From: Terebella lapidaria
Taxonomy: Eukaryota; Annelida; Polychaeta; Terebellida; Terebellidae
DNA length: 64,000 nucleotides
NCBI GenBank assembly: GCA_949152475.1
Contig: OX424559.1
Location: forward strand, 35,509,119-35,573,118
Reading direction: 5' to 3'
Position numbers and translations under genes: made by a program. Below, in pieces: positions 1 to 64,000 of this stretch. The notes beneath the pieces are model-generated. The model did no database searches, was not told where the DNA came from, and worked only from the letters and a program-made list of their open reading frames with translations. Each line of letters opens with the position of its first letter. Within the stretch, counting starts at the first letter, position 1.

Positions 1-3000
1 TCCAGTCCAGCCCTTGGTGGAGTAACAATAGCAGTAGCGTCCGCCTGACAGACCAGACCATGGAGTAGCAGTAGCAATTTCAGTAGCAGTAGCGTCTCCT
101 CCCAGACCAGCCCTTGGAGGAGTAGCAATAGCAGTAGCAGTAGCGTCCGCCTGCCAGACCAGGCCTTGGGGAGTAGCAGTAGCAATAGCAGTAGCATCTG
201 CCTACCAGACCAGACCTTGGAGTAGCAGTAGCAATAGCAGTAGCAGTAGCACCTCCAGTCCAGCCCTTGGTGGAGTAGCAATAGCAGTAGCAGTAGCGTC
301 CGGCTGACAGACCAGACCATGGAGTAGCAGTAGCAATAGCAGTAGCAGTAGCGTCCACCTCCAGTCCAGCCCTTGGTGGAGTAGCAATAGCAGTAGCGTC
401 CACCTCCCAGACCAGCCCTTGGAGGAGTAGCAATAGCAGTAGCAGTAGCGTCCTCCCGCCAGACCAGACCTTGGAGTAGCAGTAGCAATAGCAGTAGCGT
501 CCACCTCCAGTCCAGCCCTTGGAGGAGTAGCAATAGCAGTAGCAGTAGCGTCCACCTCCCAGACCAGCCCTTGGAGGAGTAGCAATAGCAGTAGCAGTAG
601 CGTCCGCCTGCCAGACCAGGCCTTGGGGAGTAGCAGTAGCAATAGCAGTAGCATCCGCCTACCAAGCAAGACCTTGGAGGAGTAGCAACAGCAGTAGCAG
701 TAGCATCCGCCTGACAGACCAGACCTTGGAGTAGCAGTAGCAGTAGCGTCCACCTCCAGTCCAGCCCTTGGTGGAGTAGCAATAGCAGTAGCAGTAGAAT
801 TCACCTCCCAGACCAGCCCTTACAGGAGTAGCAATAGCAGTAGCAGTAGCGTCCGCCTGCCAGACCAGACCTTGGAGTAGCAGTAGCAATAGCAATAGCA
901 GTAGCATTAGCGTCCACCTCCAGTCCAGCCCTTGGTGGAGTAGCAATAGCAGTAGCAGTAGCGTCCGCCTGACAGACCAGACCTTCGAGTAGCAGTAGCA
1001 ATAGCAGGAGCAGTAGCGTCCACCTCCCAGACCAGCCCTTGGAGGAGTAGCAATAGCAGTAGCAGTAGCGTCCGCCTGCCAGACCAGGCCTTGGGGAATA
1101 GCAGTAGCAATAGCAGTACCACCCGCCTGCCAAACAAGACCTTGGAGGAGTAGCAGTAGCAGTAGCAGTAGCGTCCGTCTCCCACACCAGCCCTTGGTGG
1201 AGTAGCAATAGCAGTAGCAGTAGCGACCACCTCCTAGACCAGCCCTTGGAGGAGTATCAATAGCAATAGCAGTAGCGTCCGCCTCCCACACCAGCCCTTG
1301 GAGGAGTAGCAATATCAGTAGCAGTAGCAATAGCAGTAGCAATAGCAGTAGCAGAAACAGTAGCAGTAGCAGTAGCAATAGCAGTAGCAATAGCAGTAGC
1401 AGTAGCTTCCCAGTCTCAGATCAAGCTCCGGTGTATCAGTAGCAATAGCAGTAGCGTGCGCTTCCCAGACCAGACATTGGAGGAGTAGCAGTAGCAATAG
1501 CAGTAGCAGTAGCGTCCACCTCCCAGACCAGCCCTTGGAGGAGTAGCAATAGCAGTAGCGTCCGCCTGCCAGACCAGGCCTTGGGGAGTAGCAGTAGAAA
1601 TAGCAGTAGCATCCACCTGCCAAACAAGACGTTGGAGGAGTAGCAATAGCAGTAGCAGTAGCGTCCGCCTGACAGACCAGACCTTGGAGTAGCAGTAGCA
1701 ATAGCAGTAGCGTCCACCTCCAGTACAGCCCTTGGTGGAGTAGCAATAGCAGTAGCAGTAGCGTCCGCCTGCCAGACCAGACCTTTGAGTAGCAGTAGCA
1801 ATAGCAGTAGCAGTAGCGTCCACCTCCCAGACCAGCCCTTGGAGGAATAGCAGTAGCAGTAGCGTCCGCCTGCCAGACCAGGCCTTGGGGAGTAGCAGTA
1901 GCAATAGCAGTAGCAGTAGCGTCCGCCTACCAGACCAAACCTTGGAGTAGCAGTAGCAATAGCAGTAGCGTCCACCTCCAGTACAGCCCTTGGTGGAGTA
2001 GCAATAGCAGTAGCAGTAGCGTCCGCCTGACAGACCAGACCTTGGAGTAGCAGTAGCAATAGCAGTAGCAGTAGCGTCCACCTCCAGTCCATCCCTTGGT
2101 GGAGTAGCAATAGCAGTAGCAGTAGCGACCACCTCCCAGACCAGCCCTTGGAGGAGTAGCAATAGCAGTAGCAGTAGCGTCCTCCTGCCAGACCAGACCT
2201 TGGAGTAGCAGTAGCAATAGCAGTAGCAGTGGTGTCCACCTCCAGTCCAGCCCTTGGTGGAGTAGCAATAGCAGTAGCGTCCGTCTGACAGACCAGACCT
2301 TGGAGTAGCAGTAGAAATAGCAGTAGCAGTAGCGTCCACCTCCCAGACCAGCCCTTGGAGGAGTAGTAATAGTAGTAGCAGTAACGTTCGCCTGCCAGAC
2401 CAGGCCTTGGGGAGTAGCAGTAGCAATAGCAGTAGCGTCCGCCTGACAGACCAGACCTTGGAGTAGCAGTAGCAATAGCAGTAGCGTCCACCTCCAGTCC
2501 AGCCCTTGGTGGAGTAGCAATAGCAGTAGCAGTAGCGTTCACCTCCCAGACCAGCCCTTGGAGGAGTAGCAATAGCAGTAGCAGTAGCGTCCGCCTGCCA
2601 GACCAGACCTTGGAGTAGCAGTAGCAATAGCAGTAGCAGTAGCGTCCACCTCCAGTCCAGCCCTTGGTGGAGTAGCAATAGCAGTAGCATCCGCCTGACA
2701 GACCAGACTTTGGAGTAGCAGTAGCAATAGCAGTAGCAGTAGCGTCCACCTCCCAGACCAGCCCTTGGAGGAATAGGAATAGCGGTAGCAGTAGCGTCCG
2801 CCTGCAAGACCAGGCCTTGGGGAGTAGCAGTAGCAATAGCAGTAGCACCCGCCTGCCAAACAAGACCTTGGAGGAGTAGCAATAGCAGTAGCGTCCGTCT
2901 CCCACACCAGCCCTTGGTGGAGTAGCAATAGCAGTAGCGACCACCTCCTAGACCAGCCCTTAGAGGAGTAGCAGTAGCAATAGCAGTAGCGTCCGCCTCC

Positions 3001-3530
3001 CACACCAGCCCTTGGAGGAGTAGCAATAGCAGTAGCGTCCGTGTCCCACACCAGCCCTTGGAGGAGTAGCAATAGCAGTAGCGTCCGCCTGCTAGACCAG
3101 ACCTTGGGGAGTAGCAGTAGCAATAGCAGTAGCGTCCGCCTGCCAGACAAGACCTTGGAGTAGCAGTAGCAATAGCAGTAGCGTCCGCCTGACAGACCAG
3201 ACCTTGGAGTAGCAGTAGCAATAGCAGTAGCGTCCGTCTCCCACACCAGCCTTTGGAGGAGTAGCAATAGCAGTAGCAGTAGCGTCCGCCTGCCAGACAA
3301 GACCTTGGAGGAGTAGCAATAGCAATAGCAGTAGCGTCCGTCTCCCACACCAGCCCTTGGAGGAGTAGCAGTAGCAGTAGCGTCCGCCTGCCAGACCAGA
3401 CCTTGGAGTAGCAGTAGCAGTATCAGTAGCGTCCGTCTCCCAGACCAGACCTTGGAGGAGTAGCAGTAGCAATAGCAGTAGCGTCCCGGTCTCAGATCAA
3501 GCTGGGGAGTAGCAATAGCACGGGAATAGC
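1..3530. repeat. Hexamer-based minisatellite array
   Basis: The whole stretch is a tandem array of units of roughly 50-70 bp. Each unit has a run of GTAGCA/ATAGCA hexamers followed by a spacer of the form GTCC(A/G)CCT...AGACCAG...CTTGGAG. Spacer variants recur in partly regular order (CTCCAGTCCAGCCC, CTGACAGACCAGACC, CTCCCAGACCAGCCC, CTGCCAGACCAGGCC, CTGCCAAACAAGACC), which points to higher-order repeat structure. The array is cut by the window start and decays into unique sequence near 3500-3530. Units lack stops on the minus strand, so long ORFs appear in all three minus frames. They encode only leucine runs, YCYCYC and ATAIATP repeats and show no sign of being real proteins. Confidence 0.95.
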
Positions 3531-5205
3531 GCATAATAGCAAATTTATCGTTCAGAATATACATTGGCCGAGATAGGAGAATAGCATGCTTCCGGGCAGA
3601 AATGTACAATCCTGCACCTTCCTCAGTTAGAAAGCGATTGGATCTAAATATCTCGCCGCGCTATGCAAAACAAAAGAAGGTCCATCCTTTAGAGTAGCCA
3701 CAACTTCTTTTGTGTTGCTGGTTATTGAAAACACATGTGTGGCTCATAAAATGAAGAAGCTCACATCGCTTGCCTGATAAGCCACCTAATACAAACAACA
3801 TGCATGTTGTATAGCAAGATATTATGCTCTATATTAACATATGTATCAATATAAATGTAGTTGTCTAACTACCATGCTCCTGAAGTTATTCCTGAATGCG
3901 TTTGTCTGCAGCGGCGGCCGGGCGACGGGGGGAGGGGTGAGGTTTCCGGTGGAGGGGCCGTTGTGTGTGTGGGTGTGGGGGGGGGGGAGCTCCCCCAGTT
4001 ATTCGTATACACATTCAGCGCTTCAGGCTACTTTAATCAGTCAGAGTGATATATCCAATGTACATTGTGTGTAAAAAAAACGTTCATTGAATCAATTAAC
4101 ATGTCATTTCAAGACGGAAAATTACGCAAATCACACTCAACTGTATATCTACATGTACTAGCGCTAAAACCCCTCATTATTGGCAATGCCATTTAGGGAA
4201 AAAAAACTAGTTAACAAATATACGATAGTATTTAGTGTTTTGCAATTTAAACCTATTATGACTGATCGCGATCATAGAGGTGTAGAGGTGGCATAAATAC
4301 CACAAGGCCTAAGTACGACAAGGCCTAAGTACGAGTACCTAACTGCAATGCCTCTGTTCATTAACATAGGAAATCGCCTTACGGCGTATACGAACGGTGA
4401 ATGCACTGACAAACATATCAATATCTTTTTATTTCGGTGATCTCCGTGAGAAAGATCGAATATTTTCTTTTTAGATGTCCACGCATCCACGCACGTGAAA
4501 CCGTTATGACGAGAAACCGTTATGACGAAAATATCGCTTTCTGTATATGATATAATTATGCGAATTATTGTAAATAATGTATACAGATAACAAATTAGCA
4601 CACACTCTGTAATTTGTTGAGGTACTTACTATGCAACTGGATACGCTCAATTTATAGATGTCATATTTCCACAAATGAAATTTTTAGAAACCGATTGTTA
4701 TTTAATATATTTCACACGTTTCTTGTTCAGTATTGCGGTCAGTGGGTGGCCGCACAGCATCTTTTCACCAATGGCACACATTTATTTTCCTGAGTTACTT
4801 AAGTCATATTTACTGATTACAACAAGGCAAAGTGTAAAATCTTTGCTGATCACATCGCTGAATGTTTGCTGACCACATTGAAGGTCGCACACCAAGAATA
4901 TATAATAGGATCTCTTTCGATCATCAAATGGCGTCACTTTCAATTTCTAACAAAAAAGAGATAATTGTTAGTTAGATTTCACCTTGGTACAAAACACATG
5001 CCTATTCGTGTAAAGGTGAAACACATTTCCGAGAATGGAAAGGCGTAGCAAATGTATTATTATATAGTTTTTGTAAATGCAACACTTTGTGCATAGCTCA
5101 TGTTCGTTACTTTACAACAACTTTTCGATCTTTGTCATTGCATTTACAATGGCTTTTGTTCGCGTTCGCATTACATTTACTTTCATGGAAAGGTATTGAG
5201 AAAGG
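3531..5205. other. Intergenic, no gene seen
   Basis: AT-rich sequence with no recognisable coding unit. A GT/G-rich island at about 3935-3990 ends in a run of more than ten G. Only short ORFs without family signature occur. Confidence 0.6.
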
Positions 5206-5259
5206 TCATCCATAGATATTTACTATGTATTTACATGTACAGTGTATTTTGTAAAGATG

Positions 5260-5846
5260 GGTTTTCGCGCAGTGCACTGCTGGCGTTGGACATTCAGCGA
5301 TGACGTCATCCGGATCTGTACACTCCAGGATACCTACCTTTGTGTCCTTGTTGAGTGTGACGTCCTCCCCTCTCGTGTTAACCAGACGTACTGGCACTGC
5401 TCCGGATCTCACGCACGCCAGCACTTTAGCACACATCACTCCGGTGTTACCACCTCCTCATGGGGTCCCAAGTGTTGTCGCCGGGGGATCCTCAAGGCAT
5501 AATGGGTCTGCCCTGGGCTCCCTCGGGTCCTATAATCAAGGGAAATACTATGCCTGGAAAAGAAGTCTATGCCAAGTATCATTTCAGGCCCAATGCCATT
5601 GGCCACGTGAAATTCTGCAATTAATGAGATCCAATCTAGGACAACGGGAGTCTCAATACAGCCCAATATCTTAATTGGGGATCCAGTTGCCGTACTGAAA
5701 TGGAATTTACTTGGGCGCAAGGCGCCAGCGTCCGTGGTGCCTAGAAGAATGTCATCACGGATGAGCGAACCCTCGGCTCCCGTGTCACAAAGAGCTCGTA
5801 TCATTTTCCCCCACAAGCTCACATATATATATATAGTTATCCTCAC
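5260..5846 (-). pseudogene. Gypsy aspartic protease and pre-RT linker
   Basis: The 5846-5436 frame contains the retropepsin active-site motif ALCDTGAEGSLI followed by the flap region and IKILG. The expected second conserved segment ILGIDFFSRH is present, so the protease core is complete in one frame. An overlapping frame (5439 to about 5260) has the Gypsy linker with PVRLVNTRGEDVTL and KVGILE, which normally leads into reverse transcriptase. The coding similarity ends there. The protease would cleave the Gag-Pol polyprotein. Confidence 0.75.
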
Positions 5847-7093
5847 ACAATACTACACTACGGGTCTTTGGAAAATAGTCTACTCTATCTGCTACACTAC
5901 CAACACTCTGTTTAATACTACCTTGTACCTCGCGTACAGCCCTATTATCTGGGGACCTGACAATAGGGATCCCTAGTTTCCCTCCTCCTGAGAGGGGCCA
6001 ACGACTTGGGACGCACCACTCTCCTGTCCCGACCTGCTGCCTGCCGCCTGCTTGGGGGTGGCATAGTGCCCCCTGCCTTGACATCTATAGCATACAATGT
6101 CACCCACCTGCTGATTCCTTCTTCCGCGGCCTCGTCCCCGGAAGGGCTCTCGTCCTCTCTGGACTTGCATCACATGGGCTAATCTGTCCACGAGAGTGTC
6201 CAGGTCCCATGTTGTCGATGCTGCTGTGGGCGCGGGCATCGTCGCGGGCATCTGCGTGGGCACCTGCGCGGGCGTCGTCGCGGGCACAGACGTCGGCTGG
6301 GTGATGGTCTGCCTAACTTGGATTGTCTCTGGTAGCAAGCTGTCCACTATCTGTGTTTGTCGGGCCGAGGAGATCGCTCCTTCTAATGTGGCTGGGTTTG
6401 TCAGCAACACTGGTCGCTTAATATCGGCACATAGGCCATGTACGAATGTTCGGAGAGTCTCTTGTTCCGTGTATCCGAGCTGTTGGCATGCTCTTTGAAT
6501 CACGAAGACGTATTCATCTACTGCCTCTCCCGGCTTCTGTTTCCTGTTGGCCAGTTCTTGTGAAGCGACCCACTGTTGTCCAGCTGGCCTGAACGCCTGG
6601 AGGAAAGGTCTCTCAGGGCCCTCCATTTTCTCCTTGTCCCCTTCTGCTGACGCTCGTACCACAGATATGAGGGTCCCTTCAGTACAAGGGGGAACATGTC
6701 ACACATGGTGTCTTCCGCCCAACTGTGGGTGCGTGCGTGTAGTTGAAACTTCGATATCCATGTTCCCGCCTCATTCCTATCCAGCCCGTCAAACGTGTCT
6801 GGTAGTTTGTGTGACATTCTCGGAGCTGATTGTTGCGGCGGTGGTGGGGGCGGCATATACATACTGCTGGTTGCTGTTTGCTTCAGGGCTGCCTGTAATT
6901 GCTGGATTTGCTCCTGTAGTGCTTGATTGTCACTCACCAGCCTTTCTTTCCTCCGCCATGCTTCTGTGGCCTGCTGCTCCTCCTGTGAATGGAGTTGCTC
7001 CTCCTGTGAATGTAGTTGCAGCTGTCGTGACGTTCCTTCTGCTTTCTCTTGTTGTTCCTTTGTTTTTCCGTCGGGTGCTTGGGAAGCACCCAA
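5785..7093 (-). pseudogene. Gypsy gag, frameshifted
   Basis: The N-terminal part (7093-6518) has a Gln/Glu-rich coiled-coil stretch, a polyproline run, and the capsid-like segment with motifs DTFDG and WISKFQLHAR. The continuation (6662-5973) lies in another frame and carries the capsid C-terminal region (KPGEAVDEYVFVIQRACQQL). It ends in a zinc-knuckle-like CYRCQGRGHY whose last cysteine is missing in that frame. A further frame (6084-5785) continues the C-terminal tail. At least two frameshifts therefore separate the parts. Gag would form the particle that packages the element RNA; this copy cannot make it intact. Confidence 0.75.
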
Positions 7094-7253
7094 CTGTTCT
7101 TTAATCTTTAGATCTGTAGAGACTGCTTGCTCCTCTACCTTGCGCTCTGATGACTTTGAGCGAAGAATGCCATTATTGTTTCTGCTCCTTGTCTGCTTTT
7201 GGTGATTTCAACTGAATAATCCGGTCACTTAGTTACCCGGATTCTCCACCATA

Positions 7254-7542
7254 TGTTGTATAGCTGTGCTGTATAGCTGTGTATCTCTGTTTTTTGCTGT
7301 TGCTATACTTGTTGTGTTCCGTTGATTGGGGAATTTCACGCACAGAGAGAGAGCGAGACGGCAGCTTGATTTTGTTTATTACAACCTCCGCACCACAACT
7401 GCTTTAATTCACAAGATACATGCTTTTTTAAAAAATATTCTCATATCCTAGCTAACCCAATCAAATATTTTCCCTACCCTGTGCCTTCCTCTAGCCCCGC
7501 CCCCACACCGTCCTGTGTTCAGACAGACCGGTGGTCACGACA
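7254..7542 (-). repeat. 5' LTR of the truncated Gypsy element
   Basis: On the minus strand this segment begins TGTCGTGACC and ends ATACAACA, the TG...CA ends expected of an LTR. It contains an AATAAA polyadenylation signal (complement at 7375-7380). Directly after it on the minus strand is TATGGTGGAGAATCCGGG, a TGG-starting candidate primer-binding site (about 7235-7252). No second copy of this LTR was seen in the window, so boundaries rest on end motifs and spacing to gag only. Confidence 0.6.
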
Positions 7543-8879
7543 TCTAAATTGCCACGTTGATAAAGCCTACAAACATTGTAATCATAAAAGGGCTTTTCTG
7601 GCCACGCTGTTCATGGCCAACATCCACAAAGAGTATAGATAAGGCATGTTAGGACTATTCTGGTATACACACATTTCCGTTCCTATCTACTTGGGTTCAC
7701 ATAATTTATCAAAAGAATACATGACAGTTAAAACTACATACATGGCAGATTCAATATACAATTCCGTCTTTAACGCAAACTTAAAATTACATACCGGATA
7801 AATTAAAATAAATTCAAACTATAATTGTACCATTAATATAACACTTCAACATTCCTTCAAACACTCAACATTCGATCGAACACTGATCCAGCAATGAACA
7901 GATTCCTTCTCTTGTATCCATTAAAGCAAAGTTATGCTCTTGGTTTCGACTATTGCATTTTCAGCAACTCAAGTCACATCATAGTCTAGTCATTCCGAGG
8001 TATGCGTGTGATATAGCCTTGTAAGAGTTTATTGACTTGAGGCAGTTTGGTGGGGAGTGGAAATATATTCTGCCAAATCTCCACTCCGCATCTCCAGCAC
8101 GGCTTCTGCCAAAATACAACTGACCATTTTGCCCAATGACAGTGGAAATTGCAGTCTCCCTGAAAATGAACTACAGAAGTTTGACAGCTGTTAGCATGAC
8201 TTTGCTGGGGACTTTGAGACAAATCTTGTCGCCAGCATACAAATTCTTCATCTGAAAATCGTAGACTTCGTTGGTGAATAACATCCAGGGTGTTGCTAAC
8301 TCAGTCGCACATTCATCGTAGAGTTTTTCCCGGCATTATCTGCTAAAACCTTGGGTTCCTGTTTTGACAGGTTATTGTCCAGATTTGGCAGGGAGATAGC
8401 AGATAAGACAAGTACACTGTGAACATATTTGGCCGCAGGCTATCAAGGACATGAGACACTGGTGATATGCCAGCAAGGACGGCTTGAGTACGCTATGTGA
8501 AGTCATTTATTGTGAACAAAAAGTGTCTCCTTCCTCCTCGCAGTTGGTGGACTACACTAGCAGAGAACTGGGAACAAATGTCTCAGTTACGTGGCATTCC
8601 CTTGAGTAAACATTGTTCTATGCACAACTCCAAGTCAGGTCAGATAATTTGTCATTCAAGTCGCGATGACGTCCGTAGAATTTCGACATAGATCACGATG
8701 TGTGTCTAGTTGATGTAAATGCGATGAACAAACTCTAGCCCTAGAAAGATATACGCCCTCCATCACCAGCACAGGCTGATTTTCTGACTTCTTATGCTTC
8801 AGCAAGCATAGTTGTCATCTGTGATCCAAGTACCTGGTTTTTCTACCTACCAAATCATCATTGGCTATTTCCTGCAACC
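7543..8879. other. Noncoding, flank between two Gypsy elements
   Basis: AT-rich sequence beyond the LTR. No gag homolog for the downstream plus-strand element was recognised here. The last part, about 8800-8879, may hold the decayed N-terminal half of its protease, since the following frame starts within a protease-like segment. Confidence 0.5.
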
Positions 8880-10151
8880 GTGAACATTCTTCCATACAAA
8901 GATTTCAGGAAACTCCGATACAAACCTCGGCTGATGCAAAAAACAGTACAACAAACTGGCTATAATGGGGACAACATCCCGTGCATGGGCACCTGCCGAG
9001 CAACAATCGAATACAAAGGCATCAACCATTATGTTAGGTTTGCCGTGGTTGATACATTGAACTGTGCAAGCCTCGGATTGAATGCATGCAACAAGCTCAG
9101 TCTTGTGCAACGAGTCTGGGAAGTAACTAACAATCAGCCTCAAAATGCCATCTTTTCCATGTACAACAATGTTTTTGATGGTATTGGTTGTCTCCCAGTC
9201 GAGCATCGTATACAGCTTAAACCAGATGCATGTCCAGTGATCCATGCAGCACGCAAGGTTCCAGTCGCCATGCGGGAACGACTGCACACAGAACTGAATC
9301 GTCTCATTGAGCTGGGTGTGATAAGCAAAGTTGATGAGCTCACAGATTGGGTACACTCACTTATGATCGTGGAGAAAAAGTCAGGAGCATTGAGACTTTG
9401 TCTTGATCCCAAGGAGCTGAATAAGAACATCAAACGGGAACACTTCCATCTCCCTACCAAGGCGGAGATAACAAAAGAGATGTCAGGGGCTGCCTTCTTC
9501 ACAAAACTAGATGCATATTCTGGATTCTATCAAATCCCACTCGACGTGCCCAGCTCTAGGTTGTGCACTTTCAACACCCTATATGGGCGTAACTGCTTCA
9601 AGCGTCTACCTTTTGGTAATTGTTCGGCCCCAGAAGTCTTCCATAAGACAGTGTCACAAATCTTGAGTGGTGTTCCTGGCACTCAAGTGTTCATTGATGA
9701 CATCCTGGTATGGGGCCGGAGCAAAGAGGAGCACGACCAACGTCTTCATGAAGTCATGAGCAGAATCCGTACATCGGGGCTTCGAATTAACAGAGAAAGA
9801 TGTCTGTTTTGTGTGCCAGAACTAGTATATCTCGGTGATAAGCTGTCCAAGCATGGACTTCACCCTGATGATAGCAAAGTAGAGGCAGTTAGAAGCACGC
9901 TTGAATGCTCATCTAAAACTGATCTACAAAGTGGCCTGGGATTGCTGACTTATATGGGTAGATTCATTCCAAATTTATCCCTGAGCACATCAAACATGCA
10001 CAAATTTCTGGAAAACGACAGTCAGTGGGACTGGAATGCAGAGTGTGCACAGGAATGGCGTCTTGTCAAACGAGCATTGACATCAGAGCCAGTTCTGAAG
10101 TTCCAACCTGCCGGTAAACCTTTTCAGGTGACTCCTCAAAAGATGGCTTAG
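8880..10151 (+). pseudogene. Gypsy protease end and reverse transcriptase
   Basis: This 423-residue frame begins inside the protease tail (NILPYKDFRKL, later VVDTLNCASLGLNAC) and has no credible start of its own. RT follows, with VEKKSGALRLCLDPKELN (fingers), FTKLDAYSGFYQIPLD (motif A, catalytic Asp), LPFGNCSAPEVF (motif B) and FIDDILVWG (motif C, catalytic DD). The thumb/connection region with YLGDKLSKHGLHPD and GLLTYMGRFIPNL follows. All RT catalytic aspartates are present. The frame ends at a shift at the start of RNase H. Confidence 0.88.
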
Positions 10152-10862
10152 GTGCAGCACTGTTGCAGCTGCACAATGATAAGTGGCACCCCATATCATA
10201 TGCGTCTCGCAGCATGACCAAAGCCGAGGTACGCTATGTGCAAATTGAAAAAGGGAACACCGGGAATTGTCTATGGCTGTGAGAAGTTCCACGACTACAT
10301 TTATGGAAGGCAAATACTCATAGAAACCGACCACAAACCAGTCATCTCCATAAACTCACGAAATCTGTTGGAGTGTCCGCCACGTATCCAGCGTCTGTTG
10401 CTCAGGCTGCAGCAATATCGTTTCAAGTTGATCTTCACCCCTGGCAAGCACTTGATCTTGGCTGACTTGCTCTCACGTGTTTATGACCGCCGGTCTCCAT
10501 CTCAAAGCTCCACAGAGCAGGATGTGAAAGTGCATGTTGACATGGTGATTAAATCCCTGCCAATTTCTGAGCAAACATGGACAGAAATTGCAAGTGAGAC
10601 ACAAGCTGATCCAGTACTGCAGGAGGTTCCGACGTACATTGATAACGGGTGGACTCAGGTAGGAGCACAAACTTGTCACCTGTACCACGACTTCCAAGAT
10701 GAGCTCACTGTTGTCAATGGAGTTATCCTCAAAGGTCGACGTATCGTTGTGCCAACACCAATGAGACCACAGACCACGGTCACATGGGAATCGAAAAAAC
10801 TAGGCATGCAGCCAGAGACTCACCCAATTGGCCCAAAACGAATGATGACATCTCTTATATGA
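10130..10862 (+). pseudogene. Gypsy RNase H and integrase zinc-binding region
   Basis: The beginning of RNase H ([13 protein letters not shown]) lies in a frame shifted from the RT frame. After another shift near 10225 it continues as [19 protein letters not shown] and FTPGKHLILADLLSR, the canonical Gypsy RNase H ending. The frame then runs through a spacer towards integrase. The integrase zinc motif is split; CSACQRHQSSQPKEPL appears in a third frame at 10862-10920. No intact polyprotein can be read. Confidence 0.8.
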
Positions 10863-11556
10863 TCGGCAGATGCTCAGCCTGCCAGCGTCATCAGAGTAGT
10901 CAACCAAAGGAGCCACTCATGTCACACGCTGTGCCAGTGGGACCTTGGCAAAAGATTGGCACTGATCTTTCCTAACTTCAGGGCAAAACTAATCTAGTTG
11001 TCATGGATTATTTCATCCAGAATTGGCATTGCTTACACAGACCACATCGTCGGCAGTCATCACACATCTGCATTCTATCTTCTCTCGACATGGCATTCTA
11101 CAAACTGTTGTTTCAGATAATGGTCCCCAGTTTTCAGGACACAAATTTCGACGGTTTGCTGAGACCTATGGATTCTCTCACGTTACTTCTAGCCCACACT
11201 ACCCTCAGTCGAATGGGTTAGCCGAGAAAGGAGTTAACATCGTGAAAACACTTCTCAAGAAAGCTGCAGAATCAAGCAGTGATCCATATCTGGCAATTCT
11301 AGCTTATCAATCTGCACCTTTGTCATGCGGCAGATCACCAGCTGAACTCCTAATGGGCCGCAAGCTTAGAAACCGGATTCCGTCTGCAGCTCATGTCATG
11401 AGCAAGTTGAGTGGGAACACATCTTTTCCTGTAATCTCGACATCTGGGGCTTCTGGAGACAACCGAGCTGACAAAGCTGTACAGCCACTGAAACCAAATA
11501 AACTACTTGTAAAACACTATTCCAATACACGTTTCTTACCGATGTATCATCTTTGA
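10784..11556 (+). pseudogene. Gypsy integrase
   Basis: The second half of the zinc-binding domain (ARDSPNWPKTNDDI...CSACQRH) and the start of the core (PWQKIGTDLS, with the first catalytic Asp) are read at 10784-10975, ending at a stop. The core resumes at 11023-11556 with SDNGPQFSGHKF (second Asp) and PHYPQSNGLAEKGV (the catalytic Glu region) and then SPAELLMGRKLRNRIP. The middle of the core is disrupted. This would be the DNA-joining enzyme of the element; the copy is dead. Confidence 0.82.
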
Positions 11557-13220
11557 TCGTGACATTGCGAAATTATATTACATTAGCTATATTTCAATAC
11601 ACTCAATTATTATTATCGTAGTAATCAGTCATACGTAACAATCATTGGTGTGATATTATGTCTTGATACAAGTTATTCTGCTCAGTTGATGAAGGCGCAT
11701 AACTTTCTAACATTTAATATACAACGCAAATATGAATAATTTCTAATTGCCTAATTAAGGTGACTTTACACTATTACTTTTGTTATTGGATCACAGGAGC
11801 AGTCTTGATGTCTTATTTATGAATTTATACTGTATTTCTGTACTTTTTTCGAGGGGAATTTTGGAATGCGATTATCATCATTGTGTAAACAGAGATGATG
11901 CATATTGTTGCTCAATGTGGTTTTGACATTGATGTTAACATGGTTAATGTTTGTCCATTGTTAAAACAGTTAAATGTAGAGTATAACTTATTTTAGAGTT
12001 ATACTCTAAAATATAATGATCTATATAATGGGTTCACTCTCGATCACACCTTGAGTATAACTTATTTTAGAGTTATACTCTAAAATATAATGATCTATAT
12101 AATGGTTTCACTCTCGATCACACCTTGTTCTATGACTAGTATGTCCCCATCCATCACTTGCTGAGCTAGCTCCGCAGCAGTCAGCACCTATCAAAAATAA
12201 TGTTAGATCTATATGACACATTTTGTTTCTTGCATTGTCAGTCACTGATTTGAAGTGCCTTCAATCATGATTTTATTTTTATTCTTACATTTTTCAGTTA
12301 ATTTATTTAAGAATAAGCCTGCTGTCAGTTTCTGGCAGATCTTGTAGCTCGTTGTTTTCATTATTTGGTATCGGTGGGCCTAGATCTACTGGGTCTGGGA
12401 GTGGGGTTGTGTCGTCGACTGCCAGGGCCATGCCCACACAGTGACTGTGACGACCACTCTCAGTCTCCCTCTCCCTCAGTCGGTAAATCTAAATTAAAGG
12501 CTGGATCCTTTAGACAAATATCGAGAACATTTATGTGGAAATGTCCGCAGCTGTCACTGACAACTTGACAGGACCTCGTGCAGACGACAACAACAAGAAC
12601 AAAATCACGTGCTCAAATCGAGTGAATATTGCACTGTTGGCGGTTTCAGATTACGGGGAGGGGGGGGGGGGGAAGAAAGACGTTTCTGTCACAGCAGTGC
12701 CATGTTATAATTTAAAACACTAAAGACATCGTTTATATACTTAAAACCAATATTTTAAGGGTACTCCCATGTCAAAATATAGGGAGGCATCAAGTGCTTA
12801 TCCCAAGGGCGAATACATTCATTGGATTTTCTAATCGATCAGTACTTCCGCTTTAAAGCCCTTTTATATTATTACTAAAAATGTTATTCACTTGGAGACC
12901 GTCGCTAGGACGATCTCCGTCCCAGATCTCCACATTTTTTAGTTCTATTTCTGCATCAGCCATGAATTTTATTCTCAAACATATCTTCATTTCAAGAATA
13001 ATCATATACTATAGATTGAAAAACAAGAACGTTATTTCCTATACCATGCACATCTTCAGTGTAGAATATTTGGATGATGATGATGATGATATGATATTTA
13101 TTGTCGTTTAAAACCAGATAACAATGTTTACAACACTGCCAACAAGCACAATGCTTCTGTACGACATGAGAATAGATTTACAAAAACATAGTATGTGCGA
13201 TGAGATGATAAAAATATTGG
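11557..13220. other. Noncoding with a local 74-bp duplication
   Basis: AT-rich, without supported genes. It contains the direct repeat at 11980-12127, a G-run at 12657-12672, and a short (GAT)n microsatellite near 13071-13090. No LTR matching the upstream Gypsy pol was recognised. Confidence 0.5.
11980..12127. repeat. Two-copy 74-bp tandem repeat with internal hairpin
   Basis: 11980-12053 and 12054-12127 are nearly identical adjacent copies; I see one clear difference, TGGGTTC versus TGGTTTC. Each copy contains the inverted repeat TATTTTAGAG / CTCTAAAATA around a TTATA loop. Confidence 0.9.
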
Positions 13221-15460
13221 TTAAAAGTAGGCATCTATGATGTCTGTACATTTCTTGACATCTAGCCACGTTTTTATTTTACTTTTGAACAGGTATATGT
13301 CCAACATTTCGATTGTGGGATCAATGTCATTCCATAATTTTGATCCGATATATGCCATACTGTGATAGCCAAACCGTTTGGTGTTACATCTAGGTAAGAT
13401 ATAGGTATTGGTATCTCGGAGTAAGTATGATGAAACATTCGGTTTAAATAGATTACCTAGATATGTTGAGCACGTTCCTTGATTAATCTTGAGCATTTGG
13501 ATAGAGAGTGTTTTAGTTGCATTTTTGAAAACATCATATGTGTTGTTTTGTCTTAAAAGCGTTTCGTAATCGCATGAGTAATTGTTGTACACCATCCTCA
13601 ATGCCCTTTCATTAACCCCTTCAATGCGGGGCTCAGTGAAATCGCGTGTGCGGAGGAAAAAAGCAACATAGGACATATTATCAGATATTATGAATATTTC
13701 AACAAAATAATTGGAATATTATTGTAAAACTAATAAGTATTTGATACTAAACGGTATTCTCGTCAATACCACTGCAAAGTCAATGAAATTTGGTTGCTAC
13801 GTAGCACATTACTATGGCAACGATGACATTTTAACAAAAAGCATACATTTTACACAATACTAAATTTTTCACATCAGAGACGAACTTATGTATCTATTCC
13901 TATCGACCTGATCAGATATATTATGTAAAAGTTAACCTGAAGAGTTCACAGTTGCTGAATAAAAGTTTGCCATCATACTTGTCCAAATGAACAGCATATT
14001 AATATTGTAAATCGCATCTATTGCCATGTCTGCATACACATCAAAATTGCCATGCAGAAATAATACCTGCCGATTCTCATCTCTTCTGTAGAAGCAAATC
14101 TAAAAACTATATAACTGTAAAATGATTGACCAAATATTGCTCCTTGCATTATCTTAAGTGCGCATGCATGCTTGCAACATTTCTGTGAATTATCATAACG
14201 TTCTTGACACTCAACACTGACTTATCACATATTGTTCAGAGCACCAGACCTTCTCGGGCTATACGCAGTGAAGGGGTTAAGTTTGCTCAGTTTATGCAGG
14301 ATGGTGCGTCCAGTAAACATCCAGATTGTACAGCAGTAATTTATATTGGACGCTATGTACGAGTTGTAGATAGTTTTTCGACTGTGTACATCAATGTCGT
14401 TCTTTATTGTAATGATGGCATTTATATGTTTAGATACTTTTGAGCAAATGGAGTCAATACACTTATTAAAATTAAGTTTATTATCAATCTCTATTCCTAA
14501 AATAGTAATGGACTCCGAACCATAAATCTTAGTTCCATTGAGTTAAATATGATCATCTTGACACGTGTTATCTTTTCCAAGAAACAAGACTTGGAACTTT
14601 GCCGGGTTAGCATTCATTAAATTTTCTTCAAGTTATATTACGGCTTTTCTGGCGTTTGATTGGACCGTCTCTTTTGTGGTAGATAAGTCTTTGTCCATAT
14701 ATGCAATAGTATTGTCGTCCGCATAATTGTATATAGTTGAATTTATATTTAGGAGTAGGAAATCGTTCAGAAAAATATTGAATAGGAGCGGACCTAGTAT
14801 ACTTCCTTGGGGAAATCCTTTAATAGCGGACACCCATGCACTTTCATGGCAGCCCATTTTTACGCGCTGTTTTCTATTTAGTAGATATGATTTTATAAGT
14901 TCGCATGTCTTTATGCGTAGTGATTATCAAGTGCTTTCTGCCAGTTTTCGCTCATCTTAGACATCAGATCTTTGCAGCCATGCCTTTGTCTAAATCCAGA
15001 CATAAGAGGTTGAAATATACCGGTCATATATTCAGAGATTTGATCATTAATCACTCTTTCATATAGTTTTGATAAAACAGGTAATAGGTTAATAGACCTG
15101 TAATTTTTTTTGTTGAGTGAATCTTATTCCTTGAATATGGGACTAATATTTGACTTTTTTAGATCATCAAGGAATACGTTTTGTGAAATGCACTTGTTAA
15201 TAAGACAAGTAATGATCTCAGCAATATCATTTTTGAGACTTTTTATAAACGTAGCCGGAATGCCATCATATCCGCTTGTTTTTCTTATTCTTCAGTTTAG
15301 AGATGGCTTGTTTCGTATCGATAATACTAATTGGTCTGAGCGAGAATGAGTTCAGACTCAAACCAAGTGTGCCTATTTTGGCAACTGAACTATGATCCTT
15401 ATATTTAGCCAATAGTGAGTGCAATGGTTCATCACTAATATCATTTTCACCTATTTTTTA
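13221..15460 (-). pseudogene. LINE reverse transcriptase, several frames
   Basis: Recognisable minus-strand RT blocks are: SGYDGIPATFIKSL (about 15260), KNYRSINLLPVLSKLYERV (about 15050-15110), SGFRQRHGC (about 14990), GFPQGSILGPLLFNIFLND (about 14750-14815) and NYADDNTIAYM with the catalytic DD (about 14700-14730). The C-terminal region with NERALRMVYNNYSCDYETLL lies at about 13550-13611. Stops and shifts separate them, and a MITE sits directly before NERALR. Downstream parts such as KLWNDIDP close the ORF at 13221. The copy is inactive. Confidence 0.8.
13612..14280. mobile_element. piggyBac-type MITE, copy 1, in the LINE
   Basis: The element starts TTAACCCCTTCAATGCGGGG and ends CGCAGTGAAGGGGTTAA. 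It therefore has terminal inverted repeats beginning CCCCTTCA(C/A)TGC just inside a TTAA duplication, as in piggyBac-superfamily elements. It has no transposase ORF. It sits inside the LINE RT C-terminal coding region. The TTAA falls exactly where the LINE would read K-L-N-E-R, so excision with one TTAA kept gives an uninterrupted frame. Related copies are at 39629-40359 and 30590-30853. Confidence 0.85.
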
Positions 15461-15461
15461 T

Positions 15462-16791
15462 TTATATAACGCATAGAAAACGGTTGTTCTGTGGAGATAG
15501 ATCCTGATAGAGTGGATCTTCTTCACCTCGGAACAGACGATCTTTCTTTGGAGAGAGTGATGACGTAGATGGTGCAGATACATGTGATGGTCCCGCGATC
15601 GGTGTTTGGCGTGCTGCCCTGGATGACGGGTATCTAGTCGATGTGTATGCACTGATGCATCCAGAGTTTAGGACCACACCTAAGTTTTTCAGAAGAGAGT
15701 CAACACCTGCTTTGCTTAGGTGGAGGCCGTCAGTAAGTAAGAAACCATTATTTGGTGAAACCATCCCTGACAGTGAAGGTTTTGTCATTGTCCAGGAATG
15801 TCACTTCACTGTCCTCACAGATACTCTGTAGTTGGCTGCTTGCGTCAATCCGCTCTGCACTGTTGTTGATGTCAGTTTGTGGTAGGATGCTTGAGATGAT
15901 GACCTTGTTACATCTTGACTTAGCAGTGGTTATGATCGATCTGAAGTTAACCATGGAGTCATTGCGTTCAGCCTCCGATTCAATGTCAATCGCGTCAGGA
16001 ACCACTGTGATGACCTCGTAGAGAGTCCTTGTGCTCTGTAACATTCTGACCAGGTCCGTCAGCGAGGCTCCACCTTTGCTCTGTAGGTCACACATTGTGA
16101 GTCGAGAGCAGTCGACGTTTCGCAGCAAGGACGAGCCAATAAGTAGACATCCTGACCGTGACTGTTTGTTGAGCACTCCTGAAGTCAGTTGGGCTTGTTG
16201 CGATGTAATCTCGGTAAAATCTCGCCAAGTAAGGGTGCTTACTTTTGTCAGTAGTCTGGTATTTTCTTTACGAAGCTCTTCGTTTACTTCCTGGACGTTT
16301 ACCAGATGATTTGTGTTTTCTTGTAACTGATTGGCAAGTTTGATGTTTTGTCCTTCTAATGATGCAAGTCTGTTGCAGAGTTGCTCAGTTTTTGTGGTCA
16401 GTGTTGTGATTGAAGCTGATTGCGCTTTTATTGCGTCCGTGAGGACTTCTATGTCATTTAGTCTTTCTATAGGAGGTAAGTTTACGAATAGTGCCTTATC
16501 AGGCAAAGTGCTTATGTCATCATTGGTATTTAGTGAGAGGTCTTCCCCAAAATCTTCATCCTCATGGGGAAGTGTTTGCAGTTCATCTGAGCTGTGAGGA
16601 GTCATGTCTTCAGCCTTGTGCTTCCAACCTTGCATCGCATATTTCTTGCCTTTTGGGCCATAGACTGTGATGGAGTCAGCATCTTCGTGTGAACTTTTAG
16701 CTAGCATGAACTCAATGCACTCGTCCAGTGTGTCAAAACCTGCATGGCACGCTCCAGAGAATTGTTCACTTGTTTGTTGCATGTTGCCCAA
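15462..16791 (-). pseudogene. LINE ORF1: coiled coil plus SGNH hydrolase domain
   Basis: The first frame (16791-15748, 347 residues) has an acidic N-terminal half and a long coiled coil rich in Leu, Asn, Gln and Lys (about residues 110-200). The SGNH-like block CLLIGSSLLRNVD (nucleophile Ser in GSS) and GGASLTDLVRML follow. The final catalytic block, TDGLHLSKAGV (DxxH), is in a different frame at 15788-15462, so one indel near 15750-15770 has split the domain. Esterase-type ORF1 proteins are known from CR1 LINEs, where they probably act in RNP or membrane-related steps. A Ser/Pro-rich tail follows. Confidence 0.78.
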
Positions 16792-16974
16792 CTTGTGAAA
16801 ATTCCCGTGGCACGGCCCTCTGCAACCCCATAGTATTTACGAGTGTTCGTCTTCAGGGCCATGTTTTGGTTGATGAGGGCAACTACATTTGTATCCGAGG
16901 TTCAAGCTACTGCTCGTATAGTGTAAATGTTGCAGTTTATTATGTACGGTGACGTTATGATTTCCTTGAAAATT

Positions 16975-17034
16975 GGGAGTAGTGTCGGGTGATTTCAACA
17001 CAGTCCAGTGTTGAAATCACCCAACACTACTCCC
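16975..17034. repeat. Perfect-type hairpin, 27-bp stem
   Basis: The arm GGGAGTAGTGTCGGGTGATT... is followed after about 6 nt by its reverse complement, ending at ACACTACTCCC, with one mismatch (C/T). The stem is about 27 bp. It lies 180 bp upstream of the LINE ORF1 start, so it could be in the LINE 5' region or be an independent tiny foldback. Confidence 0.8.
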
Positions 17035-17735
17035 TACTTGCATTATGTTTACATACCAACACGTAACTGGGTGTGCAATTATAGTGCCAATGTCCCTGAA
17101 AACTAAAAGGTTTGCCTGGATGGCACATTTTTGGATGATCTTGAACTTGACCTCACTTGATATGTGTGGGAAAAGTCGAGGTCGCGTCCGCATTTAAGGT
17201 GTAATTTACACGTACATAAAACTGCGGATATACATTATGAAAATAAGAAGGAAGTTACCGAAATTGTGAAATGAGGAAATTACCATGAAAGTCCGAATTT
17301 GGTCTTTTTCGTTCAAAACGATTGACATTTTGAAAAACAAACATATCCCTTTTGAAATAAAGTAATAAAAAATGATACACGTAAAAGATTAAAATGTGCA
17401 CGACGGCAGACGCAACGCCATGTCAGTGGCTTATCAGACTCTACGTCTGTTAACATAAAAAGTATCGTTATATTGAGTACCATGTTTCTCGGGAGAGATT
17501 TTTTGTTATTACTGTTAATGTAGACAAAAAACCAATCGGTTTTTAATGATAATTTATTCATCAACAATAGCGCAGTTTAGAACTTTTGGACATACCTGTA
17601 TGTTTCTATCTAGTACCACGAATACCACGGGATTTTGATGATGACACGAAAATATATTAAAGGAGAAATTTGGACTAGATACAAAGCCAGACCAAATATT
17701 GTTTATAAGATCGAATATCTTGTAAAGTGTAGTTG
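17035..17735. other. Noncoding
   Basis: AT-rich sequence with only short ORFs. A segment near 17400-17460 weakly resembles the end of the repeat family at 30130-30200 (GACGCAACGCCATG...GGTTATCAGAC), suggesting an old related insertion. Confidence 0.4.
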
Positions 17736-17940
17736 TGTAAGTATCAATCTATTACCACCAATTCAGTCAGACTTCGATGATGCCAATAACAACAAAAAAA
17801 CCCGTAAAATACAACATTTTGCAATAAAAACAAAGCCCGACCAAATAGTTTATCCAAAAACATGGAAACAATACACTGGTGTCATCGGGGGCAGACAGTG
17901 TGTTGTTTCTACTGTACACCTGATGAAATTAATATATTTC
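17736..17940 (+). repeat. Interspersed 359-bp-family copy, partial
   Basis: Starts TGTAAGTATCAATCTATTAC and continues through ACAACATTTTGCAATA and GCCCGACCAA. It then reaches GTTGTTTCTACTGTACACCTGATG, matching the units at 30927-32371. It lacks the distal third of the full unit. Confidence 0.85.
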
Positions 17941-18180
17941 TAGCTACTCTAGACCAGAAGGAACTAGTTCACAACATCTCAAAGAAAAAGCTGCTCAACA
18001 AAAATGTAAGTAACCAATCATGTTGATAAAGTTCAAGAAATCGTATTCCTTCACTTATTGTATTACCAAACATGTAGGCGATCAGTTATGGGAAATACCA
18101 CTTATCAACATTGGGATATACATAGTTGTGCAATTCAAAATGTTATGTTCCTAACGAAGAGTTGACGAACACATTGTCCC

Positions 18181-19009
18181 CGATCTTCAGGTTTTAATTC
18201 ATAGATGTGTAAATTACGCAAGAAAGTGGCGTTTTAACTTTGGCATCAAAAAAACTAAATGTATGGTAGTTGGAAATAATTTATTCAAGGAGGAACCACA
18301 TTGGAACCTTGGATGTCATGTTATAGATAATGTTTCATCTGTAGATATTCTAGGTGTAACATTTAATAGTAATTGTAAATTTAACTCTCATGTTAGTAAT
18401 CGCATTCAAAAATGTTACAGAGCCTTACATTCCTTGCGAGACTGTGGATTTTCCTACCCAGGTCTAGATTGTGATGTGAAGTCATACATGTGGAAATCAT
18501 TGTGCTTACCGGTATTAACATATGGATCTGAGTCTATTCATGTTGGTGTAAACGAAATTAAGAAAATGGAAACATGTCAGGGTAATATTATTAAACAAAG
18601 CCTAGGCCTAAGTAAGTCAGCCAGATCAACTAGTTTATTACATGCCTTGGGTATAAAGAAAATTACAGATGTCATATCACATAATGTGTTATCATTGTGG
18701 AATAGATTGTTTAGCGTAAAGTCACCAACTAGAACTCTCTGCTCATATTTTTATTCCTTATACCTTCAAGGTGTTGTCAATCCTGGCACTTTACTGAGTA
18801 ATGTTGTTCTGTCTGGGCACTCACCTTCAGAGCGTGCTCTCCGTAGAACCAAATATATCCCACATCATGATGTAAACATTGGATTAGTGGACTCATTACG
18901 TACTGTCCTTCTCAGTGAAAACTTTATGAAACCCTACTCGGAAGAATACCACCTTGCAAAACTTTTAACCAAGTCATATTGTTGTGAATGTTGCACCAAA
19001 GTGCCTTAG
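18181..19009 (+). mobile_element. LINE RT C-terminal fragment, 5' truncated
   Basis: From 18181 the plus strand reads LQVLIHRCVNYARKWRFNF and, in the same frame, KKTKCMVVGNN and DILGVTFNSNCKFNSHV. It continues with SYMWKSLCLPVLTYGSE and MCAxxx-free downstream sequence to a stop at 19009. These are the segments after the catalytic YADD block of non-LTR retrotransposon reverse transcriptases. The catalytic block is missing, so this is a 5'-truncated insertion, as is common for LINEs. Within the 248-codon stretch from 18263 the frame is intact. Its sequence differs from the LINE at 13221-16791. It is followed at once by a ~130-bp tandem repeat that may be its 3' tail or a separate element. Confidence 0.8.
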
Positions 19010-19029
19010 ACTGCTCAGCTGTAAATTAA

Positions 19030-20125
19030 ATAATATGAGAGAGATTAGCAATTTTGTGCTCTGACCTTGAAAATCAGGTCAAATGTCAAATAAAAGGTCA
19101 TGACAATATTTAGCATACATCATTTCCTATATGTCCACAATTTATTCCCAAGCCTTGAAGTCGATAATAAGCGAAATATTAGCCATTTTGTGCTCTGACC
19201 TTGAAAATGAGGTCAAAGATCAAACTCGTGGTCATGAGAATATTCAGCATATATCATTCCCTATATGGACACAGTTGATTGTTAAGCTGTAAAGTCCATA
19301 ATAAGTGACATATCAGCCAATTCGTGCTTTGACCTTGAAAATGAGTTCAAAGGTCAAATTCGAGGTCATCAAAATATTCGGCATACATCATTTCCTATAT
19401 GTCCACAATTTATTCTCAAGCTGTAAAGTCGAAAATAAGTGAGATATTAGTCATTCTGACCTTGAAAATGAGGTCGAAGGTCAAGTTCAAGGTCATGAAA
19501 ATATTCAGTATCTATCATTTCCCATATGTCCACAATTGATTCCTAGGCAGTAAAGTTGATAATGAGCGAGATATTACCCATTTTGTTTTGCAACCTTGAA
19601 AATCAGGTCAAAGGTCAAGAGAATATTCAGCATATATCATTTCCTATATGTCCACAATTGATTCCTAATATTTAATCTCAATATTGAGTGAGATAATAGC
19701 AATAACATATCCCATTATAAAGCATAGGAGAATTTAACATGGAAAAGTGTCGTTTGGGACCCGCTGAAAAAATGAAAATGGCCGCAACATGCAGACCAGC
19801 AATTCAAGGGCAACGAAACTTATACACGTCACAAAGGTACATTAGAGGAATATTTTAAACAAAAATCTCAAAACTGATCAGACAGTTTTTGAAAAATAGC
19901 CACCAAAGTTCAAAATTGAGCATTTTTCGACTCAAACGCCATTTTGAGAAAACTCGAAAATTTAAAAAACTAAAAAATACCTCCTTCTCCAATGATTTTA
20001 GGGTACCTTTTCCCGAAGTTTCAGAAAGATCGGCCCATACATTTTAAAGATAAAAATGTGAACGAACGGACGACGGACGCAATGCGACGGCAATAGGTTA
20101 TCGGACCATAGGTCAAGTAACCTAA
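19030..20125 (+). repeat. ~130-bp tandem repeat with TGACCTTGAAAAT core
   Basis: Five diverged units (19030-19720) share TGACCTTGAAAAT(G/C)AGGTCAAAGGTCAA, AGCATA(T/C)ATCATTTCC and TATATGTCCACAATT. They are followed by a nonrepeated tail ending AGGTTATCGGACCATAGGTC. The same head-to-tail structure recurs at 29310-30200 in the same orientation, ending GGTAACCTAA. A perfect AGGTCAAAGGTCA lies at 19605-19617. No coding capacity. Transposon class unknown. Confidence 0.85.
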
Positions 20126-22900
20126 TATATTGTCATGATTTTATGCTCATTTGAGGAAAAAGATCCACTTTTGTGGAGATTGGATTTTGGAATGTGCATG
20201 GTCTTGATTTTCATGCTCAAGTTGAAGGCCACGAAACGAATGCGAGGATGAGGTTTAAAACACACCTCCTTAATTGAAAACTCGAGTTCTGCCTGCAAAA
20301 GTTTACTTCACAGTCCTTTATCCACTTATCTGCTTATACAGTCACATGCACCCCATGAGTTATGAAAAATTACTTAACAGATTTTGAGAAAATTGGTGAA
20401 AAAAAACAAACTGAAAAATACCAAAACGAATGTTTTAATTTTAAACCGTCTACATTGCCAAGTGCCTCCACATTGGAATCAAAGCTCTACGCATCTCTAA
20501 AAGCCGACACATGTCTTTTACCTAAATTTCTTGGTACTTGTTTGTACTATATGCATTATATACGCATATACACTACAATTAGAGTAGTTATACGTTATGC
20601 TACAGTTTTCGAGGGTGAAAAAAAGTTTTAAAAAATGCGAAAAATTAGTTGCAGTCCCACTGTCCAGCACAACCCCAGTCGCCTTGGCTGGATAATTTTT
20701 TTTTTATTTTTGCAATCGCTGGGCGCCCGGATCAGACCTGGTTAACTCCTGGACAAGTACCAGATAACTCCATGTTAACCCCAGATCCACTCCCGGTTAA
20801 CATGGTCAACTCCCAGACTGCTCCCGGTTCACCAAAACACCAATTTTCCATCCGGTTGAGACCTGGTGTGGCCGGATGACACTGGGATGATTCCCGGTGC
20901 GCCCGGAGGACTCAAGGATGATTCCCAGCCACATCCGGTTCGGGGGTCCATTTCGTCCCCCCTTTGAGGGTCCCCCGGTCAAGACCCAGTTCGCCATGTT
21001 TCATATTTTGCGTGAGTGCCCGGATGAGACCCCGTTCGCCACCCAGATTGAGACAATGTGACCAGTCGAGACACAGTGTGCCCGGTCAGACACTGTATCG
21101 GCTACAGAAAGACGACGTTGTCGTCATAAAAATAATAAAGTCTGCGTGGGATAAATCCAGTATTTGCCTGACCCCATGGAAAATATGTTGCACGTGCTGG
21201 AGTATCTGGCCTACTAGTTGCAAGGGGAAGGGGAGGATAGCGCACCTGGTAATTAAATGAAGCCGGTCGCACGGGGCGCGCCTGCCTAGAGATGTTGCTG
21301 GAGCGAGAGCCCCTGGGTATCTACGTCCGCTAGTGCATAGCGGTCCCTTCATTGGCCCATATAGTGGCCCCGCCCATAGCTTGGAATACGAGCAGTTTAT
21401 AATAATGGTAGTGTTTAGTTTTGGCCTATTGAGTTTTGACTATCGAAGTCTTCTAGAAAATCTAGTAAGCCTTTCTTCAGATTATTGATTTCCAAGGTAT
21501 TGAATTTAAATAACTGCCCTCAAGTGGAAATCCAGCAAATCTGATATAAACAGCCGTTGATGATTAGTATGAAATTATGGGTAATTATAAATAATAATTT
21601 TTGAATTTTTTACCTATATTTTTTTTTACCTACAGTCACCTTTTATTTTTCGCCTATACGAGGCATCGGTCCTATGTTCCAATGTAAAACAATGGCTGAA
21701 TTTAAAGCATTCCACAAGCAGAAACATTTTTATAGATATCCTGTGCACGTTTATGTGCTTCTCTCTTTCAAACTTCGTGTGTGTTTCATTGCTTTGCGCG
21801 ATGTAAATGTAATAATGTATACTCATATATATGCTTGGTTGTATCTTGTCACATAGGCTACATGTGTGTACATCTATAACTGCCTTATATGCGATGTAAA
21901 ATAAACAATATTAATTAATTAATTCATTCAAAATGTTTCAGGCCGCTGTGTATTCCGGTAAGATATACGGCTACATGTGCTGACGAAATAGTCTTCTTAC
22001 TGGAAGCCATCGAATCCGACCACACACTCACACGTAACAAATTGCGTCAGAGACACGACAGCGAACACGTGACTGGGGCTTGTACGCAAGCCGCACACCG
22101 GGAGGAACAGTACATAGTGTGCGACAAAGTTATTACATCGATGCCCATATCACTATGTGGACATTGGAAGCTTTGATCTGTGGACAGTGGAAGCTTTGAT
22201 CTGTCTGGCAGAATGATTTCTAATCATATGATTGCGCTTCACTGCTGAGTAAATTACTTATAAAAAAAGTTGTTTGATTATGTCTTGAGTTTGCCTTGTT
22301 ATCATATTTATGAACATTTACTGTCCAATGATAATTTTTATTGTATGAACTAAGTTGTCAATTGATGGATATAAGTTGAGAAATAGAACCACCCCTGTAT
22401 TCATGTATTTTTCATAAATCAGTCTGTGTATGAATAGAACATACATATGATGTATTACATATACATAATCTGATTAAGTGATTAGTATCAGCATAACAAA
22501 GCCATGGGTCACCAGTTTTTTTTATCTGTCCCGGCTAGTTATCTGTGCTTGTATCATCGATATTCACACGATAGTTGTTATCAAGAGATGTATGCACCCA
22601 CCTGCTATTCATCCCATATTTACCCACCCGCTGATGTAGTAATGTAGCAGTTATGTAAGGCTCGCTGACTTGAGCATGTTCATCTGTGTATATAATTATT
22701 GTATATAATTAAAGATTATTGTTAATGCATGGTATGGCATGAACTATATTGCAATCCTGGATATCTCCGTCCGCTAGTATATAGCTTTTATTGATTATCA
22801 TTCAACGATGGTATTTTTTCACTTGATGGCAAATGCATGATGGACGTGAATAAATGCTTTCACAATGGAAATTCTTGTATGTTATGAATTTTAATTTACA
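20126..22900. other. Noncoding
   Basis: No supported gene. 20690-21100 is GC-richer and shows imperfect recurrence of CCCGGTTAAC/CCCGGTTCGCC and GAGACC motifs, probably an old degenerate tandem repeat. The rest is AT-rich. Confidence 0.45.
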
Positions 22901-25900
22901 GGAGTATCAGGCCTGGATTCCGCCCCGAATTATTGCATTCATGCAACTGAACCCTGGCTGGAGATTGTGCTACAAAACATATCTAGCATTGTTACCCAGT
23001 GCATAAAAATGCTGGCACGCATTACCAATAGCGAATATTAATCATGCGTAAATAATAGATGAATACATATTAGTGAACACATATAAATTTATGTAATATC
23101 AAGAAGCCATCGAAGAAATAAAGTGAATGTAAGTATCAATCTATCACCACCAATAGTCAGATGTTTTACCACCAATGCGTGCTCAATCCTGATATCTCGA
23201 ACAGAATCGAGCTCAAACCCTGAAAAGCTTGATCACGATCTGTCGTTTGTAAATCCAAAAAATGACTATGTCCTTACATACTGTAGTGTACAAAACTTGT
23301 TCCATACCATTATGTTTATATTGTATTGGAAGTAAGGAGTCTGAGTGATCATCTTGCTTATATGTGCTTTCACTGGGAAACGTCGGATAAAGTACATAAC
23401 ATAGCTGAATTCAGCTATTGATGGACATGACAGGATATACAAAGAGAATCGAAATATCTTTGATATCATTTTCAAGTGAATTCCAAAGTTTACTTGCCTG
23501 ATACCAAAAATGCATTCTGCTGATACATAATCGTCTCTTTGCTGCCTGTTCTAAATTTCTGTTGTTGCAGAATACCTGGGTCCTAACTTATACATTTATA
23601 TACTTCCAGTAAAATACATCTCAATCTTCTTACGTATACATGAGTTGGATAAACCTATAATTTATGTCTTAGATTACTATAGTCAGAATCATGATCACTG
23701 TACACAAATATTGAAGCCTGCCTTTGCAGTTTCATTCTTTGTCATACTACCCCTATACTACAGAAGTGTCACACAGTAGAGCAATAGTCAAAGTTAAAGA
23801 TAAGATGCTATTTCTTTCCTGCTTTTCTTTCTTTTCCCACGATATTCAAAATTCAGATTTACATCAAAATATACAGCCAAATGCATGAATGTTGAAAGAG
23901 GGGCGATTCTCAACAAAATTTTCATATCCGCATTATCTTCTCCAGGGCAGACAATGTGCGAAATTTAGTTACACTGTACACCAACAGAATCAGCATAAAG
24001 TAGTCAACAACCGAAAAAGAACATTTTGAAACGAAAAATGTCACCATCATTAAATTGTAGATATACACTGGACAAATAATGGCGAGAATCACCTTCATAA
24101 TAATATTCTACTGGGAATATACGTGTGTTTATTTTGCGATAATGTGACGTGTTATGTTTATCCATATCCATATATTATCCATATATTTTTGATATAATAA
24201 ATATGTAGGATTTAATATTTGATCATTCGTAATAACATAAAATACTTTATTCACTATGGGAAAGCTGTTTTATGTACACATGTATTGTAGAAAGTTCAGT
24301 TCTGTGCATCCAGAGCTAAACATGCAAGAGTTTTCCCATGATTGATGGTTGGTAAGTCATGCAAATTTCGAATTAGACATTTAGAAATTTTTCAGGTGGA
24401 GTAGGTGTGTGACAAACACCAAGTCAGAACCAAATCTCACAACCCAATAGGATACTGAGTTCATGATTTGAGTTTATGCTAAATTTATCGTCCACCAGCA
24501 GTACCAGCGGCTCAATAGTAATAAAATATATCTAGCTATTATCACCAAAACAACAACACGGTGATGATGGTAAAATATAACAGATCATTTTAGTACAATG
24601 CATTTGCATACATGTCATATTTTATTGACAATAATATAGAGTGGTATTGATGGGAAAGAAATAATTAATACAAGCATCATCTTGTGAAAACATTGATATC
24701 TTAACACAATGTGGTAATCACGTGTGTGCTGCGTTTGCCTGTACGTATGTGTGTTGCAATCATACATGTAAATCCACGCGAATAGATCAAGGTTCCGTTT
24801 CGAACGTGTTTCTTAAGTTTATAGAAGAATCGTCGCCGTTAAATCGCCAAAGTCATGACTTAAATATCGCATACATCACAATACAACTATTATACTTTGA
24901 ACAATACATTTACGATGATGTATTGTTGCCTGATTTAGTTGTCAGACTATAAACTAATAATTTAAAGCATAGAAGAACAAATATGCGAATGATGTATGTG
25001 GTGTACAATCGCTAGCAGACAACGGAAGCACATGGTGATATATGATCTAATTCTTTATTGTGATATATGTAGATATATGTCAGCAAATTGACTTTCTGTA
25101 GCGATTGGCGTCATATGTTCAGCCTTTTGTATTCTACTTTCGGAATTGGACCCATACCTGTATGTATATTTACCCATTTATATATTTTTCTGATCATTGA
25201 ACGGACATGATCTCGCTGCCCCTGTGTCCTTATCACTTTCTTCGTAACATTTCAATTGTCATGAAACAAATGAAATGACTATTGAGCAAACTTATATTTC
25301 TTTTTTGAACACTTATATTTCTTATTTGACTATTCTAATGATTCAATGTCGATAAATACAGTTGCTCGATTGGGAACTTCAAATATTTATGGCAAACTGT
25401 GACCTGACCGAGCGAGTTGCCAATGGTTATAAACAGACTTCATGCGCCCAAGCAACCAGAGAGGGTAAGGCGCTAGTGTTTGGTGAGCGAGTAATTAGGG
25501 GTCACTGGTACATCAAAATACAGGCCTAAATGCATGTAGAAAACTATGTGAATTTACACTCAATGTACATGCATCTACATGAATTTTCAACAAGTGGTAT
25601 GTGTCGGACCTACAGCGCTGGACAAATTGACTGCTATAGCGGGTAAGGACTTGTGAACTTGTTCCGGAACAAAACCTGTCTTCAATGAATAAACATGAAA
25701 TACACACAAATTCTTACTAACATAATTGTTCCCAACGGTTAATGTCAGTTACAAATTGATCCCTCGTATAGACAGGGTGCAACATATCCCCAAAGTCCCA
25801 AAAGTCAGATTGTTAAATTTAATAATGACATAAGTTCTAAGAAAAAAACCCCAATAAAAGCTGCACAGCGTGAAAACAAATTAGATAAGCTCTTCCTGAT

Positions 25901-27327
25901 ATGACCCTGGGGAGTCTTTTCTCGGAGAGAGCCAGCCTACGGGAGGTAGATCCAGACCCGACACGGGGGAATATCCAGGTGTTATGTTTAGGCCCTGTGG
26001 CATTTTTTGTTTGATGAAACCCAGAACCAGACAGTTTTATGATCCGCGTGTTGGAAGGAGAGGCGAGATGTGTCCATACATTCAATTTCACAGAACTATC
26101 ACCATATGGCAGTTATATTGGGAGTGAAATCTCAATGTACGACCTAAATAGCGTACATGACTGTGAATATAGTATATTTTCTAGGATAAATGATTTGCAC
26201 ACAAAAACAATGTTTTTGCACACAAAAACAATACTATTGACGTAATGCAATTGATCAATATATTCCTAACATCGGTGAAATAGAAAGAAATAGCAACAAC
26301 GGGAATGAGGTGGAGGGAAATAATGAACGGCGGTAAATTGCTATTGTTGGCATGTTGTATTGTCTCGTAAGGACAAGGTTCAATATGGTTTTGGGTTTTT
26401 TAGTGTACATTGCAACCACTTTGGTTAGTTTGGTCGTAATTACCCACAAACATTATTATTCTCATTATTGCAGTTACATACAATGAGTACACAAAAGTTT
26501 TATATTTTTAATTGAATGCTTGGTAGGGAAGGATTTTATCACAGGTATATCTTTCATTGTGAGATTCCACCTGTTGTTGGCCTGCCTCTATCAGGTGGTA
26601 CATGGTCAATAACGATCGCCCGGCACACCCTCTAAACACAGAAAGAAAACGATAGTTATACCAATGTTTTTACGACTGGAGCCGCTAATCTCCGGCGGAT
26701 AACTTGTTATTTGTAGCATCTCTTTCAAGTGCGATAAGAGTGCTTGTGTAGATTTGCGTTCATAGGGGAAACAGAGGTATCGCATTATTCTGCAAGGACT
26801 GCAATGCACATGTATCATAATGTTCCGACGTACACTGTAGACATTATATAGAAATAATCGAAATGCTACTGTACTTATAATAATTATCAAAATACATGAT
26901 CGCGTGTAGTTCCTTGCACGTAGTATAGCATATTGCATATTGACCTGTGAGCTATAAATGTGGCATCGTAAGAACTGATCTATCTACATGTATATATTAG
27001 GGGTGTATATTACGGGTATATCCACGGCTAGCCAAAGCCCATCCTGGCACTTAAGTCCATAAATAAATTTTAATATTTATTTCTCACTTTTAAAATTCAA
27101 TACGGGTTTATATTTGATATATATACTTGATATTTAACTACGGGTCTTACACATAACATTCCAGGTTATTTTTATATATTTATTCTCAGTTTCAAAAGTG
27201 AGTAAATAAATCATTCATAACGAAACGCTACTCGTTTCGGTTTTCCCCACTCTATTCAAGTCCTGACAGTATAATTCGTGCTAAAACAATATATTCTTAA
27301 ATTTTATTTAATTCGGTAATTCAATCA
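22901..27327. other. Noncoding, short repeat fragments only
   Basis: A short fragment of the TGTAAGTATCAATCTAT repeat family lies at about 23126-23175. Otherwise this is AT-rich sequence with no recognised gene, no splice-supported exon and no transposon protein. Confidence 0.45.
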
Positions 27328-27804
27328 TATCACTACGGTAGTTCTCTTAGGACATTGCTCTTTTATTTTTATTTTTAAAAAGTTTGAAATATTTGTAGGG
27401 CGTATTAAATATTAAATATTAAATACGCGTATAGAATATTAAATACACTTAGTAAATGATTAAATATGCATATAAAATATTAAAAATGCGTTATAAATGA
27501 ATAAATTCGCATATAAAATATTAAATGCGCGTATAGAATATTAAATACATGTAATATATGATTAATAATAATAAATGATTAAACACCCGTCTAAAATATT
27601 AAATATGCGTATTAAATGATTAAATACCCGTATAAAATATTAAATACGCGTATTCAATAATTAAATACCCGTATAAAGTATTAAATACTCCCATTAAAAT
27701 GATTAAATACACATATAAATTGATTAAATACGTGCCACAAATATTTCAAACTTTTTTTAAAAAAATTAAAAAGCAATGTCCTATACGAGCCACCGTATAT
27801 CACC
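27328..27804. mobile_element. AT-rich foldback element with internal satellite
   Basis: Left arm 27328-27402 (AGGACATTGCTCTTTTATTT...AAGTTTGAAATATTTGT) and right arm 27729-27804 (ACAAATATTTCAAAC...AAGCAATGTCCT) are inverted copies of about 75 bp. Between them is an array of short units of the type ATTAAATACGCGTATAAAAT. Similar edge sequence (GTCATACAAGCCACCGTA) reappears near 28375-28400. No ORF. Foldback or MITE-like; superfamily unknown. Confidence 0.75.
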
Positions 27805-29309
27805 ACGTCTGGAACAAAATGGAGAGGAAATCAGGGTTGTCATTTCTTTTTTCGTAAAAAAAGAGAACCATCAGCAGATTTGTGCAATATAATTCGCAAA
27901 AACAATTATAGTTCAGTACACAAATCTCATTATTTCGACGATATAATTCGCGCAAAATTATATGATTCTCGAAGAAGATTGTTTTAATAATTTAATTAAC
28001 TAATTCATTTGTTCTAGAGATTTTATTTGCGAGGAAAATAATATTATTGGCCTCTTACGAAGGTGAACAAAGTACGATATTTTATTCCTCAAAACTGAGG
28101 AATATTCATTGCAAATATTGAATCCTTCTATGGACGTGTTTATTATTTTAGGTGCATATTCAATGCATTATTAAAATAAGATTGATCATGCATGAGAAAT
28201 AATTCAATATGCAAAAAAATTATTGAATATAATAAATCATCAATATGCATACAAAAATTTAATAATGAAAAAAAGGATTAGGAAGGTGTATAAATTATGA
28301 AATATTCTTATGAAATTACTAAACATGTGTATTGAATAAGTGTTTTTTTCTTTCTTTTCCTAATCAAGCAAAGTGTCATACAAGCCACCGTAGCTATATC
28401 CGTATTACTATTTTATTACAATTATTGTATACGTATATTAATAATTTCGGATGCATATACTCATTTATGACGCGAAATTGATATTTGATACATGTACTTA
28501 CCATTAACTCTGTATAAAAAGCATCATATGTATACAAAATTTAAATACATGTACAAATTCCAAATACATGTATTAAATGATTGAGAGGCGTATGAAATAA
28601 TAGTATGTGTATAAAATAATCAATATGCACAAAAATTTATTATCGAGGCATAAGAACAATACAAATGCATATATATTAATTGATCATTGAATATGCGCAT
28701 AAATCACCAATAGTGTCATATTTCACCCTTTTGGAATAATAGGAAAATTATGAGACGGGTTGGAGAACTTTTTCCACTGAAAACACCTTGTCAGATAGAA
28801 AGCATTCGTACATATATGCGTTGTTAACTTGGTGTATACAATTTTATAGGAGTGTTATGTTCGAGTGCTATGTATTTCAGCACGTTTTCGGATCGAATTG
28901 CCATTTCCAATATCTGATCAATGTTACAAGACTCTTATTTTCACCAATCTCGATCTCCCACGCATTACGAGGAAAATAAAAATTTCACAGTAAAACACAA
29001 ACAAGCAATATTCCTTGGCATAGTTTCCACAGGCCACCGTATAATTGTGGACTGCCGGAATCCTCGGTGCGAGACAAGGAGAGGCATCCCCCGATCTATT
29101 TATAACTATAACCTCCCTACCTGATTTGGCTCGAGCTAATTCTATCATCTACAATCACCAGAGAGCAGCACTGATGATGTCCACCTGGTACGACTGTATG
29201 GGCACCAGATATATTACAGTATACGCATAAGACGATCTGGTACCCATTATCATGGGGACCAGGTTTTGACCTGGTACCCATCTTATCGTACCAGATGTAT
29301 GAATCGGGT
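27805..29309. other. Noncoding AT-rich flank
   Basis: Very AT-rich sequence with more dispersed ATTAAATA/CATGTATTAAATG words. A small nested hairpin around ATGGGGACCAGGT...ACCTGGTACCCAT lies near 29240-29285. No gene. Confidence 0.5.
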
Positions 29310-30200
29310 GTCCTATATGTTCACAATTGATTCCTAAGCTGTAAAGTCGATAATAAGCGAGATATTAGTCATTTTGTCCTGTGACCTTGAAAATGAGGTC
29401 AAAGGTCAAATTCAAGGTCATGAGAATATTCAGCATATATCATTTCCTATATGTCCACAATTCATTCCTAGTCTCTAATTTCAATATTAAGTGAGATATT
29501 AGGCTTAATGTGTCCCATTATAAAGCATAGGAAAATTTAACATGGGAAAGTCACATTTGGGCCGAGTTTGGGCCCAAAATGGCCCACTTCAAGCGATTCA
29601 AGGGCAACGAAATTTATACATGTCACAGGGGTACATATGAGGAATGTTTTTCATCAATAAGAAAAAAAAGTTACTGAACAGATTTTGAGAAAAAGACCGT
29701 CAAAGTCCAAAATTGGCCATTTTTCGACGAAAACGGCCGCTCTGACCTTGAAACCAAGGTCAGAGGTCAAATTCAAGGTCACGACAATATTCAGCATATA
29801 TCATTTCCTATATGTCCACAATTGATTCCTAGTCTCTAATCTCAATATTAAGTGAGATATTAGGCATAATGTGTCCCATTATAAACATCATAGGAATACA
29901 TATCAGGAGTGTTATGTATCAAAAAGAAAAAAAGTTACTGAACAGATTTTGAGAAAATGGCCGCCAAAGTCCAAAATCAGGCATTTTTCGTCGAAAACGG
30001 CCGCCATTTTGAAAAAAATGCGAAAATCAAAAAACTAAAAAATACCTCCTTCTTGAATTATTTTTAAGTATTTTTGTGCAAAATTTCAGAAGAATTCGCC
30101 CGTAAACAAAAAGGATAAAAATGTGGACGACGACGACGAAGACGGACGACGAACGCAACGCCATGCCAATAGGTTATCAGACCATAGGTCCGGTAACCTA
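29310..30200 (+). repeat. Second copy of the TGACCTTGAAAAT repeat family
   Basis: Matches 19030-20125 in unit sequence and order. It carries one perfect AGGTCAAAGGTCA (29396-29408) followed by TTCAAGGTCA (29411-29420). The distal part has ACAGATTTTGAGAAA, AAAAACTAAAAAATACCTCC and GGACGACGAACGCAACGCC, and ends ACCATAGGTCCGGTAACCTA. Confidence 0.85.
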
Positions 30201-30589
30201 AAAACGTGTCATTTTTGCAGTATTGGTACCTATTAATGTGCATTGATTCAACCTAATACTCCAGCTAGTATTGTGAAAACCTTTGCGATAATGCATACGT
30301 GTCTTAGAAGCCTAAAGGTAGCAGTTTAAAGAAGAAAATTTACTTTGTGTATTATCCGGGTGACTGGATATACTCCGGGTTATTTGGGGATTGAAATCTC
30401 CAGTTACCGGGTGAATAGGCCCTACATATATTTAATTCCATCTCTGGTTATCTATCATAGACAAGGCGACGTGAAACAAGTGCTTGCAATGTAGAGAGGC
30501 TCTTCCATCATTAGCAGAGACAATTTCACACTTTTGCAAGCAACACCCAAACGACAATGTGTGTTCAGACCATATATACAGCAGAGACT

Positions 30590-30853
30590 GTTGTTTGTGT
30601 CTGATGTGAACAATTTAGTGTTGTGTAAAATGCATGCTTTCTGTTAAAATGTCATCGTTGCCTTGGCAATCTGCTAAGTAGCAATCAATTTTCATTGATT
30701 TTGCAGTGGTATTGATGAGAATACCGTTTACTATCAAAGACATAGGCCTATTAGTTTTACAATAATATTCCAATTGTTGAAATATTTATAATATCTGAGA
30801 ATATGTCCCAGTAGCACAGGCGATTTCACTAAGCCACGCAGTGATGGGGTTAA
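30590..30853 (-). mobile_element. piggyBac-type MITE, copy 3, truncated
   Basis: The reverse complement of this segment matches the first ~260 bp of the MITE at 13612, including the end ...GCAGTGATGGGGTTAA at 30853. The other end is missing, so similarity stops near 30590. Confidence 0.75.
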
Positions 30854-30926
30854 TACTGGGTATTGATTCTATCTCTATTACTGGCTCAATATGCTCGAAT
30901 ATAATGGCGTTGATATTAGTTACCAA

Positions 30927-32371
30927 TGTAAGTATCGATCTATTACTACCAATACAGCCAAATTTTGATGATTACAATAAAAAACATACAACATTTTGCA
31001 ACAGAAACAAAGCCCGACCAATTACTTTATCACAAGACAAACTATCGTCATCAGGGGCAGACAGTGTGGTAAATGTAGTTGTTTCTACTGTACACCTGAT
31101 GGAATTAGTATACAACTGCCCAACAACCTATCAAAATAATTTAGAAATCCCAAACAAACCCCATGGAATAGATATATGACAAGTACATAAGTACCTAATC
31201 ACAAGCCAAAAGGCTACTGAGTTGATGGTATCCTCGGGGACAGACTTAACCTCCACCAGCAGTGACACCGGCTCAGTGGTATGAATGTAAGCATCAATCT
31301 GTTACCACCAATACAGCCAAATTTTGATGATTACAATAAAAAACATACAACATTTTGCAACAGAAACAAAGCCCGACCAATTACTTTATCAAAAGACACA
31401 CTGGCGTCATCAGGGGCAGAGAGTGTGGTAATGTAGTTGTTTCTACTGTACACCTGATGGAATTAGTATACAACTGCCCAACAACCTATCAAAATAATTT
31501 AGAAATCGGAAACAAACCCCATGTAATAGATATATGACAAGTACATAAGTACCTAATCACAAGCCAAAAGGCTACTGAGTTGATGGTATCCTCGGGGACA
31601 GACTTAACCTCCACCAGCAGTGACACCGGCTCAGTGGTTTACACGAACATATATTTTATCACCAAATGTCCACAATATATTTACCTGAACAGGAAAAAAA
31701 CCTAAAAAGTACCTTGTTACTATGATTTTGAGTATCACATTCATAGCAAATCTTTCAAATTGATTTCACTCAGCCGTTGAATCACACCGCTGATAGGTTA
31801 TATGATGTTGGGCAGTTGTACACTAATTCCATCAGGTGTACAGTAGAAACAACTTCATTTAACACACTGTCTGCCTCTGATGACACCAGTGTGTCTTTGG
31901 ATAAACTATTCGGTCGGCCTTTGTTTGTATTGCAAAATGTTGTATTTTACGTTTGTTATTGGCACCATCAAAATCTGACTGTATTGGTGGTTATACATGT
32001 AGATTGATACTTACATTCATACCACTGAGTCGGTGTCACTGCTGGCGAACGTTAAATCTGTCCCGGAGGATACCATCAACTCGGTAGCCTTCTGGCTTGT
32101 GATTAGGTACTTATCATATATCTGTTCAATGGGGTTTGTTTCAGATTCCTAAATTATTTTCATAGGTTGTTGGGCAGTTGTATACTACTTCCATCAGGTG
32201 TACAATAGAAACAACTACATTCAACACACTGTCTGTCCCTGATGACGCCAGTGTGTCTTTGGATAAACTATTTGGTCCGGCTTTGTTTCCATTGCAAAAT
32301 GTTGTATTTCACGTATGTTATTGGCATCATCAAAATCTGACTGTATTAGTGGTAATAGATTGATACTTACA
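30927..32371. repeat. Two direct plus two inverted 359-bp units
   Basis: Units 30927-31285 and 31286-31640 are head-to-tail (period 359) on the plus strand. Each runs from TGTAAG(T/C)ATC(A/G)ATCTGTTAC through CAACATTTTGCAACAG and TTTCTACTGTACACCTGATGG to GACACCGGCTCAGTGGT. After a short spacer, two diverged units follow on the minus strand (about 32371-32017 and 32016-31795). The cluster is thus a tandem pair facing an inverted tandem pair. No protein is encoded. Single partial units lie elsewhere in the window. Nonautonomous Helitron-like elements with tandem cores (pearl type) in bivalves are one possible comparison; this is unproven. Confidence 0.85.
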
Positions 32372-32910
32372 CACAATCATGAACATTTGAAATTGAAATG
32401 TTAAGACCGAATAGATTGTTCAACTAACATGGATATTATATTACAATTTCCCATACCGAGTAACATCCTGTCACAGCAATGTCAAAGCAGAGGTTAGAGA
32501 CAAGTATGATACCAAACACCAAACAATCCGCAAGACTAAACTCAAAATCCATGGACAAAATTTACACAAGAGGTAATATTTGACAAGTTTGGGTATTTTG
32601 TTTACGTTTGGTAATACACATGTCACATTCTGTCTTACACTTTTCTTTGAAGTTACCCATTTATATTTCTCACCCTGAAAATGTAATGTACCATCCATTG
32701 TTCTTATGCATATTGTGACTGTCATGGTAGTATGACAAACTTCCCACACTTTCCCTACTGCCATAGGGAACGTTGTATGTTGCTAGCATCAAATATTTCA
32801 GAAACAGGTATGCTAAGTGTATATCTCACGTCATATTGAAATAACGGACTATCTAAACGATTCCTGGTAAGATGTCAATTTTCAGATTGTTCAGGAAACT
32901 TTGGTCTGAA
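32372..32910. other. Noncoding with a ~70-bp shared segment
   Basis: 32501-32570 is nearly the reverse complement of 46629-46696 (shared words CAAACAATCCGCAAGACTAA and ATCCATGGACAAAATTTACA), so a further dispersed repeat family is present. No gene. Confidence 0.6.
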
Positions 32911-33105
32911 TGTAACAATCAATCTATTACCACCAATAGTCAGATTTTGATCATGACAATAACAAACATAATATACAACATTTTGCAATAGAAACAAAGC
33001 CCGACCAAACAGTTTATCCAAAGACACACTGGCGTCATCAGGGGCAGGCAGTGTGTTAATGTAGTTGTTTCTACTGTACACATGATGGAATTAGTATACA
33101 ACAAA
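32911..33105 (+). repeat. Interspersed 359-bp-family copy, partial
   Basis: Begins TGTAACAATCAATCTATTAC and passes through ACAACATTTTGCAATAGAAA, GACACACTGGCGTCATCAGG and GTTGTTTCTACTGTACACAT. Confidence 0.85.
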
Positions 33106-33109
33106 ATCA

Positions 33110-33800
33110 ACCTTCAGACCTTTTGCTATTTCCGGCTCAAATGAAACCATCTGAGCTCTGGGACATATAATTAAGTGGCGACCGCTAGATGGCCACCAGA
33201 TAAATATATTCTCACATATCAAGTGGCACCAACGGGCTTCCGTAGATGAGGTATAATATTTTGATTGTGATAAGAGAAAGAAAACACTGTTTAATATTTT
33301 TTTTCGAGAGCTTTATATAGTGTCCATTAGGTGACTACGTGACATCCTCGAGTTTCTCCAACTAGTTCAACCTGCTACCGCCTATCTAGACAAGTTCACC
33401 GTAACAATCGGCGCCCGTGCAGGGCGGAAATGGACGGCCAGATGGGACGATATTGACCTCGCTTGTGAACTCAAAATTAAAATTGCCCTGAGGACCGGGA
33501 AACATTACCTGGATAAGTAGAAACAAAGGTATGTTTAAGTTGGTAAATCATTATGATCAGGGATATTATTTTGGGGTTTTCAATTCGTGTGTTTAGTGTT
33601 AACTGTTACCGCCAGATATATCAGCAAACAAACCTTCGAATAATGTAGACAATTCCTTAATTAACTGTGAGGGTATTGGTTTTTTTTTTCGAGACTTAGG
33701 GTTTATCATTTGGAACGAGCGTCTAAGGGGCGAAATCTAATGGAAATCCAATATACGATGGTTTGCAATCTCTGATCGCCCAGTTATCTTAAATACTTAC
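33110..33800. other. Region 3' of the AprA-like gene, no exon found
   Basis: The family's C-terminal exon should follow 33801 on the minus strand, but nothing convincing was found here. A GGCGCCCGTGCAGGG motif at about 33410 resembles a tRNA-primer site but has no LTR context. Confidence 0.4.
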
Positions 33801-36800
33801 GCTGATGAGAAAGCCTCGGTATGGAGCATCGTCAGAAATGTCCATTTCCAATCTATAGTTGTAATCATCCTGCAAGATTATATTGGCTAGTATGATATGT
33901 CAATATCACCAGATATGGGTACAATTGTGTGTGTGAATGTGTGTGTGATTGCTATTCGAATATAACCGTCAATTACGAGAACTTCCACTTCAGTGCTGTT
34001 CCAGTAGACTCTCTGTGGTCCTTCAATAGTCGTCAGACGAAAGTCTCTTCTGTAGAATAATAGGCCCAAATACAAACAAATACTGTTCAATGTCATGGAA
34101 AAGTCAAATTTGAACCCGTCGTGCATATAGAGAGTATGATATGATGCGTTGAAATATAGAAGATTGACCATTACCTGACCGGGTCATTGGATATGGTGTC
34201 GGCATAGTACCCGATGACATCAATCGGGACTGTATCAGTGTACAGATTGATAGCACCCCCTGCAGCTGTCTGAAATAACGATCAGAGTTGAAACTGAAAA
34301 TGTTCCATACACAATCGAAAATCATGTCAGATATAGTGAGCTGATACTTGAATTATGTCAGGTATGTACATACTGTTTCCATTGTCCAGTTCAGGTATGG
34401 TGTCGCCAGATTCTGAGAAAAGAAAACACCATACATACCAAACGAACTAGTGATAAACAATGCAATTGTTACCGTCTATGTAGTATATGTTGTGATTTTT
34501 GTGGATATTTGTGTACTAGTAGCTCACGTTGAGATGCGATATCCAATATGCCCCCAATGCCCGGTAAAGCGGTATATACTTCAGTATGTATCCATGGTTT
34601 GTATTTTCGTACATCCTGGGAATATGGTGAAAAAATCACATGTCTACAACAAATTACCAAATTTGCTTGGCCATAGTGCTCTTATTTTTTCCCATTTGTT
34701 GTATCTGCCAAGTATGTTGGTCAGTCCTATTCGTCTGTTGTTAGTTTGTTTGTGTCATACTTTATTCACTAAATTCACTCTATTCAATCAATTTACTAAA
34801 TTACACAGGCCATTTACTGGATGACGGATTTTTTCGGTGATATCAGTCACAAAATGATGTCATGACGTCTGTAGAATATTTCGCTGTTCTCCTGTATTTC
34901 GCTGTATTTCTCAGAGGTGTGTTTGCTTTGACATTTCAATCATTTATGTGAAATTGAATACCAAGCTGTATCACTGCAAGATCTAGCGAAATATCAAATT
35001 TTATGGATATCAGTGAATAAGTGACATTATTACGTAACCAACCGTCAAAAAAGTAAAAACCAACTGAGTTCTCAAATTAATTTCTATCATTCATTTTTTG
35101 TGTTTCTTTCGTTCAAATTCCTTTCCAACGACATTACTTGCCTTCAATTTCCGTCAGACCTTGAAAATTAACTGGTCAAGGCGAATGAAGAATGTGACAT
35201 TTTTAGCACTTTTCTTAGTTCAAGTGACTATGTATGCATTTTTCTTTCACTCAACCGTCAGAAATCCTTCCCCAGTTAAATCATTGCAACATCTAGCAAA
35301 ATGTAATTTTTTGTCCATATCAGTAACCAGATGACGTCACTAAACGTCAAAAATAGAAATTTCTTGATAAATCGCAGAATTCTCATCATATATTTTTTCC
35401 AACACTTGCTTTTGACAATATGACGCAAGGTTTCCAACTTTCTGAGTTTACCTGAATTTCGAATTTTTCGGGTAGCCCTAAATGTCAAACGAGATTTTGA
35501 TATTTTCACCATTTTTCATACTACATGTATTTGGAGTCCGAATGTATGGGGTAATATTTCATCCATCAATCGGAATGTTATCACGCAGTTGTATCAAGGA
35601 AATATCTGACAGAGTACCAAATTCCGTTGATATAACGTCATCAAACGTCGAACAGTGAACCCGCAATAACTCAGATCCCAACAATATTTCGCACCAAACG
35701 CCCAGTCTTCAACTTTCTGAGATTGGCATTGTTTTTCCAGGTCATCGGCTTTTAGGACGATAGGGCGGAATTTAGATCAATGAGTATAATGGTCTCGCTT
35801 TTGTCTCAAAATGTTGATTATGAATTCTGGTGATACCATCAACTCAGTAGCTTTTTGGCTTGTGAATGGGTAGATGTGGATCGTTTCGGATTCCTGAATT
35901 GTTATATTAGGTTGTTGGGCGGTTGAGAACTGATTCCATCTGGTGTACAGTAGAAACAACTATAAATACACACTGTCTGTCCCTGATGACGCCAGTGTGG
36001 CTTCAGATATAAATGTCAAATTTGGTATGGTTTCTATTCCGAAAGTGTTCGATGTTAAATTTTTTTATTGGCATCATCAAAATCTGGCTATAAGCGGTAA
36101 TAGTTTGATACATATTACATCTCAACACAGGGCACCCGAAAACGAGTTTCAAGTTTCTGGAGCTCGTTCTGAAACCAGGAACTTGAAAATCGTTTTCGGG
36201 TGTCTCTCTCAACACACCACTGCACAGTGAAGACGATCTGAGTGTGCTTAAACTATCGATATCTCTATATTTTGTGGTTATACATACAACATATATTTGG
36301 GTTCCGGCAAATCGTCAAAGAAGTTGTAAGAATCGTCTGGCATGAAGAATTCGTCACCAGTCGCGGAACACACCAGAATAGGCAGAGTCAGTCTTCGACG
36401 GTAACCTGTAACAGGCACACAGAAATGAACGAATTCATGATTCATCTGTACTTACGACCCCAATTTATGGTAAAACTTTGTCACGATTGAATAAAGAATC
36501 AAATTTTGGATGAATAGTTAGAACAACTTGTAGTATTGGCGTTCATTTTATTGTGCAGTAGCTCAAAGTTTTCAATAGACTGTCAATGCACACAGGATTG
36601 GTTTCGCAATATTTTATTGTAACGGTTTTGGGGTGTTCCCAAAAGGTTCCCCTAGGTGATTCTATCAGTATTTCGTGACATTACGGTTAAACTACGGTTT
36701 ATTGAAATGTGTATGTGTTTAAAGGTTCATTCGGTTCCGTATTGGTGATATTTAGAAGGTTTTCCGTCTCGGAACTTAGTATATTTTTGATGTTGGTAAA

Positions 36801-39800
36801 GCCGGAGACGGAGACGGAACCGGACAATGGAGTACAAAAACGTAATGACGTTATTTCCGGAAGGTCACGTGATCAGCCTCATTTTCGGTTTAAAAGGTGA
36901 CGTAGCAGCCGCTGATTGGTTTTAGAGTGTTTTTGGAAATCCGGAAAAATTTATTGTTTTCGCGGGTTATGACGTCACAATGGTCGGTCACGTGACCCTG
37001 GGTCTGAGGTCTATAAAAGCCCCCGCTTCACAGCGGACGGCGGAGTTGGTGTCCTGACGTCGACCTGTGCAGACCCCTTCTCCCATAGCAGAGTACTCCC
37101 TTGCTCCGGCTTAGGTCATACCAGATGATAGCAGTTATGTCTTCCGACTGTACATTTAGAAAATAAACATGAAAACTTCAACCGAGTTGTTTTTCCGTGT
37201 TTGTTAGGGAACTGGAATTTATGATAAAGTTAGTTCACCGGAAAAGAAAGTAATACGGAGAAAAGGGAGATAAGTCCACAGTCGGTTAAGACAAAGTTGT
37301 AACGACGTCTAAGGGTGATCCAAGAACCCAGATCACCAAGGAAGGAGACGGAGACGGAGGTGGAATTCAACGGAGCAACTACGGAGGTGGTCCCGGACGG
37401 AGCAGTTGCAGAGACGGGAACGACGAAGCAGTTGCAGAGGCGGTACCGGACGAGGCAGTACCTGACGGAGCGGTTGCGGTAACCGGAAGTGAGAACACTT
37501 CCGAGATTCTCCATTTCAGGTGCAGTCGCAGGTTGCAGTGAGGCGGAGCCAACCGGAGCAGTTTGCAGTGAGGCGGAACCTGGCAGAGCGGTTGCAGTAT
37601 TCGGAAACGGCAACGTTCCCGGATTCTCTATTCCAGGTGCAGTCGCAGTTGCAGTAAGGCGCAAAACGACGGAGCTGTTGCAGTAAAGCGGTATCCCGAC
37701 GGAGCAGTTGCAGTACCCGGAGACGGAAACGCCTCCGGATTCTTACTTTACAGGTGCAGTTGCAGATTGACAGTCGGACAACGGTTAAGAGGTCCATTCC
37801 AGACCACGCTACCAACCTTCAGAGACTTCTAGCCGGAGTTCAACCGTACAGCAGTAGCAGTTTCCCGGAATTTTACCGTTACAGCTCCGGTTAAATAACA
37901 ACTCACCCACCTCCCAAGAAAACCGGTTTATCAAGACGTCACAGAAGGGTGAAAAACCCGTTACATTATTGCGTGCTTAAAAAGAGCTGGCAAAACCTAG
38001 ATTAAAACTATCATCCCATTTTTCCCCACGTCGCGGGTGACTTCTATACACAGTCTCGTGACGTCATCGGTAATTGTCTTGTTATCGTGGTAACTGGCAA
38101 AGTCGGCAACCCAACCATCCTCTATCTAGTGTTTTCATGCACGTTTAACTGGGATGTTCTGCGTAACTGTTATTAAAGGTAATAGAGTGGATTCAGTGTT
38201 TGAGGCACGAGGTCGTGTCGGGGCCGTAGCACGCACGAGCTTGCGATTGCGTCCGCGGCTCAGACACGACCGACATTATTTAATATAGGCATTTGATACA
38301 AAAGAACAGAGAATGCATTGTATTGTTCACATTTCTGTACGCTTTGTTTATCCTGGAAATAAATGCCTTTTTACAGGTAGCAAACGCCATGATGGTGCCA
38401 GTGTGGCTCCAGATATAAAATGTTTGTTTGGGCTCTGTTTCTATTTCGAGCGTGTGTGATGTTAGGTTATGTATTGGCATCATTAGAAACTGGTCATGGG
38501 CGGTAATAACTTGATACATACATTCCTAACACTGAGCCCGTGTCATTGTTGGTGGACATTAAATCTGTCCACGAGGATACCACTAACTCAGTTGGCTTGT
38601 GCTTGGGTACTTATGTACTTGTCATACACCTATTTCACGGTGTAATGCTAGCGTCCTTGGGTGTGGCATTAACTTATTTAATCTGTTTGATTTCCGTTGA
38701 ATAATGTTCCAGATCCGACCTGGGGGTCCAGGTATTTCAAAAGGATAATGCTTCGTTGTAGATAATCACACAATTGGATTTTTATTTAGATACAATTCAC
38801 AGTATCCAAATAAGATGGCACACAACAATTCGATAAAAAATAGTATGTTTTCAAAATTTCGATAAGACTATCCCCCGCAAGGAGATAGCCGGCTTCACTG
38901 TTCCAAATAATCTAAGTAAAAGCGCAGAATACTTGTACTTGGGGTAAGGGGGCGCCATAACTCGATGATATGCCCCCTAGACAGAAACCCGGGATCGGGA
39001 AAATCCCCTACTCTTTACGATAAATCCCAAGGGATCTTTTAGGTGCCAGACACCATAGACAGTCTCTGACACCACCCGGCCTTTGTTTTTACCGCCAAAA
39101 AAGCGCAGAATATTGAAGTGGGCTGGTTTTATATCACCGAGAATTCATTAGCAAGGCGCGGTCAGAGCAAGCTTTTGAATATAAGTAAAATCACAGTCAC
39201 CCCGAGCGGGTGACGGCCTCTCCGAGCGATGGCCACGCTTGGCTGCCCTTATCGACCAGATTTCGTGGGGTCTCACGCGGGCAATGATAGATACTAATTA
39301 GGCACTCGGGCCGGAGGCGACAAGAATCAATTACCAACTTGCTTTGATCGGCCCGACGAAGGAATTCTCGATTCGCACACCTGCAAGCTCGGAACGGAAA
39401 AACAAATCTAAAAATTTGGGAACCTGCCATTGCTTGGCGTGGTAAGATCACGTTTTAGTAATTTATACTTTTTAATACAATAGTTCTAAAATTCTCTTTT
39501 AACATTCCGAGGATGACTTGCAAGTGACCTAAATGCCAGCCCATACACGAGAGGTCTTCGTGACCTGAAGTTTTACAGTAAACAACATAATATATATGTA
39601 ATGTATACGTGTACATGATTGCGGACAATTAACCCCTTCACTGCGGGGCTCAGTGAAATCGCCTGTGAGGAGGAAAAATGGCAAAATATGATATATTCTC
39701 AGATATTATGAATATTTCAACAAAGAATGGGAACATTATTATAAATGTTATATGTATTTTCATCAATTCCACTGCAATTCCACTATATCTTATTTTCATC

Positions 39801-42800
39801 AATTCCACTGCAACGCCGACGAAATTTGTTTGCTACGTATCAGGTTACCATGGCAACGATCACATTTAAACAAACAAACCATGATTTTTACAGGACACTA
39901 ATTGTTCCCATCAGACACAAACTTATGTCTTCATTTTATTGACCTGATCAGATGTATTATGATAGAACTATTAATTAAAGAATTCACGTTTGTTGAACAG
40001 GGTGTTGCCATCATAACTGTCCAAATAAACAGCACATAGATATTGTAAATGACATCTATTGCCATGTGTGCATATGAATCAAAATTGCCATGTATACGTG
40101 CCAGTTCTCATCTCTTCTGCAAAAGCCCATCTAAAGACATATATAACTTTGAGATGACTGTCCAAATGATGCTCATTGCATTATCTTACAGTGTCCATGC
40201 ATGCTTTCCAAACTTGTGTGAAATATCGTAACGATCTTGACACCCCACACTGACTTATCACACATTGTTCAGAGCCCGAGACCTTCTCGGGCTATACGCA
40301 CACTGGAATTGACTTTAGTGCCCGAGACCTTCTCGGGCTATACGCAGTGAAGGGGTTAATAAATATCTAATAAATGAAAACAATAATATCAATACATTTG
40401 TTTCGGTTTGTTTCGTATTTGTAAGTTGTTGGGCAGTTGTGCACTAAATCCATCTGGTGTACAATAGAAACAAGTATATTTACACACTGTCTGCCCCTGA
40501 TGACGTCAGTGTGGCTTCAGATATTAATGTTTGGTCGAGCTTTCTTTCTATTTCGAAAATGTTTGACGTTAGGTTTTTTTATTGGCATCATCAAAATCTG
40601 GTAAGCGGTAATAAGTTGATGCATACAATCTTAGCAACATGTTTCAACCAAAATACATGACAAATGGGTAAGAGTCGTACAGTCACTTACTATACGGGTC
40701 GATGTGGTCCATCATGAGGAACGTTTCTGGAGCGTCCAGATGCTGAGTCAAGTTCACCTCGTAGTAATCATTGAAGACATAAGTCCAGCCTCCGAGAGAT
40801 TCATAATGCCCGTGCAGATTCTATGGGGAAACGACACGGCTGTGTAAAAACAAACTCCCTCATTGAACTGCAACTCTGGTGAATAACTACAACCGCACCT
40901 GGTTCATATTCAGGATGGAGAGTACTATCAGCGCCACTACCCCGACTCTGCGATCTACAGCCGCTGTCAACCAGGAGATCCAACCACGCTATGGGGGAGT
41001 GGGGAGGGGACCAAAACAACAGTTAATTGAAACACCAATTAAGAATAAAATGGTTATTAGTAGTAGTCTAAAATAATTCATAGTAGTCTACTATTGTTCA
41101 TTAATTGTTTTGGGAAGACTGATTTCAGGTATGACATATTTTGATTGACTCGAACCATATATTGTTACTTTTTTTGGCGCCATTGATGCTTTACGTAACA
41201 ATCTATGTTTTTTTATCACAAATGTTAAATGAGATAAATGAGTCCTAAAAAAATAAGTAAATAATAATTGTCAGATTCCTGCATACCATTGACATATATT
41301 ATATATAATCCTTGATTGTACTGTATCTCAGTCACCATACTGAAAAGCAGTGCACAAGCATGCAACCCAATACTTTTTGGAGCTACCGCCTTGTGAAAAG
41401 TATCATTTGTTTATTTCTCAAGTCATTAGGCCCAAAAACCATATCGTCAAGTACATGTGCACCACATATGAACAAAATCTCTCGCAACATGACTCACTTT
41501 ACTCACAGTGCACCATTACGTGCACCATTACGTCAGCTTTCCAGACACTTCTTGTAAGTTGTCTGCACATTTGTACCAAGATCGTGGTGTTACTACTTGT
41601 GTATCCAAAGGGGGTGGGGAGGGGGGGGGGAGCCCTCGTCCATGAGGGCAGCTCTGATCCCACTGTTCAGCCACATCACCAGGTCAAGTTAATCACTCAT
41701 ATGGGTGCCACGGACAAACAGTATAACTGTCCACGGTCATGGAGCAGGAACCCGACATATACATGTGATGTGAGTCAACACTCAACAGTGGGGGCCTGTC
41801 CCAGAACTGATGCGGAGACAAGCTGTCAGTGGTTCAAAAGATACGGCACCAACGCAAAATTCAGCGATAAAGAGGTATACTCCATTACCAGAGTGGCACC
41901 CAGCCATTATCGTGGTGTAGCCCCAACACGCCGTTATCAATATTCGTTAAATATTTGTTTGAATGCTGTTCAAAATAATATCAGGCTAGGCTACAACGCC
42001 TACTCAGAACCCATAAACGGGAGTTGCCAGCAATCGAAAACGGTCGGGAGTCGTCACATGGTCTCCTTGTGTCGAGTGACGTGCTGTGGACCATACCATA
42101 CCAATCCAATGCTCTGATATATACGCTAATATGGAGGGCGCATGTTAAATTTGCAATAATAATTTTGTCAGTTCTCTCTGCCAGAGTTTAATCCTGTGAA
42201 ATTTTGAATTTTATCCAACGTGGTTTACATGCCATAGCAGTTCAACCTAACGCTTCTAAATCTCTCGAACATAATAGTTTTTTGTTATGCAGACAAGTAA
42301 GCGTCAAGAAATGTAGGAAAAGACATGTGTCGCCTCTTAGCAGTGCATATTTCGATTCCAATGTGGGGAATGGGAAATTTATTTGAGTCTGCATTACTGT
42401 AGTTATGACATACTGCAATTATAGTCACAGTGTTTTCACTATTCTGTGAATGACAAGAGCAGAAACTTTCTAGACTCAAAATGGAACAATTTCCAGACCT
42501 TCTCCAGACTCCTATCAATTCGAAACCCCTATGCACGATAGCTCGTCAAAATAAATGTAACATGCTACATAAACGTAACTTGTACGCTCATAGCCATTAT
42601 TCACACCTATACATGTAGTATTCGACTTGTAAAACAACATTTTGGGGGTGAAGCATTTTGTCAAACTGCCTCGAACGAGAAAAATCGCCAAAAACATATT
42701 TCCGCACAGCATTGTGCACCCTGTCACCTGGTCACCAGCACCGAGTAGAAAATCGATACAGAGATAGCGGTGTTTTGACCACCCGTCCCCTTTTGCCCGT

Positions 42801-45800
42801 TTTTAACTGACTGTCATACCTATATAATTCCTTAAAGATTGTGTAGATTTGAAAGAGATTCATTGTATTTTTTAATTTTCGGTAAATTGCTGCAAAATAA
42901 ATGCCCATTCAATCATGTTCAAAATTTCATGATTGCAAGTATACTAGGTACAGCGGTTGATAAGAAGGGATCCGGTACGTGCAGGAATATTTTTTTACAA
43001 TTTTTTCCCCCGACCATTAGCACAATTTGCATAGTAGGCAATACATTCTCATTCAAGAATGACATCTTTCGGAACAGTGCTCAAGTCATGATGATATCAA
43101 CAAGCCATCCCCACGGAGTCGGGGAATTCCAGGGAAGCCCCTGTCTGATCTGTCAAATCTATCGAAGTACTCGCGATATTTTGCGGTTGTCACAGGCATG
43201 AAGAAAATTTTAGAAAGTTTCACAATCTAACTGGAATATATTTGTTTTATTGAATGGTATCCATCTACTTATTGAAACTAAAATTTTTAAAACAATTGCT
43301 GCGGTAATATTGCAGGACCGGACCAACTCATCGACCCATGGGCGGTTTTAATCGTATTTGAGTATGTCGCCTCCATACAATGATAAACATAATTCATAAC
43401 AATTATTAATATGTTTTGAATACAAATTCACCTTGTCGTCGCTCCAAATACCACCTTATTTGGTGGACACATTTTCGTTTAAGCAATGAACTGGGATTTC
43501 ATAATGGTGAATGGGAGGTACATCCGGAGAACGGGATGTTGAAGCTGTAAATCTTCTATAAATAGGTGAAACGATATTTCACATTTGCTCATTCCCTGAC
43601 AACTTTTACCTTGGAACCGCCGGTGACAAGAAAGTTGTTGACATCTGAGTCGGGAACTTTCTGCTTGACGATAGCGTTAATTGTGTCCAGTGCTCGAACA
43701 GCTGCCTGAAATATATCAATTTTCACATTTAACCTCATGCTTGGGCAGGGACATTTTTACATAAATCATCAACACAATATGTACACTGTAATTGTCTATC
43801 ATATTTATAACTAATTTCTCTAAAAGTAATCAATATATAAAGTTGGCTTCACACTATGCCGTTTTGGCCGACATTGACCAGTGTAAATGGAATATATGTC
43901 GCATCTATTCTAGGTTCCCGGACATATATCCCTAGAGGAAATAGTCAGCCTGTACATGATTGCCGGGGAAATATGTCCCTGGACATGTTTTCTTAAGAAA
44001 TGAGGTCCCAGGACATGTTTTCCCAAGGAATTAGGTCCGTCGGACATATATTATTGAGAGTATTGTCCTACTGGACAAAATTTCCCAGGAATATTTGTCT
44101 GTGGGACTTATTTTACGTAGGACGTAAATTTCTTTTACACCGGCGTCCACTATATGAACAAACGTATGGCCCCACTACAGTGGTAAATCTCTCTGGAGGA
44201 TAAACACAAGTCGGACATGTATAATAGGTAATAATGCTTTGAAATGTTCGAAACACCGTTTTTCCAATACAATTTAACATAGACAATTGTGATATTCGGC
44301 TATGGTTGTGTTAGTTTCAGAGCGCTAGACTGAGTAGTGTAAAGTTACCAAAGTTGTGCAGAGTTGGCCTGAGTTTAGATCCGTTGGTCAACTACGTTCT
44401 CTTCGACTTTGTTTCAAGGGAAACCAGAATGGAACTGGAGCCGTATTATTAAGAATATCAGTAAGGCCTAAAAAATTAATTTTCTGTTTCTCGTCCTCCT
44501 ATTTTTTCAAAACAGGGTAGAGAGGGACTTTTTATTTTTTATTTTTCATTTTTTATTTTGCCAAAAATACCGTCCTCAGCTCATGAGAAAATTGGGTAGG
44601 GAGGCTTTTTTATTTTTTATTTTTGGCTGGGCAACATTTCTTACTTATGAAATAAATAAAAAAAAACACTCATGCACAAAGGCATTCAAGCCCAAATAAA
44701 TCAAGCCATTAGAACTCATGTAACACATGACATTAATGATTTCATTTCTAGAGGCTTGATTTATTCAAGCAGATTCAAGCCCAAATCAATCAATGATTTC
44801 ATTTCGAAATGCTTGATTTATTTGGGCTTGATAGCCCTTGGCCGGGCACCTGGGCACCACTGGTGTGCCATCATTCTAGGAGTCAGCACAGAGAGGATGA
44901 TTCTGTGAACCAGTAGTATGATCAAAAACCGTCAGTTGATAATTTGTTGCTTCAATCATTTAATACATCTATTGAAGTATACATGAGGAAATATAGTAAA
45001 TCAATTCGTGATCACAATTTTCTATGTATTATTACACACATGTAACCACATGGAATAACTGTTTTTGAAAACTGGTATCGTCTTTGTCTCAGTTGGCGGA
45101 GAGTGAAAACAAGGTGGTAAGTTAAATATATACCTAAGTTGCATGCTGTAATTCGGTGTCTCGATCAATCACTCTCCTCAAAATAAGGGCGGGAACACTT
45201 TTTATTTTTTATTTGAGAATCGCAAATAAAAAATCCGGGAGGCTGCTTTTGAACACAGGCGGGCGGGGACGAGAAACAGAAAATTAATTTTTTTAGGCTT
45301 ACCTAACTGATTCTATTCCAGGAATGTATACATTTGCAATACTTCTTGTCCTCAGACCTCTGAAAATTATTGTACACTCTTGTCATTAGGATGATAACTT
45401 GTACGTCTTGATCAGGTCCCTTAAATGTTTTGGATTTTCGACACGATATGTAACAACCGGCGCTCCAAAATGTCCACAATATGCTGACGCTATGTGTGGC
45501 GAAAAACAAAGGATTCCTTATGTAAGGAACCATTTCTCTCAAAATGTAACTTTTCAGACAACGCACTGCAAAAATGTATTCATACATTTCCCAAAATTAT
45601 ATTTAGCTTTCAAAGTTTGATTTTAAATTTTTTTATCAATTTGCAACACAAAAGTATCAATTTGCATAAACGAATTTATACTGTGTCAAAAATAAATTCC
45701 AACTTTGATAAATAATTCACAGCTTAGGAAGACAAATCACAATATTATTGCCTTGTGACTTGATAAATATTGTTACCAAATTAAAAAGCCAGCAGAAAAA

Positions 45801-48800
45801 AATATGTTATTATATGTCTCATCAGTGCGCTCCTATCTCACTGAATGTAATTTGGCGAGTGCTATAAATTATCCATATTGCATTGTTGTTTTTACTGCAC
45901 TAGCCAGAACTCGTTGCTATGACGTCGCTCAATGTCACGTCACTCATTGTCTCTTTTGTGCTGTAAAACGTTTTTGTAGACATATAATAAGCCAAATACT
46001 ACAATGTACTGGAATTGTTTTCTCACGGACTCCTCCAAGTCTGCAGCATATCTTGACCTATACCTCGAAATAGACAAAAATGACAATCTATGTACCAGAT
46101 TATATGACAAACGTGATGACTTCAATTTTCCCATCGTAAATTTCCCAGTACTGAGTAGTAACATACCAGCAGCTCCTGCGTATGGCGTCTATGTGTCTCA
46201 ACTCATTCGATATGCTAGAGCATGTTCCAATTATCAAGATTTTCTAGCTAGAGCCAAAATGCTAACTGATAAGTTATTAAAGCAGGGCTATTTGAGACCT
46301 AGATTGCAGTCGACCTTTAAGAAGTTTTATGGTCGTCATCAGGAATTAATAGACCATTTCGGTCTGTCTGTAACTCAGATGATGGGAAATATTATCGCAT
46401 CATGTTGATTGGTACTTGTAGAGTCGTTATTATAACCTAACTATGTCCTTCATCTCGATGGCATTTATTTTGGATATCACAGTGGGTGTCGCATGCGAGG
46501 CAAGAGGAGCTCACTCTTACTGGTACACCTGATCTCACATTTGGCTTTGCCGGATGTCTGTGATATTCAAATTGCTCGGACCTTTATCACCAATTTTGAA
46601 TTTTTGTCCAACCTTAACATACCGATTGTGTAAATTTTGTCCATGGATTTTGAGTTTAGTCTTGCGGATTGTTTGGTGTTTGGTATCATACTTGTCTTTT
46701 GGTCCTTCCGTGGAGCACTTGTGAAAGGATCCATGCGAAATAAATCCTAGTACAATGCAGTATTTGGTTAAAATATTCATTGTAACTGCAAATCTCAAAT
46801 GTTATGTGTGAATTATTAACGATGCATTCCATACATACACAATTAAATACTTATTAAAAATTAATAAGTTTTAAAATGAACTATTTTTTTCAAAACTGAA
46901 TAATTATTAGGTCAATTTCAAAACGTTGCCTAACGCCGGCACAAACCCTGTAGTGTGAACCTTAAGCTACTTCGTCGAGGTAACTAAATTGCACGAGGTG
47001 AGACCTTGGTCATGGGGAACTGAAGTAAAATTGTGGGATCTGTGGTGTTGAGCAAGAACTTCCTCCAGGTCCAGGCGATGTTAGCATCCTCGGTCCTGTT
47101 TCTCTGCTCTGGGTCATCCTAGAAATATGCACGGAACTCTCATCAATCAATTATTGTTTTGTGTAGTGCGTATTTGAGTATTTCGAAGCTGTTAGCTGTT
47201 GGTTACATGTGAGTATGATATATTAATTGTTTTTAAAAGCCATTGTAACATTATTATAATGTCATGAATACTGTCATTGATTTCTGAATACATGTAAATT
47301 AGTCAGAAGGAGAGACTGGTAAAATTGGTGTGAAGGCGAAAGTGCATACTAACTTCATTTCAGAAATAAATATTAGTGTTCTGCTAACATACACTGGTGG
47401 ATGCCACTTTGGCATCTTTGGGCAATTTTTGTTATGGCTTTATGAAAGCATGGTGTCATTTATCACAAAACGACTTGCAAAATGAAGAGATTTCATATAA
47501 TACTGGAAACATATAATATCGCATCAACTGACTGGGTATCTGATGGGCTGGTTGGGGATGCCTTTCAATACTGCCCCAGTTCCACCACTCTCCATGGCCA
47601 TAGTACACGTCAGAATGATAGTCTCACCGTCCTCGTTAGGGGGGCTTAGAATATGTCATTGAACATGGTTTTAGCTTGGAACAGGACTTGGAACATAACA
47701 GTGAACATCTAGTCAACTTGTGATGCCAAGTAATATGGCATACAAAGATACAGAGCTGAGTACACAATGTATTTGAGAAAAATATTGCCTGATTACCGGT
47801 GATAATGACAAATCTGTGGGATACTATTTAATTACATTATATTATTAGATCATATATGATAACACATGGCAGTATTTTTGAGCGAAGTTTTACTGACCTG
47901 TCGTTGACTGAACCCCAGCGTTTCTCTGAGTAAAGTCAGCATCCTGAGGGATATGAACCACCAGGTAATGCCACCACTCCGGCTGTGAGCTAAACTCAGC
48001 TGGACGAAAGAATTTATGTTGTATAATTTTTATGATGTACCTGGAAATTAGGTGCTAGTAGGCCAAGTTGTATGGAAACTTTCACTTGTATCACAAGTTA
48101 TATATACTTTCATCAGTATCACAAGTTATAGTGATAGTGATAATAGACGTGGAATCAATACCCAGTATCAAGTATTCCGAGCAAACAAAACAGGGTCCGT
48201 TATCCAATCTCATAGTCCGGGGACAGAAAGTCATATCAGGCATACGAAGTGAGAGAAAACAAAAATGACAGGGAAACTCATGAACCCCCGTAAATGGCCA
48301 TCAGGAGGTGAAATCAGGTGTTCCGGAAAGAGTGAGCATTTCCTGCCCCACTAGTGGCACCCGTCATGAATTCCCCAAAATTAACCCTGATGACGCCAGT
48401 ATGTCGTATGATAATTTTATTTGCAAAACACAATGTTACATAAATACACACAGGATGTATAATTATACACACAGAAAATATTAGCAGTATGGTTTGCGGG
48501 CCCAGTATATTATGAAATTCTGTCTTCCCACTGGACCCAGAAATCTATAGAGGTTATCTATAGGGTTATATATTCCACAGAACACCCGACTAAGACACGT
48601 TCAGCTATTTGCTTATCACATAAATATCACATCCGGTGATGAAGAGTACCATCTTGCCAGATTTGTGAGGTGAAGTTAACGATGTACGTGTCGCATGTAC
48701 AGTTGGGTACGTCTAGAGTTCCGATTTCGGCCCAGCGATACTCAGGGTCAACATACGCTACATACTCATCCAGGGCTGTCACGTCATCCTGCGTAGTAGG

Positions 48801-49043
48801 AAATATGCAGTGTAATAGCAATTGGTTGCCATTGTCATTGATGTTTTTCGCCCATAAATGTCTCAGGGTTATTCCACCTATTACTCCCGTGAAATATTTA
48901 TTGAAATTTATAATTTCAGGTAGCTGGAAATTCCAGAATACAATTTTGTTGATGGGTGTCTATGACATAAGCATTCATACCCAATCCCAGTCTGCAGCAA
49001 GACCAGCACCTATGGCTAAGATGAACAACCAAAGCCTCTTCAT
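33801..49043 (-). CDS. Secreted PhoPQ-related / AprA-like protein, 13 exons found
   Basis: Thirteen GT-AG exons on the minus strand: 49043-48981, 48788-48650, 47999-47898, 47644-47533, 47118-47005, 43705-43610, 40988-40899, 40820-40691, 36405-36288, 34412-34374, 34269-34175, 34049-33977 and 33869-33801. Exon 1 is a signal peptide (MKRLWLFILAIGAGLAA). Family blocks in order: [129 protein letters not shown] and RRDFRLTTIEGPQRVYW. These match the PhoPQ-activated PqaA/Dictyostelium AprA family, an alpha/beta-hydrolase fold; AprA is a secreted proliferation repressor. Ser of GGSKRGW and the acidic GDEFF block are present. Oddities: the exon with the family's N-A-E-H histidine block is not found between 36287 and 34413; the exon 3/exon 4 phases disagree by one base; the last exon(s) are missing. 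It may be intact with undetected exons, or a pseudogene. Confidence 0.85.
34850..35760. repeat. Degenerate ~300-bp tandem repeat in an intron
   Basis: Three diverged units share the order: ATC(A)(C/T)TGCAA(G/C)ATCTAGC, GATATCAGTnA, a (T)GACGTCA-like site, AACGTCAAAAA, then CAACTTTCTGAG. They are centred near 34975-35050, 35278-35356 and 35583-35660. The array lies in the interval where the missing AprA-like exon is expected. Confidence 0.5.
35826..36118 (-). repeat. Interspersed 359-bp-family copy
   Basis: On the minus strand starts near TGTATCAAACTATTACCGC and ends GAGTTGATGGTATC, matching the distal part of the full unit. It is directly followed by the hairpin at 36133-36202. Confidence 0.8.
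36133..36202. repeat. Hairpin with 28-bp arms
   Basis: CACCCGAAAACGAGTTTCAA (arm 36133-36160) is inverted at 36175-36202 with three mismatches. The loop is 14 nt. It lies 86 bp downstream, in gene orientation, of the AprA-like exon at 36405-36288. Confidence 0.85.
36618..37965 (+). mobile_element. Solo LTR of a retrotransposon
   Basis: The segment starts TGTAACGG and ends CCGTTACA (perfect 8-bp inverted ends) and is flanked by TTAT on both sides (36614-36617 and 37966-37969), a likely 4-bp target duplication. It has a TATA box (37012-37019) and an AATAAA signal (37162-37167), followed by a long U5-like part. That part has three copies of a GGTGCAGT(C/T)GCAG-type unit (about 37490, 37610, 37730) and GGAGACGGA runs. 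No internal gag/pol adjoins it, so it is best read as a solo LTR, inside an intron of the AprA-like gene and antisense to it. ORFs across the GC-rich repeats look spurious. Confidence 0.7.
37012..37019 (+). promoter_or_regulatory. TATA box of the solo LTR
   Basis: TATAAAAG in the context GAGGTCTATAAAAGCCCC, preceded by a GACGTCA CRE-like site (36970-36976) and a CACGTGA E-box-like site. AATAAA follows 150 bp downstream, a spacing suited to an LTR R region. Direction is opposite to the host gene. Confidence 0.65.
38388..38620 (-). repeat. Interspersed 359-bp-family copy, diverged
   Basis: On the minus strand contains TGTATCAAGTTATTACCGCC and the inner GTGCCAGTGTGGCTCCAGAT-type block. The distal ACTGAGCCCGTGTCATTG block is also kept. 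Confidence 0.75.
38621..39628. other. Intronic sequence, unclassified repeats
   Basis: GC-richer 38980-39450 contains GGGATCTTTTAGGTGCCAGAC and neighbouring words that look like a decayed dispersed repeat. No exon of the host gene was recognised here. Confidence 0.35.
39629..40359. mobile_element. piggyBac-type MITE, copy 2, full length
   Basis: Starts TTAACCCCTTCACTGCGGGG and ends ACGCAGTGAAGGGGTTAA; TTAA is present on both sides. It has a duplicated subterminal block GCCCGAGACCTTCTCGGGCT at about 40275 and 40320. Same family as 13612-14280, slightly longer because of this duplication. No ORF. Confidence 0.88.
40425..40630 (-). repeat. Interspersed 359-bp-family copy, partial
   Basis: Reverse complement contains TATGCATCAACTTATTACCG, GACGTCATCAGGGGCAGACA and TTTCTATTGTACACCAGATGG. 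Confidence 0.8.
41000..43609. other. Intron of the AprA-like gene
   Basis: Holds a 255-codon plus-strand ORF (41350-42117) with no family resemblance and a poly-G run at 41620-41632, plus short AT-rich ORFs. Treated as noncoding. Confidence 0.5.
43853..44215. repeat. Degenerate GGACATGTTTTCC-type repeats
   Basis: Several imperfect copies of (C)AGGACATGTTTTC(T/C)(T/C)AA-GGAATTAGGTCC occur in succession (43975-44060 clearest). They are preceded by GGCTTCACACTATGCCG, which resembles the end GTAGTGTGAACC near 46955 and may mark a DNA-transposon terminus. Confidence 0.45.
44461..45302. mobile_element. MITE-like element with ~35-bp TIRs
   Basis: Left end GTAAGGCCTAAAAAATTAAT...TTTCTGTTTCTCGTCC and right end GGACGAGAAACAGAAAATTA...TTTTAGGCTTAC are inverted copies. 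Internally, CAAGCCCAAATAAATCAAGC (about 44689) is inverted at about 44811, forming a second hairpin. TTTTTATTTTT-rich blocks flank the interior. No transposase. Intronic. Confidence 0.75.
45860..46408 (+). mobile_element. Retroelement RT C-terminal fragment
   Basis: The 134-codon frame at 46004-46408 contains AAYLDLYLEID, LYDKRDDFNFPIVNFP and SNIPAAPAYGVYVSQLIRYARAC, then FLARAKMLTDKLLKQG and STFKKFYGRHQELI. I recognise this as the conserved tail following the reverse-transcriptase core in a widespread animal retroelement protein, but I cannot name the class with certainty. The RT catalytic part is absent. The preceding 45860-46003 resembles 57560-57740 (TGTTTTTACTGCACTAGCC... versus TATTGTACTGGCC...; both have TATAATAA.CCAAA), so an insertion end lies there. 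It sits in an intron, antisense to the host gene. Confidence 0.6.
46600..46800 (-). repeat. Dispersed repeat shared with 32501 and 57660
   Basis: 46629-46696 is nearly the reverse complement of 32501-32570. The following part, reversed, reads AAATACTGCATTGTACTAGG and ATTTCGCATGGATCC, similar to AAATACTGCATGATACTGGT and ATTTCGCACGGGGC at 57680-57715. Confidence 0.6.
48160..48375. repeat. Dispersed repeat B, copy 1 (intronic)
   Basis: Shares with 50465-50675 the order TCCGTTATCCAA(T/G)CTCA, GGCCATCAGGAGGTGAAATC, GTGTTCCGGAAAGA, TTTCCTGCCCCA and GGCACCCGTCATGA. SINE-like size, without recognised tRNA boxes. Confidence 0.75.
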
Positions 49044-49520
49044 ATTTATGTTAATTAAGACAATCCAGCTCTAGTTAACACCTGACCTACCACCGAACTT
49101 AAACTGTCATATGCCTACGATATCTATATGTTTATATTCATCGGAATATAATATGTCACGAATATATGTTATCTTTAGCACAGGTGCGGCAATTCTCACC
49201 AGCCATAGTGTTTATTAATATAACCAGAAAACAGTAGCAAATTCAATATTAGGCCGGATGACTTGTCCTATCCCAAATATAGTACTGGTGTAGTGTGGGT
49301 GCTGATAGAAATCGAGCGCACTACAGTTCACCCATTTCATTGTGATAAGTTCGTCCTGAAGTGTACAAAAATAATACAAACACCATACATGAATTGACAG
49401 TCCATATCGTCTAACAGTTAATCTGGAGTAAAGAAAAAACTCGTATAAGCATGACAAAAACAATAACACAATTGGTCGATGAGCTACGGACGACCGTTAG
49501 TGCCAGGTGTGAAAATATAT

Positions 49521-49564
49521 TTAAGTGGCGGCCGCCACAAAATTATCTGGCGGCCGCCACTTAA
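49521..49564. repeat. GGCGGCCGCC palindromic hairpin
   Basis: TTAAGTGGCGGCCGCCA is inverted after a 10-nt spacer (CAAAATTATC). It resembles the 22-bp repeats at 50353-50426. Confidence 0.85.
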
Positions 49565-50352
49565 TTGGTGCTTTACACAGCATTTTGGTCTATCCATAGA
49601 AATTCATTTTAAAATAAAATAAAATTTACATTTCATTTGAGATACATTATCGATATACTAAGTCGATATTATCAAGTTACTAACCCGGGATTTAAAAAAA
49701 AATCTTCCACCCCCCCCTCGAAAACCAGCATCACATAGGAGTGGTGCGCGTTAGTCACGTGTAAAGTGACTCGGATCGATCAATGCCGATTTATATCGTA
49801 ACATATATGGTCCAAGAATGCCTCAATAAATTTAACGAATATTTGTTTGGGGGATGAAATGTACATATATTTTCATGTCATTGACTGGTATTATGGACCA
49901 TAGGGCAACCTTCAATACATAATCCATAGGTGAAAAAAAGAAAAAGAAAATAAGGAACACACAATATTAATCAGACAATTTGATGAATATTTGTCACCAC
50001 CATCGAATATGCCCTGTGTTTATCTGTTCACATATCCCTTTAACCTATATATCGATTGTAGCAACCATAATTGCAGAGGGCCCAGTTGCCATGGAAACAA
50101 CAAATAACATGAATTCATTGATGATCCCTATATAATGCTAAGTGTGAAAGATAAATTTTGTTGAATAATTTGCATATCAACACCACTCCCCCCCCCCCCA
50201 CACACACACACACAAAACCCCATTGTCTCATTACAACAGTATTGTCATTAATACAGTATGTCACGACTTTTATTTGGATACTAGGGCCTAATTAGCTATG
50301 TGTATATTGCTTTACAAGAATCTCCTCATTTTTCAAGCCGCGGCCTACAGAT
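49565..50352. other. Noncoding upstream of the AprA-like gene
   Basis: AT-rich with a C-run followed by (CA)n at 50187-50214. No promoter motif strong enough to assign to the gene at 49043. Confidence 0.4.
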
Positions 50353-50426
50353 AATTAAGTGGCGGCCGCCAGATAATTATGTGGTGGCCGCCAGATAATT
50401 AAGTGGCGGCCGCCAGATAATTAAGT
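50353..50426. repeat. Three 22-bp GGCGGCCGCC tandem repeats
   Basis: Units AATTAAGTGGCGGCCGCCAG-AT at 50353-50374, 50375-50396 (two differences) and 50397-50418, plus a partial fourth. Each holds a NotI-like GCGGCCGC palindrome. A truncated copy of the 359-bp family begins immediately after (TGTAAGAATCAATCTATTAC). Confidence 0.9.
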
Positions 50427-50464
50427 GTAAGAATCAATCTATTACCACCAATATAGCCAAATTT

Positions 50465-50675
50465 TGATGTAAAGTATCTCGAGGGAACAAAACCGAGTTC
50501 GTTATCCAAGCTCAAAGTCCAGTGTCAGTCCAGTGTCAGGCAAATTCGATAAAATTGCATGGAACTTCGTGAACCTTCATTATATCGCCATAAGGAGGTG
50601 AAACCATGTGTTCCGGAAAGAATGAGTTTTTCCTGCCCCATATATATATGTGGCATCCGTCATGAGTTCCAAAAC
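50465..50675. repeat. Dispersed repeat B, copy 2
   Basis: Matches 48160-48375 in the blocks TCGTTATCCAAGCTCA, CATAAGGAGGTGAAACCATG, TGTTCCGGAAAGAATGAG and GGCATCCGTCATGA. Same orientation. Confidence 0.75.
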
Positions 50676-51649
50676 TCATGAATGCAAAGAGGTATTGCTG
50701 GTGACAAATTGTGTGTACTCAACCATATTGTGAAGACGTAAATAGAATTTCTCGAATGCAGCTAATAGTATATCCTTGTATATCCTTGTCTCAGCAGTTT
50801 ATAGACTAGATGGGAACTGCAATGCCCTATAATGCCCTCGCAGATAAATCTTAACGATCACACTGACGAAAATTCACCCATAAGTTCTTATATTCCAAGT
50901 GCACGCGAGTATTATTTCCAAGGCCATGATTTTCGTCACTTCAGTAAAGAATGAACCAATAGTCAAACTCCAAGCAAGCAACATTAAGTCCTTTATCGAA
51001 TCTTTAAAAAAAAGCATAATCTTGAGAATCGCAGTACTAAATAGTCTGAGAAGTCATCTAGGCTTACAAACTAAGTCCGACCAAAGTCAGGACACTTATT
51101 TAAGACAGATGATACAGTAAATGTTATGGATTATCATATATTTATCACATGATATGAATTTAGCTCAAACTACAAACAGTAGGAACACACAGTGATTTCC
51201 GGCAGTGTGATAACCTCTGCCGGAAACATCATGTTTGCACTTTTTTTCTTCACATTTTTGCTTCACATTTCACATATTCACATGCACATTTCTTGATGTG
51301 AAACAACAATGAAAGCACGAGTGTTCTATGACGTAACAATGAAACTTCACGCGATTCAGCCTTAGTAACATATAACCATGCAGAAAACGTACAACCACTG
51401 TGACGAGTGTGACGTCATAATACAAAGTATTTGAGGACCCACTGATTTGCATTATTTATACTGTTTCCTAGCAACGCACATGTTCACGGGTCTTCTACTC
51501 ATGAGTAAAAGGGGTCCTGGAGTACAATCGAAGATTGTAAGAAGTTCTTGCAATCTTTGGTACAATTTCACTTTACCGCACATGTGTTGGTTTTTCAAAT
51601 ATTTCAGAATAATAAATTCATAGCATGTGATAAAAACAAAACCTGTTTC

Positions 51650-51758
51650 GTGTGTTTTCCAGCTCACGGGAAAGATCTCGTTTGAACTTCGGTCTCGTGC
51701 TCTCTTGTATTCTTCCGCCAGTTCAAACTCGATCTCTCCCGCGTGCTGGAAAACACAC
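51650..51758. repeat. Hairpin with ~39-bp arms
   Basis: Arms 51650-51688 and 51720-51758 are inverted copies (GTGTGTTTTCCAGC...TTTGAACT) with a few mismatches and a 31-nt loop. Short ORFs on both strands across it are a consequence of the symmetry. Confidence 0.75.
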
Positions 51759-52525
51759 TCACCTAGTTTTGTCATTTTACAGCATGTCTATATCTCGATG
51801 TGTCAGGTTAAGTGGAAATTTTGTGCCAATTTTTTTAGCTACCTAAGAAGAGGCCCGCTTTGAATAAGTTGCGTATACAAAAATATGCAAATGAACAAAA
51901 ACGTATTCCCATACTCATAGAACAAACGTACCTGTATAAAGATATTATTGATGAAATCTACTTTATTTTTGGCAAATAATCTACACAGTGAGTTTTTAAA
52001 TACACCCACGAAATGTGAAGATGAACGTCTCAATTCCACAATTGTGAACAGCATTTCGTTGCTAGGCACGCAAAAATATATTTAAAATGATTTACAGAAG
52101 ATGTACTACAACATCCGAGCAATATTTTGTTTTCATACTTCACCGAAATCACTGTATATCCTTCCAAAAGTGTCGCCATTTCAGCCTACGTTTTCCAGTA
52201 CTTGATTTACTTTCACTGAGTGCATATACATCTGAGTGACTGAGAATCTAGTGTTGTTGAGGATCATACTTAATTAAAAAGGATTCCCTCTTCCACGTCA
52301 CGAAAACCTGATTTGCATATTAATTAGCTTCTCGAAAACATCCAGAAATGTTCAAGCTAGTATATGTTTTAACCTGCTAAAATGTGACCTTCAAATTGCC
52401 GTAAATTTCAACCAATGGAGATATTAGCATGCAGTAAATCCATTTCACTCAGCAAAATTATTTCATCTGATAAAACATATTTCGACAATTTGTGTAGCAC
52501 TTCGGCTCATTACGGAAGCCCTACT

Positions 52526-52700
52526 AATTCCATCAGGTGTACAGTAGAAACAACTACATTTACCACACTGTCTGCCCCTGATGACGCCTGTGTGTCTTTT
52601 GATGAGGTATTAGGTCGGGCTTTGTTTCTATTGCAAAATGTTGTATTTTACGTTTGCTATTGGAATCATCAAAATTTGACTGTATTGGTACATTCAATAT
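52526..52700 (-). repeat. Interspersed 359-bp-family copy, partial
   Basis: On the plus strand runs TTCCATCAGGTGTACAGTAG, CTGTCTGCCCCTGATGACGC, then TTGCAAAATGTTGTATTTTA, ending near the ACTGTATTGG that precedes the unit end. Confidence 0.85.
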
Positions 52701-54386
52701 CTCGTTCAGATTAACTACTAGGCCTCATGGAACACAGTTCAATATCTCAACGTATGTGAAATCAGAGTCTTTTCTGTTCTCCATCTAACTGTACATCGTG
52801 GTATGAGTAGTAGTATGTCCTTTCACAGGGAGAACAAGTTCCATGGTATGACGCCGCAACAGTGGGACCGCTGCAAGTGTAGATTATGGGGAATGCAGGT
52901 TGAGCACTGATGCGGAGGGTTCTTTGACAAGCCAAGCAGGATGACACGCCAGGCATCAGGATTACAGGCTTGTGTGCAATGGGATTCATATTTCCGTACA
53001 CAGATCTTGTGTGGAGCAAGGCACTATCCTGCAGAGACTCGGTGTGGTGTGCCTGGAGAATTTGATACAAACGTTTCTAGTATGGACCTGAAGGGACAAA
53101 CATCTGTGGACTTTTCCGTGGTGATGGCATCCCAAAGACAATAGCATGTCCCGTTTGTGTTGTGCGAGTGCAGGCAAGCACATATTCGGCAATGAGATCC
53201 CATCTTTCTGGGAGCCTGGCGGGGTAGTGCTCAGCAGCACGTACAAGGGTCCATATATGGTGAGTACTTGCGGTCATACACATGTCCATAATGCCACTGT
53301 TAAAAGGAAGGAGTATAAATTCATGAAATACATTAAGGTACAGAATGTACATTTATGGAATTCATTCGACTACAAAAACATGCCGGAATACAACTCCAAA
53401 GTACACCCAGAAACGAGAAGAAAGCATTGTATAATATTTCGATACCATATTGGTCCTATGCTAAATAGAAGTCGCTCCATCCCCCCACCCCGACCCCATC
53501 GGGCATTACTTGAAACTTTCTGCCACGGTTTTGTAGGTTGAATTCTAAGTGAAGTAAACAGTGTGTGCGTGTAGCTCAAATCTGTAACCCAACCAATGCA
53601 CTTCAATGGCAATGATGGATAATATAGCGGCCCATATAGCCAGTCATGTTATATTGCTGTACATGTATTTTATTATATTTTTACTATGATAGATGCAGCC
53701 ACGATCTGAGTGACTTATTGGAGAAAGACGGATTTACGAAACCGCTTCTTGGCAACAAACAAGAAGCAGTTGATGTTGTGAAGCAATACCATGAAGCAAA
53801 ATTGCAGCGTCAGCACCGTGAAAACGAGTGAAGTTCTTCAGTGAGAATGAAAACGTGTCTGATGTTGACATCATGGAGTTCTTCAAACCATCGTACTCAG
53901 CCACTACAGCAGAAAAGGAGAATGAGATAATAGTGATAAGAGATAATAGTTTACAACTTACACAAATTCCTGGGCAAAATGAAACGTGGATTATTACAAC
54001 ACATTGATTGATGGCTTGTCAACATGAATACTGTAAATTTGCATGTAAAATATAATTCAATTCAAAGGATATTGATTGGATTGGGAAAGTCCTATATTAT
54101 ATGTAATAATCTTGTCAGCAATGGTTAACAGTTAGTAGTTTTGCTCTGAATTTTTGATAGGACACGGATTGAGTGGATTGATAACATTTCGTATGGAGCT
54201 GATGTGCTTTTTGTCATATCAACACGTGTTATCCATGCTTAATATTCACCATAGTTCCACTGATTTTGCTTTTTCATGTGAAGAAATAATTATCGACTGA
54301 ATCGATCAAGGCCAGCGTGTTGACGGGCAAGATGTCGAGACTGTTCGTCGCACACTAACACTGAGGGATGCTTTGCGAACTTTCGT
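52701..54386. other. No supported gene
   Basis: 52760-53350 is relatively GC-rich with overlapping ORFs on both strands and several Cys/His codons (for example TCSGPTVAASYHGTCSPCER on minus). I could not match it to a family or find splice sites that give a consistent exon. 53690-53831 reads as a short charged peptide after an AG acceptor-like site, then hits a stop. Confidence 0.35.
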
Positions 54387-54494
54387 GGGATGTTCTGCAC
54401 TAACGATGGTGTGCAGTCGGGACTGCTTGAATTCAAGCATGGGATGTTCTGCACTACCGATGGTGTGCAGTCGGGACTGCTTGAACTCCAGCAT
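54387..54494. repeat. Two-copy 54-bp tandem repeat
   Basis: GGGATGTTCTGCACTAACGA...CAAGCAT at 54387-54440 is repeated at 54441-54494 with few differences. The length is a multiple of three, so ORFs cross it in either direction. Confidence 0.9.
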
Positions 54495-54975
54495 GACACA
54501 GATAGCAGAGCAATCGTTAATACATGTGTTAATGCAAGTTGACAAATGTAAGTTGACAAATCACAGAACTACCCGGACGTTCAGGATCATCTGATCAGCA
54601 TTATCGCTGAAACAGATGACCTAAGCAGTACCTACCAGTTCTGGCAGATAACCAGTGCTACACTCTATTGGACCTGCTTCACAGAATAGAGAATCAAGTT
54701 GTCATTGGTGCGCTACATGTAAGTTTTGAGACTTGTGCATGCATCTACAATGCCGATCACATGGAGACTGCGAAGTCAGCACTCGCTCATTTGTCAAATT
54801 TCAGCCGGAACCAACAGAATCAATGGGAAATGCATCATGACAGACTCCTAATTGCTCTGCTGTCACTTTGGCTCGTTCAACATTTTCAGCATTGAGGACT
54901 CCTGAGCACCACCGACTTTCCATACGACAATCGTAGTTGTCGCAGGGACCTCGAACAGATTGCAGGCGATGTTAT

Positions 54976-55240
54976 GGATGCTGAGTTCATGCAGCCCTGC
55001 AAGGTAATGAGCAATAGGACCTGTAAGTCACGTGCCGTCACGGTATGATTCTGTTGACCAACAAACATACACCTATTGTGTTATCTGAGTAATTTGAGAT
55101 CTGAATGAAGTATTACTCATATTAAAGAAAAGGTGTATACTGGATGTACGATTGTTGGTCACCAGAATCACACCGTGACGGCACGTGACTTACAGGTCCT
55201 ATTGCTCATTACTTCGCAGGGCTGCATGGCCTCAGCATCC
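54976..55240. repeat. 265-bp near-palindrome, ~90-bp arms
   Basis: The left arm starts GGATGCTGAG and continues CATGCAGCCCTGCAAGGTAA, TGAGCAATAGGACCTGTAAG, TCACGTGCCGTCACGGT. The right arm is its reverse complement and ends CTCAGCATCC at 55240. The central ~80 nt also holds CATACACCT/AGGTGTATA. Arms have only a few mismatches. A foldback element or inverted duplication. Confidence 0.9.
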
Positions 55241-56315
55241 AAATTCGTCTAAACGCGGAAATTATTAGCGTCCGTTTATTTAGATTTCGTTTTAGCATGT
55301 TTAGCTTCTGGTTTAATAACGAGCGTGTCATATGCCTGACCTGGATGAACTTCGACGTTTGACCCAAAGCATTATAACAATATTAGTATTTCATGCGTTT
55401 CACCATTTCGCAAATGCGGTCACTGTACCCTACAGCGAAACGGACCCTATTTTCGGACTCCGTTGGCAAACAAGTCTGACCAGTATCAGGCGCAAAATTT
55501 CAGGTCGACCTTCCTTATGTCCATCAATACTCCAAACTGTGCTTCGGTCGGCATTATGCAATTGAATCATATGTTGCTTTTGGATTAACATCCAGCGCCA
55601 CATGTCAACAGAATACACCAATTTTGGTCCAAACGCTATTGACTATCAAGGTGATATTATTATAACAAATGCTCACATAGGTCATAATGACATTCCATGT
55701 GTACTTATTTCTTTCCTTGGATATTGGACCATTTTTTAGGTTACCAGACCTTTGCTCCGATAACATATTGCCGTGGCGTTCCGTCTGTCGTCCGTCTTTG
55801 TCCATCGTCCGTATTAGAAATTGAAGCTCAAGACGTCTGCAACTTCAATGGGTGCCTGCTCGCGTCATGGTTCTCCCAGAGGTAAAAAGCAGTGGAGTGG
55901 AAAACCACCCCAATCGTCTCCACTCCGACTATTCAAGAGCGACTTACCACGCTGGCAGGCCAGGGTATCCAGACCGATGTCTCTGTTGATGTAGTGGACA
56001 CCCAAGCCATGATCAAGTGGTGATGTGACAGTTCACCCCCGGCAGTGGGGAAGATTGTCGAGGCTGGGCACCGAGAGTGGGTGTCTCAAACAATGGGTAC
56101 AGACCCCATACGGGCGAGTGTAAAACCATCAACACTGACTGTGAAAAGCAGCTATAACTGAATGGGACACCAGGCCCATTCACCACCATGCAGGAGAAAC
56201 TGCAAGCCAGTCTGTCACGGGCAGGACTTCCTGATACGAAGGTCCTGCCCCGAATGAAATAGAAGCTGCGTGTGGACGTTGAGGGCGCTCCTCAGCACCA
56301 CACAGATCCAGAGGC
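55241..56315. other. Noncoding or decayed coding left of the PLE locus
   Basis: GC-richer from 55880. One plus frame (about 55905-56020) is open but unrecognised, and stops break it into short pieces. Not part of the direct repeat that begins at 56316. Confidence 0.4.
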
Positions 56316-56684
56316 AGTAGTATCTAGGTCGGAGGCCCACTAACTCGCAGGGGGCGTGGCAGCACCTTGGCCTGATCATGGGGCCGACCCGGCCTCACTG
56401 GACACATTACTACCTGCGAGTAAGCATACTGGCCACCTCACGTGGGAGGCCATCGATCAGTGCCTAGTGTAGAGCCTGTGAGAAAGTGGGCGTGGTTCAG
56501 GCCTTTCGGATCACCATAGTGATGTCATGCACCTGCTCCACCCTCACGCTGAGGCACAGCAAGCCACCGACATCAGACACCTGGGCTCATCCACCTCAGT
56601 GGGCCAAGACTGCTCAACGCACAGGCTATGGATCTCCATAATGGAAAGTAGCTTGGTCCAGGCACGTCTGGATTTACGTGGGAT

Positions 56685-56936
56685 GTGTTCCGTGCGCTAG
56701 GGCGCGATCTACGCCAGGTGGAGTTTAAGCGTGAGGAGGTTAGGAGGTCCCTGGATGTCGAAAGGAATCTTCAAGTCACTGAACAGCGACAGTGGCAAGC
56801 CGACCGCGATGTTATGCAGAGGCAGATTATTGCCCCACAGAAGGAAGATGCCACAGAAGGAAGCTACCTTACCAATTTGCGTGCCCTGAGTAACCGGCAG
56901 ACTCACAAGGTCTACGAGCATGTCTTACAAGTCTAG
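56685..56936 (+). CDS. Small charged coiled-coil-like ORF, unrecognised
   Basis: 83 codons, very rich in Arg, Glu and Gln (RDLRQVEFKREEVRRSLDVE, then NLQVTEQRQWQADRDVMQRQ), likely helical. No family recognised. It is repeated identically at 63089-63340 in the other copy of the direct repeat. Flanking frames are also open in short pieces but broken by stops. This may be a remnant of a longer gag-like or structural protein, or chance. Confidence 0.25.
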   Translation: MFRALGRDLRQVEFKREEVRRSLDVERNLQVTEQRQWQADRDVMQRQIIAPQKEDATEGSYLTNLRALSNRQTHKVYEHVLQV

Positions 56937-57384
56937 AGCTCAAGACCCGAGAAACTGGGCGACTAACCTAATATAATATATTGTATGTCACTAATGCGTG
57001 CCAGTTTTGTTCACTGTTTTCATTCTGAGGATTTGATATAAAATCCGTCCTTCAGATTTCTCGTGTTTGTCAAGTTTGTTCACAGGCGTAAAATATTGCG
57101 GATTCGTGTACGTCGTACCACCTCACACACGAGATCAGAGCTAGGTCCAAAAGGACCTCAGATACTTTTTGATCATCAACGTTCTGCTACGCCTGGGGCG
57201 AATCTGGCTATCTAACAGCTTGATAGCAAGTTTCTCGGGCGAGTCCAAAACTTAGCCATAAAAAATTGAATACACAACGAGAGGGGTTTGAAACTATTCA
57301 ACTGAGAAAACCCCTACCATAACCCAAAATTCCTAAGATGGAAAAGTAGCGTGAACTATTCTATATCTGGCCTAAAAAGGGGTT

Positions 57385-57524
57385 AATGTAAGTATCAATC
57401 TAATACCACCAATAAATTAAGATTTTAAGTTGATGCTAAAACGCTACATTTCTATTCCTATATGCACGTTTGCTATTGTCATCATTAAAATCTTATTCGG
57501 TGGTAATGGGTTGATATTTACATT
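57385..57524. repeat. 140-bp palindromic mini-element
   Basis: AATGTAAGTATCAATCTAAT... and its inverted end ...GGTGGTAATGGGTTGATATT-TACATT face each other. Both arms (~55 bp) match the end of the 359-bp repeat family, so this is an inverted pair of family ends. The same element is at 63789-63928 in the other direct-repeat copy. Confidence 0.85.
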
Positions 57525-57793
57525 CAATGTAATTTGGGGAAGTCAATCAATATCCTTATTGCACTCTAGTTCTTATTGTACTGGCCCTTATTCGTTCATA
57601 TGGCGTCATTGGTTGTGATTTTACGTTATTTTTGTGTTGCCAAAAGTTATTGTAGATATATAATAACCCAAATTCTAAGCAAATACTGCATGATACTGGT
57701 TTTTATTTCGCACGGGGCTTTTCACGGAGCACGAGTTTACATGTGGAACACTGCAAAAACTTGTTGATTTGATAGCAAGATAAATTGAAACCA

Positions 57794-58360
57794 TTAATAG
57801 TATACTAGTACAGCATGAAGAACGTTTGGATAGGACTTCTTTATGTGGCGAACTGTAGACTCGATCATTTCCATCTCAAGCTTCACTGAAAACTTTGAAG
57901 CCGCCCTAGAATTTCCGTTGTCGCATGCATAGCGCATGATTTTTAGTGTCGTCTGTTCGTCAATGGTATTGTACGAACATCGTTTCCTACCAGCAGCAGA
58001 TGATATGTTTTCTACCTCTGGCGCAAGCTTATTTACTTCTTCATGATGTTCTGGGTAGTTTCTGCATGTTGAAGGTCCAACTCGTTGGAGAAAAAAAACA
58101 AGTGATTTGCTTGCTTCGAGAATTTCTTTGCAGTTTGCTGCGCGCCATTTTGTCTTCAGACGCGGGAAGTTCAACGTTACGCCTCTCTTTGGAGAGCTCC
58201 AAAGGTGTGCACGATCGATCCATATCCAAGACAACGTTCGAGGGAAAAATAAGAAATATTTGCGACAACTAATTTTCGCGACTTTTTGGTCTGCAAAATT
58301 CGCGAAATAAATCGTCGCGAAAAAATTTACAGTACTCATAGGTTGACATCGGGCGTACAA
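57794..58360 (-). pseudogene. Transposase-type HTH DNA-binding fragment
   Basis: 188-codon frame. The C-terminal part GRKRCSYNTIDEQ...LKIMRYACDNGNSRAASKFS...IESTVRHIKKSY matches the helix-turn-helix seen at the N-terminus of pogo/Tigger-like transposase relatives in marine invertebrates (pattern: YA-NGN-AA-KFS-STVR-IKK-Y). The N-terminal part reads through TTTCGCGA-type repeat sequence (58255-58320) and is probably not genuine. It stops right after the HTH; no DDE catalytic domain follows. It lies between PLE ORF2 and the left direct repeat. Confidence 0.5.
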
Positions 58361-58821
58361 CTCGCTTAACGGGTGTCACGCGTGTTTCGCCCGAAGTGCC
58401 TAGATCATGGGATCACGTGACAATATTTGATCCAGAAAGGCTACTCTCGCGTTCACGATCAGAATCCTCACCTGGGTCAGGGTTTGCGAAGTAAAAGTAA
58501 ATTCCAAAATGGCTACTCCGCCCGAAATGAGGTGAGTCGTTCTTTCAGTGTATTCCAGATATTGACCCACAGATTTACTTTGGCTGCAGTAAATAGTCGT
58601 CAAAGCAATTGTGTTAAATTTAAACCACGTTTAATGTTCCCATGTGAACTTTAAGTTGTGCTAAACAGCAAATATGCTTGTTGACGCGACAGCAGAATGT
58701 GCGATAATGTATGTTTTGGAGAGTATAAAAAATGCACTGGCACAAGATAATTGTAAGAGTAACACATAACATAAAACAGCAATAAAAATTCAATGAGCGA
58801 CATTGAACAAATTTTGTTGGA

Positions 58822-61134
58822 TTATTTAAGTTTGCTTCTGACTAAAAGTTCTTTAAGATTTTGATGCTTCTTGTAAGCTGTTGCTATTTTAATATCACCA
58901 TCAGTATTTTTGTTGAGTTGTTTCATATGCTTTTTAACAATTTGGGCTGAAAGAGTACCTGTTTTTGAGAAGGGTACTATATACACCATGTCGAATTTAT
59001 TTTTACTTTTGTTCAAAGGGTCATACTTTGTAAATTTTTGAACGTTGAGGCCATGAGGTTCGAAAGTGCCTAGAGTATCAATCCAACAATATTCCCTTTC
59101 AAGTCGCCATTGTTTGTTTAAAAGTTCATCACCAAGATCGGAAACCTGTTCAATTGGTAAAAGAGAAAAACATTCAATGGAAAATTCAGTTTTGCTGTGA
59201 AATTTAGATAGATGACTGTATAATGCATTTTCCTCATTGCAGCTAGTTATTGCAGCACGGTGACGATTGTTTCTGAATTTGAGTGATTTACCGGTTTCAC
59301 CTACATATTGTTTTTCGCAAAGCTTACAAGTGTATAGATAAATTATATTTTCTGAGTTGCAATCCAAAGCTGAGTTGATTGAGTAGGTCTGTTCAAAAAC
59401 TGATCCCGAGAAATTTTGACAATTTGGAACTAAATGACATGTCTGACATTGTCTAGAATTACAAGGTTTTGAGCCAGACGAGCTGGAAGTGGGCAATTGA
59501 AAATCAGCACCTAGTCTTTCCTCACTGTTCAAAATTCTCAATGTTTCATTCTTGATTTTGCGAAGCCAACGTTTTGAATAGTTACGTTTCGAAAGTGCCT
59601 TGAATAATATTTGACAAGCTGATTCAACATCATCTGGATATGAGCAAATTTGGAAAAATCGAAAAACTTGGGACTTGATTAGTCCTTTATAAGTGTGTTT
59701 TGGATGAAAAGAGAGCTTATGCAACAAGTGATGAGTATCCGTTGGCTTGAAGAAAACTTTTGCTTCTAATGTGTTTTCTTTGCTCCTGAACAAAGTAGTA
59801 TCCAAAAAATTAACTGAATCAGTACTAATTTCAGCTTTGAAGTTGATTGATGCCCTATGAGAATTGAAAATTTCGAGAAACTGGTGAAATTTGGAAATGC
59901 CATGTGGCCAAATGAGGAAAATGTCATCTAAATACCTATAATAGCAATCTGGTTTGAATGGACACTTTTGTAAAGCTTGCTTTTCAAATTCAGCCATATA
60001 AATATCTGCATAATGAGGTGCATATTTCTGACCCATGGCTGTGCCTGAAACTTGTAGGAATGTCTTACCGTCAAATTCAAAGTCATTACATTTAAGTGAA
60101 ATTTCCAATAATTCTATTATACCTTTGAATAGTTCATTGTTTGCCAAAGTCGGGAATGCATTTTTAATTGCTTGGATACCTTCTTCATGATTTATATTAG
60201 TATACATACTTTCAACATCTAAAGTGATTAGTAAAGAATTTGGATCTAGTTCAAGCCCTCTAACTTTATCTAAAAAGTCATACGTGTTTTTTATATATGA
60301 CGGATGCTTATTTGCTTGATCTTTTATATATGAATCAATATACATAGCTACTTTTTCAGATTCACTGCTGCAGTCCGAAACAATTGGGCGCCCTGGAGGC
60401 ATTACATTTGGAATTGGCCAGGAGTCTTTGGGTTTATGAATTTTAGGTAGCATATAAAATCTTCTTTGACGAGGGCGTTCTGGTGGTAAAAGAAATTGGA
60501 ATACTTTTTCAGAAAGGCATCCAGAATTGCGTAATCCTTTTAAAATTTTTGTTATTTTTGCTGAATTTTCTAGGTAAAGAGGAGTGTCAATTTCTCTGTA
60601 ATGAGCTGGATTGTATAATTGACGAAAGCCTTCATTAATATAATTTTGCCTATCCATAATTACGACTGCACTACCTTTATCTGCTTTTTTAATTACCAAG
60701 TCTACGTTATTTTGTAAATTCTTTATAGTTTTATATTCCATTTTTGTTAGGTTTTTGGTTTCTGGTTGAATTTTCAAGTTTTCAATTTCCTTAGATATTG
60801 CCGAAATGCAATCTAAAACGGGCTTGTCAATCATGGAACTCGGTGGAGTCCAGGTAGATTTTGGAGTGAATTTTGATCTATTTGTGAATGAATTTGGACG
60901 GTGAGAAAAATAATTTTGAAGTTTGAGTTTTCTACCAAAATCTTGCACAGCTTGTTTAATTGGATCCAATGTTATTTTGGGTGTGGGAACAAATGTCAAA
61001 CCACGATTTAGAAGAGCGATTTGTGTGTCCGAAAGTGTAAATTTGGAAAGGTTTACAACATTATTAGTCGTACTGGAGTTCGGTGGACTCTCAGAATGAT
61101 TTAGTTTAAATGACTGAGCCAGAATTTCAACATT
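58822..61134 (-). CDS. PLE ORF2: reverse transcriptase with GIY-YIG endonuclease
   Basis: The frame is open from 61134, has no ATG before the RT, and its N-terminus (LSDTQIALLNRGLTFVPTPK) is the conserved PLE N-terminal motif. Numbered from the TTG at 60999 (725 residues): MLPKIHKP (183-190), GRPIVSD (203-209), LITLDVESMYTNI (motif A, Asp261), GTAMGQKYAP (motif B, 319-328), YLDDIF (motif C, 356-361) and FLDT (399-402). The zinc-type CNSRQCQTC follows (513-521), then GIY-YIG with YLYTC (554-558), YVGETG (565-570), a conserved NRHR block (578-581) and the Glu-containing WRLEREYCW. All catalytic residues are present. It copies element RNA by target-primed reverse transcription after nicking. It is probably made as a -1 frameshift fusion to ORF1. 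Confidence 0.92.
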   Translation of the reverse strand, partial: NVEILAQSFKLNHSESPPNSSTTNNVVNLSKFTLSDTQIALLNRGLTFVPTPKITLDPIKQAVQDFGRKLKLQNYFSHRPNSFTNRSKFTPKSTWTPPSSMIDKPVLDCISAISKEIENLKIQPETKNLTKMEYKTIKNLQNNVDLVIKKADKGSAVVIMDRQNYINEGFRQLYNPAHYREIDTPLYLENSAKITKILKGLRNSGCLSEKVFQFLLPPERPRQRRFYMLPKIHKPKDSWPIPNVMPPGRPIVSDCSSESEKVAMYIDSYIKDQANKHPSYIKNTYDFLDKVRGLELDPNSLLITLDVESMYTNINHEEGIQAIKNAFPTLANNELFKGIIELLEISLKCNDFEFDGKTFLQVSGTAMGQKYAPHYADIYMAEFEKQALQKCPFKPDCYYRYLDDIFLIWPHGISKFHQFLEIFNSHRASINFKAEISTDSVNFLDTTLFRSKENTLEAKVFFKPTDTHHLLHKLSFHPKHTYKGLIKSQVFRFFQICSYPDDVESACQILFKALSKRNYSKRWLRKIKNETLRILNSEERLGADFQLPTSSSSGSKPCNSRQCQTCHLVPNCQNFSGSVFEQTYSINSALDCNSENIIYLYTCKLCEKQYVGETGKSLKFRNNRHRAAITSCNEENALYSHLSKFHSKTEFSIECFSLLPIEQVSDLGDELLNKQWRLEREYCWIDTLGTFEPHGLNVQKFTKYDPLNKSKNKFDMVYIVPFSKTGTLSAQIVKKHMKQLNKNTDGDIKIATAYKKHQNLKELLVRSKLK
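61073..61110 (-). promoter_or_regulatory. Predicted -1 ribosomal frameshift signal
   Basis: On the minus strand ORF1 ends CAT TTA AAC TAA. T-TTA-AAC is the canonical X-XXY-YYZ heptamer in the ORF1 frame (61110-61104), one codon before the stop. Shifting -1 enters the ORF2 frame (TTT AAA CTA AAT), which is then open to 58822. Nine nt downstream is a 7-bp stem with one bulged A (CTGAGAGT / ACTCCAG, loop CCACCGA; 61094-61073). ORF2 has no nearby ATG. Termination-reinitiation is the main alternative. Confidence 0.65.
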
Positions 61135-62783
61135 TCATTGGCCGTTTGTTCAGTCCAATGAATGTTATCTGTCTGTGTAGAAAACTTGATTGGATCCAAC
61201 TGTTTAACAACTGTGAGATTGCTGAAACGTGAACTCATGTCATCCAAAGCCCTGTTAATCATATCCAAGTTGCGTTTCTCTACAGACGGAAGATTGTCTG
61301 AGTAGTTAATTTTTGGAATGAGAATTTTGGAGTGGGGGAAGATTCGGAAAGCACTGCTGAGCATATTCCTCAGTTCTGGAATTGAAGTAACACTTGGTTT
61401 GGAGCTTCGATTGTTCAGGCCTACACTTAAGATTAAGTTTTGGGGGGCATCAAATGATTTTTTACAGGCCGTGAACATCATTCTTAGATGGTTGAACAAC
61501 GCTCCAGGATAAGACACAACTTGGATATCACTGACAGGGGATTTGGTGATGCGAGAAAGGTTAGAAGAGCCGAGGATGACAGTGGAGGAGGTTAGTTTAG
61601 GAAGGGCCCAAAGAGTTTTGGGTCCTCTGATAGTGGAAGGAGAGACATGGAAAGTGGTGTTAGGAGAGTTTTTAGGAGAGACAAAGCGAGTGCGTTTGCC
61701 TTTGGGTAGAGAGGTGGGTGAGAGTTCAGGAGAAGAAGGAGAGCGCGGACGCCGTTTGGGCGTGGCACTAAGGCGGTTATCAGGAGAAGAGCGAGAGAGA
61801 GGTGGCCAATCATCAGATGATGATAGACAAGGAGGGTTAGAGAGGGTATCAAGGAGTTGGAAGCGGTTAGAAGTGGACACAGAGGGAGGGGTGTTATTTG
61901 AAGATGGAGGTGAAGAGCGAGAGGGTTTAGGATTGTTAGTAGGAGAGTTGGCACGTTTTAGGTCCATTAGGAGGCGGCCAAAGAAGTTAGAGCCTTGACC
62001 ATGACGGTTAACACCCCAGTGGCTGTCAGGAACTGGATGGACAATGTGACACCCTTCAGGAAGACCCATCAGAGTGTCACGGAACAATTTGCAAGAATTA
62101 AACTTAACTTGAAGAAGTTGACGCATGATTCCATTTTTACTTTTATGCCAGAATGGGGACAGGCTAGGAATTTCACTAGCCAAACGTTTGGCCACTCCTG
62201 CATGGGGAGCCCTGAGGATCCGATTGGCTAGGTGTTGACAGTCATGGTACCGGGCTTTGTGATACTGATAGATGTGCTCAAGGCTAGGGAATCTCATACC
62301 ACGATAGGATATATTACATGGGAAGAAATTACTAAGTGGGTGTTTGTGACCTTTTACCTCGCAAGTCTGAGGTTTTGATTGAGAGTTAGAATTTGGAATA
62401 GGGGAATTTGGAAGAGTAGAGGTTTTGAATTTCTGGATGGTGGAAGCCTGAAGTTTTTTGCCGAAATGAGATTTAGCCTGCTGAATGACGAGAGCTACCG
62501 AATTTGCAATGTCCGAATCTGATAAACCTAAAGAGGAAATGTGGGCCAAAAGGTTTTGAATTGAGCTCTCATAGTGTTCCACCAAATGTTTGGTCACGTT
62601 TTGTACCCAATTTTGATTAATTTTGGAGATTTTTTGTTTGATTAGGGGACCAGAACAAGCAGGTTTAATGAAGTCATCCAGGTGTTGTTGTTTTTTACTG
62701 AAAGCCCTGGTGACTTGGTAGTAGTATCTAGGTCGGAGGCCCACTACCTCGCAGGGGGCGTGGCAGCACCTTGGCCTGATCAT
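61101..62783 (-). CDS. PLE ORF1: NADAR (YbiA-like) plus SGNH hydrolase protein
   Basis: 560 residues. Residues 1-22 are encoded in the flanking direct repeat, and no other Met precedes the first domain, so the true start is uncertain. Residues ~145-277 form a NADAR domain: HPLSNFFPCNISYRGMRFPS, then LEHIYQYHKA with the catalytic-type Glu169, and near the end DSHWGVNRHGQGSNFFGRLL. The NADAR family includes N-glycosidases acting on ADP-ribose or riboflavin-pathway compounds. A Ser/Pro-rich, basic linker (~280-390, with PKRRPR and KGKRTRF) follows. Residues ~400-558 are SGNH-hydrolase-like: VILGSSNLSRI (nucleophile Ser), SYPGA, SVGLNN, and DNIHWT (DxxH). The ORF ends with TTTAAAC directly before the stop, where ORF2 takes over in the -1 frame. 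What NADAR does for the element is unknown; processing ADP-ribose or NAD-derived marks on nucleic acid or host defence factors is a guess. Confidence 0.85.
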   Translation of the reverse strand: MIRPRCCHAPCEVVGLRPRYYYQVTRAFSKKQQHLDDFIKPACSGPLIKQKISKINQNWVQNVTKHLVEHYESSIQNLLAHISSLGLSDSDIANSVALVIQQAKSHFGKKLQASTIQKFKTSTLPNSPIPNSNSQSKPQTCEVKGHKHPLSNFFPCNISYRGMRFPSLEHIYQYHKARYHDCQHLANRILRAPHAGVAKRLASEIPSLSPFWHKSKNGIMRQLLQVKFNSCKLFRDTLMGLPEGCHIVHPVPDSHWGVNRHGQGSNFFGRLLMDLKRANSPTNNPKPSRSSPPSSNNTPPSVSTSNRFQLLDTLSNPPCLSSSDDWPPLSRSSPDNRLSATPKRRPRSPSSPELSPTSLPKGKRTRFVSPKNSPNTTFHVSPSTIRGPKTLWALPKLTSSTVILGSSNLSRITKSPVSDIQVVSYPGALFNHLRMMFTACKKSFDAPQNLILSVGLNNRSSKPSVTSIPELRNMLSSAFRIFPHSKILIPKINYSDNLPSVEKRNLDMINRALDDMSSRFSNLTVVKQLDPIKFSTQTDNIHWTEQTANEMLKFWLSHLN

Positions 62784-64000
62784 GGGGCCGACCCGGCCTC
62801 ACTGGACACATTACTACCTGCGAGTAAGCATACTGGCCACCTCACGCGGGAGGCCATCGATCAGTGCCTAGTGTAGAGCCTGTGAGAAAGTGGGCGTGGT
62901 TCAGGCCTTTCGGATCACCATAGTGATGTCATGCACCTGCTCCACCCTCACGCTGAGGCACAGCAAGCCACCGACATCAGACACCTGGGCTCATCCACCT
63001 CAGTGGGCCAAGACTGCTCAACGCACAGGCTATGGATCTCCATAATGGAAAGTAGCTTGGTCCAGGCACGTCTGGATTTACGTGGGATGTGTTCCGTGCG
63101 CTAGGGCGCGATCTACGCCAGGTGGAGTTTAAGCGTGAGGAGGTTAGGAGGTCCCTGGATGTCGAAAGGAATCTTCAAGTCACTGAACAGCGACAGTGGC
63201 AAGCCGACCGCGATGTTATGCAGAGGCAGATTATTGCCCCACAGAAGGAAGATGCCACAGAAGGAAGCTACCTTACCAATTTGCGTGCCCTGAGTAACCG
63301 GCAGACTCACAAGGTCTACGAGCATGTCTTACAAGTCTAGAGCTCAAGACCCGAGAAACTGGGCGACTAACCTAATATAATATATTGTATGTCACTAATG
63401 CGTGCCAGTTTTGTTCACTGTTTTCATTCTGAGGATTTGATATAAAATCCGTCCTTCAGATTTCTCGTGTTTGTCAAGTTTGTTCACAGGCGTAAAATAT
63501 TGCGGATTCGTGTACGTCGTACCACCTCACACACGAGATCAGAGCTAGGTCCAAAAGGACCTCAGATACTTTTTGATCATCAACGTTCTGCTACGCCTGG
63601 GGCGAATCTGGCTATCTAACAGCTTGATAGCAAGTTTCTCGGGCGAGTCCAAAACTTAGCCATAAAAAATTGAATACACAACGAGAGGGGTTTGAAACTA
63701 TTCAACTGAGAAAACCCCTACCATAACCCAAAATTCCTAAGATGGAAAAGTAGCGTGAACTATTCTATATCTGGCCTAAAAAGGGGTTAATGTAAGTATC
63801 AATCTAATACCACCAATAAATTAAGATTTTAAGTTGATGCTAAAACGCTACATTTCTATTCCTATATGCACGTTTGCTATTGTCATCATTAAAATCTTAT
63901 TCGGTGGTAATGGGTTGATATTTACATTCAATGTAATTTGGGGAAGTCAATCAATATCCTTATTGCACTCTAGTTCTTATTGTACTGGCCCTTATTCGTT
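62720..64000. repeat. Long direct repeat, right copy (cut by window end)
   Basis: Pairs with 56316-57596. It contains the second copy of the charged ORF (63089-63340) and of the palindromic mini-element (63789-63928). Its left edge is a sharp junction with PLE sequence, where ORF1 reads through into the repeat. Confidence 0.95.
63089..63340 (+). CDS. Second copy of the small charged ORF
   Basis: Identical translation to the ORF at 56685-56936, as expected from the direct repeat. Function unknown; coding status doubtful. Confidence 0.25.
   Translation: MFRALGRDLRQVEFKREEVRRSLDVERNLQVTEQRQWQADRDVMQRQIIAPQKEDATEGSYLTNLRALSNRQTHKVYEHVLQV

Follow-up and report, generated by a model that had tools for sequence, protein, structure and literature searches.

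Introduction

In their compact form, Penelope-like elements (PLEs) were described in a 2019 review as having either a single ORF with a reverse transcriptase (RT) and an endonuclease, or two ORFs without an endonuclease (PMC6431247); this and the other published systems compared here are taken as described in the accessible portions of the cited papers. The Athena/Terminon PLEs of bdelloid rotifers, which are large, endonuclease-deficient and composed of many ORFs, combine a PLE-type RT with a GDSL/SGNH ORF, and the accessible portion of their description mentions no NADAR domain (PMC5408684). An SGNH domain in ORF1, ahead of the RT, is also found in the zebrafish LINE ZfL2-1 (PDB 4c1b), the esterase of which is likened to PAF-AH in its paper, too (PMC3905857). 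YbiA/NADAR domains have been reported in Gypsy elements of Ectocarpus and in ORF1 of Tx1 LINEs of Crassostrea gigas, where the accessible text mentions no SGNH fusion, frameshift or acid loss (PMC12477816). The catalytic acid of NADAR proteins, located on the last strand, is Glu in YbiA, Asp in DarT1-linked and His in phage representatives (PMC11543638, PMC11125620).

Here we analyze a 64,000-nucleotide stretch of the Terebella lapidaria genome (contig OX424559.1, positions 35,509,119 to 35,573,118; hereafter, the window) that contains a PLE-like element. Like compact PLEs, it carries an RT with GIY-YIG, but it does so with two ORFs and an endonuclease. It differs from ZfL2-1 in that a PLE-like RT with GIY-YIG takes the place of the LINE pol, in the insertion of a NADAR domain and in the variability of the Asp preceding the catalytic His. 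With the Gypsy and Tx1 elements, compared by description only, it shares a NADAR domain in a retrotransposon protein (within ORF1 in the case of Tx1), but these belong to other retroelement classes. Its NADAR has the same fold and ADP-ribose pocket residues as the DarT-associated and YbiA proteins, but carries V, S, T or A in its family members where these have Asp or Glu. In retroviruses and coronaviruses, -1 frameshifting occurs at a U UUA AAC heptamer located where the -1 frame overlaps the first, and the window element shares both heptamer and -1 overlap, albeit with weak downstream structure. Among the papers listed by literature searches, which covered mainly open-access work, none showed a PLE with a NADAR domain or a case of frameshifting in PLEs. 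The original prediction regarded a NADAR domain in an animal retroelement as not standard; since the Gypsy and Tx1 cases were already in print, the novelty lies instead in how the domains are combined, in the missing catalytic acid and in the frameshift site.

Layout of the element

The window contains two overlapping ORFs on the reverse strand (Table 1). The original prediction of a PLE with an ORF1 fusing NADAR and SGNH-like domains, followed on the same strand by an RT/GIY-YIG ORF, is borne out by the Pfam match and SGNH profile, by structure predictions recovering both folds and by an RT frame that matches RVT_1 (Pfam, 3.3e-11), contains a conserved GIY-YIG block and overlaps ORF1. The ORF1 extent proposed in that prediction (61101..62783) holds up to position 62717, the remainder (62718..62783) being chimeric and part of a direct repeat.

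Table 1. Positions of the element and its features within the window.
Feature	Position	Strand	Basis or remark
Penelope-like element ORF1, portion belonging to the element (residues 23-560 and stop codon in the window; 32-569 in P0001)	61101..62717	-	99% identity to P0001
Residues 1-22 of the window ORF, a chimeric start inside direct repeat, not ORF1	62718..62783	-	
N-terminal helical domain of ORF1, remaining part	62415..62714	-	L001 relative folded alone, pLDDT 91.8
NADAR domain of ORF1, Pfam extent	61953..62348	-	Pfam, fold and residue check
SGNH hydrolase-like domain of ORF1 (P0001 residues 396-569)	61104..61625	-	Fold, residues and profile
TTTAAAC heptamer in ORF1 frame (T TTA AAC), directly 5' of ORF1 stop TAA	61104..61110	-	
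Possible stem, weak (z -1.62), with 9 outer pairs, beginning 8 nt past the heptamer	61028..61095	-	
Open frame encoding RT/GIY-YIG, in the -1 register and overlapping ORF1 by 34 nt	58822..61134	-	
Reverse transcriptase core, RVT_1 extent, YLDD box	59836..60270	-	Pfam and alignment
GIY-YIG endonuclease region, below Pfam cutoff	59074..59346	-	Pfam and alignment
Second copy of the direct repeat (copy 2), 5' of ORF1 and reaching the window end	62717..64000	.	
First copy of the direct repeat (copy 1), 3' of RT; 99.77% identity between copies, which are spaced by 6404	56313..57596	.	

A PDB sequence search with the RT returned no match, and we take the RT to be that of a PLE from its GLTFVPTP and YLDD motifs and its position ahead of GIY-YIG. 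The latter region scores below the Pfam cutoff (0.0016), but its YVGET..R..H block and cysteines are conserved in a 21-row RT alignment chosen to include FKL rows, which is not to be read as a count, and the endonuclease lies C-terminally, as in endonuclease-bearing (EN+) PLEs. The GIY-YIG family (PF01541) is also precomputed for part of the best 120 of 2007 RT relatives. Overall, the original observation is partly confirmed and its interpretation partly supported; we read the element as a PLE of a two-ORF lineage.

ORF1 comprises an N-terminal helical domain, the NADAR domain, a Pro/Ser/Arg-rich linker and the C-terminal SGNH domain. A structure search with the helical domain gave no clear fold match, whether to capsid proteins or to RNA-binding folds already known. 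The NADAR domain is the best-conserved part of ORF1, with mean pairwise identities of 55.3% (P0001-P0007) and 44.8% (P0001-P0011), as compared to 46.7% and 39.8% for the SGNH domain and 47.7% and 36.0% for the N-terminal domain.

The NADAR domain

The central ORF1 domain matches both the NADAR superfamily profile (Pfam) and, in structure comparison, the YbiA fold. In an alignment of 12 rows, including two near-duplicate pairs (window/P0001 and P0010/P0011), residues E178, K185, W221 and W265 (P0001 numbering) are invariant. These are the equivalents of E43, K50, W89 and W133, which contact ADP-ribose in the P. nicotianae NADAR-ADPr structure (PMC11543638). Eleven of the 12 rows have K or R as the R93 equivalent, and 10 have D as the D130 equivalent. 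The equivalent of the catalytic E125 (position 257) is instead V, S, T or A in every row, and the alignment to YbiA and 8bau has no gap at this position. There is likewise no acid in any row at position 255, corresponding to the location of the catalytic Asp of the E. coli C7 NADAR, two residues before the sequence-aligned Glu (PMC11543638). His258 is invariant, and position 259, two residues after the lost acid, is D in 4/12 rows.

In the C7 protein, A and N substitutions of D171, the structural counterpart of E125, lost efficient activity (PMC11543638). The same work reports that in vitro activity was little affected when the E43-type Glu was replaced by Ala. Because of this minor effect and of the Asp259 seen in four rows, residues alone do not settle NADAR activity. 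The NCBIfam riboflavin N-glycosidase model (TIGR02464) scores 62.5 bits, below its 73.7-bit cutoff. We read the domain as having probably retained its ligand pocket, whereas its chemistry has been lost or altered: a pocket kept without the catalytic acid most likely binds ADP-ribose, or an ADP-ribosylated partner, rather than supporting hydrolysis by the known route. Both catalytic signatures had originally been considered intact; this does not hold for NADAR, and the suggested removal of ADP-ribose by the element is for this reason not our first reading.

Alternatively, the domain could be an active glycohydrolase that strips ADP-ribose from element RNA, cDNA or target DNA to counter host ADP-ribosylation, with another residue, such as the invariant His or, in some rows, Asp259, assuming the role of the acid. 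Its good conservation is compatible with this explanation, as are reports that NADARs reverse guanine ADP-ribosylation and the proposal that in eukaryotic RNA viruses they act against host ADP-ribosylation (PMC11543638, PMC11125620, PMC9503650), but the replacement of the D171/E125 residue in all 12 rows and the subthreshold riboflavin N-glycosidase score make it rather unlikely. It is also unlikely that NADAR is a captured fold serving only a structural purpose, such as RNP packing or protein contacts, without an ADP-ribose ligand. Loss of the acid and the existence of family ORF1s lacking NADAR (2/13 homologs, as well as loci L001 and L002) would fit such a role, but the four ADP-ribose contacts are invariant in a domain averaging 44.8% identity (P0001-P0011), which argues against it.

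The SGNH domain

The C-terminal ORF1 domain has an SGNH/GDSL fold in which the catalytic S, G and H are kept in all 14 aligned rows and N in 13, with D found three residues before the catalytic His in 9/14. A profile built from these rows matches the ZfL2-1 ORF1 esterase (4.7e-8, chain residues 5-99 of 171), so that the PLE domain is probably related to the ORF1 esterase of LINEs. On a 16-row SGNH tree, with 7 of 13 inner branches left open, the NADAR label requires two changes.

The ORF1-RT junction

The 3' end of ORF1 reads CAT TTA AAC TAA, and the RT frame, which overlaps it by 34 nt in the -1 register, contains no ATG ahead of its NLS and GLTFVPTP motifs. T TTA AAC is a classical slippery heptamer, and its placement suggests that ORF1 is probably expressed as a fusion with the RT through a putative ribosomal -1 frameshift, a site that the original prediction missed. 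Of the three two-ORF loci examined at the DNA level, two (the window and L002) have a 0-frame heptamer of the X XXY YYZ type inside the -1 overlap; in L002, the same in-frame TTTAAAC precedes an ORF1 stop located four codons further. In the third locus (L001:1085-1096), the place of the heptamer is occupied by TTTATGTTAG and the RT ATG overlaps the ORF1 stop, pointing to re-initiation rather than slippage at L001.

In the -1 frame the heptamer reads FK. Among the best 120 RT relatives, 34 include 18 or more residues ahead of the NLS, and 24 of these contain FK[L/R]; the other 86, which start later or lack the reference motifs, were left out of the count. Some of the 10 relatives without FK[L/R] seem to begin past the site, and others present GKL, KKL or IKL. 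The motif persists in RTs down to ~42% identity. For two ORF1/RT pairs (P0004/P0020 and P0007/P0025), an ORF1 ending in xLN-stop and an RT starting with FKL would force TTTAAAC, as reasoned from the proteins alone. The heptamer is not enriched window-wide (13 found versus 16.6 expected), and the naive chance of finding it in the overlap is ~0.001 (~11 in-frame places in 34 nt, 4 to the 7th power). Stimulatory structures for -1 frameshifting lie about 5-9 nt past the heptamer; stems are predicted at such distances in the window (at 8 nt, z -1.62) and in L002 (at 6 nt, z -1.15), but these are weak, as is the structure in L001 (z -0.25).

The RT might instead be made by re-initiation, internal initiation or splicing, TTTAAAC being a by-product of a conserved Leu-Asn ORF1 end. 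The stop-start overlap at the same point in L001 and the weak downstream structure speak for this explanation. We nonetheless deem it improbable, given that L002 keeps TTTAAAC despite its later ORF1 stop, that FK[L/R] is kept across such diverged RTs, that the heptamer has so low a chance expectation and that the window RT frame provides no ATG ahead of its first motifs.

Recurrence of ORF1 in other elements

Of 13 ORF1 homologs, 11 (P0001-P0011) carry NADAR, whereas P0012 and P0013 lack it; a Pfam scan likewise identified none in these two. Scoring of 7991 candidates yielded 2007 RT homologs at E<=1e-20, of which the best 120 were listed. Within these 120, three of the 13 ORF1 homologs could be tied to a PLE-like RT through contigs identical in size and source (4805, 5375 and 14721). 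That the other ten lack such a tie does not prove absence, because 2007 RTs passed and only the best 120 were used. When the ORF1 alignment was used to search proteins, all 11 rows recovered were homologs already known, and viral contigs searched with the ORF1 and RT alignments contained no relatives.

Four PLE-like loci (L001-L004) come from bacterial records, namely an Enterovibrio MAG, an Epulopiscium single-cell genome, a Bathymodiolus symbiont and a Saccharibacteria MAG, and look like eukaryotic contamination. In L001 and L002, ORF1 consists of the helical domain and SGNH, without NADAR, and overlaps the RT; the N-terminal half of the L001 ORF1 sits at the opposite end of its contig. Inspection by eye revealed no such ORF1 on the 3.5-3.6 kb contigs of L003 and L004.

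We inferred an RT tree of 64 rows, comprising the window, 60 of the 61 sequences P0014-P0074 (the short P0074 was dropped) and L001-L003, and leaving out P0075-P0133, with a quick method and SH-aLRT support in place of bootstrap. The four rows tied to a NADAR-bearing ORF1 (window, P0018, P0020 and P0025) fall in one 12-row clade (SH-aLRT 100), in which they are the only rows of known ORF1 type, and L001 and L002 lie outside it. Because the NADAR/SGNH ORF1 recurs in other elements, it is not a lone host gene, the outcome that would have undone the original prediction. That ORF1 belongs to the host, or is an unrelated frame placed by chance beside a PLE, as the chimeric ORF start in the window copy might suggest, is highly improbable and already largely contradicted by its out-of-frame overlap with the RT, the three contigs apparently common to ORF1 and RT, the NADAR-less ORF1s overlapping RT in L001 and L002 and the single clade of NADAR-linked RTs.

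The 5' end and the flanking repeat

Sequence comparison indicates that the window copy is 5'-truncated. It lacks the first ORF1 helix, present in the P0001 model, and the N-terminal stretch (about ..Q[C/M].HH..) common to P0001, P0002, P0003, P0006, P0008 and P0010-P0013; P0004, P0005, P0007 and P0009, in their predicted form, also lack all or part of this stretch. The first 22 residues of the window ORF are encoded by copy 2 of a direct repeat of at least 1284 bp, with 3 mismatches between copies, that encloses the PLE. The repeat carries a MITE-like inverted pair (~57385-57528) with kin elsewhere in the window. A direct repeat on both sides resembles the pLTR-plus-spacer form of Pen1_Av, in which pLTRs with captured DNA are described (PMC3846280). 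Given the MITE-like pair inside the repeat and its continuation up to the window end, a pLTR with captured DNA and a plain tandem duplication are equally likely.

Elsewhere, positions 1-3520 of the window form a GC-rich degenerate tandem array, the long open frames of which look spurious. Open frames at 5976-11553, 13224-13718 and 18155-19006 resemble, by eye, Gypsy gag/pol and LINE RT pieces, and a 97-nt inverted repeat (54975-55241; 92% complementary, 73 nt between arms) has a MIR2606-like score below cutoff.

Discussion

The observed architecture, folds, residue losses, heptamer and -1 frame geometry, and recurrence of ORF1 are consistent with a gag-like two-ORF PLE in which a -1 frameshift generates the ORF1-RT fusion and NADAR binds ADP-ribose without hydrolyzing it by the known route, an interpretation that we favor by a modest degree. 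In this model, the ORF1 protein would be a gag-like accessory factor in which the helical domain may mediate self-association and RNP assembly, alongside NADAR, the linker and the SGNH esterase. A minority of ribosomes would slip by -1 at UUUAAAC, just 5' of the ORF1 stop, producing an ORF1-RT-GIY-YIG fusion that unfused ORF1 protein could recruit into the RNP, as gag recruits gag-pol. NADAR would most likely bind ADP-ribose or ADP-ribosylated DNA, RNA or protein.

A more speculative extension, which we put forward as possible but on balance doubtful, is that the PLE NADAR is a pseudo-hydrolase acting as an ADP-ribose reader, with its pocket retained in order to anchor the RNP where ADP-ribosylation occurs, for instance at DNA breaks marked by PARP, and so to guide target-primed insertion, and that -1 frameshifting at UUUAAAC yields the RT as part of a gag-pol-like fusion throughout a wide lineage of PLEs.

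If the favored model is correct, PLEs would join Gypsy and Tx1 as retroelement classes with a NADAR domain, and would provide an example of a NADAR with a ligand pocket but without the catalytic acid. The ORF1 esterases of LINEs and PLEs would be linked, and PLEs would possess a gag-pol-like expression strategy of which the literature searched holds no account.
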